From Loxodes magnus (lineage: Eukaryota > Ciliophora > Karyorelictea > Loxodida > Loxodidae): a stretch of 64,000 nucleotides of DNA. Both the position numbers and the translations under genes were made by a program. Shown piece by piece: positions 1-64,000 of the stretch. Below the pieces are notes generated by a model. That model ran no database searches, had not been told where the DNA came from, and was given only the letters and a program-made list of their open reading frames with translations. The stretch lies in assembly GCA_946699065.1 (NCBI GenBank), contig CAMPDV010000130.1, positions 62,001-126,000 on the forward strand, written 5' to 3'. Position 1 is the first letter of the stretch. The number at the start of each line of letters is the position of its first letter.

Positions 1-1375
1 ATCACTAGTATGGTAAATGATCAATAGAAAATAAATAAATAATCTCAATCTTATATTATTCTTTAATGATCCTATGGACATTGAACCAGAAAAACGAAAA
101 AATTAAAAACTTTTAGACGCAACTTTAATTTGATAAACCTATTAATGTGTGAAACCGCTATGATCAATTATTACTATTGTTCTTTATTTTTGTAATATAT
201 GGATACCAATTATATGAATAAAGTATGAAACTATCATACATTGTTTATAAAATAACTGCTTAACGAACCATTTTATTCATATTATCAACTAAATTTTAAG
301 CATTTACAAATATTAATTTTCTATTAGTGATGCAAATATCTATACTTTTTTACATTTCCTAAATATTATAAAAATTTTAAAGTTGCTCCACATTTTTTTT
401 TCAGTGATTAGATTTTTATTGAAACTTTTACTTAAATGAAACTAATTATTTTGTCGATTTTCAGATAGAAATTGCTATTCTATCTATATTTTTTAGTTTT
501 AAATCCATAATTCTAAATTACGGAGTTTCTTTACAATATTTTAATATTTCTAACTAACTGAAAATTTACATACCTTTACCATCTTATTATCTAAATTTAA
601 AGATTAATTTATCGAAAATACTTCTTAATTATGCATCATTTAAATAATACCAAATATTGTAATTTTTTGATTTAAGATAGTAAACCCACTAAATCTTTGA
701 AAAGTGATTTTAACTTGAATTTTCATATTTTAATTTCTAAGTTCTTAATAGAAATCTAAATATCTATTATAAAATATTATATTTGTTTAACATATCTTTT
801 AAAGGGTAGTAAATGATATTATAGTACTTTATTCCATGATAAGAGTATATAAATATAAATCTTTTTTCCAATAGTAAAAATTACTTATAATGTCTAATCA
901 AAAAACTCCCTTATTTTGAACTCAAATTTAAATAAGGATAAAATTCAAATGTTTTAAATTATTCCACTATAATATGAACATGATTTGCGTTTAGTAAATA
1001 AATGCTTTACAGTTTTATAAGTAGCATAAAGAGTATAGATTTCATTTTATTAAAAATCACAAATCTTATAAATTCATGGATAAACATAGCTTACTGGAAA
1101 AATTGAAATAAAATTATAAGAGCTTATATGAGTATGCTTCACTGTTAAAGGAGACTTTGCTAGTAATAATTTTAAATTATTACTAATACAAAATTAGATA
1201 AATTTACGATCAGAAAATAATTTCCATTTAGAAATTTAGAAATTTTTGCTATAATTTCTAATAAAATTTATAATCAAGACATTAAAATTAAACATTCTAA
1301 GATTTGCATCTGGTAAGAGTTAGATAGTTTCAATCATATTTAATCAAGCGAAAATCTAAAATTTAATCTTGATAC
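1..1375. other. AT-rich stretch without a recognised gene
   Basis: I see no protein motif, RNA gene or repeat family here. Composition is strongly A/T with short homopolymers. An in-frame TGA lies just before the ATG of the next gene, which supports ending this stretch there. A small gene cannot be excluded, because with all stop codons reassigned every frame is open. Confidence 0.5.
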
Positions 1376-2299
1376 ATGCTACAAATAAATATTTTATGGT
1401 TATTAAAAATATCTAAATTTAAAGTATAGCTTTTTCAGTTAGTTTTATAAAAGCATAAATATAAATTATTGTATTTGATCTTTATTGATAAAAAATAGCA
1501 AAATATTTAACTTTATTTAATGCTATTTAGTCAAATTTGTTACTCTGTTATTTATAAAGTAAACTAAGATTTTTAGTTTATTAGAATAAAGATATGGTTT
1601 GATGAACACTTAAGAATTAGAAATTTTTCAGCATTGCTTAATTATAGAAATTTACTGGAAGTTAATATTAATATTTATGTATCAACTTATCTATTTAAAT
1701 TTATAAAGCAAGACTTAAATTACCTTTATTAGCTTTCTATTACAATGATTCTAAAGAAATTGACTATGTCAACAGTAAGAAGAATCATGAATCAAATAGG
1801 AGATTAAAATACGTTTCCTGATATAAAATATACTAATATAATAGACATATGGCTAGAGAAACTATTTGTATTTAAAAACTTAGAATTTATACTTATAATT
1901 TTCATTAGGAATTCAGTATACTTCACTATAACGTACAATATAGTGTTATTTGCTTATGTGGCATATCATTTTATTAATTTAACTATATATTTGATTGCTT
2001 TTATTATAAAGACATCTTTTAGGAATTTGAAAGTAATATAGCTTTCAAAAGCAAAGACAAGAAAAAATTAATTCTATATGATTATAACTATGTAAGTAAT
2101 CATTTTTTAAAGCCAAATTCCTAAAATAGAACAATCAATCAAATCATTCTAGTACAAGCTATAGAGAAAGCATTATTAGCTATCCAAGTTATATGATGAG
2201 ATTTTAAATGAATCGACAGAACCAAGACCAAAGAGAAAAGCTGTCTATCGGAACGTTGAGAAAAGAAAGTCTGATAGAGAAAAAAGAAAAGATATTTGA
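1376..2299 (+). CDS. Hypothetical membrane protein, 307 aa
   Basis: The frame runs from ATG 1376 to a TGA at 2297 without any other TGA in 307 codons, which is unlikely by chance in this composition; an in-frame TGA sits two codons before the ATG. TAA and TAG occur throughout and are read as Gln. The product is hydrophobic in its second half: after DIWLEKLFVFKNLEF comes a run of Ile/Phe/Tyr-rich segments (roughly residues 175-220) able to form two or three membrane helices. The C-terminus is sharply different, basic and charged (EPRPKRKAVYR, then EKRKSDREKRKDI), which argues for real coding. I do not recognise the family; the arrangement is compatible with a channel or transporter but nothing proves it. 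Confidence 0.5.
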
Positions 2300-2612
2300 T
2301 TGAAATCTACTAAACTTTGATTTTAACATTTGTAATATTTATACCTAGATTATAATTATTACATTATGTTCCAATATTTATAAATGCTTAAGCACTTATA
2401 TTTAATTGATTAATTGATTGAAAGTTATCTGAAAGAATAAGGAGAGTGTTTTAAGTTCTACTAAAGTAATTAAATGAAAGTATTAATATAAGTTTATCAT
2501 TCATTTAGTAATTTTAAGTAATTAGAACTATAAATATTTTAGATAATTGATATTTATAAAGCTACTAGATGCTTAAATACTTTAACCTTAACTAATATAA
2601 ATCAATTAAAAA
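2300..2612. other. AT-rich spacer
   Basis: Spacer between the membrane-protein gene and the first Gag element. Short A-rich repeats only; no promoter motif that I can name. Confidence 0.4.
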
Positions 2613-3151
2613 ATGGAAGGATTCAAAAGAGGTTTCTACACCATCTCCAAAAAGTTGGAGAAGAAACTTGAATACAATCTTGGCTAGTCATCTTTTTCTT
2701 AACCTTAACCTTCTTCTTAATCTTAACAACCTGGAATTTAAGCAGGATATGACGAGCAGAAGAAATCCTAGAAAGCGACTCACATAATAAATCCTACATA
2801 AGAGGAAAAACCAAGGAAGCAGATGAAGTCTAAGAGACTAATATGAAGACTAGGGTTAAACAACAAAAAATAGTGAAGAATTGCTTCTACTGCAATTCAA
2901 CAAAACACTTGTGAAGACGCTGTAGAAGCTTAAAAATTTCAAGACATAGTATTGGAATAAATAAAGAAGAATACAAGTACAGCAAAGGATGAAAAAACAA
3001 ATGAAATAGAGGCAAATCAGAGAGAGATTATACCTAAATTATTTAGGTTTCATCTACAAGAGAAAATCTTATTAGAAATGAAGATAGAATTGGAAATTAC
3101 ATGAGTAATAGGAGGAGAGAGGAAGAGAGGCTTTTAAAACTTTGTTTTTGA
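2613..3151 (+). CDS. Gag-like ORF1 with CCHC zinc knuckle
   Basis: N-terminus MEGFKRGFYTISKKLEKK is shared with the other copies (Met, Glu-Gly-Phe, then Gly-Phe-Tyr/Leu). It is followed by a Gln/Pro/Ser-rich stretch. The second half is read one base back (-1) and carries a retroviral-type zinc knuckle, NCFYCNSTKHLWRRCR (CX2CX4HX4C, Cys codons from 2882), then an Arg/Glu-rich tail ending at TGA 3149. The Trp two residues after the knuckle His is encoded by TGA. The -1 frame is preferred from about 2740 because it contains LTTWNL and a matching acidic segment also found in the 9.96-kb copy. Role by family: nucleic-acid binding in the retroelement RNP. The frame change could be ribosomal frameshifting or decay. 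Confidence 0.6.
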
Positions 3152-3341
3152 AACCGGAGTAATCTGGTGTCCAGCATGAAGAGGTGAAAATCCTCGATAA
3201 TTACTAAACTTAATTTATCCTATTATTATTATTTATATTATTACTAATATAAATCAATTATATTATCTAAAAAACATGCTTATTATATATATATTTTTTT
3301 TAAAACCGTCAAAGTTGTTCGAAGGTGAACAGCAAGGTCAT

Positions 3342-3552
3342 CTTCATCAGAAGTTGGGGAAGTTAAGTACCCATAATCGACTTTATGTCTTCCTCTGCTT
3401 TGGTTTGGCCTCGAGACATAAGATTATTAGACCTTCGGCACTGGCTTAGTTTAGATTTAATTCTGGAACGAAAAAGAAATAATATTGCGAGCTTCATCAG
3501 AGGTGTGGAATTTAAGTGCCCATAATTGACACATGTCGTCCTCTGCTTTGGT
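3342..3552 (+). repeat. 61-63 bp duplicated block
   Basis: Two imperfect copies, 3342-3404 and 3492-3552, start 150 bp apart. Both begin with CTTCATCAGA and end with CCTCTGCTTTGGT. They lie in the GC-richer 3' region of Gag element copy 1. The 71-codon minus-strand open frame over this region is probably incidental. Confidence 0.6.
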
Positions 3553-3627
3553 GATGCAATGAGACGCAATCCTGCCATGTCCTTGGACCTCCAAAAAGTA
3601 GAAAAGATTACGAGTATTCTTAAATTA

Positions 3628-3742
3628 TATCCGTATTGAACATTTTTATCAGTACTGAATAATTATACCAGTATTGAACAAGGTCTACCAGTATCTGATA
3701 ATTTTATCAGTAACAAACATTCTTGTCAGTATGAAACATTTT
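3628..3742 (+). repeat. Degenerate ~20-bp minisatellite
   Basis: About six tandem, diverged units built around CAGTATTGAACA with T-rich spacers (CCGTATTGAACA, CAGTACTGAATA, CAGTATTGAACA, CAGTATCTGATA, CAGTAACAAACA, CAGTATGAAACA). It sits directly upstream of the terminal stem-loop of Gag element copy 1. Confidence 0.65.
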
Positions 3743-3748
3743 TTTTTT

Positions 3749-3812
3749 AAAGAGCTGCGCACCAATGAGAGTGCTACGCTCTCTATAATCAAATTTATTT
3801 ATTTATTTATAA
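3749..3812 (+). repeat. Retroelement 3' stem-loop and (TTTA)n tail
   Basis: AAAGAGCTGCGCACC pairs imperfectly with GGTGCTACGCTCT-like sequence around a short loop (here AATGAGA), followed by ATAATCAAA and several TTTA units. The element is found four times in the window, each time downstream of Gag-type coding sequence in the same orientation, so it is read as the recognition end of a non-LTR family. Confidence 0.65.
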
Positions 3813-3826
3813 AAGTTAAAAGTTAA

Positions 3827-3845
3827 AAGGCTTTGTTAAAGCCTT
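3827..3845 (-). repeat. Terminal stem-loop of the opposing Gag element
   Basis: A perfect 8-bp stem, AAGGCTTT / AAAGCCTT, around GTT. It lies just downstream of the minus-strand Gag gene and is followed on that strand by TTAACTTTTAACTTTTA and TTTA-like tail repeats, the layout of the other family but with a different stem. Confidence 0.45.
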
Positions 3846-3854
3846 AGTAGTCAG

Positions 3855-4587
3855 TCATCTGACCTATTCTATCAGCTTGTCTACATTAGTTTGTCTTGAA
3901 TTTCTACTAGGCTTAGTTAGGTGGTGTAGCACTTCATTAGCACACCATCCTTTAATATTCTGAATAGTCTTCATCTTGCATATAGAGTTCCTAATTATTT
4001 CTCCAAGGATTAAGATTTGAATTAAAGAATTTTTTTCTATAAATTTTTCCGCTTTATGTTGGATATATCCTAAATAGTTTTCTAAAAATATTTTATTTAT
4101 TCTTTCTTTAAATTTCGCTTAGTTAGTAGCAGTATTTTCATTGGTGTTATTTATTGCACACGTAGCATTTTATTTTTCTTTTAAACTATTATTCCTGTAA
4201 CACTTATTTAATTTAAATTTAATACTTATTTTAAATAAACGTTTACTGTTTATTTTAATTTGAGGCTTCATTTTCTATTTCCATAGGATCTGATTAATTC
4301 TGTTAAAACGAAAATGGCGTTACCTGAATTTATTATTAAATTTAAAGAATTCTTTGTTCCAGTTTGTCTTCTATTTCTTATGATTATTAATATTGTTTCT
4401 CAAGTAAAGACGTTATTAGTTTTTCTAATTTTTCTACTTTATCAGTGAGGTATCTATTTTTAAACATAAATTCTTTTAATGACTTAGATAATATTTCTAT
4501 TTGAGTTTGTGTTGGAAGTTTTTTTAATTCTGGATTTCCAAGTGGTTAATGTTCGTCATATCAATCATATTTCTCACTTTCACTCAT
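3855..4587 (-). CDS. Gag-like protein of a second retroelement family
   Basis: Starts at ATG 4587 (MSESEKYDWYDEHQPLGNP). Residues 20-90 are a coiled-coil/Gln-rich region, followed by a knuckle-like CYVCNKQHQWKYC motif with one residue fewer than normal between the second Cys and His. The Trp after the His is TGA. Beyond the knuckle two frames both look coding: the original one, and a +1 frame that ends at TGA 3857 right before the terminal stem-loop (tail KPSRNSRQTNVDKLIEQVR). I favour the second because its stop fits the element end, but cannot decide. No polymerase follows. Family differs from the MEGF-type copies. Confidence 0.5.
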
Positions 4588-4852
4588 TGTAATTATTTCG
4601 TTTTTTTATTTTTTATAGAATTTTCCTGTTTAAATGTTTTGTTCAAAGTTTTGTTATTTCTTAGAAGCCATTTTATATGTATAATATTATATCTCATCCT
4701 TATATCTAATTCCTTTATATCTCCAATCTTCTAAACAATCTAATAATGTAATGCAATTTTAGATATTTTTTATTATTTATTATGTTTTTATTTATGATAA
4801 TAACTGTTATAAATTACCTATTTAAGCTCATTTTTAATAAATAATAATAAAA
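4588..4852. other. Divergent spacer, promoter region
   Basis: Short AT-rich interval between the divergently transcribed Gag element (minus) and the RING-kelch gene (plus). No element recognised. Confidence 0.4.
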
Positions 4853-6541
4853 ATGTAAGCGTTACCAAAATGCTTAATCTGCTTAGAAGATTACAACTTA
4901 ACTAATGCTCTTCCAACTGTCTTACCTTGTGGACATATTTACTGTGGTGTATGTTTGAATACTCAGTACTGGTTATAAGACATAATGTAATGTCCAATTT
5001 GTTAAAAAGGATTTCCTTTTAGATTTGAAGATTTGCCTTAAGAAAGTGATTTAATAAGAAGGATATAAGAAAACTAATAATACATATAAAAAATTTTAAG
5101 CTGCTAGATAGAAATTAAAAGAAAGTAAAAGGTAAACTATGGAAATCTCTAAAGCCATTACAACCAAATAATCTAGCATTACTAATACTCTCATACACTT
5201 CATACTATCAAATAATCTTATACATCTATGAGGATTAACTACTTCAGATTTAGATTAAACAATTAATAAAATTAAGAAATCATAAGATTTATGTAGCAAA
5301 TATAAAGCTACTTCTATATTATCTTATTATAATAGTACTTAAATCTCAAATTTGAATAATTCTAACTTAAAGGAGCAGCAATAAAAAATAGTACATTTAT
5401 AAGGAATCTAAGAACAGTTTAGAATATAACTAATAGCTTTAATAGAAAAGACATAAAAATAAAGTTAAAATGATATAAAATAAATAAGATAGAAGCTATA
5501 AGATAATACAAATTAAGAATAATAAAAGACTATTTAGATAATAAAATAAGAAGTAAGTTAATAATAAAACTTTATAATATCCAACTATATTCACTATTTT
5601 GACTGGAAAATTTAAAAATTATGTTTATTTAATATTGAAACTGAGTAATTACGATTAGTTTAAACTAAAAATATAATTCCTTTTGGTAATAAAAGTATAG
5701 AGTGTTAAAATAAATTATACTTAATTGGAGGATATAACTAAAAGCAAGATTAAGGAGTAAAAGAAACTTGATAATTTGATTATAAAGGCAATTGTAAAAA
5801 ACTTAGTGATCTAAATGAGGGAAGAAGTTGCTTTGGAATAGCAGCAGCTTAAGAATATCTTTATGTAGTTGGAGGAAGTACAAGTATATATAAAGTGCTA
5901 TAATCAGTAGTAAAGTTAAAGATAGGAAACTAAAGTAAATGATAAAACTGTTCTTAATTTCCATTCTAGATGGCAGGATAAACTTTGCTAGTAGATAAAA
6001 TAGACTAAAATATTTATTCTTTTGGAGGGTATAATTAGAAATCATAAATTTTAAAAGATATATGAAAGTATAATATATAGAATGATAGATGGAGTAAGTA
6101 TAATTAAAATCTTCCTGAAGCTGTTGCTTTTCCTAATGTTTCATTATAGCCTTTTGTCATATTTGGAGGTATAAAAAATTGATATATGCAAGAATATATA
6201 AAAGAAACAAAGAATAATGATAATAAACTTAAATTTATACAAATATTTCTGCTTTAACAGAGATGAAAATAAAAGATAAGTTTGGATATTGTTTTGCTGC
6301 AGAATAGAAAATAGCTTCAATAATGAGGATTGATTTAGAAAAATTGAGTTATAGAAGTATTAAAAATCATAACCGATAAGCATAGTAATAATATTTATAT
6401 TATTAGTATTATTTATAATAAATATAGTTTCATATATTGATCTGTAAAGAAGTAGTTTAAAGATCTATAATAAGCTAAATATGTTACTACTTATTAAAAT
6501 GGTTTATCTACTAATACTTTAATAAGAAGATATAATAATGA
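4853..6541 (+). CDS. RING finger / coiled-coil / kelch protein (TRIM-like layout)
   Basis: ATG 4853 opens a C3HC4 RING finger: CLICLEDYN, then LPCGHIYCGVCL and MQCPICQKGF, with TAA and TAG as Gln. RING proteins of this type are usually ubiquitin E3 ligases. After a +1 frame change near 5070-5130 comes a Gln-rich coiled coil (about 5380-5560), then kelch repeats from 5690: LYLIGGYNQK, EYLYVVGG, IYSFGGYNQ, PFVIFGG, with the conserved Trp positions (KETW, SKWQN, LKDIWKYN) encoded by TGA and one by TGG (NDRWSKYN). A last kelch-like piece (DKFGYCFAAEQKIASI) is in the -1 frame near 6263-6360. The end at TGA 6539 is the next stop in that frame and is uncertain. Function by family: substrate recognition by kelch, ubiquitin transfer by RING. 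Confidence 0.75.
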
Positions 6542-6869
6542 TGCATTGTCATAACTAATAAAGCTTTTTTATATGTTTAGCTGATTGCTAATATGTTTTT
6601 AAAAATAGTACATAAAATCTTTATTTACCTAAACTTAATATTTTCTGCATTGAATATTGAATCTAAGCTATATTAATAAACTTAGTATTATATTAAGTTG
6701 CTTAGAAATAATCTTGATTAGAAAGAAAAGTCATTTAACTAAGAGTATAAAATGACTTAATCGGAGTAGTAATTTAGAATAGTAAATATATTATGTTGAT
6801 ATAGCAACTATAGCAACTATTGCAGTTATAGGTGTATAGTTGAAGACAATAAAGACTTAGCAAAAAAGA
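6542..6869. other. Spacer, nothing recognised
   Basis: AT-rich with a short GCAACTATAGCAACTATTGC repeat near 6805-6825. A Gln/Lys-rich open frame crosses it (around 6650-6790) but shows no motif. Confidence 0.4.
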
Positions 6870-8873
6870 ATGGATTATTTCTAAATATCCCAGGATTATA
6901 ATCTTAACGACTCTTCTTTATCTAAAAATAAAGAAGCTGCCATCTAATGAAATGAGCATAGACGGACGCTTGACTACTTTCTAAAAAGTGACCCTGATTC
7001 ATTACAATTCAAATCAGTAAAGAAGATAATTAACTTATTAAGAGATTTACTAAACATCTGTAGTTAATCTCCAGTTAACAAGTTCCTTCGTATTCCGTTA
7101 AAATTACTTCGAAATTCCCTAAAAAATGGAAATTAACTATCAAGAATTCTAAATATTGAAAAATATACTTATAGATAAAAAATAGCTTGGTACCTCAGTC
7201 TCAATAATCATATCAAAAATATCCTCTAAATAGTAAGATACTTTGTATATTATATTTTCTAACCAATAAGCAGGGAATAATACTATTGATATTTAAGATA
7301 CTCTTTTAATTAAAAATAAAATGAAAAGCTTTTAAATGAAGCAATTCTTTAGAAAACTAAAAAACTATTCTTGCACAAAACAATCGAAACAATTAAGACA
7401 TGGTAAACTCTTATGAAGCAATCTTTGAGCAATACAAGATTTATATAATAGAATTAATAAGAAAATCAAAGAAATTAAATAATGTAAATTAGATCATATT
7501 AAATAGTTACTTTAAGAAGTTTCCAAATTAAGGAATAATTCTAGAGAGATGGAGATTTAAACAGACTTTTTAGACTAATCATATGAATAAACCTTTTTTA
7601 ATCAATAAATGACTTAAACTGAGTTAGTTGAAAATCATAAATCGATATAAACAAATTTGTAATCCAATTAAATATTTACTTATTAATAAATAAACTATCT
7701 GCAGTGTTTAATTTAGTTATATTAATATCAACAATAATAATCAGACCAAATATAACGAGAACTTTAATAAGTTTATTAGCTTAAGAACAAGACTGAAGTT
7801 GAATTAAAAAATTAGTAATTTGAAAATCAATAATACAACAAGCAGTGCAGACGTTATAAAATTAAATCTTATTTTTAGTTAAGAACTAGAGAATCAATAA
7901 CAATAGAAATCTGAACAGATTAGAATATTACAAACACAACAGAAATAAAAAGAATAATCTTGTAAGGATTATTAACATAAAAATAAAATGAAATTGAAAT
8001 TGAAAACATAACAAGCTTTTATACTAAGCAACTATAAAAATATTAAAAAATATATTTTGAAATGTAAAAATAAACAGAAACAAATTAAACCAAAATTAAT
8101 TAAACTTAAACAGATGTTATAGGATAGGATAAGCAAATTGAAATAAAAATCTAGTGTTTGTAATATAATAAAAGTTGAACATTAAGACCAATTTTGCCAA
8201 GTGAATTTGTAAGAAAATAATTATATAAAATTCTAGTAATCCTATCATTATTTAAATATAGATTTCATATGTAACAATTAAAAGTCAGAGGATAATCTGA
8301 GAAAATAATAAGAAAATTAATAAAATGTTAATGAAAGAATTATTTAGCCTTAAAGCTAAAACTTAATCAAAAGATTAATAGAACTAGACAGATTTCAATA
8401 AAATTGAAAATTAAAAATGTTATGTTGCTAAAAAATCAAACCCTCTTAAAAGAAAATAGGAAAAAGATTATATTTAAACTCCAGTAGCTAAACGTACTAT
8501 CAAATATAGAGATTAAAAAGAAAGTGAAAAATAATGCATTCTTTAAATTTTAAATCACCTTCACTCAAGGAGTTTATATTATAGGGTTCTTGAAAAAAAA
8601 CACAGTATGAAATGATTAATATTTAAGGCAGATATGTGACAATTAATTAAGAATTAACCTTTAGAACTATTGATAGTATAAAAAACCAAAATATTTGTAG
8701 ATCAAAAGCTGTTATCAATTAATTAAATTAGCGAGGTACCTCCAATGTTTGGTTCATCACGATAAAATAAAGAAACCAAATTTAATTATTAATAATAGGC
8801 TAGAAATATTTCTAGCTTCGTCTGGTCTCTTTTATTCTTATCTTATTCTCTCCGTTTTTATAATCAAAATTGA
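6870..8873 (+). CDS. Gln-rich coiled-coil protein
   Basis: ATG 6870 begins MDYFQISQDYNLNDSSLSKN and a convincing helical region (LDYFLKSDPDSLQFKSV). Coding then moves through three +1 offsets: near 7403, near 7830-7870 and near 8210-8330. The middle (7450-7860) is a long Gln/Glu/Lys coiled coil (QLLQEVSKLRNN, QIQRELQQVYQLKNKTEVEL). The C-terminal part is basic (KSNPLKRKQEKDY, TPVAKRTIKYRDQKE) and ends at TGA 8871. A 16-nt GTAAAC...AAG segment at 7403-7418 would restore the first frame if it is an intron. No enzymatic domain is visible; a cytoskeletal or scaffold role is only a guess. The last 25 codons overlap the convergent neighbour. Confidence 0.55.
7403..7418 (+). other. Candidate 16-nt intron
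   Basis: GTAAACTCTTATGAAG has GT/AG ends and length 16, i.e. 1 modulo 3. Removing it joins the N-terminal frame (ending TIETIKT) to the coiled-coil frame. Introns of 15-16 nt are established in the heterotrich ciliates Stentor and Blepharisma; whether this organism has them is unknown to me. Confidence 0.3.
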
Positions 8874-9307
8874 TTGCCTTCACTCTTCAAATTCTTGTAA
8901 TTCTTCCAAAGGTTGGAGTTAGAGAACATTCCAATATTTGCGTCAAATGACTCAACTAGGTTAATTCTTCTAAGTAATAATTGTTTTTGATCTCAGTCCT
9001 GTCTTTGTTGATTCTAAATCTTGATCAAAATAGCAACATGTAAAATCAGGATAACTCTGAGATCTGGATTTCAGTCCCCTCTAGTGAACCTCTCGTACCG
9101 ATAGAGAGAACACTCAAAAAAGTAAGGCTTATCACACAATGGGCCCGTCTTTATTTGTTTGTTGTGGCATCTATTGCAAGAGTACTTACAATTCAAACAT
9201 GACTGCACGAGATTATCTACTCGGTCGACTAGAAACCAGAATCTATTTAAAAATGAATATATAATAAATAAGTAATTTTTATAATTATCTAATTCTTTCG
9301 TCAGCAT
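8864..9307 (-). CDS. Small Cys-rich protein, unknown function
   Basis: ATG 9307 (MLTKELDNYKNYLF). Residues 35-68 contain SCLNCKYSCNRCHN followed by LCDKPYFFEC, a possible zinc-binding cluster. TGA codons occur at GDW, QDW and in the sequence GNQF-TGA; the last is taken as the stop (8866-8864), ten bases inside the 3' end of the convergent coiled-coil gene. Reading on through it gives a charged extension (LQKRREQDKNKRDQTKLEIF) to the next TGA at 8704, which is also plausible. Could be a host gene or a retroelement tail; no family recognised. Confidence 0.45.
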
Positions 9308-9379
9308 CCCGAATATGGTAAAAAATTTTAAATATTGGTTGTGATTAACAAGGGAATAAAAATATTTTTATTTACAAAA

Positions 9380-9958
9380 ATGGACTTCAAGCAGGATCAA
9401 AAGAAAGTAATAAAGATAATAAGTAATATTAGTATAAAACTAGAATCAAGATTGGATACGCTAACATTAATGGAATAGCTGGAAAAATTTTATGATTGAA
9501 GAATTTATTAAAAAATAATGATATAGACATCATCTCAATTAATGAAACATGACAAAAGTAAGATTTTCCTTCTATTAATAAAAGGATATAGGACATACTT
9601 TAGAAATGCAGATAAAGGAGGAAGTGTAAGCTTGATTATTAGAGATAAAATCAATAGTACTGAATCTAGAGTAAATATAGAAACCTAAAATCGATTTGTT
9701 TCAGTCAAAATGGAAAATATATTAATCACATCTTTTTATATGCCAGACAATAATAAAAGTAGTCTTATTATACATTAAGCTTATGATTATATTAATACAT
9801 ATATTGGATAATTTCCTAATAATCCTCATATATTGATAGGAGAGTTCAATGCTCTATTACAAAAGTATGGAAATAATAATTTAAATGGTTATGAAAACAC
9901 ATCTAGATTTTAAGAATTCTTGCAATAAAAGGAACTTCAAATAGTTAATAATAATTAA
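9380..9958 (+). pseudogene. LINE endonuclease (AP-type) fragment
   Basis: An exonuclease-endonuclease-phosphatase domain of non-LTR retrotransposons: KIGYANINGIAGKIL, DIDIISINETW with TGA as Trp, GYRTYFRNADKGGSVS, and LIGEFNALL, the counterpart of the GDFNA motif (Glu replaces Asp). The domain nicks target DNA to prime reverse transcription. It is read in two frames with a change near 9580, and stops abruptly where another element begins at 9959; no reverse transcriptase follows. It is a truncated remnant of an autonomous LINE, the only enzymatic retroelement domain in the window. Confidence 0.7.
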
Positions 9959-9961
9959 AAA

Positions 9962-10199
9962 ATGGTTGAAGGTTTCAAGTCAGGCTTCTATACCACCTCT
10001 TCCTAAGTCAAAAAGGAAGGGAGGAAGCAAGAAATCAATTCTTAATCATCTTAACAATCTTCTCTATCACAACCTTAACCAACACTGAATTAACAACTTG
10101 GAATCTAACAAAACGAACAAAAGCCAACCTTGAAGAATATACACAAGGAAACTCCAACCTCAAGCGAGAAACCGAGGAAACAGATGAAGTTTGTTCTCT
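9962..10199 (+). pseudogene. 5' fragment of a Gag-type ORF1
   Basis: MVEGFKSGFYTTSS and a basic KKEGRKQE segment match the N-termini at 2613 and 37704; further on, TLTNTELTTWNL and an acidic ETEETDEV match copy 1. As in copy 1, the second part is read -1 relative to the first. The similarity ends near 10199, before the zinc knuckle, so this copy is truncated. Confidence 0.6.
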
Positions 10200-10583
10200 C
10201 TTTTATGCTATTTAATAAATTTAGTACTGAGAAAAATTTGAATGACTAAATTAGCAAAAAAAGTTTAATGGAGAGTCAAGTAAAAATTTAGTTAATATAT
10301 TTTTTATTTTTCAAAATATTTCAAATGTTTCGTTTAAAAGGCCGAAAAAGTAAAAAAATATGAGACAACAAAAAATTTTAATTTGTTTTTCACTCTGCGT
10401 TTTACACTACAGGAAAATTTCCAGATGGACTAAAAATTTAGAAAAATCAGACTACTACTTTAAGCTAAAAGTTGATTTTTCAAAAATATAAAATGTAATA
10501 CACATAGTATTTTTAATAGAGAAATTTATTAAGAGATAGAATTTAAAAAAAATAAATAAGATAACGTTTTTTACCTAAAAGAT
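10200..10583. other. AT-rich spacer
   Basis: Low-complexity sequence between the truncated Gag fragment and the 3' end of the minus-strand gene. Nothing recognised. Confidence 0.4.
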
Positions 10584-11767
10584 TCAAAAATACGGAATTT
10601 TTTTATTGACAAAAGTAAAAGAGAAAATTTTAAAATAAATTTTTTTTATTGAATAAATTTTAAAATCAGATTTGAATAAAATAAGAAAGATATATGATTA
10701 ACAATAAAGTAAATTTAGGATCTTTTCTCTAAATTTTGTTTGTATAAATTTTGTTTGCAAAATAGCCTTATGCTATAAAATAGATTCAAATTTTTTTCTT
10801 AAGATATTAAAAATAAGTTATTTTTCTTGATTAATATAGATAATAATGATTAATTAATTAATTTTCAATTTAACTTTAGCTTTAATTAATTAATATCGAT
10901 TTTAAAATTTTTGAAACATGATAACTTATGCTTTTCATGCTTTAAATAAAAACTATTCTTTCTCTTTTATGTTGCAATTAATTATCTTCACGTTTTCTCA
11001 CTCTTTTGGATATCGTCTCTCCATACCTTTTAAATTCATTTCTTTCTATAAATTTTACCATCTGTTGCTACGTAGAGCTTTCCAAAATATTTCAAAATTT
11101 TATTCTAGTTTTTGTTATTTATTGCTTTACTTCTTCAGTAATTCAAGTATTCCCTGGTTTTTCCATTTTTTTCTTTTAACTTTAACTTTAACTTTAAGAG
11201 TATATATTTGATCATAAAGTATTAGTCTTCTAATATCATGATTCACAACCTATTATTTAAATCATTCTCTTAAATGTTAATAATACTTACGTATCATAAT
11301 ATGTTCAAATGTGTTGTATTCTCCGTTTTTACATTTTAGATTATCAATAGGTAAAATAAAGTCTTATAACTAAAAAACAATTGTCAGACTGGGTTTCCAT
11401 TTTATGTATGCTATTAATTTTTCTTGCTTAATATTTATTAAGTTTTGAATATGTTATTTATGGAAAATAAGACAATTTGGAACTATTAAGTAAAAACATT
11501 AGCTGTAGTCATTCTGTTAATTCTTTGATCTGAATCCCTATAAAATCTAGCATTTATTTAGTTATTAGCATACTTACCAAATATATTTATATTTCTACTT
11601 ATCTTTGTCACTTAAATAAAGATTATAAAATTGTGGCTACTTACGTCGTAACAGTATTACTAGGGTTGCTTTAAGTAATTTAAAGATATAGTTGCATATA
11701 TAACTGAAAGTGAATAAATAAGAAATGTAATACTAGATTTATGAAAAAAGAGATAGCAAAAAGATAT
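10584..11767 (-). CDS. Hypothetical protein, basic helical C-terminus
   Basis: One frame from about 11.77 kb to TGA 10586 with three internal TGA read as Trp (HLREWFKQQ, PKEWENVK, LFKAWKAQ). The central part is clearly protein-like: LTIVFQLQDFILPIDNLKC, KNGEYNTFEHIMIRKYYQ, then Lys/Arg-rich helices (TLKVKVKRKKWKNQGILELL, RSNRWQNLQKEMNLKGMERR). The 5' part is hydrophobic and may hold membrane segments. The first in-frame ATG is only at 11297, well inside the coding-like region, so the true start is unknown and may lie in another exon or frame. The 97-codon plus-strand open frame at 10918-11211 is antisense to this gene. No family recognised. Confidence 0.5.
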
Positions 11768-11837
11768 TCTAGAAGTTACTAAAAATATATAAATTAGCAT
11801 TAATAATTTAGTTAAATAAGATTTTAAAAGAACTAAG

Positions 11838-11878
11838 ATTATAGAGCGCGTAGAACTACAATAGCGCGCGGCTCTTAA
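11838..11878 (-). repeat. Diverged retroelement 3' stem-loop
   Basis: On the minus strand AAGAGCCGCGCGCTATTG pairs with the CTACGCGCTCTATAATC half, matching the terminal stem-loop at 3749. The (TTTA)n tail is lost. It lies downstream of the minus-strand Gag-type ORF at 12.8-12.1 kb, as expected for the 3' end of that element. Confidence 0.55.
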
Positions 11879-12081
11879 ATAATTATATGATAAGCAAAAT
11901 TAAATGTTAAGCTAAAAATTAAACAACTGACATATTAGAACTATTTAATGCTTATTCAGCACAACTAAAATTTTAACAAGCTAACCTTTTTATTATGAAA
12001 AAGGGAATTTTTTAATTGATTTATAGAAGATATGATATATTTAAATGAGATTTTTAATTAATTCTTAGAACATTAATTTTA

Positions 12082-12832
12082 AGTTTAAATCTAGACGGAT
12101 CTGTTTGTAATTTAATAAAAGGCAATGTTTCTCTTGAGTTTGATAGTATTCTTGTGAATTTTTTCTATAGAAATTTCTTTTTGAGTAAAATAGATGCATC
12201 GTTTCTTGTCATAATTTTCTTGATTTTTATTATTAAAAATTTTTAAATCTTTAACATCATTTTAAAAATCGATAGCTAGAACCGCGGTAATTTCCATTTT
12301 TTTCTTGATCATTTTGCTATAGTTATTTTTAATTTTTTATAGCATGGACAGGATATCTGTTCTTTGGATTCTTAAATCATTTCCGCTTCAGGTATTTTAC
12401 GCTTGAATTCTGCTATTACTCCTGGTAATTCAATTCCCGATTCTTTAGTTTAGTCATCTCTTTCTTAAGGTATTATATCGACACCTACATGTCTTGAAAT
12501 TCAAGTGGTTTTTGGGAATTTAGTCCATTCGTTCTCTTAGCATTACATTTTATAATCGAAGAATACACAGCATCTTGCGTAGTTATTCTGCATCATATGA
12601 GATATCCCAATCTTCATTGTACTCAACCTGGTAATAGTCTTCATTTTAAGCTTTAAATAATCTTATTTTTTGGGTTTATAACTTTTTTATTTTTTATCAT
12701 TTATTCCTTCGGCCTTCTAGAGGAGTTTTGGTGTTTTTCTGGCTTCCTTGGAGGGGATAATAAGTGAGAAGCTTCCTTTCTTCTTCTCTTTTTCTTCTTC
12801 TGAACCAGAAATCCCTGTTAGAAACTGACCAT
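12082..12832 (-). CDS. Gag-type ORF1, diverged copy
   Basis: ATG 12832 gives MVSFQQGFLVQKKKKRRRK, matching the MxxxF..GF start of the family. The following coding is in the -1 frame: GSEEEKEKKKGSFSLIIPSK, QKAEGINDKKQKSYKPKK, and after about 12560 a charged, Trp-containing region (QCQENEWTKFPKTTWISRH, GIELPGVIAEFKRKIPEAE) with TGA as Trp. Both frames look coding around 12600-12650 (EYNEDWDISYDAE in the alternative). No intact CCHC knuckle is visible. The end is uncertain; the element's terminal stem-loop lies at 11.84 kb. Confidence 0.45.
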
Positions 12833-13382
12833 TATGAATAATTAAATATTTTAAAATAATTAGAAAAGCTATCTATTCTAGCTTCTTAAGAGCCTTGTGT
12901 AAGTTAAATCTTTATATATCTTACATTTCTTACTTAAAAGCTAATAAAAGTTATTTTAACTCCTAAAAAGTGTTTTATGTAATGATAAATGCTTGATAAT
13001 TAGTTTCTCATAAACGAGAAATAGAATTGCTTGCATTTTCTTAAAAATGTTGGAAGGGATAAATAAACAAGTAAATATAGTAAAATAATTAATTAGATAC
13101 TTAATTACCTTCAATACTCACTTTAAGTTCATTCTCATTTATACAATTTCTATTTTATTGCCTTATATTTTTGCTTCTACTCTAAATTTTAATTTCTCTG
13201 TGTTATAGATTAAAGCTGAAGAAACTATTATGAGTGCTTTTTAAAAATTTAAAATTTACTTAAAGATATCAGTAAGAAAAAAATATGCTAAAACTAAAGG
13301 TAAGAAGGAGAGTGAGAATTTTATCTTAATAATAATAAATTTAATTAAAGTGTTTGTGGCTTTGAGGTATTTCAACCTCATT
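12833..13382. other. Spacer between two Gag-type copies
   Basis: AT-rich, no gene recognised. It contains the 5' flank of the 12.8-kb copy and the 3' flank of the 14.1-kb copy, both on the minus strand. Confidence 0.4.
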
Positions 13383-14146
13383 TCAACTGACATCCAGTGA
13401 TCGTTCCTGGATGCTTAAAATAAAAGTTCGGTTATCCAGTTTTTTCGAAGTTCTGGAACTCGAATGGAAAATTCTTCTTCTGTAAATTCTTACTTCCATC
13501 GTCACGTAAATTCTTGTTAATTCTCTTCAGACTTCTTCGCTGTTTCTCTTCATCTTTTCCTTGTATATCTTGCAACTCTTGAATCTATGGAATCTTGATT
13601 AGCAAGGTAACATCTCTTGAGAATCCTTCTAATATTGATTGGTTCTATTTACCTATCGTCTTCTACTTCCATTTTTATTTCTTAGATTAGAGGCTCTATT
13701 CTTTTTTGTCCAAGTTACTATACTTCGATTTCTTATTTGACTAATCTCTCTTCAGTATTTTAACTTTTTTCTAATAATTTTGTTTTCTTATCTTAATATT
13801 TTTACTTCTTCTTACAGGGTACAGATTTCAAAAGACTTTCAATTAATAAGTATTCTTCATTTGTCTGTTTTTGCATCATTTTTGGATTCTCTTATTTCCT
13901 ATAGTTACTTGGTCTCGGTTTAGGAAGAAAGTCAATATTTTGTTATTAGTTTTATTCTGTTTATGCTTATTTAAGTTCTTATTTTATTTAAGATTGTCTT
14001 AAATTTTCAACTATTGGAGGTTATTAAGATTAAGAAGATTATTATTTCATTAAAGAAAACGTGATGGATGAAGAATTAGAAGTCTCTGCTTTTTGCTCCT
14101 TTATCTATGGAGCCTGCAAAAATCCCTTCTTGAAACCTTCTGCCAT
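13383..14146 (-). CDS. Gag-type ORF1 with coiled coil
   Basis: ATG 14146: MAEGFKKGFLQAPQIKEQKA, the clearest relative of MEGFKRGF. Then a Ser/Gln-rich region (QQSSQSQQPPIVENLRQS), DFLPKPRPSNYRKQ and a coiled coil (NEEYLLIESLLKSV, EERLVKQEIEVQQLGQ, EIKMEVEDDRQIEP). A degenerate knuckle (only CQSRFHRFKSC recognisable) and an Arg-rich tail ending at TGA 13385 are in the -1 frame; a +1 alternative ends at TGA 13380. The -1 choice matches the copies at 2.6 and 38.4 kb. Likely function: RNA binding and multimerisation of the retroelement particle. Confidence 0.55.
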
Positions 14147-14954
14147 TTTTTTAATTCGAATTTTATCTTATTAGAACCAAGAAAGTTAGATTTAAGTTTT
14201 ACTTGTTTATTGATTATTAAAGAACGTGGCACTGTAGTAAATCAACCTTAACTTTAGATACTCACTAAAATTTAGCTAACTAAAAGCAAAAATAATCTTA
14301 TCTCATTACCTTTTAGCAGAAAATATCGACTATTATCACAAAGCATATTAAAGATATTCAAACAACTTAATCTATACAAATCAGAATATTTAATAGATGA
14401 TAAATAAGAATAAACTTATTTATAATTAATTTGCTTAAGCAATTTAAAATTAATTGAGTAAAGGCACTATTTAACAGTAATTTAAAAAAGTAACCTATTT
14501 TTATTAATTGTACTAAAAGAGAAGATAAGTAGCATTCAATTTTGGAGAATTTACTTAAATTAAGAAACTTAAAATATTAAGATTTATCGCGTTTAAAAAT
14601 AGTAAAATAAAGGGAAGAATCAAATTTGTTGAGTTGATATAAATATTATATTAATTCAATGAAAAATACATAAATAATAAGGCTTATAAAAATGCTTAAT
14701 TTCTATTTAAAACTTAATAAATTCCAAATATCTAAATAGTTTTAATTGACTACTTAAATAACTACTTTTCTAAAATTTAATGTTCTTTCTATAAAAAACA
14801 GCGCTTTATGCGTTACTAAAGTTTTAACTTAAATTATAAAAAATGAATTGAAGTTTTCTAATTAATTTATAGAAATAAAATAAGCAAAAGTTATATTTCA
14901 TAATGAAAGTAACTTAATTAAAATCATAAAAGCTACTAAGAAACAATTAATTAA
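14147..14954. other. AT-rich spacer, divergent promoter region
   Basis: Lies between a minus-strand Gag copy and a plus-strand gene. No motif recognised. Confidence 0.4.
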
Positions 14955-17212
14955 ATGTCTCTAATAAAAAGTACACTTTTAATCTTATTTTTTATTCTTT
15001 TTACTTATAGACAGTTCAAATAATAATTAAATAGTAAAAATAAAAAATTGCTTCTTGAGTAAATTTGCTAGCAAGAATGTATAAATGTAGATCTTTATAA
15101 GATATTTAAAAGTAAATGATTTATTGAAATAGAGGTTTAGTTCATAAATTAAAAAACTATAAATAAAAGAGCTAAGATATTAGCTATTATGATATGAGTT
15201 TATATTTAAAAAATAAAGCATCAAGTTAGATCCTTATTAGTGTCTAAACTGAGAGAATTTAATAGCAGTTTTGAATATAGAAATTTAATAAAGAAAAGAG
15301 ACAAAAGCATTAATATCCTATATTGATATATATTAATTTTCCAGAATAAAGGAAAAAGATGGATATATTTGTTTTAGAAGGATCTTTTAAATAAAAAAAT
15401 AAAATTCTTAAAAAAGAGTAAAAAGACAAAGAAAGATACAGAAGTTAAATGGATTAAGTAATAAAATAATTTTAATCCTTTGCTCATAAAGAAGATTATA
15501 TCATTTATCTATTTTATCCATTTATTGGCCTTACATTTAAACCTTAATTTTCTATATTTTCAGGCTAAAAATTTTCTTATAGTAGAACTTTTAAGAGCTT
15601 GATAATTAAGCATTAGTTAGGTATAGAATCTTAGAGGATATAATTAATAAAATTAAATTAAAATACTTAAATAACCTTTCAATCTTATTACTTCTATTAG
15701 ATAGAAACTATTTAAACTGTATGAACAAAATAATTATTTTTCATTGCTATAAAACTATTTAGAAATTTAGCTGCTTTAGATAGTTTTATTTTAAGAATCT
15801 GATTATTAAGTGTCTTAAATTAACCTTATGAAGTTCCCTTTAATTTGTTCAATGATGTAATTAAATATAAAGCTGAAGAGTAAACTATTTATAAAAGCTA
15901 CTATAAATAAATAATCCTGAGACTCTCTTATCAGATCAGAATTATGTTGTACAATGAATCCTATGCTTTTTATTTAAAATATTCCTGTTTCTTTTTCTTT
16001 TCAATAGATAAAAAAGTAGTTAAAGTCAGTTAAAATCTCTCATATTTGAAATTTCTAAATAATTAAAATACAGATATTAAGGTAATATTTGATGGTTATC
16101 CTCATTAAATTAATAAAACTCTATATCCAGTTTAAAGTAGATTATATGCTTAAAATAATCGATAATAAGTATAAAGCATTTCTTCATAGTAAAAGCACAT
16201 TAAATATTTATACAAGCTCTCATAGTTTTAGTCTTAGTGCATTAAGATAAACAAATCCTTCTTTTCAATTTAATTATATTATTAACAATCTAGACACCAA
16301 ATATTAAATCCTAATAATTATTAGATAAATAACTCAGTGCTTTATAACTACTTAAATATATATATACTTAAAGAAAATTAGATCATATTAACATCTTCAC
16401 AAGGTTATTAAGGAAAGTAACACTTAAATACAAAAATTTAGAAATAGATAAAATATTTAGAGTTTATCTATGGATATATAGAAGAAATGTATTAATAGAA
16501 AATGCTTATAAGATACTTTCACTAAAGCTAATAGTTATAAATAAGCTATTTAAACTTAATCATTATTCATTAAACTAAGAAATTAAAACATTTTATTTCT
16601 ATTACCATTAACTTATATTTACCAAATATAACTATGACTTTTGTATTTTCTATCGCTAACTCTTTATGATTAAGCTTTTACTTTTTTATTTGAAAACCTA
16701 TAAATAATAGTAATTACTCATTTAGTAATTATGAAGTTAATTTAAGACTAAAAGGTTTCTATGTGGTTCAGAATAGCATGAAAATTAAGCTATAGTAAAA
16801 AAACTAAATTAATTTAATATAAAGAACTATACTGGGATATATAAATAGAAGCTTAAAGCTTAGATATTAACTTTGAAAGTAAAAAGGCAGATATTTGATT
16901 CTTGAACTAGAAAGTGTAAAATTGAAGGATAAGTAAAAGCTATTTAATGTTGATTAATAAAATTTTTGACTAACTAAATTTTCTTTCGAGGAAGAAGAAT
17001 CCCATCTTAACCCATTGGCCTCTTAAAAATGAAGCGATTTTAATCATAAAAGAAACAAAAAATGATTAAATACGAACTATTTGTAAAATACTGATAGATG
17101 TAAGTCAATTGTCTTGCAAAAGTTAAATTACAATAAGATTAATTATTTTAAAAGAGAAACTAAAAATAATTAAAATGATATATCCCTTTTATAATATATG
17201 ATATACACTTGA
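14955..17212 (+). CDS. Hypothetical secreted or membrane protein, >700 aa
   Basis: From about 15077 a single frame is kept to TGA 17210, over 700 codons, with few internal TGA read as Trp (ILRIWLLSVL, ANSLWLSFYFFIW, YQLWKQKG). An upstream ATG at 14955 in the adjacent frame encodes a good signal peptide, MSLIKSTLLILFFILFTYRQ, and would connect by a -1 change or short intron between 15060 and 15240. The protein has hydrophobic segments near 15740-15800, 15960-16010 and 16580-16710 and a charged C-terminus (KFSFEEEESHLNPLASQKW). The stop is followed by TATATT repeats. I recognise no domain. Confidence 0.5.
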
Positions 17213-17730
17213 CTATATTTATATTTATATTTATATTTCTTAATTTAAAATATTAAATCATAATTCATTCATTTAGATTATTTCTCTATGTTTTTCCTTT
17301 TTTCTAAAATGAAATATTGTTCCTAATGTTTCTTTACAACTCTGTTATGCTTTTATTTATCTAAAGACATTTCATTTTTAATTCTTCGAAAGCTCATTTA
17401 TAATTTTAAATTATCGTGTTTGATATAAATTTTGTTTTAAAGCTACTAATTAAAGTCCACGCTAAAATTTCCTAGACATTTTGCATTAAATTTAAATGAA
17501 TTATAAAGATCTTATTTATCTTTAATGCTTCATAGAGTTATGTATTAATTAATGATTAAGTTAATTTCATTCAAAATATCTTAATAACTTAAACTTTCTT
17601 TTATGACTAACAGAAAGAAATGTTGAAAGTGAATTATGCCTTAAAATAAAAATTAAGTCTTTTAAAATTTAAAGGAAAAGCTTAAGAAAGTTATTGTTTA
17701 TTTTTTTTCTCTACTAGGACACTGGGAAAT
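17213..17730. other. Convergent spacer
   Basis: Separates two convergent genes. A short TATATT repeat sits at 17214-17240; the rest is AT-rich. No terminator structure stands out. Confidence 0.4.
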
Positions 17731-20700
17731 TCATTTGAGGTAGGAATTTAAAAAGAGATACTTTAATCCTTCCATCCACTCTTCTATTTGTCTTATGTTT
17801 AATTTCATTCTCAAGAACCATGACTTTCATCTTTGTTTTCTTCTTCTTAAAACTCTTTAATCGTAAGCAGTTTCTCCTTTTTTTAATGCTAAAAGTTTTA
17901 AGGTTAAAAGTTTAAACTTATTTGATTTACCAAAGTTCATCCTCATTTGATTCTTCAGTTAATGCTTATTCGCTTTAAATTTTTTATAAATTTTTTGTTT
18001 TAGCTTTCATTATTTCTACTTGCATTCCTTCTACTTTAATTATTCTTTTATAAATAATTAATCTTTCTGTTATTATTTGAAAAAGCTTTCTTTTATTTTA
18101 GTATCCTCGTTAATTTCATTTTCTTTAGGAGTATTTTAAAATGAAACATTATTAGAAATTTGTTCTTCATTCTCATAAAACTATAGTTGAACTTTAAATT
18201 TTTCATATTCTTATAGAAAAGTTTGTATACGGCTATTTCAGTATTTTCTTCATGACTATTAAAAGCTAAGACAATTAATTATATAGAGATCATTTATGTT
18301 CAAATCCTTGAGAAGAGCCAATTCTATTTACTTAAGCAAAGAAGGTATTTTCTAGTTTTAAAATAGTTGATAAAGTCTTCTACTATGTTTGTTATCTAAA
18401 GCCAAGCTTAAATAATGCTCTTAGTCTGATTCTTTTTGATTAGGCTTTTTGAAAAGTCTAAGTATTTTAGTTTTGATTTTCTAAATTAAAGTATTTTGTT
18501 GAGGTTATTGAGAAACAATAAGTTTTCTTTCCATTTTAGAAATGGTTTCAAGCAAGTTAGCTTTGCTATTAGAAAGACATAAACTAAATATTTTCTTAAG
18601 AGTTTTATTTTAAACTGAGTTTCCTATTTCTATTGTTATTTACCTAAACCAAAAGATATGAAACTATCCATTTGCTATCACAAGCAATATGAAAAGAGCA
18701 TAATCTATAAACAGTTTTCTTTCTCCAGAGTCAAAATAAATTCCAATGTATAGAATGAAAGATGAAATTAGTAAATAATTCACTTCTAGGATATTTAGAT
18801 CTTTCTTTATATAAGGCTAAAATTTTATTTAGCAAGAAACACAAATTATCATTATCAAAACAAGACACCAAAATTAAAAAATTATCGAATTGTTCTACAA
18901 AAATACTAGAATAGAAGAAATTCCTTGCTTCTAGTACATCTTAAAGAACTCTCAGTAGTAGAAATTCTCTTTATACCCATTTGTTAAAAACCCAAACTTG
19001 GATTTTATTTTATAGCTTTAAATAATTTTCCTATTTTTATAAAGGTATAAAATCACTAGGAAAGGAACCAAAAATCCATAAAATAAATACCCTAGTAAAG
19101 ATAAAACTAAAACGAATTGTCTATGAGATCCCTATCAGCATGTGATATCAGTATAAGAATTTAATACTGAAGTATTTTCTGAAATTTAGTAGCAACTTAA
19201 GGAGTTAAAAATAGTTTAAATCAAGTCAGTATAAATCTGAAAGAATGAGATTGTCATTATACTAATAGCTACTGGTTTGTTAAAGTTTCTTCTTCTTATT
19301 AAAGATCATAAAAATAATACCAAAAGCGTAAATACTCAAATGATAAATGGAAGTAGCAAAGTGCTGGATACTTTGCTATAATACTATTACTCTCCTTCTT
19401 CATTTACAATACAATCCAATTTTATAATATTGGAAGTTACAATGTGAAATCCTTAGTTAAATCTAAATAGTTCTGTAATGATGTTTGGTCAATCGAATTT
19501 AAAACTTTTAATAAGAATGGAGTATTGTATGTGGTTCGATAGTATTTTGAAATAAGCACCAAAATAGGATCTTTATGATTATTTTAAAGTTTTCTTCACT
19601 ATGAACAATATATAAATGATAAAAATGATAAAGATAAGTAAGGCAAATAAAATTGAAAATCTTTTGCTTTAGCATTTTACACATTTATTAAATTCATTTT
19701 TTGATCTTCTTTAATCACAAACATCACATAAAACTCCTTTATATCCTTTTTAGCATTTTCCTTTCCAGTTTATTTCATTTTATAACTTTTTTCTTTCCTT
19801 TTCATCAGAATTTTCCAAATAAGTTTCAAGTCAATTTTTACCTGCAAAAGTACCTAAACATGCTTCTGAAGTAGGACACTTGTGAATTTGAGATGAGTTG
19901 AAAGACGTTCTTCAGTAACCTTAATTTGGAGCAATTAAATTAGCACCATAACATTTTGCTCCTAACATACATTCTTAGCAAGATAAATCGTTTTTATTCA
20001 ATGAATATTATCCATAAAAACAGTTTTAACATAAATTTCCGTCTATGAGAATCTATCCTTGTAAACATGGCTAAATAGGGAGTTCTATTTACATTGTATT
20101 AGTCATATTTTGGTCATAAAATAGATTGTTTTAGTCTATTGCATTTGATTCTAACTACACATGAACTAAGTCTCCAGGTTTGGCTTTGATGATGATATCT
20201 TAAATATCAAATGTTCCTTGATTAGCTTGGAATCTTGTTTTTCCTGCTAGTTGAGCATCATCTAAAAAAACTTGAATAATAGAAGTAGAATCACTTTTTA
20301 TAATCTATCCATATATATCAACTATTTAAATTTGGAATTAGGAAACTGGAAAACCTGGAATATTTGTAAGGCATTTTCTGCTAGTAATATTTTCGTAACA
20401 GTGAGATAGAACATCAGTAATAGAGCTATTACTATATTTATATCCAAACGAAGCTAAATTATTTCCATAATAGGCTTTATTATTCTAAAACAAAGAACAA
20501 ATTTCTTTACTTCAAACATTAGGAATCAGAGTAATCACCGATCCTTAAAATGAAATAGCTCCTCCTTCACTTATTTGAGTCATTATTTAGTTGTTTATAA
20601 AATAGTTATTTTCAACTAAATATTCACAAATCAAATCTTTATCACACAAAAGTCTTAAAGCTCCTCCTTTCGAAACCTACTCTTTATTTCCTTCTATTTT

Positions 20701-23448
20701 GTTATTTTCAAATCTGTTTTCTTCAAATCTTATCCTAGCATTTTAGCAATAACCAACTCCTCCATTTTCTTAAGCAACACAATATTCGAAAATATTTCCT
20801 ATCAACACATTCTCTTTCTCAGGCCTTTTATTTATAATGTCAAAGCATCCACCTGATTAAGCTTACATCTCTGAACATTTGCAGCTTATCATTCTCATCT
20901 AAGAGTTAAGTGAATAAACTGCAGATCCATAAAAGTCTTTACTTATTCCTCTTGTAAAGTTTGAGAAACCTATAACTAAACTGCTTGCTTCTTGAGAAAT
21001 GGCTGTATTCAAGTAGTTACTAAAAGAGGAATTTTCTGTCACCATTTCAGAGCTTTTGAGATAAACTATAGATCCTTAAAACTAGTTGGAAGTAATCCTA
21101 TTAAAGTTTGAATTTTAGATACTTATTTTAGAAGAGAATGCTTAAATTACACTTCTTTATTCGCTTGTCATATTTTCGAACTATACTTCATTTAAAATCA
21201 ATTCAGATAAAGTAAATGTATAGAACCTCCCTACTCTCACTTTTCATGTTCAAATTTAGAATTACTAATATCAACTTTACCTTGGAAATCACATAGAATA
21301 AATAATCCTTCTTCCGTACTTTAGTTTTAAAACACTGAAAACTAAATCTTAACTTCTGAGTCTCTCACTAAAATACCTGAAGTAAGTACTTTAGCTGTGT
21401 TATTACTACAAACTACTTCATTCACTACTAATTTACTTTTATAAAGACAAATTGTTGAAACGTAAGCTTCATTATTGAATATCTAAACTCTCTATAATCC
21501 ACTTGCCTTCTATAGAAAAGTAAGTCTATAAGTAGATTGCACCAGTTGATGTTGCATTATTATTGAAAATCTTGCAATCTTCTATTTTAAATTAAGATTC
21601 CTAAACGTAAATAAACGATCCTTCATTTGCTAAATTTTCACTGAAATCACTCTTTTCTACTTTTAATCAGCTCGAAGTCTCCAACAAACTCACCCCTCCC
21701 CCATTAAATGCTTCATTTTATCTGCATATCACTTAAGATATATTTAGTTGAGTAAGCTTTATATGGAAAACGGCTCCTTCTATAGATGTGTTGTTCGTAA
21801 AGGTTGAATTTATTATGTTTATTTCTGATAATTCTGCTTTTAAAGCTCCGCCATAAATAGCTTAACTATCTCTAACTTCTACAGAGTAAATTTCAACGAT
21901 GGCTCTAAGAAAAATAAGAGTACCTCCGTTAGCAGCTTGATTACTAGTAAAAGTACAATTCGAGATTACCATTATATCATCTTCTGAACTCTTAGCTTAA
22001 TCATATAATCGTATAGCTCCTCCAGCTGTAGAATTATTATTACTAAAGTAGCAATTTTTGAGTTAATAAACAATTGACTAATCTTGTATGTTCACTGCTC
22101 CTCCATTTTCAGCATTATTATCCAAAAATATAGATTCTTCTATTGACTCTATGTGAGTTTAAGATGTTAAATGAATCGCTCCTCCCTTTCATTAATCAGC
22201 GTTTTGGATAAATGTTAAGTTGTGTAAATTTTTTGCAGTACTGTATTCTAATCAGATAACCCCTCCATTCAACTATGCTCTGTTAGAAATGAAAATGGAG
22301 TTTGAAATTTAATATATAAGAACTTGAAAGGAGTCCAATGAACCAGCGTAAACAGCTTTGTTTTGTTAGAAGATACAATTATCAATTAGATAAACTGTAT
22401 CAATAATAAAGTCTAGAGCACCTCCAAAATAGCCTTTGTTTTAGATAAATGAGCAACTTTGAATAGTATAATTTGAATATCCTGCTGATTCTACAACTCC
22501 TCCCCCAAAAAAAAGCAGAATTGTTAATAAAGCTAGAATCCCTAAAATATGAATCTGAATTAAATACTCAGAATACCCCTCCTCTATCCTCTGCATGGTT
22601 GGATATAAATATGGAGTTGGAAATAATAAAAGTTGATTGATCATAATTAATGCAGCTTGCTTGATAGGCTTAATTATAAAGAAACTGAGATTAGGCCACG
22701 TACAGAATGCTTTGTATGCTGTAAAAAATGGTTCCTAAATTTCCAATAAAATAGGAGTTTATAATATCAATAGTAGCATTTTTTATAATTATAGCACTTG
22801 ATGAAGTGAAAATATTTAACAAAGTAAAATTAGTAAATCTAGCTACTCCAGAGGTAATTGATATATAATTTGAACACCCCAAAATAAAGTCTTGCATAGT
22901 TACTTTATAAAGGTCTAGAAAAGTCCTTTCAGCTCTAATGAATATATTAGAGGTGCATTAGTTTTAAAAGCATTCTCCGCTTATAGTTAGGTTTTTTATC
23001 ATAAGAGAGTCTCCATTTAAGCTTAGAGATAGTTTAAGATTCTTTACAATAAAAGGGCTTTGTCTTATGAGTTAAAGCACATTGCTCTAGACTGTTCATT
23101 ATTTTAGCAATAGAATGCTTAAATTGTAATTTTCAATGGTCTTTTATTCTAATTACTTGCTCTTAAAATCTCACAAGCATCACGTTCTTCACAAATGTCT
23201 ATTGTTAGGCATTCTAAAGCATGATTATATGGAGACATTCAAATTTAAGCTTCTGATCCTTCAGGTAAATTGTACAGAGTTTGAGATAAAGAAGTAAAAG
23301 GATTATTTATTTATCCGTTTGGATGAGTTAATCCTAGATGATTTGAAATTTCAGGTGTGGTGACATAGAAATTAATAAGTTGGCATGAAAAGCTTTGAAT
23401 AAGGACTTGAAATAAGCTTAACTATAAAATTAAGTTGGATAATTTCAT
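17731..23448 (-). CDS. Giant Pmp-repeat surface protein with multi-TM C-terminus (copy 1)
   Basis: ATG 23448 encodes a signal peptide (MKLSNLILQLSLFQVLIQS). The ectodomain is a long series of parallel beta-helix repeats of the polymorphic membrane protein type: NNNAENGGAVNIQD, NSTAGGAIRLYDQ, NCTFTSNQAANGG, NNATSTGAIYLQ. Then a Cys-rich segment (GNLCQNCFYGQYSLN, CQECMLGAKCYG, GYKGVLCDVCD), and about six membrane helices with NGYKENFYYWEFFKMYQKQG between them, and a charged coiled-coil tail ending at TGA 17733. The same frame phase is used at both ends. Compared with the intact paralogue at 62469 it has a 1-bp deletion near 23050 and an extra base in the C5A8 tract at 22502-22514, and further offsets near 21.5 and 21.2 kb, so it may be a pseudogene or contain sequence errors. 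Likely a cell-surface protein; ligand unknown. Confidence 0.75.
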
Positions 23449-24246
23449 ATTATAGTTATGGATGAAAATAAGGAATATAAGTCTAAATTAACTTTAAATA
23501 GAAAGCTTAATTAATAACTACTATATTTATCTAATCTCACTAAGGTATTTTAATTTTGGTAATATCTAAGCTAGAGTAATCAATTTACTAGTTGTTTTTA
23601 ACATTTTAGTTAATTATAAGTTATAAAATAAACCCTAGTTAATAGCTTCTAATAATGAAATGATGTAATTATTTTCATATATTTAAACTAATAAAACTTA
23701 GTTTAAATTATTTTCAACTGAAGAATATTTTCATTTGAACCGGATTTAAAGAATTTAAGTTTAAAAAATTTTCTTATTTAGTTCAAAGAAGATTTTTTAA
23801 GTAAAGTGTATAACTAGCACAATGATAATTTCCTATTTTAAGAACTAAGATACTTTTAAGTTTGTTAATGCTAGAAACTATACCTTTTTTTGAGTATTCG
23901 GTATAAGTTTTTGCTAGCATCATTTATTTATTTCTAATACCTTTCTTTTTTTAATTAGGTGCTGGGAAAGATTTTTTAGTAGACCTAAAGAAAAATTATT
24001 TGGTAATTTCTTTAAATAAAATTAAGATAATTACCTTTTGTCAACATTGTTCGAGAAATTTAACTAAATCAAAACTCGCAGATATAAAAACATATATGTA
24101 GCCTTTAGCGAAATTATAGCTAAATAAAAGTATTATAAAAGGAATAAAAAATACAAATCAATCAGTTAAAAAATTAAATTGGTTAATATAGCTTTTAATG
24201 AGTTTTATCGAGATATTTAACTTAATATTCAAATTAATTGAAGTTT
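23449..24246. other. Divergent spacer
   Basis: Upstream region of two divergent genes. AT-rich; no recognisable regulatory element. Confidence 0.4.
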
Positions 24247-26268
24247 ATGGTAGATTAATATCCTTTTTATAAAGATATAAGGTATGACTTCAACTATCTT
24301 TAATAAGAAATTTAATAATTAGAATTATCTTAAATTAGGTGGAATAAAAATATACTATAAATTTCAATTTTGTACTAACTTCCATCTCCTTGACGCTTCC
24401 TTATTTTTTGCTTTTTTCACCTGGGGATTTGTTTTCTCATAAAACTAGCATTCTACTTTTAGTTTAATCCAGTTCCAATTATTTAATCTAATAAGTATTT
24501 CTATCTACATATAGAGTAAAGTCCTTAAAGCTTTTAGTAATTAAATAGTTTCTTCTTTATTTTGATTATAATTATTGCTAATTGACTAAAGTTGACTAAC
24601 TAGAACAAGGCTTTATATATAATTATGTCCGTTTGAGTAGCATCTGTCTAATAATTGTGAATAAATACCCTTAATAATTAATTTGATTATATTAGCTTTA
24701 TAAGCTTATCATACAAGCTTTAGGAATATAACTCGCTTATAGATATTTCTTGCAATTAATATAAGCTTTAGAACTAAATATCCCTATATATCTTTAAAGC
24801 CATAAGAATAAATTTGGAATAGTAGATATTTTAGTAGCTAGCTATAGTAATAGTTAATAACTCCTAATCAATTTCAACTATATACTCTTTTAAAATCTAA
24901 ACTAATTCCTATTATAATATTAGTATAAGCAATCCATAATTATTACATCAACTGCTATTCCTCTTTTAATGAACCTTCAGCAATATTTTAACTGATAAAG
25001 GAGAAGATAAATACATTTTATACTTCTTTACTCTTATAAATATCAAAAAGACTCATAAATATATCATTGCTCTATATCATCTAACCAATTCTAGGTTCTT
25101 AGATTAAGTGATTTAAAAGTTGAAGATAATGAGACAGTATTGATAGAACTGCTATTAATAGCTTTTATCTGTTTAAAAAAATCTATCTCTATATCAGCTA
25201 TTTTATTCTTTACTATACATAAATTGAAAAATAGAATCAACTAGCATCTAGATAAATCTATATAGCTCTGGAATAAAGCCACTAAATATTGATATGAAAA
25301 TCAAGCAACAAAGAAAACGAAATGGGAGAATTAGCTAAACGGAAGTTAGTTAATAGATTATTAAGATAACTTTCATATTATTTTTACTATATGTCTTTAT
25401 ATATGTAATAATAGTACATTCTGACTTATTTCACGTTTTCTATCTAATTTTACTATTTACTTGCTATTCTCTGCATTTAAAATAAATATGATAAAGGAGA
25501 GTTTTGCAATGATTTTTATTTAGCTTATCAATTTTAAATTCTTATGCGTCTATCTATAAAGCAATAATAATAAAGAAAGCAGCTAATGTTGATTTACAAT
25601 TATATTAAAAGAAACTTTAGCTAGTTAAATAAACTTTTGCTTGCTCCTGTTAAAATCTAAAATCTTTGTTCTATTAGTACTGTTAAATTAACCAACTTTA
25701 GAGTAAATAATATTTAGCAAATAACTAAGTGTAAGTAGCTCTAATTTATTAGTTATCTAATATGATAATAATTTAGTTATATATACTTGTATATAGAGTA
25801 TTAAAGCCTAATTTCTATTAATTTTTTATATTAAGTTTAGCTTCCTAGAAAAAATAAAAAAAGGTTGGCCTTTTTATTTAAGTGCTTCACTTTTATTTTT
25901 ATTTATAGAATTAAAAATTTAAAGCTATATTTATATATATTTACATCTAGTGTACTCATATACTTGTTAACTATTCTTTTCTTATAAACTCTACTAATTT
26001 AAAACTTTAAACTTATCACTACTTTTTCTTTATCTGTCAAATACTCTTTTATTAAAGGAACGAAACTTATACCATGAAAGTTATGATTTTCAATTTAGCA
26101 TTTCAAGTTTCATTATAAAAATATGTAAGTATGGAGAAAATTAGTTCAGCGTTCACTTATAAATTATAATTTAAAATTCTAATAACTAGATTCATTAAGT
26201 GGCTTAGAAAAAATCTAAAGTTGCTAAAATAAAACTAAAAACTAAGGATAAATTTTGCAAAACTATGA
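24247..26268 (+). CDS. Hypothetical multi-pass membrane protein, 673 aa
   Basis: ATG 24247 (MVDQYPFYKDIRYDFNYLQQ) to TGA 26266 in one frame, 674 codons, with about nine internal TGA read as Trp (LPSPWRFLIF, IANWLKL, LKQIWQRR, LQWFLFSLS). Membrane segments: WRFLIFCFFHLGICFLIKLA and FFFILIIIIANW near the N-terminus, a strong pair near 25370-25470 (ITFILFLLYVFIYVIIVHS) and more near 25500. A soluble loop contains FSNILTDKGEDKYILYFFTL and KIKQQRKRNGRISQTE. The C-terminus is basic (FIKWLRKNLKLLKQNQKLR). The family is not recognised; transporter or receptor roles are possible. Confidence 0.55.
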
Positions 26269-26360
26269 CGGAATTTAAAGTAAAAGGATCATAAATTCTA
26301 TAAAGTAAGCCTTAATATTCTCGAAGTATTTCGATAGCAGTTTAAAAAAGATTAACTTTC

Positions 26361-26666
26361 ATGGGAGTGGAGTTTTCTCGTTATGACTGGAAACGATCTG
26401 CGACAAATGGTCACCTCAAAATATGAGTAGCAGGAGAATCCGACTGTTAAAATAAAGTAAAGCATTGAGAGGGTGATATCTTAGCAAGATGTGATTTCTT
26501 TCCAGTACTCTAAATATCAAATTGATAATATTCAACGAAGCACGGGCAAGCGGCGGGAGTAACTATGATTCTCTTAAGGTAATCAAATATCTCACCATCT
26601 AATTCATGAGGTGTATGAATGGATTAGCAAGATTACTCCGCTCCAATCTATTCTAATTTAGACTAT
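26361..26666 (+). pseudogene. Degenerate LSU (25S/28S) rRNA fragment
   Basis: From about 26428 the sequence follows the most conserved part of eukaryotic large-subunit rRNA: GGAGAATCCGACTG, AATGTGATTTCT-like, AGCACGGGCAAGCGGCGGGA, GTAACTATGATTCTCTTAAG, then GTATGAATGGATTA. It is the eukaryotic, not the bacterial or mitochondrial, version of this helix. Many positions that are normally invariant are changed (for example GGTAATCAAATAT where GGTAGCCAAATGC is expected), and no flanking rRNA is present, so it is a pseudogene or a relic of retrotransposition. The stretch 26361-26427 looks structured but I cannot align it. Confidence 0.65.
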
Positions 26667-29600
26667 TAGAAATGAATATAATAAAAACAATTAAAAAATG
26701 TTGATAATGTAATTTAAATGTCCCACATACTTTTATCTTAAGAACATACTAATTTTCTATTTTTTAAATAAAAAATACATAGATTAATGATTAAATAATT
26801 AAATTGCTTAAGTAAAATTATTTTTAAAAATAATCCTCTAAGCTAATATTATAATAAATCATATTGTACTCTAGAATACTTGCTTCATCTAGTTTTATTT
26901 TCATATTAAGAAATAGTTATATACATTTCTAAATTATGCTTAAATAATTCTATTTTTTCGAATGGTATAACTCTATCTTAGAAATAAGATTAATATTAAA
27001 ATTTTAGAATTATGCTTCATTTAAGTTAAAGATATCAATGAATAAAATATTCTATAGACGTAACACAAAAAAGTATTAGTTGCTTTTGATTGACTATTTT
27101 TATAAAAGTAGATAGATTCTTAAGAAGATTATAAAGGATAACTTAAAATATAGCAATAAAAAATTCAATTTTGACTATAAATTTTTTTCCTAAATAAATT
27201 TTCCTTCACTTTTTAAATAAAAAAGCATAATCAATGAACTCCTTTTTTCGATTATGAATTATGCATAAATTATTATTTTTAGATATAAACTAAAATATTT
27301 CAATTATTTAGAAATAATCTAACTTTTTAACTAAAAATTTAAATCCATCAAAGCAAATATCTCATTAAACAAATAAAAATAGCTTAAATCTTTATTTATT
27401 TACTCTATTATATTAATCTACACATTTTAAATTAATCCATTTCCTTAAAATTTTATTTAATTTTTTCTCTCTTTTTTTATTTTAGATTCTACAATATTTA
27501 AGCTCAAAAAATGTCACCCATTAAGTTTATATAAAAGTAAAATTAGAAATAATTCAATTTTAAAAATAAAGGTAAAAGAATAAAATCTAATGATTTATTT
27601 AAAGAATTAGGCATTTATATAAACATAACAAAATAGAAACATTAAATACAATACATTCTAATAATGTGATTTTATTCTCTATAATTTCATTTTTTCTATA
27701 TTATTTTTTTTATTTTTTTGAATAGCTAACTTTATCATTACTTTAAGGTAAATCTTTTAAATAGTCAAAGATTTAAAGAAGATAATATTAAAAATATTTG
27801 GATGAAACAGTCTTTTCAGAATATAATCAAACTATTAGAGTGTAATTAATTAATTATAATCAGAAAGTAAATGTTCGCTTTTAGTATTATTTAAAAGAAA
27901 TTTTGGAAATAATAAGGTAATTAAAATTTGAAGTATAATCTTTATTAAAGTCTTATACTTTTTTAGGAATGATAAATAAGAAATTTGTCTATTAAATTAA
28001 TATAAATTTAAGATAAAATTTTATATTTTTATTTATTTAATCTTTTTATAAACTAAATTGCTCTTTGTAGTTGTATCTCAATCCATTTTAACTTAAATTT
28101 TATTTTAAAACATTTCATTCTTAATTAATATAAATTCTAAAGAAGCAAATATTTAAATTATTAAACTTAATTATCTACATTGCAAATTTAAGAAAAAAAT
28201 GAGGAATAAAATATTAAAATAATTAGAGATAAATTAAGCTTTATTTTTTTCTATATGGGAAGATTTTCTCTTTCCTTTCATTAATTATCGAGTGCTTACT
28301 TGATTAAGACAAGTAATATTTTCTTGTATGATATTTTGAAATATATATTTCCTTCTTAATTAAACCTTTTTTTATCAAATAGGAATAAATTTTAATATCT
28401 AGTCTAATATTTTAATTAAACTTAATTAAAATTATAAATTTTATCAAATTTCTTCAAATTTCATTTCCTTTGATACCTATTTTTCTTATATACTAGGTAA
28501 TTATAATTTTACAAAATCTAAGTTAGTTTATTCTTGATTATATTTCTAAATAAAGCTGAGAATTTAAAGTATTATTGATAATGTTTAATTTATTATAAAG
28601 ATTTATGAATAAATGTTTCTTATTTGATCTAAATACTTATTTTTCAGATTTAAGTGAAAATAACTAGACTTAATATAATTAAAAAATATTGTATTTACTC
28701 TTAAATTTTAGAAATATAGTTTGAAAGATTAAGTCTCTTTTTCAAAAGATTGATGATATTAGCTATAAATAATAAAATTTGCTTATATCATAAAATTTTA
28801 TTTCTATTAATGTGGCTTATTTTCGAATTATCTAGATTTTATATTTTATCATTTAGGGAAGATATAAAATTAAAATATTGGCTTTATACTTAAAATTTAA
28901 TTAGATTAGAAACTAATATTTATTTATTTAGTTAAATTTGAGAGTAGAAAATTTGAAGGCAAAAACAAATTAAATAAGCTTGATTTCAGTTAATAAATAG
29001 ACTTTTTAAATTAATGAAGTTTTATAAGCAAAGCACTGTATAAAGTGGGTAAAAATAACTTTATTCTAGCTATTTATTCATTATTTTTTACATTAATAAT
29101 AAGAGATAAGTAGTTATTTTATCTTTTTATATGCTAGCATTATTTTTAATTTTTATTTGCTTAGAAATTTTTTAACTTTAACTGAAAAAATTTTTGATAA
29201 AAGTTGAGTCTCTTATAATATAGATGGCTTTATAAAAAAGAAGAACCTTATAAAAAAAGAAATCTTTTAAAATGTTAGAAAGATAGTATACTTAGTAAAA
29301 TAAAATATTACTAAGCCCTGTTTTCTAGATTTTAATTTTAATAATGATATATAAAACTTAAAATATTTCTTTTAATTTATAAAGCTTTAAAGGTATTAAT
29401 ATAATAATTAATTATTACATTATGCTTACGTCAATTTTACAACAATTTCTTAAAATAAAAGAAAAAGATCTCTTTATTTATTTAGTAAATGATGTATCTA
29501 CCTGTAAATTTCAACTCCTTAATAAAATAAAATATTTATATAATTTATACTCTTTTAAACATTTCTTTTGCTCATTACATTCGAAGAATTCTTAAAAAAG

Positions 29601-32419
29601 ATTAAAATATTTTAAGCAGTTTTCTAGAAGTAAATGCTTGAAATTCTAAATCTTAAATTATTCTAATATTTATAAAGAGTTTCTCAGATGTTTAAACTAA
29701 AGAACTTTAATGTAAAATAATAAATATAAGATAAAAATTAACTTTAAAACACTTATAAAAGTATAAAAAGTAGCTAGCTTAAATTAAAAATAAGTTAAAA
29801 AAAGTAGAAAAAGTTTTAAAATAATCTTAAACTTTAATATAACTAAATTATTAAATAAATATAATTTTTTTAGTTTTAAAGAAAATTGAAGATAAAACGA
29901 AAAGAAAATTAAATAGTTGCCTGTTTAAAATACTTTATTTTAACTTTTTAATTTAAAAAATAATATAAATAATTTGATTAAGAAGCATTTTAGCAAATTT
30001 TTAAAAATAGTTTATAAACAAAGAAAAGGCTTAAACATTATTATTAAAATGTTGAATTTAAAATTATTTAAAACTTCTTCAAGAGTATAAAAATATTAAA
30101 AATAATTAGATAGTAGAAGAATTTATAAATAGTTCTATCTAAATATAATTTAAAATTTTAAGAATTGCTAAGCAAGTAATAAAAATTTTTATTTTTATCG
30201 AAATAAGTTAGAAATAGAAAAAATTAATTTAATTATTAAAATATAGAAAAGTTTCTAAAAATTAGCAATTAAAGAAAATTTGAATTAAATAATTTTTTAT
30301 AAATTTTTTGAAAAAATAAAATTTAATTTTTTTTAACTTCATTTCATTTTTTCTGGTTTTAAATTTAAAAAATTAAAATGGATTTTTTATGAATACATTT
30401 CTATTAAGTTTTTAATAAAAATTAAAAAAGTTCTATTTAATTTAAAAAATTTATCAAAAACATAAAATATCATATTTAATATATTTTAAGATTAAACATA
30501 AAATTCATTATATATGTTTTTAAATTTTCTTTTCTTTTTCGTTTTTTTTTATTAAAAAAAATTTTAATTTTTTAAACTTCTGTCCTATTTTATTAGATAA
30601 TGAAGCCTTAAAATTATGATAAATAGATTTTAAGATTTTCTTTAATTTTATTTTTGATAAATTTATTGAGATTATTCAAAAAATAGAAAATAATTCTAAA
30701 TAAAATTTTTTTTTCATCTTATCACAATAAGGAAGGTATTTAATATAACTTTAGTTTGTATAACTAAGAATTTCTTCTCGTAAACTGTACTTTGGTATAA
30801 TTGATATTGATATCCTCTAATAATTGAATAATTTTAATAATTTTAAAATACATCAGATATTCTCTAAATATTAGAGCTTTATCAATATTAAATCTGAGTA
30901 TTAAGAACCTTTAATAAATAAAAAGAGTATTTAAAATATTTTTGTAGGATCAAACTGAAAATTTACACTAGCAAGGTTTTTATACAGATAGTAAATTTCT
31001 CAATCAACTAATACTAACATGAAAGTTTATTTTCAAATGTATTTTAAAGTTCTATTAAATTATAAAATTTTTTCTTAATGTAATTTTCTAAACTGATGTT
31101 GTCTTCTTTTAATATTTATATTTATTTTAATTATTGCCGATTTTTCAGCTTTTTTAAATTATTTTTAGTTAATTATAAAATTAAACAATAAAAAAACAGG
31201 ATAATAGACTTTTCTTTTTTAAATAAAAAACTTCAGAAAATATGTTATATATTAAGGCTTTTTAGATATATAATAATTATTTGGTTATAATATGAATCAT
31301 ACTAAAGTTTAGCTCAGGATAAATTTGAAACTGTTGGAACCGAATATTATATTAAATTGAATTATATTTTAAATTTCTACTATTTATTAAATGCATTATA
31401 TATAATCAATGTATTGAGTCTTGTAAACTTTTAAAAAATTGTTTTAATGAATTTTTTATTTTTTATTTTCCTTTTAAAAAATCTTTTTATTCTATCTATA
31501 GCATATATGTAATCTTTCTTATCTGTTTATATTTTATCATGTGAGATATAAATTAGAAAATGAATATTCATTAAAGGCACTTAAAGCTTTAAGTCTATTT
31601 TATTATTCTCATACTCTAATTAAATATACAAATATCCTATCTAAATTTTCTCTCTTTATATTAAATAATTTTATCTTCTGTAAGCTTTTATTTCTTTATA
31701 TATACAAACATATGTAATTATCTTTTCATACTCTGGTGAGAAATATGTTAAGACATGCTACTTGAAAAATCTAGATTAATAAGAGAATTCACATGAAGAT
31801 CAAATAATTAATTTAAATTAGACTATGTCTTATGATAATATGCCTTTAAAAATATTATAAATCAATCTAATAATTTTAAAGTATCCTTCATACAATTGAT
31901 ATGTGTTCTAAATAGATTTAATTTAGATATTATTCAACATTATCTAGCACTTATAAATAAAAAAGGGATTTAACTATAAAATATTCTTAATAATAACTTC
32001 TCTTTTTATATTATTCATTGTATTGAAACCAAAAATTTCAATTAAATAAATAATATCCTTTTTTGATTCACTTTTAATTTTAGTTAAAGTAAAGTGAACT
32101 AAGAATAAAATTAAAAATATTTTAGTTTTTAATTATCTATACTTAGAAAGGTCTTAGAGGCAATATACATTTAGCTAAAACTAAAAAAGAAATATATAAT
32201 AATTTTAGTATGAGGTTTTCTATACGCCTACTATACTTTATAAAACTTTTGAAGAAGGAAATTCATAATTAAAATATTCTTTCTATAAAATTAATAAAAA
32301 TAAGCAGCATTATATAAATTAAAGAAAAACGATGGCCTTTTTTCTAGTTGCATCTTTTTGGTTTTTAAGTTTGATTTAAAAGCTTTTAATATTCATTTTT
32401 TAAGTAAATAATTAAACTC
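26667..32419. other. Extremely AT-rich region, no confident gene
   Basis: Composition is the lowest in G+C of the window, with long A and T runs. Frames that stay TGA-poor and slightly protein-like exist (for example plus strand 28200-28700, MGRFSLSFHQLSSAYLIKTS) but have no motif. I list none as a gene. Confidence 0.4.
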
Positions 32420-32934
32420 ACGCTACATAAAATTTTAAATAATTAGGTGAATGTAAAATTAGTTATTAACTTTACAGTGGATCATCATTTGGAGTATTCA
32501 AAATTTCCAAAACTGCTTTATTATTTTAGGAATTATCTATTATATTAATCTATTTGCTCTTAATTCCAGCTTCCATACTATAAAGGATAAGCATAATCTT
32601 AATTTACTTCCTTTCGCTAACTCCAGAAATTATTCTAACTTTAATTTCATTAAAATTTGAGTTACTAGTAATCTACTTTAAACTCATTGTGAGTAACATT
32701 TTAAACTTATTAAACCATTTATATTTGATTTTTTTAATGATTGTTTCTTTAAAATGTTGTGAAAGCACTTTTTATACTAGATTAGCTCTCCTAAGATATT
32801 TTGCTATTGGTTTAAGATTTTAGGAGATGCTGTTAGCACTCTATTTATTCGACTTATAAAAAATCTATTTCCTGCTACTACTCATCTTATTTATTTTGCT
32901 ATTGAGTCCCTTCTTTTTATGTTAAATATATGCT
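32420..32934 (-). other. Possible C-terminal extension of the Myb gene
   Basis: A protein-like frame (+1 relative to the Myb frame) runs from ATG 32885: MSSSRKQIFYKSNKQSANSI, KPIAKYLRRANLVQKVLSQH, ending near 32.42 kb at TGA. It may be the rest of the Myb protein joined by a frame change or short intron, or a separate gene. Confidence 0.35.
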
Positions 32935-33366
32935 TCAACTTTCAGTTTGACTATGAGCTTGTGCTTGAGAAGTCTTTTAGGAAAGGGTTAAAATTTTCTC
33001 GCATATGTTTTTACTTTTTTTACTGTTATTTTTCCTTCTTTATATTTTCCTTAAATAAGAGTAGTAATGATTTTTTATTGCATTATCTGTTCTACCTGGT
33101 AAATGTTTAGCTATTTTTGCCCAACTATTTCCTAGAAGTTTATGCTAATATTCAAATATTTCTTCTTCTTCTTTAGTCCAGTCATTTTTAGAAACATTTG
33201 GATCTAAATGATTATACCACCTTTCTCTGCATTACTTTCCGGTTTTTTTAGCGAACTGAAACTCATCAACAAGTTTCTGAGAAATAATATTCCAAGACTT
33301 AAGTCCAAATTAGGTGACTAAATTACAGATAGCTTGATCTTCTTTTTCAGTCCAAGATCTTCACAT
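32935..33366 (-). CDS. R2R3-Myb transcription factor
   Basis: ATG 33366 to TGA 32937, 143 aa, single frame. Repeat R2: [45 protein letters not shown]. Repeat R3: [40 protein letters not shown], then [12 protein letters not shown]. The three tryptophans of R2 and the spaced aromatic residues of R3 are present. GKQCRERW is nearly universal in Myb R2, and its Gln is TAA here, direct evidence for TAA=Gln; the second codon of the gene is TGA read as Trp, while the last codon TGA is the stop. Expected role: sequence-specific DNA binding in the nucleus. The plus-strand 63-codon frame at 32919-33110 is its antisense shadow. Confidence 0.9.
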
Positions 33367-34800
33367 TTATTGATTATTAACTGAAGAAGCGTTCAGTAAT
33401 TTAAACAAAATTAAATTAACTTAAATTAGTTTAAATCATTTTAATTCAATCTGCTTAAATTAACTTGTAACTAAAACCTTTCCTTTGATTACTTCCTAAC
33501 CATACTTTGAGATATTTAGTCTTTAATTAGACTTATAGACTAAAAATAAATAATTGGATTAGACAAATTAGTAATTGTTTATCTCTTGCTTAGTTATTAT
33601 TTTTCAACTATTTTTCAGTTTCAGAGTCTCTATAATTTTTATTCAAATAAAGTAACAAAATTAAAGGCTAATGATTTAAGATTAGGACATTAATATTTAG
33701 AAAAGGTAAATAAGTATTATAAAGAGACTTTCTAAACCTTAACTATTCCAATTAAATAAATAACCTCAAACCTTTAATTTATGTCTCTTTCTTATTATAT
33801 TAATGTTTATACGTTCTACACTGAAGTCTATAAAAAAGCATAACTTAAATTTTTTAACCAATTAAGTCAACTGCTAAAAATACATTGATACCTTAAACTT
33901 TAGAAAGCCTAAAGTAGATTAAAAAATTTAAATTACTAAGTTAATTTTATATCTCCACAGTAACTTTAACTAAGTTATTTATTTATAAATAGCGAATAAA
34001 CTAAAAATTCCATATGTCTTTACAAATTCTTTCTAGCAAAATAGCTCAATCTTTTAGTCTTAATCTCTTCTTATTATTTTAATCTAACTATTGCCCCAAA
34101 TTTATTCTATCTGTCTATTATCTAAGAAATATAAGCTTCTAAAAGAAAAGCTATTAATCTCATTTTTTTAATTATTAACTATAGATCAAACAACCCTGTT
34201 TAACTTAATTATTCTGTAATTATTGATGCATATAATTGAATTTCTACTAGTTATAGGATACAAGGGGATATATGTTAAAATGATGATAATGGTTGACAAT
34301 TGATTTATTATATTTATATATATATCTAAAGAATAAAGCGAGATTGTTAGTTTCCTTTTTTTAGACAAAAGTATTAAAAAAATTATAGTTAAAGAAGCAT
34401 CAAATAAAGCTAGATCTTGGATATTCTATATCTTTAAGTTTTAAATTTTTAAGCTATTAAATCAGTTAAATAAATTTTAAATCTAGCTTTAGGCAAATAT
34501 GCAAAAGAGATTTTTCTTAAAATAATCATTTTAGAAATAAAAAAGGAGAAGGAAAATTTGATTATTTGATTGAAGGTTAAAAGTAATATTTTAAAGAAAG
34601 TTAAAGAATTTACTTATAAACTAATTTAATGTAAAATAATAGCTTTGCTTTATACTTTTAAAAATAGAAAGAAAAACTAAATATGAAAATTAGAAATTGT
34701 ATGCTGTTTTAATGAAATAGTAAAATATAGAATGTTTAAATTTAATTTAAAGGAATAGAGTAGATTAACATCTACACAAATCTACAATATGATGCATATT
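33367..34800. other. AT-rich region with weak minus-strand coding signal
   Basis: A Gln/Leu-rich minus-strand frame between about 34130 and 33520 (TDRINLGQQLDQNNKKRLRL) is TGA-poor, and a 60-codon minus-strand frame at 34186-34368 (MSKKRKLTISLYSLDIYINI) has an ATG and a TGA end. Neither has a recognisable domain, so neither is called. Confidence 0.3.
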
Positions 34801-36033
34801 ATGCAAATATTCTTAATTATTATAAAGCTTTTTCCTTAAGAATAATAACAAATAGCAAATCATTAGCTGTATTTTCGTTATTTTATAAGTTTATCTTACA
34901 GTTTTTCTTAACTTAGAATTACTAAAAGCTTAGCAAACTACTAAGTTCTAATATATTTTAGTAAATCCACTTTAGGAAAAGCATTCAATCATTTTCGTTT
35001 TCTTATAATTTTATAAAAATATAAAATTTCAGGGTTAATATCCCTAGGCTATGTAAATTCAGGCAGAGGAACAAAAATTTTATAAGATTATTTAGATAGA
35101 AAGCTCTTAATTAATAATTTAACCTTTCAACAAATATCATCTAAAATTTTGCTAAAATCTAAAATAATTTTTATTTTCTGGATAGCTAATTTGATTATTT
35201 CCTATAGAAGGTATCAATCTATTACAACAAGAAAATTAATTGAATGCTTAACAATATCATGATCTAATTATAAGCATATTAGGAAATAATAAAGTCTAAA
35301 ATGTACCTAAAATACAATTATTAAGATAAGCAATTTTATTCTAAAGCTTAAATTAAATTAAACTAACAGCAACTATAAATTAATAACTATTTAGAGAAAC
35401 AACCTAAACTAATGTAAAGTTTTAGATAATTAAATTTTAAAAAGCATGCTGCTAGTTCAATTATTTAGAAGAATTATTATGATATATAAAAAAAGGTAAA
35501 TCAAAATTCAATTAAATAATCTAATCTAGACATTATCAAAGAAAAATATTCAAAATCAATTTTTCTTTTTTTCGATATCTTGATCTACTTAGTCTAATTT
35601 TAAAAAAAGGAAACAACTATAAAGTTATTAAGAGTATTTAATATTCAAGAGGAAAATAAATAGTAAGAAGAGGAAAGAAGTATTAATTATAAGGAAGAAA
35701 TATGAATAATTTAGTTTATAGTAGAAGAATTAAAGTTTATTTTAACAAATAGTTAAATTTTACATTTTTAAAAACTTAGAAAATCCTTTAGAAAATGTGG
35801 TTTTATAAAGTAATTGAATATTTTATTTATAAATCAACAAATAAAAAATATTATGAACTTTCGAATAAAATGTTTACTCAACTATCTAGGTGAATGATGA
35901 TATCTCCTCTTAATCATAAAGTAAATTATTTTATCTACATACAATTAGATATAACCTTATATAAATATAATATATTAATTTAATATATACTAGAAGCTTT
36001 TAGTAAGTTTTTATATAATTAAAATAAAGAAAC
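34801..36033 (+). CDS. Possible membrane protein, 410 aa
   Basis: A frame from ATG 34801 (MQIFLIIIIKLFPQEQQQIA) to TGA 36031 with four internal TGA. Better-than-background stretches include STLGKAFNHFRFLIILQKYK, GYVNSGRGTKILQDYLDRKL and KSKIIFIFWIANLIISYRRY. Frame is constant throughout. The amino-acid composition is close to what AT-rich noncoding DNA would give, and in-frame ATGs also lie upstream, so confidence is low. Confidence 0.33.
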
Positions 36034-37149
36034 TGATCAGCAGGATCTTAAAATTTAAAAAAATCAATTTTTATTTAAAAAATAAAAGCTACTAAATTTC
36101 ATTTTAATTTAGGGGAAAAAAATGTAAAAAATAATAAGCTAATGCTTAAAATTTATCATTAATTTCACTTATATCTTTGATTGATATTTTAAATTATAAT
36201 ATTCATAATAAACTCTATCAGTTATGTGTATAATACAACCTTTTTACCTTTATTAAATTTTCTTTTCTTCTAACTTTTTCTTCCTTCAAAAATATCTGAA
36301 ATTAAAAAATTTGGTTTCCTTAATCATATATTTTGATTTTCGATTTTTTAAATTAAATAAATAGAATTATATTCTAAAAGGGTAAGCTTCATTAAAGTGC
36401 ATAAATATTTTTAGTATTTTAATTAAAAATTTTACAGAAAGTTTCTGAATTTGTGTGAAAATGGATTAAATTTAAACTAATAAATTTTTTATATTCTCTT
36501 AAATTAAAAAATATTCAGTTAATGTAAAGAAATATAGAAACTTCTGTTTTATGGAAATAAATCAAACTTAAAGTAGCTTATTTAATTTTAGAAAATGATT
36601 ATGTTCTCGAGAGAAGTAATAAAATAGAAATGCTTGTAATAAATAAAGAAAATTAAACTAGGAAATAAATAAAACTATTATTTAATCTATAAACGATATT
36701 TAAAATATTTTTTCATTAGTTTAAATATATTCGATAAGCAAAGAATATAAGTGAAAAGTTATATCTATAAAAGTTGAATAAAATAGATTTTAGATAATTA
36801 ATAAAAAACAGCATGAAACACTCATTATTTTTTGATTTTTTTGATTTTATTCAATCTTTATGATTTAATTAGAATGATTTTTTTATGAAAAATAAGCTTG
36901 ATATTAAGGCTATGATTTTATCATTTATATATAGATAAATGGATTTACATAGAATAACCTTTGATAGAATCCTCACAATTAAAAATGGATGTTCTTCTTT
37001 TTTCGTTTTTAAATCAGAAATTTGATTACCTCTTAATTTTTTTGTACATTTTTTCAAGGTTTATATTTGAAGGGAGCAGAGAATTTCATATCATTTTGTT
37101 AAAGATCCCATTTGTCAAAGTTATTCTAAAAAAATATTCTTAATTGATC
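36034..37149. other. AT-rich spacer
   Basis: No gene recognised. The open frames on both strands at 36869-37143 overlap each other and lack any motif. Confidence 0.4.
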
Positions 37150-37372
37150 TCAGCAATGGCTCTTAGTTCTGTCTAACTTCTGTCCAGTTAGCGATATATG
37201 AAAGTAGGAAGGCTTGGACTTATCTTCTGGGCAATTATACAGACTATTTTTCTTACCGCTAAAAAAACCCTCAAATAAATTAAGCATCTTCCAAGAGCTC
37301 CACCCTTATCCATGGTGTCATCTATTACGAGACCCTCGTATAGCAACACTTTACCAGATTACAAATTAGAAT
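37150..37372 (-). repeat. Retroelement 3' region fragment
   Basis: A GC-richer island in AT-rich DNA. On the minus strand it begins GTAATCTGGTAAAGTGTTGC and continues with GGTCTCGTAATAGATG and GATAAGGGTGGAGCTC, matching the minus-strand sequence at 40310-40180 (GTAATCTGGTACAG, AGTCTCGTACTAGATG, GAAGGGTGGATAAGCTCC). The GAGTAATCTGGT core also follows ORF1 of copy 1 at 3155. No stem-loop or tail remains here. Confidence 0.55.
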
Positions 37373-37703
37373 ATTCAAGTAAATTAAAAAATTAAATTTT
37401 AGTTTTAAATATGCAAAATTTTTCTAAGTTTTATTCTTAAAAATACCATAAAAAGTTGAACTTAGTAAAAATAAAAAAATATGAATTTAATTTTAAAATT
37501 AAATGAAAATGATTAGAATTAAATATTACTATTAATTATTCTCTTTACAACATTAGTTTTAATATTTTTTCAAAATTTATAGTTAAATTTTAGTTTACTT
37601 TATTAAAATATTTAAGTAGCAAAAAATAAAAAATAAACTTTCTTTTTAAATAATGAAAGCTATTTATTATGAATTTATTATATAGATATATATTATAAAA
37701 AAT

Positions 37704-38637
37704 ATGGAAGGACTTAAGAAAGGCTTCTACACCACATCCTCCAAAGACTAAAAGGAGGAGAGGAAGCAGGAAGTTCTAAAGACTAAAACCCAAACCTAGA
37801 ACCTCTAATAATAACATTTTCCCCAGAAGACCTAAAAATAACTCTAAACAACTCCTCCCAGACAGCCTCAGAAACATAGCCATGCTACTACCTCAACGGA
37901 AAATCTTCCAAAGAAGCAGAAGATAAGCGACTTTCAGGCGCAAATTCGGAACTTCTCACCAAATATGGACCTCGGTGAGATAAATAAGAACAAATACTCG
38001 GAATGGCTAAAGAGGAAAGGGCTAAATTAATAATAGCGTTAATTAGCCGTAACTAAGACCTAGAGAAATAGGTTATAGAGCTTGCCCAAGAACAACAATG
38101 ACACCTGGACGACGAGGAGATGCATACTCCTAGAAACAAAAACTAAGCTGCCATGAATATTCGAATTGACGAATTTGACAGGCAGTTGGAATAGCTATAT
38201 GATATGAACGAGAACATGTACATCAAGTTAGAGAAAATTGAAAACAATATTAACCTTAAAATGGAGAATATCAAGAAGGATATCAAGATCTAGACAGCAC
38301 ACTCCGTTCCAATGGAGTTGGAAGAGGTCTAGAATAAACAAATCGAATCGAATTAACTAAAGAAAGATACTTTAAGAAAAAATGCTTTATCTGTGGAAGA
38401 ATAAGCCATCTCTGAAGGAAATGCAGATAAAGAAAAGAGATCCAAAAGAAAATTTGAAACGAACTAACCTAATTCTACCAAACTAGCAGTGGGAATATTT
38501 ATAGGAAGAAAAGCAATATTCGGAGCAATCCACTGCGAAGACTTGAAAGTGACTGGAGGAACAGACCACCAAGAGTTCAAGTACCTATCAGTTGGATAGG
38601 GAGTAGGAAACTATTAAGAAAACAATCCCTTCTCTGA
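37704..38637 (+). CDS. Gag-type ORF1 with coiled coil and CCHC knuckle
   Basis: ATG 37704: MEGLKKGFYTTSSKDQKEER. The middle is -1: TFSPEDLKITLNNSSQTASE, SGANSELLTKYGPRWDKQEQ, and a coiled coil (MAKEERAKLIIALISRNQDL, DEFDRQLEQLYDMNENMYIK, LEKIENNINLKMENIKKDIK). A second -1 change at AGAAAAAATGC near 38375-38383 leads into the zinc knuckle KKCFICGRISHLWRKCRQRK and an Arg-rich tail (NPLRRLESDWRNRPPRVQVP) ending at TGA 38635. The Trp codons in the knuckle and in PRWDK are TGA. This is the best preserved copy. It is followed after 44 bp by another Gag-type ORF, not by a polymerase. Confidence 0.65.
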
Positions 38638-38681
38638 ATAACTTAAATTTAATTTAATTTAATATAGATATATATTAAAAA

Positions 38682-39859
38682 ATGGCATCAAAGAAAACAA
38701 AGAACTCTCCAACAAAATTTATCAATTAACCTGACCTTTCTAACAACTTCTATTTGCTGCAATTGGAAAATCAGAAGCTAGCAAAAGAAGTGTAAGATCT
38801 TAAATAAATAACTTAATCTCTAATGCTAACAATCAACAGATTGTTAAATGAATAAAATCCTAAAGAACAATTTAACTAATAGACATCTTCTTAAGAGATG
38901 TTAAGATAAATTACCTAAATCGAATGGAATCTAAGAAAAAACTGCGACCAAAGAAATAGTTTTTTAGAGAAAATCAAGATTAATTAATGTTCTAATCCAG
39001 AATCAAGAGCAGTACAGAATCCGTCAATTTCCTATCAGAAAATAGAAAAAGATGTTGATATTGTAAAAAATATGGTCACAAGGAAAATCAATGCTATAGA
39101 TTCAAGAGTAAATAATATCAAGAAACAAAGAGAGGAATTTAAAATTTATTTAAGATTTATTGCACATCAAACGAGATTTTAAACTAGAAAAAAAGATTTT
39201 AACCATACTAAGAAGCTCCAAAGATTACAGATGCACTAAGACGATATGAGAGATGACAAGTAGGATTTGATTTCCAAGCACTAACGAGAGGATAAAATAT
39301 ACAATTTATAAGAATTTATGATCCGGAAAAACCAGATGAATATGACGTTGAAGACTTTATTTGGATAAACTTTTACAAACTCTAATTTCGTGACTAACCA
39401 AATAAAAGTGAAGTCACTTTAATAAATTATGTTATGTTAAATTATAAAATTTACGAGATTGATCATATCATTTGTGATAATAGATTATTATAAATGTTCT
39501 ATATAATTTAAGATTAAGATTAAAAATTTGGTTTGATTAAGAGTTTAGAATTTAGGACTTTTAGAAGTCATTAAGTGCATTACAAAAGTTCAATACGAGA
39601 AAATATATTTGTGGATTGATCTCTCCTCAGATATTGTGAAATACTATTCTCGAATTAAGATTCTAGAAGCCTCATCCTGCTGAAAAAATTACATAGACAC
39701 GTCGCCTAAAAAAATAAAAGTGTACAATTTGCCAAAGCGGCAGCTTAAATTTTGGATCATTGTACCATTCTTTTGGTGCCATATTTGACTATAAATATTT
39801 TTAATATTTAAATTTTTAGTTATTAACTAAGCAAAACATAATATAAATATAGTAATTGA
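38682..39859 (+). CDS. Gag-type ORF of another family, CCHC knuckle
   Basis: ATG 38682: MASKKTKNSPTKFINQPDLS, then a coiled coil (LLQLENQKLAKEVQDLKQIT, MLTINRLLNEQNPKEQFNQ). In the -1 frame from about 39050 a zinc knuckle, RCWYCKKYGHKENQCYRFK (first Trp is TGA), is followed by a longer protein-like C-terminus: APKITDALRRYERWQVGFDF, RIYDPEKPDEYDVEDFIWIN, ENIFVDWSLLRYCEI, ending at TGA 39857. The C-terminal 230 residues are not typical of a plain Gag tail and I do not recognise them. N-terminus lacks the MEGF motif of the other family. Confidence 0.55.
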
Positions 39860-39885
39860 AATCTTCTTTAGCATACAGGAAATAT

Positions 39886-39951
39886 ATTAAATAAATAAAT
39901 AAATAAAAATGATTATAAAGTGCGTAGCACCTCATTGGCGCGCAGCTCTTT
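39886..39951 (-). repeat. Retroelement 3' stem-loop and tail
   Basis: Minus strand: GAAAGAGCTGCGCGCC, loop AATGA, GGTGCTACGCACTTTATAAT, then a (TTTA)n tail (plus-strand AAATAAAT at 39888-39906). Same stem-loop as at 3749. It abuts the 3' end of the plus-strand Gag ORF, so two elements again meet tail to tail. Confidence 0.65.
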
Positions 39952-40310
39952 CAATATTAATATTTAATATTAAGAAAAATGTTCTCATGTTTCTTGTTAA
40001 ATCTCTAGAGGTCCGATGAGTTATGTCAGCTTCTCCAAATGGGGAATCTTCTTATTAAAATTTATTCTTAAATCTTGAGTAAAATGCTTCAGTCTTCTTG
40101 AATAAGGTCCAAATAAGAATTAGTTATTAAATCGGTATCTAGAAGGCCCGTCAGTCAAACTTTCATACTGCTAGAGAGAACCTTCGGGGTAATTTAGGTA
40201 TGTCTCAACGGAGCTTATCCACCCTTCCTCGTGGTGGCATCTAGTACGAGACTACTAGCAATACAGTATACACTGTACCAGATTACTCACTAATTTATCT
40301 GACACAGCCA
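39952..40310 (-). repeat. Retroelement 3' region
   Basis: GC-richer minus-strand sequence starting GAGTAATCTGGTACAG and containing GTCTCGTACTAGATGCC, CCACGAGGAAGGGTGG and ACGGGCCTTCTAG. It shares its first ~130 bp with 37372-37240 and leads into the stem-loop at 39951. It is the untranslated 3' part of a 5'-truncated element; no coding sequence is visible in it. Confidence 0.55.
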
Positions 40311-40695
40311 ACATCCATTTTATATTATATTTAATTTGAAAATAAATGATGAATATAAAAAAAGAAAATTATTTAAAATTAAATAAATATTATTAAATTT
40401 AAGTTATACATTTAAAATAAAATAAAACAAAATACAATTGATTGATTAAATTATAAGATCGTTTTAAATTTTATAATTCAAATAAAAATAAAAAAAAATA
40501 AATTAAGCTTGCAAATATTATGAAAGCAAATTGATATTATATCAATTTTAAAATTATACTTCAATTTTTTTTAATTAAACTTATAAAACCTTCAATTAAA
40601 TAAGCTAAAAGCAGATTTTATTCATTAAAAAATAAATTCATTTTTTCTATTTAAAATAATTATTTATAAAAAATATTTAAGCGATATCTTTATAA
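40311..40695. other. AT-rich spacer
   Basis: Almost only A and T. No gene or repeat recognised besides short AAAT runs near its right end. Confidence 0.4.
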
Positions 40696-40760
40696 ATAAT
40701 AAATAAATAAATAAATTTGATTATAGAGCGCGTAGCACCTCGTTGGTGCGCAGCTCTTTA
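40696..40760 (-). repeat. Retroelement 3' stem-loop and (TTTA)n tail
   Basis: The best matched stem-loop: minus strand AAAGAGCTGCGCACC, loop AACGA, GGTGCTACGCGCTCTATAAT, followed by five TTTA units (40699-40715 on the plus strand as AAAT). It begins ten bases after the stop codon of the minus-strand ORF at 40770. Confidence 0.7.
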
Positions 40761-40769
40761 ATAAATGTT

Positions 40770-41153
40770 TCAATACATTTCTATTTCTTCAAGTAAGCCT
40801 TCAGGTAATAAAAATTCTTCTCTTAATAGTTCCATATCTTCCTCATTTTCATCTTCAATTTCTCTTGTTCTTCTGTCTTCTATCTATCTACGTTTTATTG
40901 ATTCTTTGTTACCAGCGTCCATTATTTTTTTTTACATACTTTGCTAATTTTCATTTCAAATTCTTTTCTTCTTAATCAAGCCTTTATAAACTCATAAAAA
41001 CTACCATTTCCTGCTCTATAATATTTTCCTATTTCTTTTTTTAATTCAATTTTCTTTTCTAAGTATCCTTTTTATCTTTTTTCTAATATGTTTTTGATAT
41101 AATCTTTTATAATCAAGTCAGTTTTAGCTCTTTTTTACTCTTCTTAGGTTCAT
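40770..41153 (-). CDS. Basic/acidic protein ending at a retroelement tail, 127 aa
   Basis: ATG 41153 to TGA 40772 in one frame. The first 75 residues are very basic (KKIKRILRKENWIKKRNRK) with five TGA read as Trp; the C-terminus is acidic (TREIEDENEEDMELLREEF, LPEGLLEEIEMY). The stop lies directly before the terminal stem-loop, so this is probably the 3'-most coding part of a retroelement ORF, although it lacks a knuckle and could be a host gene into whose 3' end the stem-loop belongs. The 60-codon plus-strand frame at 40765-40947 is its antisense. Confidence 0.5.
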
Positions 41154-41700
41154 AATAAAAAAAAAAAAACACATTTAAAAAAAATAACTCGTCTTAATAT
41201 AAGACATTAAAGATGAACAAATAATTTATAGAATTTTCTTATCTTTAAGAAAATTCATTGCGATTTACTTTCTTCTTAGCCTTTTAAAAATACAAAGAAT
41301 CCCTACAAGTTTTAGAAAGAGAATAAACTAAAAAAATAAAGTTTTAATATAGTATCTGAAAAAATAATAAAAATTAACCAAATTTTGAAAAATTGAAAAT
41401 TATAAAAGATAAAAATCAAAAAAGTAAAACATAAAAATGTACTTAAAAATTAATTCTTTTAAGAATAAAAAAAAAAAAAATCAATGTAATTTTATACTTT
41501 TCATGTATAATTTTGTTTACACATAAAAAAAAAGCTTAAAGAAAAAAAAGAATTAAAAAAAGAAAGTTTGAATAAAATTGAAATTCAAATATTTTAAAAT
41601 TTAATGAACTCCAATTAAAATAATTAAAAAAAAAAAAATTTTAATTAAAAAAATTCTGCAAAATAAAAATAAAAAATAAAAAATAAATATATGAAAAAAT
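41154..41700. other. A-rich left flank of the tandem array
   Basis: Long A runs (9-12 nt) and T-poor sequence. No gene recognised. The array begins at AGGTAATTTT; sequence similarity with the unit end does not extend further left by more than two or three bases. Confidence 0.45.
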
Positions 41701-41851
41701 AGGTAATTTTAAAAAGGGTTTTATAAAACGGATATATATATAATATTTATAGTGTATTATAATATATATAATACTTTTTTGTTATAAGCTAAAAAATAAA
41801 ACTTTTTTAAACCATATTCTTTAAAAAAAGTCATATACTTTAAATTTATTT

Positions 41852-42004
41852 TCATCTAACATAAAAACAAATTTTTTATTTGTAACCATATTAACACTTA
41901 AGATCACCATATTAATAGTACAAACATTTAAAGACTCTACAATATTTATTCATCTTTTTAAACATTTTTATCACATGTACATCATCTTTCGAAAAATCCA
42001 CCAT
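41852..42004 (-). CDS. Second small ORF of the array unit (ORF B), unit 1
   Basis: ATG 42004 to TGA 41854, 50 residues: MVDFSKDDVHVIKMFKKMNK followed by a segment with four Cys and several Tyr, ending KICFYVR. It starts 110 bp downstream of the secreted-protein stop on the same strand and recurs in all 25 units at 758-bp spacing, and in the partial one. No signal peptide. It may be a real small protein or only 3' untranslated sequence of ORF A. Confidence 0.25.
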
Positions 42005-42114
42005 AACAAATATTTTAAAAAAACTTAGATTCTCTCTTAAATTAGAAAAAACTTAAAAAGAATAATTACAGTTTGTTATAAAAGAATCCAAAAAAAATTA
42101 AAAATTGACTGTTT

Positions 42115-42369
42115 TCATGCCAAAAATCTTCTTGATTTCTATGAATTATTTCCCATCTCAATCATTTCTTAAGTGTCTTCTACTTTATTCTAGCAATCTG
42201 TCTGTTCTTCGCTTTCTACTTTTAGTTTATTCATATTTAAATTAGATCTTTTCTCCATTAAACTTCTATCCATCATCAATCTTTTCACTTTAGACTTGAA
42301 TTCTATTTCTTAAGTACCTTAAACATACATAACTACGACAATCAATAAAACTAAAAACACTATTCTCAT
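42115..42369 (-). CDS. Small secreted protein, array copy 1
   Basis: ATG 42369 to TGA 42117, 84 aa. Residues 1-18, MRIVFLVLLIVVVMYVQG, form a typical signal peptide: Arg, a hydrophobic core, small residue at the end. The mature part is short, hydrophilic and Met/Lys/Glu-rich, with one Cys (59) and dibasic sites KR29-30, KR40-41 and RR80-81, just before a Phe-Leu-Ala end. Four Gln codons are TAA and two TAG, so the gene is open only in the reassigned code; it has no TGA except its stop. The A-rich context TTATAAA precedes the ATG. If cut after the basic pairs it would release an 11- and a 40-residue peptide; that is inference. No known family recognised. Could be a pheromone, extrusome or defence peptide. 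Confidence 0.75.
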
Positions 42370-42394
42370 TTTATAATTTATCTGAATAAAATCT

Positions 42395-42447
42395 TATAAA
42401 TATAGACATCCATAAAACCGCCGTAACCACTTTTAAAACACGCAAAG
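42395..42447 (-). promoter_or_regulatory. GC-rich upstream element of the array gene, unit 1
   Basis: On the minus strand GTGGTTACGGCGG lies about 45-60 bp before the ATG, between GCGTGTTTTAAAA and TATATTTATAAG, a TATA-like sequence. It is the only GC-rich island of the 758-bp unit and its position just upstream of the gene suggests a promoter. Further upstream are TATATATATCCG and alternating AT runs. It recurs in each unit at 758-bp spacing. Confidence 0.35.
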
Positions 42448-42872
42448 TATATTATCATAGGTAATTTTAAAAAGGGTTTTATAAAACGGATATATATATA
42501 ATATTTATAGTGTATTATAATATATATAATACTTTTTTGTTATAAGCTAAAAAATAAAACTTTTTTAAACCATATTCTTTAAAAAAAGTCATATACTTTA
42601 AATTTATTTTCATCTAACATAAAAACAAATTTTTTATTTGTAACCATATTAACACTTAAGATCACCATATTAATAGTACAAACATTTAAAGACTCTACAA
42701 TATTTATTCATCTTTTTAAACATTTTTATCACATGTACATCATCTTTCGAAAAATCCACCATAACAAATATTTTAAAAAAACTTAGATTCTCTCTTAAAT
42801 TAGAAAAAACTTAAAAAGAATAATTACAGTTTGTTATAAAAGAATCCAAAAAAAATTAAAAATTGACTGTTT

Positions 42873-43127
42873 TCATGCCAAAAATCTTCTTGATTTCTAT
42901 GAATTATTTCCCATCTCAATCATTTCTTAAGTGTCTTCTACTTTATTCTAGCAATCTGTCTGTTCTTCGCTTTCTACTTTTAGTTTATTCATATTTAAAT
43001 TAGATCTTTTCTCCATTAAACTTCTATCCATCATCAATCTTTTCACTTTAGACTTGAATTCTATTTCTTAAGTACCTTAAACATACATAACTACGACAAT
43101 CAATAAAACTAAAAACACTATTCTCAT
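42873..43127 (-). CDS. Small secreted protein, array copy 2
   Basis: Unit 42459-43216. No difference from copy 1 noticed. Confidence 0.75.
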
Positions 43128-43630
43128 TTTATAATTTATCTGAATAAAATCTTATAAATATAGACATCCATAAAACCGCCGTAACCACTTTTAAAACACG
43201 CAAAGTATATTATCATAGGTAATTTTAAAAAGGGTTTTATAAAACGGATATATATATAATATTTATAGTGTATTATAATATATATAATACTTTTTTGTTA
43301 TAAGCTAAAAAATAAAACTTTTTTAAACCATATTCTTTAAAAAAAGTCATATACTTTAAATTTATTTTCATCTAACATAAAAACAAATTTTTTATTTGTA
43401 ACCATATTAACACTTAAGATCACCATATTAATAGTACAAACATTTAAAGACTCTACAATATTTATTCATCTTTTTAAACATTTTTATCACATGTACATCA
43501 TCTTTCGAAAAATCCACCATAACAAATATTTTAAAAAAACTTAGATTCTCTCTTAAATTAGAAAAAACTTAAAAAGAATAATTACAGTTTGTTATAAAAG
43601 AATCCAAAAAAAATTAAAAATTGACTGTTT

Positions 43631-43885
43631 TCATGCCAAAAATCTTCTTGATTTCTATGAATTATTTCCCATCTCAATCATTTCTTAAGTGTCTTCTACT
43701 TTATTCTAGCAATCTGTCTGTTCTTCGCTTTCTACTTTTAGTTTATTCATATTTAAATTAGATCTTTTCTCCATTAAACTTCTATCCATCATCAATCTTT
43801 TCACTTTAGACTTGAATTCTATTTCTTAAGTACCTTAAACATACATAACTACGACAATCAATAAAACTAAAAACACTATTCTCAT
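43631..43885 (-). CDS. Small secreted protein, array copy 3
   Basis: Unit 43217-43974. No difference from copy 1 noticed. Confidence 0.75.
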
Positions 43886-44388
43886 TTTATAATTTATCTG
43901 AATAAAATCTTATAAATATAGACATCCATAAAACCGCCGTAACCACTTTTAAAACACGCAAAGTATATTATCATAGGTAATTTTAAAAAGGGTTTTATAA
44001 AACGGATATATATATAATATTTATAGTGTATTATAATATATATAATACTTTTTTGTTATAAGCTAAAAAATAAAACTTTTTTAAACCATATTCTTTAAAA
44101 AAAGTCATATACTTTAAATTTATTTTCATCTAACATAAAAACAAATTTTTTATTTGTAACCATATTAACACTTAAGATCACCATATTAATAGTACAAACA
44201 TTTAAAGACTCTACAATATTTATTCATCTTTTTAAACATTTTTATCACATGTACATCATCTTTCGAAAAATCCACCATAACAAATATTTTAAAAAAACTT
44301 AGATTCTCTCTTAAATTAGAAAAAACTTAAAAAGAATAATTACAGTTTGTTATAAAAGAATCCAAAAAAAATTAAAAATTGACTGTTT

Positions 44389-44643
44389 TCATGCCAAAAA
44401 TCTTCTTGATTTCTATGAATTATTTCCCATCTCAATCATTTCTTAAGTGTCTTCTACTTTATTCTAGCAATCTGTCTGTTCTTCGCTTTCTACTTTTAGT
44501 TTATTCATATTTAAATTAGATCTTTTCTCCATTAAACTTCTATCCATCATCAATCTTTTCACTTTAGACTTGAATTCTATTTCTTAAGTACCTTAAACAT
44601 ACATAACTACGACAATCAATAAAACTAAAAACACTATTCTCAT
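44389..44643 (-). CDS. Small secreted protein, array copy 4
   Basis: Unit 43975-44732. No difference from copy 1 noticed. Confidence 0.75.
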
Positions 44644-45146
44644 TTTATAATTTATCTGAATAAAATCTTATAAATATAGACATCCATAAAACCGCCGTAA
44701 CCACTTTTAAAACACGCAAAGTATATTATCATAGGTAATTTTAAAAAGGGTTTTATAAAACGGATATATATATAATATTTATAGTGTATTATAATATATA
44801 TAATACTTTTTTGTTATAAGCTAAAAAATAAAACTTTTTTAAACCATATTCTTTAAAAAAAGTCATATACTTTAAATTTATTTTCATCTAACATAAAAAC
44901 AAATTTTTTATTTGTAACCATATTAACACTTAAGATCACCATATTAATAGTACAAACATTTAAAGACTCTACAATATTTATTCATCTTTTTAAACATTTT
45001 TATCACATGTACATCATCTTTCGAAAAATCCACCATAACAAATATTTTAAAAAAACTTAGATTCTCTCTTAAATTAGAAAAAACTTAAAAAGAATAATTA
45101 CAGTTTGTTATAAAAGAATCCAAAAAAAATTAAAAATTGACTGTTT

Positions 45147-45401
45147 TCATGCCAAAAATCTTCTTGATTTCTATGAATTATTTCCCATCTCAATCATTTC
45201 TTAAGTGTCTTCTACTTTATTCTAGCAATCTGTCTGTTCTTCGCTTTCTACTTTTAGTTTATTCATATTTAAATTAGATCTTTTCTCCATTAAACTTCTA
45301 TCCATCATCAATCTTTTCACTTTAGACTTGAATTCTATTTCTTAAGTACCTTAAACATACATAACTACGACAATCAATAAAACTAAAAACACTATTCTCA
45401 T
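45147..45401 (-). CDS. Small secreted protein, array copy 5
   Basis: Unit 44733-45490. No difference from copy 1 noticed. Confidence 0.75.
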
Positions 45402-45904
45402 TTTATAATTTATCTGAATAAAATCTTATAAATATAGACATCCATAAAACCGCCGTAACCACTTTTAAAACACGCAAAGTATATTATCATAGGTAATTTT
45501 AAAAAGGGTTTTATAAAACGGATATATATATAATATTTATAGTGTATTATAATATATATAATACTTTTTTGTTATAAGCTAAAAAATAAAACTTTTTTAA
45601 ACCATATTCTTTAAAAAAAGTCATATACTTTAAATTTATTTTCATCTAACATAAAAACAAATTTTTTATTTGTAACCATATTAACACTTAAGATCACCAT
45701 ATTAATAGTACAAACATTTAAAGACTCTACAATATTTATTCATCTTTTTAAACATTTTTATCACATGTACATCATCTTTCGAAAAATCCACCATAACAAA
45801 TATTTTAAAAAAACTTAGATTCTCTCTTAAATTAGAAAAAACTTAAAAAGAATAATTACAGTTTGTTATAAAAGAATCCAAAAAAAATTAAAAATTGACT
45901 GTTT

Positions 45905-46159
45905 TCATGCCAAAAATCTTCTTGATTTCTATGAATTATTTCCCATCTCAATCATTTCTTAAGTGTCTTCTACTTTATTCTAGCAATCTGTCTGTTCTTC
46001 GCTTTCTACTTTTAGTTTATTCATATTTAAATTAGATCTTTTCTCCATTAAACTTCTATCCATCATCAATCTTTTCACTTTAGACTTGAATTCTATTTCT
46101 TAAGTACCTTAAACATACATAACTACGACAATCAATAAAACTAAAAACACTATTCTCAT
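45905..46159 (-). CDS. Small secreted protein, array copy 6
   Basis: Unit 45491-46248. No difference from copy 1 noticed. Confidence 0.75.
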
Positions 46160-46662
46160 TTTATAATTTATCTGAATAAAATCTTATAAATATAGACATC
46201 CATAAAACCGCCGTAACCACTTTTAAAACACGCAAAGTATATTATCATAGGTAATTTTAAAAAGGGTTTTATAAAACGGATATATATATAATATTTATAG
46301 TGTATTATAATATATATAATACTTTTTTGTTATAAGCTAAAAAATAAAACTTTTTTAAACCATATTCTTTAAAAAAAGTCATATACTTTAAATTTATTTT
46401 CATCTAACATAAAAACAAATTTTTTATTTGTAACCATATTAACACTTAAGATCACCATATTAATAGTACAAACATTTAAAGACTCTACAATATTTATTCA
46501 TCTTTTTAAACATTTTTATCACATGTACATCATCTTTCGAAAAATCCACCATAACAAATATTTTAAAAAAACTTAGATTCTCTCTTAAATTAGAAAAAAC
46601 TTAAAAAGAATAATTACAGTTTGTTATAAAAGAATCCAAAAAAAATTAAAAATTGACTGTTT

Positions 46663-46917
46663 TCATGCCAAAAATCTTCTTGATTTCTATGAATTATTTC
46701 CCATCTCAATCATTTCTTAAGTGTCTTCTACTTTATTCTAGCAATCTGTCTGTTCTTCGCTTTCTACTTTTAGTTTATTCATATTTAAATTAGATCTTTT
46801 CTCCATTAAACTTCTATCCATCATCAATCTTTTCACTTTAGACTTGAATTCTATTTCTTAAGTACCTTAAACATACATAACTACGACAATCAATAAAACT
46901 AAAAACACTATTCTCAT
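46663..46917 (-). CDS. Small secreted protein, array copy 7
   Basis: Unit 46249-47006. No difference from copy 1 noticed. Confidence 0.75.
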
Positions 46918-47420
46918 TTTATAATTTATCTGAATAAAATCTTATAAATATAGACATCCATAAAACCGCCGTAACCACTTTTAAAACACGCAAAGTATAT
47001 TATCATAGGTAATTTTAAAAAGGGTTTTATAAAACGGATATATATATAATATTTATAGTGTATTATAATATATATAATACTTTTTTGTTATAAGCTAAAA
47101 AATAAAACTTTTTTAAACCATATTCTTTAAAAAAAGTCATATACTTTAAATTTATTTTCATCTAACATAAAAACAAATTTTTTATTTGTAACCATATTAA
47201 CACTTAAGATCACCATATTAATAGTACAAACATTTAAAGACTCTACAATATTTATTCATCTTTTTAAACATTTTTATCACATGTACATCATCTTTCGAAA
47301 AATCCACCATAACAAATATTTTAAAAAAACTTAGATTCTCTCTTAAATTAGAAAAAACTTAAAAAGAATAATTACAGTTTGTTATAAAAGAATCCAAAAA
47401 AAATTAAAAATTGACTGTTT

Positions 47421-47675
47421 TCATGCCAAAAATCTTCTTGATTTCTATGAATTATTTCCCATCTCAATCATTTCTTAAGTGTCTTCTACTTTATTCTAGC
47501 AATCTGTCTGTTCTTCGCTTTCTACTTTTAGTTTATTCATATTTAAATTAGATCTTTTCTCCATTAAACTTCTATCCATCATCAATCTTTTCACTTTAGA
47601 CTTGAATTCTATTTCTTAAGTACCTTAAACATACATAACTACGACAATCAATAAAACTAAAAACACTATTCTCAT
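47421..47675 (-). CDS. Small secreted protein, array copy 8
   Basis: Unit 47007-47764. No difference from copy 1 noticed. Confidence 0.75.
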
Positions 47676-48178
47676 TTTATAATTTATCTGAATAAAATCT
47701 TATAAATATAGACATCCATAAAACCGCCGTAACCACTTTTAAAACACGCAAAGTATATTATCATAGGTAATTTTAAAAAGGGTTTTATAAAACGGATATA
47801 TATATAATATTTATAGTGTATTATAATATATATAATACTTTTTTGTTATAAGCTAAAAAATAAAACTTTTTTAAACCATATTCTTTAAAAAAAGTCATAT
47901 ACTTTAAATTTATTTTCATCTAACATAAAAACAAATTTTTTATTTGTAACCATATTAACACTTAAGATCACCATATTAATAGTACAAACATTTAAAGACT
48001 CTACAATATTTATTCATCTTTTTAAACATTTTTATCACATGTACATCATCTTTCGAAAAATCCACCATAACAAATATTTTAAAAAAACTTAGATTCTCTC
48101 TTAAATTAGAAAAAACTTAAAAAGAATAATTACAGTTTGTTATAAAAGAATCCAAAAAAAATTAAAAATTGACTGTTT

Positions 48179-48433
48179 TCATGCCAAAAATCTTCTTGAT
48201 TTCTATGAATTATTTCCCATCTCAATCATTTCTTAAGTGTCTTCTACTTTATTCTAGCAATCTGTCTGTTCTTCGCTTTCTACTTTTAGTTTATTCATAT
48301 TTAAATTAGATCTTTTCTCCATTAAACTTCTATCCATCATCAATCTTTTCACTTTAGACTTGAATTCTATTTCTTAAGTACCTTAAACATACATAACTAC
48401 GACAATCAATAAAACTAAAAACACTATTCTCAT
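48179..48433 (-). CDS. Small secreted protein, array copy 9
   Basis: Unit 47765-48522. No difference from copy 1 noticed. Confidence 0.75.
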
Positions 48434-48936
48434 TTTATAATTTATCTGAATAAAATCTTATAAATATAGACATCCATAAAACCGCCGTAACCACTTTTAA
48501 AACACGCAAAGTATATTATCATAGGTAATTTTAAAAAGGGTTTTATAAAACGGATATATATATAATATTTATAGTGTATTATAATATATATAATACTTTT
48601 TTGTTATAAGCTAAAAAATAAAACTTTTTTAAACCATATTCTTTAAAAAAAGTCATATACTTTAAATTTATTTTCATCTAACATAAAAACAAATTTTTTA
48701 TTTGTAACCATATTAACACTTAAGATCACCATATTAATAGTACAAACATTTAAAGACTCTACAATATTTATTCATCTTTTTAAACATTTTTATCACATGT
48801 ACATCATCTTTCGAAAAATCCACCATAACAAATATTTTAAAAAAACTTAGATTCTCTCTTAAATTAGAAAAAACTTAAAAAGAATAATTACAGTTTGTTA
48901 TAAAAGAATCCAAAAAAAATTAAAAATTGACTGTTT

Positions 48937-49191
48937 TCATGCCAAAAATCTTCTTTATTTCTATGAATTATTTCCCATCTCAATCATTTCTTAAGTGTCT
49001 TCTACTTTATTCTAGCAATCTGTCTGTTCTTCGCTTTCTACTTTTAGTTTATTCATATTTAAATTAGATCTTTTCTCCATTAAACTTCTATCCATCATCA
49101 ATCTTTTCACTTTAGACTTGAATTCTATTTCTTAAGTACCTTAAACATACATAACTACGACAATCAATAAAACTAAAAACACTATTCTCAT
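48937..49191 (-). CDS. Small secreted protein, array copy 10 (S79Q variant)
   Basis: Unit 48523-49280. The only copy that differs: plus-strand G to T at 48956 turns the TCA codon for Ser79 into TAA. In the standard code this would be a nonsense change; in this organism's code it gives Gln (QKQRRFLA instead of QKSRRFLA), so the protein keeps its full length and the RR site. Confidence 0.75.
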
Positions 49192-49694
49192 TTTATAATT
49201 TATCTGAATAAAATCTTATAAATATAGACATCCATAAAACCGCCGTAACCACTTTTAAAACACGCAAAGTATATTATCATAGGTAATTTTAAAAAGGGTT
49301 TTATAAAACGGATATATATATAATATTTATAGTGTATTATAATATATATAATACTTTTTTGTTATAAGCTAAAAAATAAAACTTTTTTAAACCATATTCT
49401 TTAAAAAAAGTCATATACTTTAAATTTATTTTCATCTAACATAAAAACAAATTTTTTATTTGTAACCATATTAACACTTAAGATCACCATATTAATAGTA
49501 CAAACATTTAAAGACTCTACAATATTTATTCATCTTTTTAAACATTTTTATCACATGTACATCATCTTTCGAAAAATCCACCATAACAAATATTTTAAAA
49601 AAACTTAGATTCTCTCTTAAATTAGAAAAAACTTAAAAAGAATAATTACAGTTTGTTATAAAAGAATCCAAAAAAAATTAAAAATTGACTGTTT

Positions 49695-49949
49695 TCATGC
49701 CAAAAATCTTCTTGATTTCTATGAATTATTTCCCATCTCAATCATTTCTTAAGTGTCTTCTACTTTATTCTAGCAATCTGTCTGTTCTTCGCTTTCTACT
49801 TTTAGTTTATTCATATTTAAATTAGATCTTTTCTCCATTAAACTTCTATCCATCATCAATCTTTTCACTTTAGACTTGAATTCTATTTCTTAAGTACCTT
49901 AAACATACATAACTACGACAATCAATAAAACTAAAAACACTATTCTCAT
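49695..49949 (-). CDS. Small secreted protein, array copy 11
   Basis: Unit 49281-50038. Back to the common sequence (Ser79). Confidence 0.75.
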
Positions 49950-50452
49950 TTTATAATTTATCTGAATAAAATCTTATAAATATAGACATCCATAAAACCG
50001 CCGTAACCACTTTTAAAACACGCAAAGTATATTATCATAGGTAATTTTAAAAAGGGTTTTATAAAACGGATATATATATAATATTTATAGTGTATTATAA
50101 TATATATAATACTTTTTTGTTATAAGCTAAAAAATAAAACTTTTTTAAACCATATTCTTTAAAAAAAGTCATATACTTTAAATTTATTTTCATCTAACAT
50201 AAAAACAAATTTTTTATTTGTAACCATATTAACACTTAAGATCACCATATTAATAGTACAAACATTTAAAGACTCTACAATATTTATTCATCTTTTTAAA
50301 CATTTTTATCACATGTACATCATCTTTCGAAAAATCCACCATAACAAATATTTTAAAAAAACTTAGATTCTCTCTTAAATTAGAAAAAACTTAAAAAGAA
50401 TAATTACAGTTTGTTATAAAAGAATCCAAAAAAAATTAAAAATTGACTGTTT

Positions 50453-50707
50453 TCATGCCAAAAATCTTCTTGATTTCTATGAATTATTTCCCATCTCAAT
50501 CATTTCTTAAGTGTCTTCTACTTTATTCTAGCAATCTGTCTGTTCTTCGCTTTCTACTTTTAGTTTATTCATATTTAAATTAGATCTTTTCTCCATTAAA
50601 CTTCTATCCATCATCAATCTTTTCACTTTAGACTTGAATTCTATTTCTTAAGTACCTTAAACATACATAACTACGACAATCAATAAAACTAAAAACACTA
50701 TTCTCAT
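50453..50707 (-). CDS. Small secreted protein, array copy 12
   Basis: Unit 50039-50796. No difference from copy 1 noticed. Confidence 0.75.
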
Positions 50708-51210
50708 TTTATAATTTATCTGAATAAAATCTTATAAATATAGACATCCATAAAACCGCCGTAACCACTTTTAAAACACGCAAAGTATATTATCATAGGT
50801 AATTTTAAAAAGGGTTTTATAAAACGGATATATATATAATATTTATAGTGTATTATAATATATATAATACTTTTTTGTTATAAGCTAAAAAATAAAACTT
50901 TTTTAAACCATATTCTTTAAAAAAAGTCATATACTTTAAATTTATTTTCATCTAACATAAAAACAAATTTTTTATTTGTAACCATATTAACACTTAAGAT
51001 CACCATATTAATAGTACAAACATTTAAAGACTCTACAATATTTATTCATCTTTTTAAACATTTTTATCACATGTACATCATCTTTCGAAAAATCCACCAT
51101 AACAAATATTTTAAAAAAACTTAGATTCTCTCTTAAATTAGAAAAAACTTAAAAAGAATAATTACAGTTTGTTATAAAAGAATCCAAAAAAAATTAAAAA
51201 TTGACTGTTT

Positions 51211-51465
51211 TCATGCCAAAAATCTTCTTGATTTCTATGAATTATTTCCCATCTCAATCATTTCTTAAGTGTCTTCTACTTTATTCTAGCAATCTGTCTG
51301 TTCTTCGCTTTCTACTTTTAGTTTATTCATATTTAAATTAGATCTTTTCTCCATTAAACTTCTATCCATCATCAATCTTTTCACTTTAGACTTGAATTCT
51401 ATTTCTTAAGTACCTTAAACATACATAACTACGACAATCAATAAAACTAAAAACACTATTCTCAT
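51211..51465 (-). CDS. Small secreted protein, array copy 13
   Basis: Unit 50797-51554. No difference from copy 1 noticed. Confidence 0.75.
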
Positions 51466-51968
51466 TTTATAATTTATCTGAATAAAATCTTATAAATATA
51501 GACATCCATAAAACCGCCGTAACCACTTTTAAAACACGCAAAGTATATTATCATAGGTAATTTTAAAAAGGGTTTTATAAAACGGATATATATATAATAT
51601 TTATAGTGTATTATAATATATATAATACTTTTTTGTTATAAGCTAAAAAATAAAACTTTTTTAAACCATATTCTTTAAAAAAAGTCATATACTTTAAATT
51701 TATTTTCATCTAACATAAAAACAAATTTTTTATTTGTAACCATATTAACACTTAAGATCACCATATTAATAGTACAAACATTTAAAGACTCTACAATATT
51801 TATTCATCTTTTTAAACATTTTTATCACATGTACATCATCTTTCGAAAAATCCACCATAACAAATATTTTAAAAAAACTTAGATTCTCTCTTAAATTAGA
51901 AAAAACTTAAAAAGAATAATTACAGTTTGTTATAAAAGAATCCAAAAAAAATTAAAAATTGACTGTTT

Positions 51969-52223
51969 TCATGCCAAAAATCTTCTTGATTTCTATGAAT
52001 TATTTCCCATCTCAATCATTTCTTAAGTGTCTTCTACTTTATTCTAGCAATCTGTCTGTTCTTCGCTTTCTACTTTTAGTTTATTCATATTTAAATTAGA
52101 TCTTTTCTCCATTAAACTTCTATCCATCATCAATCTTTTCACTTTAGACTTGAATTCTATTTCTTAAGTACCTTAAACATACATAACTACGACAATCAAT
52201 AAAACTAAAAACACTATTCTCAT
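51969..52223 (-). CDS. Small secreted protein, array copy 14
   Basis: Unit 51555-52312. No difference from copy 1 noticed. Confidence 0.75.
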
Positions 52224-52726
52224 TTTATAATTTATCTGAATAAAATCTTATAAATATAGACATCCATAAAACCGCCGTAACCACTTTTAAAACACGCAAA
52301 GTATATTATCATAGGTAATTTTAAAAAGGGTTTTATAAAACGGATATATATATAATATTTATAGTGTATTATAATATATATAATACTTTTTTGTTATAAG
52401 CTAAAAAATAAAACTTTTTTAAACCATATTCTTTAAAAAAAGTCATATACTTTAAATTTATTTTCATCTAACATAAAAACAAATTTTTTATTTGTAACCA
52501 TATTAACACTTAAGATCACCATATTAATAGTACAAACATTTAAAGACTCTACAATATTTATTCATCTTTTTAAACATTTTTATCACATGTACATCATCTT
52601 TCGAAAAATCCACCATAACAAATATTTTAAAAAAACTTAGATTCTCTCTTAAATTAGAAAAAACTTAAAAAGAATAATTACAGTTTGTTATAAAAGAATC
52701 CAAAAAAAATTAAAAATTGACTGTTT

Positions 52727-52981
52727 TCATGCCAAAAATCTTCTTGATTTCTATGAATTATTTCCCATCTCAATCATTTCTTAAGTGTCTTCTACTTTAT
52801 TCTAGCAATCTGTCTGTTCTTCGCTTTCTACTTTTAGTTTATTCATATTTAAATTAGATCTTTTCTCCATTAAACTTCTATCCATCATCAATCTTTTCAC
52901 TTTAGACTTGAATTCTATTTCTTAAGTACCTTAAACATACATAACTACGACAATCAATAAAACTAAAAACACTATTCTCAT
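52727..52981 (-). CDS. Small secreted protein, array copy 15
   Basis: Unit 52313-53070. No difference from copy 1 noticed. Confidence 0.75.
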
Positions 52982-53484
52982 TTTATAATTTATCTGAATA
53001 AAATCTTATAAATATAGACATCCATAAAACCGCCGTAACCACTTTTAAAACACGCAAAGTATATTATCATAGGTAATTTTAAAAAGGGTTTTATAAAACG
53101 GATATATATATAATATTTATAGTGTATTATAATATATATAATACTTTTTTGTTATAAGCTAAAAAATAAAACTTTTTTAAACCATATTCTTTAAAAAAAG
53201 TCATATACTTTAAATTTATTTTCATCTAACATAAAAACAAATTTTTTATTTGTAACCATATTAACACTTAAGATCACCATATTAATAGTACAAACATTTA
53301 AAGACTCTACAATATTTATTCATCTTTTTAAACATTTTTATCACATGTACATCATCTTTCGAAAAATCCACCATAACAAATATTTTAAAAAAACTTAGAT
53401 TCTCTCTTAAATTAGAAAAAACTTAAAAAGAATAATTACAGTTTGTTATAAAAGAATCCAAAAAAAATTAAAAATTGACTGTTT

Positions 53485-53739
53485 TCATGCCAAAAATCTT
53501 CTTGATTTCTATGAATTATTTCCCATCTCAATCATTTCTTAAGTGTCTTCTACTTTATTCTAGCAATCTGTCTGTTCTTCGCTTTCTACTTTTAGTTTAT
53601 TCATATTTAAATTAGATCTTTTCTCCATTAAACTTCTATCCATCATCAATCTTTTCACTTTAGACTTGAATTCTATTTCTTAAGTACCTTAAACATACAT
53701 AACTACGACAATCAATAAAACTAAAAACACTATTCTCAT
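53485..53739 (-). CDS. Small secreted protein, array copy 16
   Basis: Unit 53071-53828. No difference from copy 1 noticed. Confidence 0.75.
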
Positions 53740-54242
53740 TTTATAATTTATCTGAATAAAATCTTATAAATATAGACATCCATAAAACCGCCGTAACCAC
53801 TTTTAAAACACGCAAAGTATATTATCATAGGTAATTTTAAAAAGGGTTTTATAAAACGGATATATATATAATATTTATAGTGTATTATAATATATATAAT
53901 ACTTTTTTGTTATAAGCTAAAAAATAAAACTTTTTTAAACCATATTCTTTAAAAAAAGTCATATACTTTAAATTTATTTTCATCTAACATAAAAACAAAT
54001 TTTTTATTTGTAACCATATTAACACTTAAGATCACCATATTAATAGTACAAACATTTAAAGACTCTACAATATTTATTCATCTTTTTAAACATTTTTATC
54101 ACATGTACATCATCTTTCGAAAAATCCACCATAACAAATATTTTAAAAAAACTTAGATTCTCTCTTAAATTAGAAAAAACTTAAAAAGAATAATTACAGT
54201 TTGTTATAAAAGAATCCAAAAAAAATTAAAAATTGACTGTTT

Positions 54243-54497
54243 TCATGCCAAAAATCTTCTTGATTTCTATGAATTATTTCCCATCTCAATCATTTCTTAA
54301 GTGTCTTCTACTTTATTCTAGCAATCTGTCTGTTCTTCGCTTTCTACTTTTAGTTTATTCATATTTAAATTAGATCTTTTCTCCATTAAACTTCTATCCA
54401 TCATCAATCTTTTCACTTTAGACTTGAATTCTATTTCTTAAGTACCTTAAACATACATAACTACGACAATCAATAAAACTAAAAACACTATTCTCAT
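54243..54497 (-). CDS. Small secreted protein, array copy 17
   Basis: Unit 53829-54586. No difference from copy 1 noticed. Confidence 0.75.
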
Positions 54498-55000
54498 TTT
54501 ATAATTTATCTGAATAAAATCTTATAAATATAGACATCCATAAAACCGCCGTAACCACTTTTAAAACACGCAAAGTATATTATCATAGGTAATTTTAAAA
54601 AGGGTTTTATAAAACGGATATATATATAATATTTATAGTGTATTATAATATATATAATACTTTTTTGTTATAAGCTAAAAAATAAAACTTTTTTAAACCA
54701 TATTCTTTAAAAAAAGTCATATACTTTAAATTTATTTTCATCTAACATAAAAACAAATTTTTTATTTGTAACCATATTAACACTTAAGATCACCATATTA
54801 ATAGTACAAACATTTAAAGACTCTACAATATTTATTCATCTTTTTAAACATTTTTATCACATGTACATCATCTTTCGAAAAATCCACCATAACAAATATT
54901 TTAAAAAAACTTAGATTCTCTCTTAAATTAGAAAAAACTTAAAAAGAATAATTACAGTTTGTTATAAAAGAATCCAAAAAAAATTAAAAATTGACTGTTT

Positions 55001-55255
55001 TCATGCCAAAAATCTTCTTGATTTCTATGAATTATTTCCCATCTCAATCATTTCTTAAGTGTCTTCTACTTTATTCTAGCAATCTGTCTGTTCTTCGCTT
55101 TCTACTTTTAGTTTATTCATATTTAAATTAGATCTTTTCTCCATTAAACTTCTATCCATCATCAATCTTTTCACTTTAGACTTGAATTCTATTTCTTAAG
55201 TACCTTAAACATACATAACTACGACAATCAATAAAACTAAAAACACTATTCTCAT
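55001..55255 (-). CDS. Small secreted protein, array copy 18
   Basis: Unit 54587-55344. No difference from copy 1 noticed. Confidence 0.75.
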
Positions 55256-55758
55256 TTTATAATTTATCTGAATAAAATCTTATAAATATAGACATCCATA
55301 AAACCGCCGTAACCACTTTTAAAACACGCAAAGTATATTATCATAGGTAATTTTAAAAAGGGTTTTATAAAACGGATATATATATAATATTTATAGTGTA
55401 TTATAATATATATAATACTTTTTTGTTATAAGCTAAAAAATAAAACTTTTTTAAACCATATTCTTTAAAAAAAGTCATATACTTTAAATTTATTTTCATC
55501 TAACATAAAAACAAATTTTTTATTTGTAACCATATTAACACTTAAGATCACCATATTAATAGTACAAACATTTAAAGACTCTACAATATTTATTCATCTT
55601 TTTAAACATTTTTATCACATGTACATCATCTTTCGAAAAATCCACCATAACAAATATTTTAAAAAAACTTAGATTCTCTCTTAAATTAGAAAAAACTTAA
55701 AAAGAATAATTACAGTTTGTTATAAAAGAATCCAAAAAAAATTAAAAATTGACTGTTT

Positions 55759-56013
55759 TCATGCCAAAAATCTTCTTGATTTCTATGAATTATTTCCCAT
55801 CTCAATCATTTCTTAAGTGTCTTCTACTTTATTCTAGCAATCTGTCTGTTCTTCGCTTTCTACTTTTAGTTTATTCATATTTAAATTAGATCTTTTCTCC
55901 ATTAAACTTCTATCCATCATCAATCTTTTCACTTTAGACTTGAATTCTATTTCTTAAGTACCTTAAACATACATAACTACGACAATCAATAAAACTAAAA
56001 ACACTATTCTCAT
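55759..56013 (-). CDS. Small secreted protein, array copy 19
   Basis: Unit 55345-56102. No difference from copy 1 noticed. Confidence 0.75.
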
Positions 56014-56516
56014 TTTATAATTTATCTGAATAAAATCTTATAAATATAGACATCCATAAAACCGCCGTAACCACTTTTAAAACACGCAAAGTATATTATC
56101 ATAGGTAATTTTAAAAAGGGTTTTATAAAACGGATATATATATAATATTTATAGTGTATTATAATATATATAATACTTTTTTGTTATAAGCTAAAAAATA
56201 AAACTTTTTTAAACCATATTCTTTAAAAAAAGTCATATACTTTAAATTTATTTTCATCTAACATAAAAACAAATTTTTTATTTGTAACCATATTAACACT
56301 TAAGATCACCATATTAATAGTACAAACATTTAAAGACTCTACAATATTTATTCATCTTTTTAAACATTTTTATCACATGTACATCATCTTTCGAAAAATC
56401 CACCATAACAAATATTTTAAAAAAACTTAGATTCTCTCTTAAATTAGAAAAAACTTAAAAAGAATAATTACAGTTTGTTATAAAAGAATCCAAAAAAAAT
56501 TAAAAATTGACTGTTT

Positions 56517-56771
56517 TCATGCCAAAAATCTTCTTGATTTCTATGAATTATTTCCCATCTCAATCATTTCTTAAGTGTCTTCTACTTTATTCTAGCAATC
56601 TGTCTGTTCTTCGCTTTCTACTTTTAGTTTATTCATATTTAAATTAGATCTTTTCTCCATTAAACTTCTATCCATCATCAATCTTTTCACTTTAGACTTG
56701 AATTCTATTTCTTAAGTACCTTAAACATACATAACTACGACAATCAATAAAACTAAAAACACTATTCTCAT
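56517..56771 (-). CDS. Small secreted protein, array copy 20
   Basis: Unit 56103-56860. No difference from copy 1 noticed. Confidence 0.75.
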
Positions 56772-57274
56772 TTTATAATTTATCTGAATAAAATCTTATA
56801 AATATAGACATCCATAAAACCGCCGTAACCACTTTTAAAACACGCAAAGTATATTATCATAGGTAATTTTAAAAAGGGTTTTATAAAACGGATATATATA
56901 TAATATTTATAGTGTATTATAATATATATAATACTTTTTTGTTATAAGCTAAAAAATAAAACTTTTTTAAACCATATTCTTTAAAAAAAGTCATATACTT
57001 TAAATTTATTTTCATCTAACATAAAAACAAATTTTTTATTTGTAACCATATTAACACTTAAGATCACCATATTAATAGTACAAACATTTAAAGACTCTAC
57101 AATATTTATTCATCTTTTTAAACATTTTTATCACATGTACATCATCTTTCGAAAAATCCACCATAACAAATATTTTAAAAAAACTTAGATTCTCTCTTAA
57201 ATTAGAAAAAACTTAAAAAGAATAATTACAGTTTGTTATAAAAGAATCCAAAAAAAATTAAAAATTGACTGTTT

Positions 57275-57529
57275 TCATGCCAAAAATCTTCTTGATTTCT
57301 ATGAATTATTTCCCATCTCAATCATTTCTTAAGTGTCTTCTACTTTATTCTAGCAATCTGTCTGTTCTTCGCTTTCTACTTTTAGTTTATTCATATTTAA
57401 ATTAGATCTTTTCTCCATTAAACTTCTATCCATCATCAATCTTTTCACTTTAGACTTGAATTCTATTTCTTAAGTACCTTAAACATACATAACTACGACA
57501 ATCAATAAAACTAAAAACACTATTCTCAT
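57275..57529 (-). CDS. Small secreted protein, array copy 21
   Basis: Unit 56861-57618. No difference from copy 1 noticed. Confidence 0.75.
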
Positions 57530-58032
57530 TTTATAATTTATCTGAATAAAATCTTATAAATATAGACATCCATAAAACCGCCGTAACCACTTTTAAAACA
57601 CGCAAAGTATATTATCATAGGTAATTTTAAAAAGGGTTTTATAAAACGGATATATATATAATATTTATAGTGTATTATAATATATATAATACTTTTTTGT
57701 TATAAGCTAAAAAATAAAACTTTTTTAAACCATATTCTTTAAAAAAAGTCATATACTTTAAATTTATTTTCATCTAACATAAAAACAAATTTTTTATTTG
57801 TAACCATATTAACACTTAAGATCACCATATTAATAGTACAAACATTTAAAGACTCTACAATATTTATTCATCTTTTTAAACATTTTTATCACATGTACAT
57901 CATCTTTCGAAAAATCCACCATAACAAATATTTTAAAAAAACTTAGATTCTCTCTTAAATTAGAAAAAACTTAAAAAGAATAATTACAGTTTGTTATAAA
58001 AGAATCCAAAAAAAATTAAAAATTGACTGTTT

Positions 58033-58287
58033 TCATGCCAAAAATCTTCTTGATTTCTATGAATTATTTCCCATCTCAATCATTTCTTAAGTGTCTTCTA
58101 CTTTATTCTAGCAATCTGTCTGTTCTTCGCTTTCTACTTTTAGTTTATTCATATTTAAATTAGATCTTTTCTCCATTAAACTTCTATCCATCATCAATCT
58201 TTTCACTTTAGACTTGAATTCTATTTCTTAAGTACCTTAAACATACATAACTACGACAATCAATAAAACTAAAAACACTATTCTCAT
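58033..58287 (-). CDS. Small secreted protein, array copy 22
   Basis: Unit 57619-58376. No difference from copy 1 noticed. Confidence 0.75.
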
Positions 58288-58790
58288 TTTATAATTTATC
58301 TGAATAAAATCTTATAAATATAGACATCCATAAAACCGCCGTAACCACTTTTAAAACACGCAAAGTATATTATCATAGGTAATTTTAAAAAGGGTTTTAT
58401 AAAACGGATATATATATAATATTTATAGTGTATTATAATATATATAATACTTTTTTGTTATAAGCTAAAAAATAAAACTTTTTTAAACCATATTCTTTAA
58501 AAAAAGTCATATACTTTAAATTTATTTTCATCTAACATAAAAACAAATTTTTTATTTGTAACCATATTAACACTTAAGATCACCATATTAATAGTACAAA
58601 CATTTAAAGACTCTACAATATTTATTCATCTTTTTAAACATTTTTATCACATGTACATCATCTTTCGAAAAATCCACCATAACAAATATTTTAAAAAAAC
58701 TTAGATTCTCTCTTAAATTAGAAAAAACTTAAAAAGAATAATTACAGTTTGTTATAAAAGAATCCAAAAAAAATTAAAAATTGACTGTTT

Positions 58791-59045
58791 TCATGCCAAA
58801 AATCTTCTTGATTTCTATGAATTATTTCCCATCTCAATCATTTCTTAAGTGTCTTCTACTTTATTCTAGCAATCTGTCTGTTCTTCGCTTTCTACTTTTA
58901 GTTTATTCATATTTAAATTAGATCTTTTCTCCATTAAACTTCTATCCATCATCAATCTTTTCACTTTAGACTTGAATTCTATTTCTTAAGTACCTTAAAC
59001 ATACATAACTACGACAATCAATAAAACTAAAAACACTATTCTCAT
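58791..59045 (-). CDS. Small secreted protein, array copy 23
   Basis: Unit 58377-59134. No difference from copy 1 noticed. Confidence 0.75.
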
Positions 59046-59548
59046 TTTATAATTTATCTGAATAAAATCTTATAAATATAGACATCCATAAAACCGCCGT
59101 AACCACTTTTAAAACACGCAAAGTATATTATCATAGGTAATTTTAAAAAGGGTTTTATAAAACGGATATATATATAATATTTATAGTGTATTATAATATA
59201 TATAATACTTTTTTGTTATAAGCTAAAAAATAAAACTTTTTTAAACCATATTCTTTAAAAAAAGTCATATACTTTAAATTTATTTTCATCTAACATAAAA
59301 ACAAATTTTTTATTTGTAACCATATTAACACTTAAGATCACCATATTAATAGTACAAACATTTAAAGACTCTACAATATTTATTCATCTTTTTAAACATT
59401 TTTATCACATGTACATCATCTTTCGAAAAATCCACCATAACAAATATTTTAAAAAAACTTAGATTCTCTCTTAAATTAGAAAAAACTTAAAAAGAATAAT
59501 TACAGTTTGTTATAAAAGAATCCAAAAAAAATTAAAAATTGACTGTTT

Positions 59549-59803
59549 TCATGCCAAAAATCTTCTTGATTTCTATGAATTATTTCCCATCTCAATCATT
59601 TCTTAAGTGTCTTCTACTTTATTCTAGCAATCTGTCTGTTCTTCGCTTTCTACTTTTAGTTTATTCATATTTAAATTAGATCTTTTCTCCATTAAACTTC
59701 TATCCATCATCAATCTTTTCACTTTAGACTTGAATTCTATTTCTTAAGTACCTTAAACATACATAACTACGACAATCAATAAAACTAAAAACACTATTCT
59801 CAT
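59549..59803 (-). CDS. Small secreted protein, array copy 24
   Basis: Unit 59135-59892. No difference from copy 1 noticed. Confidence 0.75.
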
Positions 59804-60306
59804 TTTATAATTTATCTGAATAAAATCTTATAAATATAGACATCCATAAAACCGCCGTAACCACTTTTAAAACACGCAAAGTATATTATCATAGGTAATT
59901 TTAAAAAGGGTTTTATAAAACGGATATATATATAATATTTATAGTGTATTATAATATATATAATACTTTTTTGTTATAAGCTAAAAAATAAAACTTTTTT
60001 AAACCATATTCTTTAAAAAAAGTCATATACTTTAAATTTATTTTCATCTAACATAAAAACAAATTTTTTATTTGTAACCATATTAACACTTAAGATCACC
60101 ATATTAATAGTACAAACATTTAAAGACTCTACAATATTTATTCATCTTTTTAAACATTTTTATCACATGTACATCATCTTTCGAAAAATCCACCATAACA
60201 AATATTTTAAAAAAACTTAGATTCTCTCTTAAATTAGAAAAAACTTAAAAAGAATAATTACAGTTTGTTATAAAAGAATCCAAAAAAAATTAAAAATTGA
60301 CTGTTT

Positions 60307-60561
60307 TCATGCCAAAAATCTTCTTGATTTCTATGAATTATTTCCCATCTCAATCATTTCTTAAGTGTCTTCTACTTTATTCTAGCAATCTGTCTGTTCT
60401 TCGCTTTCTACTTTTAGTTTATTCATATTTAAATTAGATCTTTTCTCCATTAAACTTCTATCCATCATCAATCTTTTCACTTTAGACTTGAATTCTATTT
60501 CTTAAGTACCTTAAACATACATAACTACGACAATCAATAAAACTAAAAACACTATTCTCAT
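60307..60561 (-). CDS. Small secreted protein, array copy 25 (last complete)
   Basis: Unit 59893-60650. The gene is complete, and its upstream 440 bp fall partly in the truncated last unit, which still carries the AT-rich upstream sequences. The next copy is missing because the array breaks at 61003, before the stop codon of a 26th gene would occur. Confidence 0.75.
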
Positions 60562-61003
60562 TTTATAATTTATCTGAATAAAATCTTATAAATATAGACA
60601 TCCATAAAACCGCCGTAACCACTTTTAAAACACGCAAAGTATATTATCATAGGTAATTTTAAAAAGGGTTTTATAAAACGGATATATATATAATATTTAT
60701 AGTGTATTATAATATATATAATACTTTTTTGTTATAAGCTAAAAAATAAAACTTTTTTAAACCATATTCTTTAAAAAAAGTCATATACTTTAAATTTATT
60801 TTCATCTAACATAAAAACAAATTTTTTATTTGTAACCATATTAACACTTAAGATCACCATATTAATAGTACAAACATTTAAAGACTCTACAATATTTATT
60901 CATCTTTTTAAACATTTTTATCACATGTACATCATCTTTCGAAAAATCCACCATAACAAATATTTTAAAAAAACTTAGATTCTCTCTTAAATTAGAAAAA
61001 ACT

Positions 61004-61426
61004 CGAACTTTTTGGATTCAAGCAAAAGATAATAAATATAAAAATAATAATTAAAAAAAGGAGTTATAATAACTCTAAAACTTTTCAAAAATCAATTTTT
61101 TTATTTCAACTTTTTTTTATTAGTCTTAATTTTAAGATCATGTCATGCATCTTTTTATTGTTGAGTTATATGATTACATTTCTTTTATATTTTTTGTCCT
61201 TTTTCATAATTTTCATTAAACCCTTTTTAGATTTTTTTCTCTGTTAAAGTTTATTTACGGTACTTCTATGATCATTATGTCGTTAAATTTGCTCTCTTTT
61301 TTTTTATAATCTTGTCAAGATTTCACGAAGAACAAATGCATCTATTTCGAAAGTAATTTTTCAAATCTTTTTTAAACTCTTTTTTACGAGCTACGAGAAA
61401 TTATCAGGCAATTATTTTATAATGAT
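61004..61426 (-). other. Right flank of the array, possible coding
   Basis: T-rich on the plus strand. The minus strand has Lys-rich helical stretches in two frames (LVARKKEFKKDLKNYFRNR; KITFEIDAFVLREILTRLQK), probably the continuation of the next gene with a frame change near 61350. No confident boundaries. Confidence 0.3.
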
Positions 61427-62017
61427 TCAATTTAAATTCCTACTAAGGATTGAAAAGATTTAAGAATTATAAAAATAATTTAATGTAAAAAAAAAAAAAA
61501 AATAAATAAAAATAAAAATTTTATACAAATTTTTCATGTTCTCTAAGTTCGACTTAATGTAACATTTTTTTGATTTTTTTGATTTTTCTACATTGTTGCT
61601 CATGTCTTTTCTCTTCTATTGCGAGTTCTATTTTTTATAGTTCTGTTTTTATTGAATATTTCATAAGGTATTAAGGTCTCTTTCTAATATATTAAATCTT
61701 AGTTCAATTTCATTAAATTTTTACAAATTTTTCCATCATTCCTCTTTTATCTTTATCCTTTTTTCGGCCTCTTTCTTAAGGAACTACACCATTTGATCAA
61801 CTGGTCATAACTTATTTACTTTTTTGTTTTTAAATTCGAGTCTTCCGAGTTCATAAATTTTCAGCCTATTTTTAATGATTTTATTCAGATTGTTTCTCTC
61901 AAATTGGGAGAGATCTTTTTGATTCTATTTTTTGATTTTAAATTTCTCTAAGATGTTGCTAACTCCTATTTTCTTGAGCCTCTAAAAATTCGGATTTTAA
62001 TCCTGATTTTTCTTCAT
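61427..62017 (-). CDS. Coiled-coil protein, 196 aa
   Basis: ATG 62017 (MKKNQDQNPNFQRLKKIGVS) to TGA 61429 in one frame. A long charged helix: LSQFERNNLNKIIKNRLKIY, ELGRLEFKNKKVNKLWPVDQ, MVQFLKKEAEKRIKIKEEWW, NEIELRFNILERDLNTLWNI. Internal TGA are read as Trp. The last 40 codons cross T/A homopolymers and are doubtful. The frame may continue past TGA 61429 into the flank of the array. The heptad-like pattern suggests a structural or Gag-like multimerising protein; the MEGF motif and knuckle of the retroelement Gags are absent. Confidence 0.5.
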
Positions 62018-62468
62018 ATAGAATATTCAAAGAAAGATATTGCGACTAAAATTAAAAGAGCTTAAAATAGAAAAGGAAATTAGCATTTTGTGATTTATGA
62101 GTTGGAACTAAAATTTGCTTAGAAGTAAATAAGAAAAGAATCAGAGACTTTGATATTATTTAATAAAAATGGAATATTCTTCGCTTGAAAATGATAAAAT
62201 TAGATTTTATAAGAATAAATATAAGGAAGTTAATAATTTCTTTTATTTATCAATTATAAGCTATTTGAATTTATTTTATAACTTTTTTAATCTACCACTA
62301 TTTAAAAACAACTAGTAGTAAATAGATGATTTGAGTTTCTTAGATATTAGCTAAAATTATTATAAATTAGTGAAATTAAATAATAGTAGTTATTAATTTT
62401 ATTAATATAGCTTTCTATTTAAATGTTAATTTAGACTTATATTCCTTATTTATATCCTTAACTATAAT
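62018..62468. other. AT-rich divergent spacer
   Basis: Upstream region of the coiled-coil gene (minus) and the second Pmp-type gene (plus). No motif recognised; just before the ATG, ACTATAATATGAAATTA is shared with the upstream side of the paralogue at 23448. Confidence 0.4.
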
Positions 62469-64000
62469 ATGAAATTACCCAACTTAATTTTATAGTTAAG
62501 TTTATTTCAAATCCTTATTCAAAGCTTTTCAAATCAACTCATTCATTTCTATGTCACCACACCTGAAATTTCAAACCATCTAGGATTAACTCATCCAAAC
62601 GGATAAATAATTAACCCTTTTACTTCGTTATCTCGAACTCTGTACAATTTACCTGAAGGATCAGAAGCTTAAATTTGAATATCTCCACATAATCACACTC
62701 TAGAATGCCTAGACAGTTGTGATGAATGTGATGCTTGTTAGATTTTAAGAGCGAGTGATTTAAATAAAAATCCAATGAAAATTAAAATTTAAACTTTCGA
62801 TTGCTAAAATAATGAGTAGTATAGAGCAATGTGCTTAAACTCATAAGGCTAAGCCTTTTTACTTATAAAGAATCCTAACTTACATCTAAGTTTAAATGGA
62901 GACTCTCTTATGTTAAAGCACCTAACTATTAGCGGACATAGCTTGTACAAAGAATGTGATTAAAAATAATGCGCCTCTAATATATTCATTAAAGCTGAAA
63001 GGTCTTTTCTAGAATTTTATGAAGTAACTATTCAAGACTTTATTTTGGATTCTTCAAATTATATATCAATTACCTCTGGAGTAGCTAGATTTACTAATTT
63101 TACTATGCTAAATATTTTCACTTCCTCAAGTGCTATAAATACGAAAGATGCTACTATTGATATTATAAACTCCTATTTTATTGGAAATTAAGGAACTGTT
63201 TTTTACAGTATGCAGAGCATTTTATATGTGACCTAATCTCAATTTCTTTATAACTAAGCATTTCAAGGAAGCTGCATAAATTGCGATCAGTCAAGTTTGA
63301 TTGTTTCAAATTCCAGCTTTATATCCAACCATGCAGACGATAGAGGTGGTGCATTTTATGTAATTAACTCAAATTCCCATTTTAAAGATTCCATCTTTAT
63401 TAACAATTCTGCTTTAACTTGAGGAGGAGTTTTAGAGTCTATAGGATATTCAAATTATACAATTCAAAGTTGCTCTTTTATAAAAAATAAAGGTAATTCG
63501 GGTGGAGCATTTGGCTTAGTTATCGATACAGTTTTTTTAATTGATAATTGTATTTTCTAAGAAAACGAAGGATAATATGTAAGTTCAATCTCCTTTTATG
63601 GAGTAACTATCTATTAAATTTCAAACTCCATTTTCATTTCTAACAGAGTATATACGAGTGGAGGGGTAATCTGATTTGAATGAAGTACTGTAAACAATTT
63701 ATCAAACTTAACATTTATCCAAAATTCTGGATAATGAAAGGGAGGAGCTCTTTACATATCATCTTAAACTTTTATAGGCTCAATAGAAGAATCAATATTT
63801 TTGGAAAATAATGCTGAAAATGGAGGAGCAGTGAACATACAAGATAAGTCAATTGTTTATTCACTAAAAAATTGCTACTTTAGTAATAATAACTCTACAG
63901 CTGGAGGAGCTATACGATTATATGATTAAGCGATGAACTCAGTTGATGATAAAATGATAATTAAAAATTGTACTTTTATTAATAATCAAGCTGCTAACGG
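62469..64000 (+). CDS. Pmp-repeat surface protein, copy 2 (runs off the window)
   Basis: ATG 62469 (signal peptide MKLPNLILQLSLFQILIQS) and one uninterrupted frame to the window end, 510 codons. The N-terminal domain (ISNHLGLTHPNGQIINPFTS, LYNLPEGSEAQIW) is followed by Pmp-type repeats: NSALTWGGVLESIG, NKGNSGGAFGLVID, NNAENGGAVNIQDK, NNNSTAGGAIRLYD, NCTFINNQAANG. It is closely similar to the minus-strand copy 1 and intact where that copy has indels. Five TGA are read as Trp (AQIW, ALTWGG, VIWFEWS, GQWKGG); several are conserved as TGA in copy 1. By analogy with copy 1 the missing part should contain more repeats, a Cys-rich segment and the multi-TM region. Confidence 0.85.

What the first reader, a model, noticed from the sequence alone, without database searches (positions are those of the whole stretch)
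41701..61003. Twenty-five identical tandem genes for an 84-aa secreted protein
Seen: an exact 758-bp period over 18.95 kb, and in every unit a minus-strand frame with ATG, signal peptide, Gln encoded by TAA/TAG and a TGA end. Satellites do not normally encode a well-formed secreted protein, and ordinary gene families are not this homogeneous. Inference: high-dosage production of one short secreted product, kept uniform by recent amplification or gene conversion. I recognise no homologue, so this may be an undescribed secreted-peptide system of this ciliate.
Basis: partly seen in the sequence, partly recalled or inferred. Interest (0 to 1): 0.95.

Follow-up and report, generated by a model that had tools for sequence, protein, structure and literature searches.

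The report
Tandem array of secreted-protein genes
A ciliate chromosome carries 25 virtually identical head-to-tail copies of a gene for a small secreted protein, which repeat-finding software reports as a tandem repeat but which belongs to a conserved protein family.

Summary
Window 41702-61003 is 25 full 758-bp copies plus a 352-bp partial copy, with one base difference in the whole array. Each full copy has an 84-codon minus-strand frame with a signal peptide. Frame length is no evidence (1468 of 1500 shuffles match it), but the signal peptide and coding score are (0 of 1500 each).

The frame is a real gene, because it has relatives in the same genome: a solo copy 46 kb away, identical over 414 bp, and intact paralogs A, D, D2 and E. 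Array versus A gives dN/dS about 0.21; 22 of 20000 random placements gave as few amino-acid changes. The outside searches made found no relative.

The genome is 705,730,643 bp with UAA/UAG as Gln and UGA also used as sense. By inference it is the Loxodes magnus macronuclear assembly (706 Mbp in print). TRF with the published settings reports the array as a tandem repeat, so its genes were probably filtered out there.

High-dosage secretion is plausible but untested; passive amplification and a wrong copy number remain open.

The parts
41702..61003 (.). Tandem array: 25 full 758-bp units and a 352-bp partial unit
   Evidence: Self-comparison at offset 758 and unit-by-unit comparison; TRF with period up to 2000 gives 758 bp, 25.5 copies
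42115..42369 (-). 84-aa secreted-protein gene, copy 1; the other copies follow every 758 bp up to 60307-60561
   Evidence: Translation, shuffle tests, paralogs and dN/dS
48937..49191 (-). Copy 10 of the gene, the only variant (base 48956, Ser79 to Gln)
   Evidence: its row shows 4 TAA instead of 3
42370..42496 (-). Upstream part of the gene block of copy 1 (about 127 bp), with the conserved motif GGTTAnnGnGGTTTTATG
   Evidence: Shared with the solo copy; aligned with paralogs A and B
42076..42114 (-). End of the gene block of copy 1 after the stop codon (39 bp; 36 bp inside the identical core)
   Evidence: Edge of similarity to the solo copy; published median 3'-UTR 41 bp
41739..42075 (.). Spacer of copy 1 (337 bp, 17.8% GC), repeated in each unit
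   Evidence: Not shared with the solo copy; no strong match in the flanks or in C130:126001-196000
60652..61003 (.). Partial 26th unit (unit 1-352): first 37 bp of unit and spacer, no coding frame; upstream context of copy 25

Best explanation
This is a recent head-to-tail amplification of a complete, functional gene in the somatic genome of a karyorelict ciliate, by inference Loxodes magnus. The gene belongs to a small family of short proteins with an 18-residue signal peptide and then 66-99 polar, charged residues with one conserved cysteine. Each unit is a gene block (about 123 bp upstream, 255 bp coding, about 36 bp after the stop) plus a 337-bp spacer. A 414-bp identical block also sits alone 46 kb away. 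Shown: the array, the frame, the family, purifying selection between paralogs, sharp block edges. Inferred: that each copy is transcribed, that the protein is secreted or packed into secretory granules, that the copies raise dosage, and that the array grew by unequal recombination or by insertion of a circle-derived concatemer.
For: Shuffle tests of signal peptide and coding score, 0 of 1500 each. Paralogs in the same genome found by protein search: 28 matches with the array protein, 27 with A, 29 with D. Array versus A dN 0.187, dS 0.888; 22 of 20000 random placements as good; the proposed frame is the best conserved of six. A versus D BLASTP E 2e-08, hhalign probability 95%. Ten invariant columns in five members. 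Solo copy identical over a 414-bp core with sharp edges, about one minimal gene. Upstream region conserved too. Coding frame 27.5% GC against 15.4% just downstream and 17.8% in the spacer.
Against: No transcript or peptide data were available. Coding GC (27.5%) is below the published L. magnus mean of 33.5%, and TAA at codon 67 lies within the roughly 20 codons before the stop where UAA is reported depleted. The one difference inside the array is non-synonymous. In maximal sub-segment scoring, other frames of the unit also reach 9.5-9.7, against 16.7. Purine richness explains part of the coding score: 25 of 5000 shuffles of the frame itself reach it. The protein fold is unresolved. Family members lie in one genome only.
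Confidence: 0.6

Rival explanations
1. Passive amplification: a real gene was caught in an ordinary satellite-forming event in a genome rich in tandem repeats. The array is neutral; the solo copy and the paralogs do the work, and the extra copies are silent or irrelevant.
For: 231 of 706 Mbp of the L. magnus macronuclear assembly are reported as tandem repeats (PMC11441545 section 8). The contig starts with a 20.6-kb array of a 123-bp satellite. The near identity of the copies fits a young array as well as a selected one.
Against: All 25 copies keep an open frame, but a young array would too. The block edges fall close to the gene's own ends, which favours duplication of a working gene without proving use.
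Confidence: 0.27
2. The copy number is an assembly artefact: a short array or a few copies were expanded or mis-joined by the assembler.
For: The L. magnus authors attribute the difference between their two assembly sizes to misassembly of low-complexity repeats. One mismatch in 18,950 bp leaves almost nothing to anchor reads.
Against: The copy-10 variant shows that not every unit is a clone of one read segment. The gene itself stands on the solo copy and paralogs whatever the number.
Confidence: 0.08
3. A non-coding or germline-limited satellite, or a structural-RNA array, in which the frame is fortuitous.
For: Ciliate germ lines hold satellites (PMC5405496 and PMC3491425, passages). The excess of G over C on the minus strand covers the whole unit (0.57 in the frame, 0.30 in unit 1-413, 0.45 in 669-758; at most 0.39 in 115 flank windows).
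Against: Paralogous coding frames under purifying selection. No Rfam match, no tRNA, folding z-score -1.55 with 2 of 20 shuffles folding as well. By size the assembly is the macronuclear one, from a species reported to lack extensive DNA elimination.
Confidence: 0.03

Closest known systems
Unidirectional tandem single-exon gene blocks of the dinoflagellate Polarella glacialis (PMC7245778; passages)
   Same: Same gene head to tail on one strand, proposed to raise expression
   Different: Other protein functions (ice-binding, light harvesting and others); intergenic parts of ice-binding blocks average over 94% identity, while here whole units are 100% identical but for one base
Tandem LRR gene clusters of Tetrahymena (PMC6564038; passages)
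   Same: Tandem duplicates in a ciliate; largest strict cluster in ten species has 17 genes
   Different: Large multi-exon LRR genes; those assemblies were short-read, so near-identical arrays could be collapsed (the second half is my inference)
Satellite DNA of ciliate germ lines, e.g. the Oxytricha 170-bp repeat (PMC3491425; passages)
   Same: Long near-identical head-to-tail array
   Different: Here each unit holds a gene with paralogs under purifying selection, and the assembly is by inference macronuclear
Ciliate secretory-granule matrix proteins and peptide pheromones (recalled, not compared by sequence with named members)
   Same: Short proteins with signal peptides
   Different: No Pfam or PDB sequence match; one conserved cysteine only; no heptad pattern above shuffles

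Membership tests
Protein-coding tandem gene array | Head-to-tail near-identical units, each with a complete frame | tested here: met
   25 of 25 full units, one with a single base change
Protein-coding tandem gene array | The frame is under purifying selection | tested here: met
   Array versus A dN/dS about 0.21, 22 of 20000; D versus D2 dN 0.018, dS 0.046 from 8 changes, weak by itself
Protein-coding tandem gene array | The units are transcribed | not testable with these tools
   No RNA-seq on hand
Classical (non-coding) satellite | No conserved coding content | tested here: not met
   Paralogous frames with signal peptides elsewhere in the genome
Loxodes magnus macronuclear assembly | Assembly size 706 Mbp | tested here: met
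Karyorelict code (table 27) | UAA and UAG as Gln, UGA as sense or stop | tested here: met
   Five in-frame TAA in a Pfam endonuclease stretch; four shared and two unshared in-frame TGA in a diverged gene pair; in-frame TGA at codon 40 of paralog E. That UGA reads Trp was not tested; the tubulin search meant for it did not complete
Secreted protein with signal peptide | Basic N-terminus, hydrophobic core, small residues at -3 and -1 | tested here: met
   Simple rule of my own, no dedicated predictor: array, A and D; D2 has D's first 18 residues and E fits by eye
Dibasic-processed peptide precursor | Conserved KR/RR sites between signal peptide and mature peptide | tested here: inconclusive
   Three sites in the array protein, 407 of 10000 shuffles have as many; two are kept in A, not in D
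Ciliate granule-matrix protein (Grl/Tmp; features recalled) | Coiled-coil-rich acidic proprotein | tested here: not met
   Heptad pattern not above shuffles, 2372 of 3000 reach it; 12 acidic and 13 basic residues after the signal peptide

The most novel reading that the evidence does not exclude
Part of the large tandem-repeat compartment of Loxodes (a third of its somatic assembly), treated as low-complexity repeats in print, is gene arrays. This one amplifies a secreted signalling or defence protein of a karyorelict-specific family to set its dosage, in a macronucleus that is not extensively edited as those of other studied ciliates are.
Probability: 0.25. Interest if true: 0.75.

Novelty: new member of a known kind. 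Interest (0 to 1): 0.55.

Why it matters
It shows that an array which standard repeat filters report as a tandem repeat can consist of intact genes whose family is under selection. That makes a direct question for Loxodes: how much of its 231 Mbp of tandem repeats is coding? It also describes a family of short proteins with signal peptides and no relative in the outside searches made, and gives a concrete case for studying dosage by tandem amplification in a ciliate.

Tried and rejected
Structural RNA: no Rfam match at the gathering threshold (window) or at E up to 1 (two units), no tRNA or tmRNA, fold z-score -1.55.

Tetrahymena micronuclear DNA, my early guess: the breakage-sequence pattern gave 28 matches with 3 mismatches, 26 of them one site repeated in the array; telomere-like repeats not beyond chance; the genome size ruled it out. 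Papers seen for it: PMC5182062 and PMC13368176, passages only.

Other frames of the unit: the six other ATG frames of 30 aa or more have negative coding scores, though sub-segments of other frames reach 9.5-9.7; Pfam gave nothing above its cut-offs for four of them.

Fold: single-sequence AlphaFold2 gave one long helix (pLDDT 87.5, pTM 0.45). With a three-sequence alignment confidence fell to 66.3 (pTM 0.28), and amphipathicity and heptads did not exceed shuffles (2920 and 2372 of 3000 reach the observed values). I draw no fold and ran no fold search.

PDB profile matches (best E 0.06 with 3 sequences; best 0.2 with 5) and the Pfam Gastrin and GLE1 matches (E 0.07-0.08, below cut-off) are chance level and set aside.

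Age: 1 difference in 18,950 bp with the T. thermophila rate of 7.61e-12 per site per division (PMC5585995, abstract) would allow some millions of divisions (my arithmetic). The rate for Loxodes is unknown, so near identity does not demand gene conversion.

Relatives of paralog E: the search with E did not complete, so the family may be larger. Only 334 kb of the 715-kb contig C130 and three short pieces of C244 and C245 were read.

Flank genes: Pfam scans covered 35 TGA-free flank frames in all (9, 10, 6, 10), not every frame; two flank proteins had no relative in the large protein database.
Full report
WHAT IS THERE. Comparing the window with itself at offset 758 gives unbroken identity from 41702 to 61003, apart from one base. 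Unit by unit there are 25 full copies and 352 bp of a 26th. Copy 10 differs at 48956 (unit position 433), turning codon 79 from TCA to TAA, Ser to Gln. The 84-codon frame lies at unit 414-668 on the minus strand, with TAA at codons 17, 20 and 67, TAG at 60 and 77, and TGA at 85.

IS THE FRAME MORE THAN CHANCE. Length proves nothing when TGA is the only stop: 1468 of 1500 dinucleotide shuffles of the unit hold a frame of 84 aa or more. A signal-peptide-like frame occurs in 0 of 1500, and a coding score of 12.3 or more in 0 of 1500. The coding model was trained on TGA-free frames of the window's flanks, so it is rough. Against shuffles of the frame's own 252 bp, 25 of 5000 reach the score and 1 of 5000 does so while open. 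In the flanks 0 of 473 ATG starts pass the strict or the relaxed signal-peptide rule, and 2 of 473 a very relaxed one. The rule was set after seeing the frame; paralogs A and D, found later, pass it too.

THE GENOME AND THE ORGANISM. The whole-genome search answered after many failures. The assembly has 705,730,643 bases in 7843 contigs, and the window is contig C130:62001-126000 of 715 kb. The Loxodes magnus paper gives 706 Mbp for its macronuclear long-read assembly and table 27, where UGA is stop or Trp by context (PMC11441545; passages; sections 8, 9, 26 and 30). The window fits that code: five in-frame TAA in a Pfam endonuclease stretch, and four shared plus two unshared in-frame TGA in an 82% identical duplicated pair.

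A GENE FAMILY. The first DNA search with the unit listed four places and not the array itself, since it skips very common words. Searching the genome with the array protein at E up to 10 gave 28 matches: the 25 array copies, a solo copy at C130:169299-169550, paralog A at C130:149577-149894 and a weak match on C244 (E 0.018). Read in full, the C244 locus holds an intact 117-aa frame with signal peptide, paralog D (C244:242607-242960). A search with A gave 27 matches: A and 26 array-family places. A search with D gave 29: D, a near copy D2 (C244:418784), E (C245:218639) and 26 array-family places, but not A. A versus D is BLASTP E 2e-08 as a single comparison; the profile of array and A against D gives hhalign probability 95%. 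Five sequences align with ten invariant columns, among them one cysteine; E entered with 106 of its residues. Two more members are damaged or partial: B around C130:134371-134752, with an apparent frameshift, and C at C130:151893-151998, a 3' piece. The outside searches found no relative: protein database (no candidate), Pfam, PDB sequences, viral contigs, prokaryote genomes by one 27-base pattern. No ciliate transcriptome or second ciliate genome could be searched.

SELECTION. Array versus A over 45 aligned codons: 31 base changes, dN 0.187, dS 0.888. Placing the same base changes at random gives 14 or fewer amino-acid differences in 22 of 20000 trials. Of six frames, the proposed one is best conserved: 31 of 45 residues identical, BLOSUM sum 166 against 112-124. 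D versus D2: dN 0.018, dS 0.046, from 8 changes only. Both pairs point to purifying selection; the second is weak by itself.

ANATOMY OF THE UNIT. The solo copy and the array unit share a 421-bp block with two mismatches, both within four bases of its ends; the inner 414 bp are identical, and similarity stops outside (19 and 22 of 60 bases). The core holds about 123 bp upstream, the 255-bp frame and about 36 bp after the stop. Published L. magnus 3'-UTRs have a median of 41 bp, so the block is about one minimal gene. The upstream part aligns with A (75 of 119 bases) and with B, with GGTTAnnGnGGTTTTATG in all. The rest of the unit is a 337-bp spacer of 17.8% GC with no strong match in the flanks or in C130:126001-196000. 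The array ends at different unit positions on its two sides, so it may have been inserted as a concatemer or trimmed; this is inference.

WHY IT COULD BE MISSED. The L. magnus authors ran TRF with period up to 2000, kept regions of 1 kb or more and intersected gene predictions with them (sections 26 and 30). The same TRF settings on 334 kb of the contig report this array as one of two regions of 1 kb or more, the other being a 20.6-kb array of a 123-bp satellite. That the array genes were dropped from the published set is my inference; I did not see the gene set.

HOW IT PROBABLY WORKS. The most likely reading is a gene for a secreted protein whose copy number rose recently, each copy with its own upstream region. 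Whether the copies are expressed and raise output is untested. The neutral reading, a gene caught up in satellite growth, is a serious rival in a genome with so many tandem repeats. The fold is unresolved. Processing at dibasic sites is only suggested: 407 of 10000 shuffles have as many, and the sites are not kept in D. Against the reading: the frame's GC (27.5%) is below the published coding mean (33.5%), and a TAA lies 18 codons before the stop, where UAA is reported depleted.

COMPARISON. Tandem gene blocks are known in dinoflagellates (PMC7245778, passages). Tetrahymena's largest strict tandem cluster in ten species has 17 LRR genes (PMC6564038, passages). Five literature searches aimed at coding satellites or multicopy secreted-peptide genes in ciliates or at Loxodes listed nothing like it; I saw listings and abstract openings there, and the library holds open-licence papers only. 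The kind is known; the protein family and its near-perfect array are new to the sources searched.

Noticed in passing
window 21926-23840 and 62068-64000: An inverted duplication, 82% identical, of a frame with beta-helix-like (Chlam_PMP) repeats; four in-frame TGA are shared by both copies.
   Followed up: partly
window 3732-3810, 39891-39983, 40699-40772: Three copies of an approximately 80-bp dispersed repeat; the two on the right carry a hairpin-like GC-rich part next to a TAAA-type repeat, perhaps a retroelement 3' end.
   Followed up: no
window 9500-10360: Endonuclease-reverse-transcriptase fragment (Pfam Exo_endo_phos_2, E 8.6e-08), a LINE-type remnant with five in-frame TAA in the matched stretch.
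   Followed up: partly
window 2478-2843, 9500-10360, 13553-14302: Three frames share an N-terminal EGFK.GF-like motif; possibly a small gene family or part of a mobile element.
   Followed up: no
contig C130:1-20605 (L012-L014): A 20.6-kb satellite of 123-bp units, about 167 copies, 97% matches, at the contig start.
   Followed up: no
L032 and L033 (C244:242607-242960 and 418784-419134): Paralogs D and D2 lie about 176 kb apart on opposite strands with similar flanking sequence, so a larger segment was duplicated.
   Followed up: no
window 41702-61003: The minus strand has far more G than C over the whole unit, beyond the coding frame, more than in any of 115 flank windows.
   Followed up: partly
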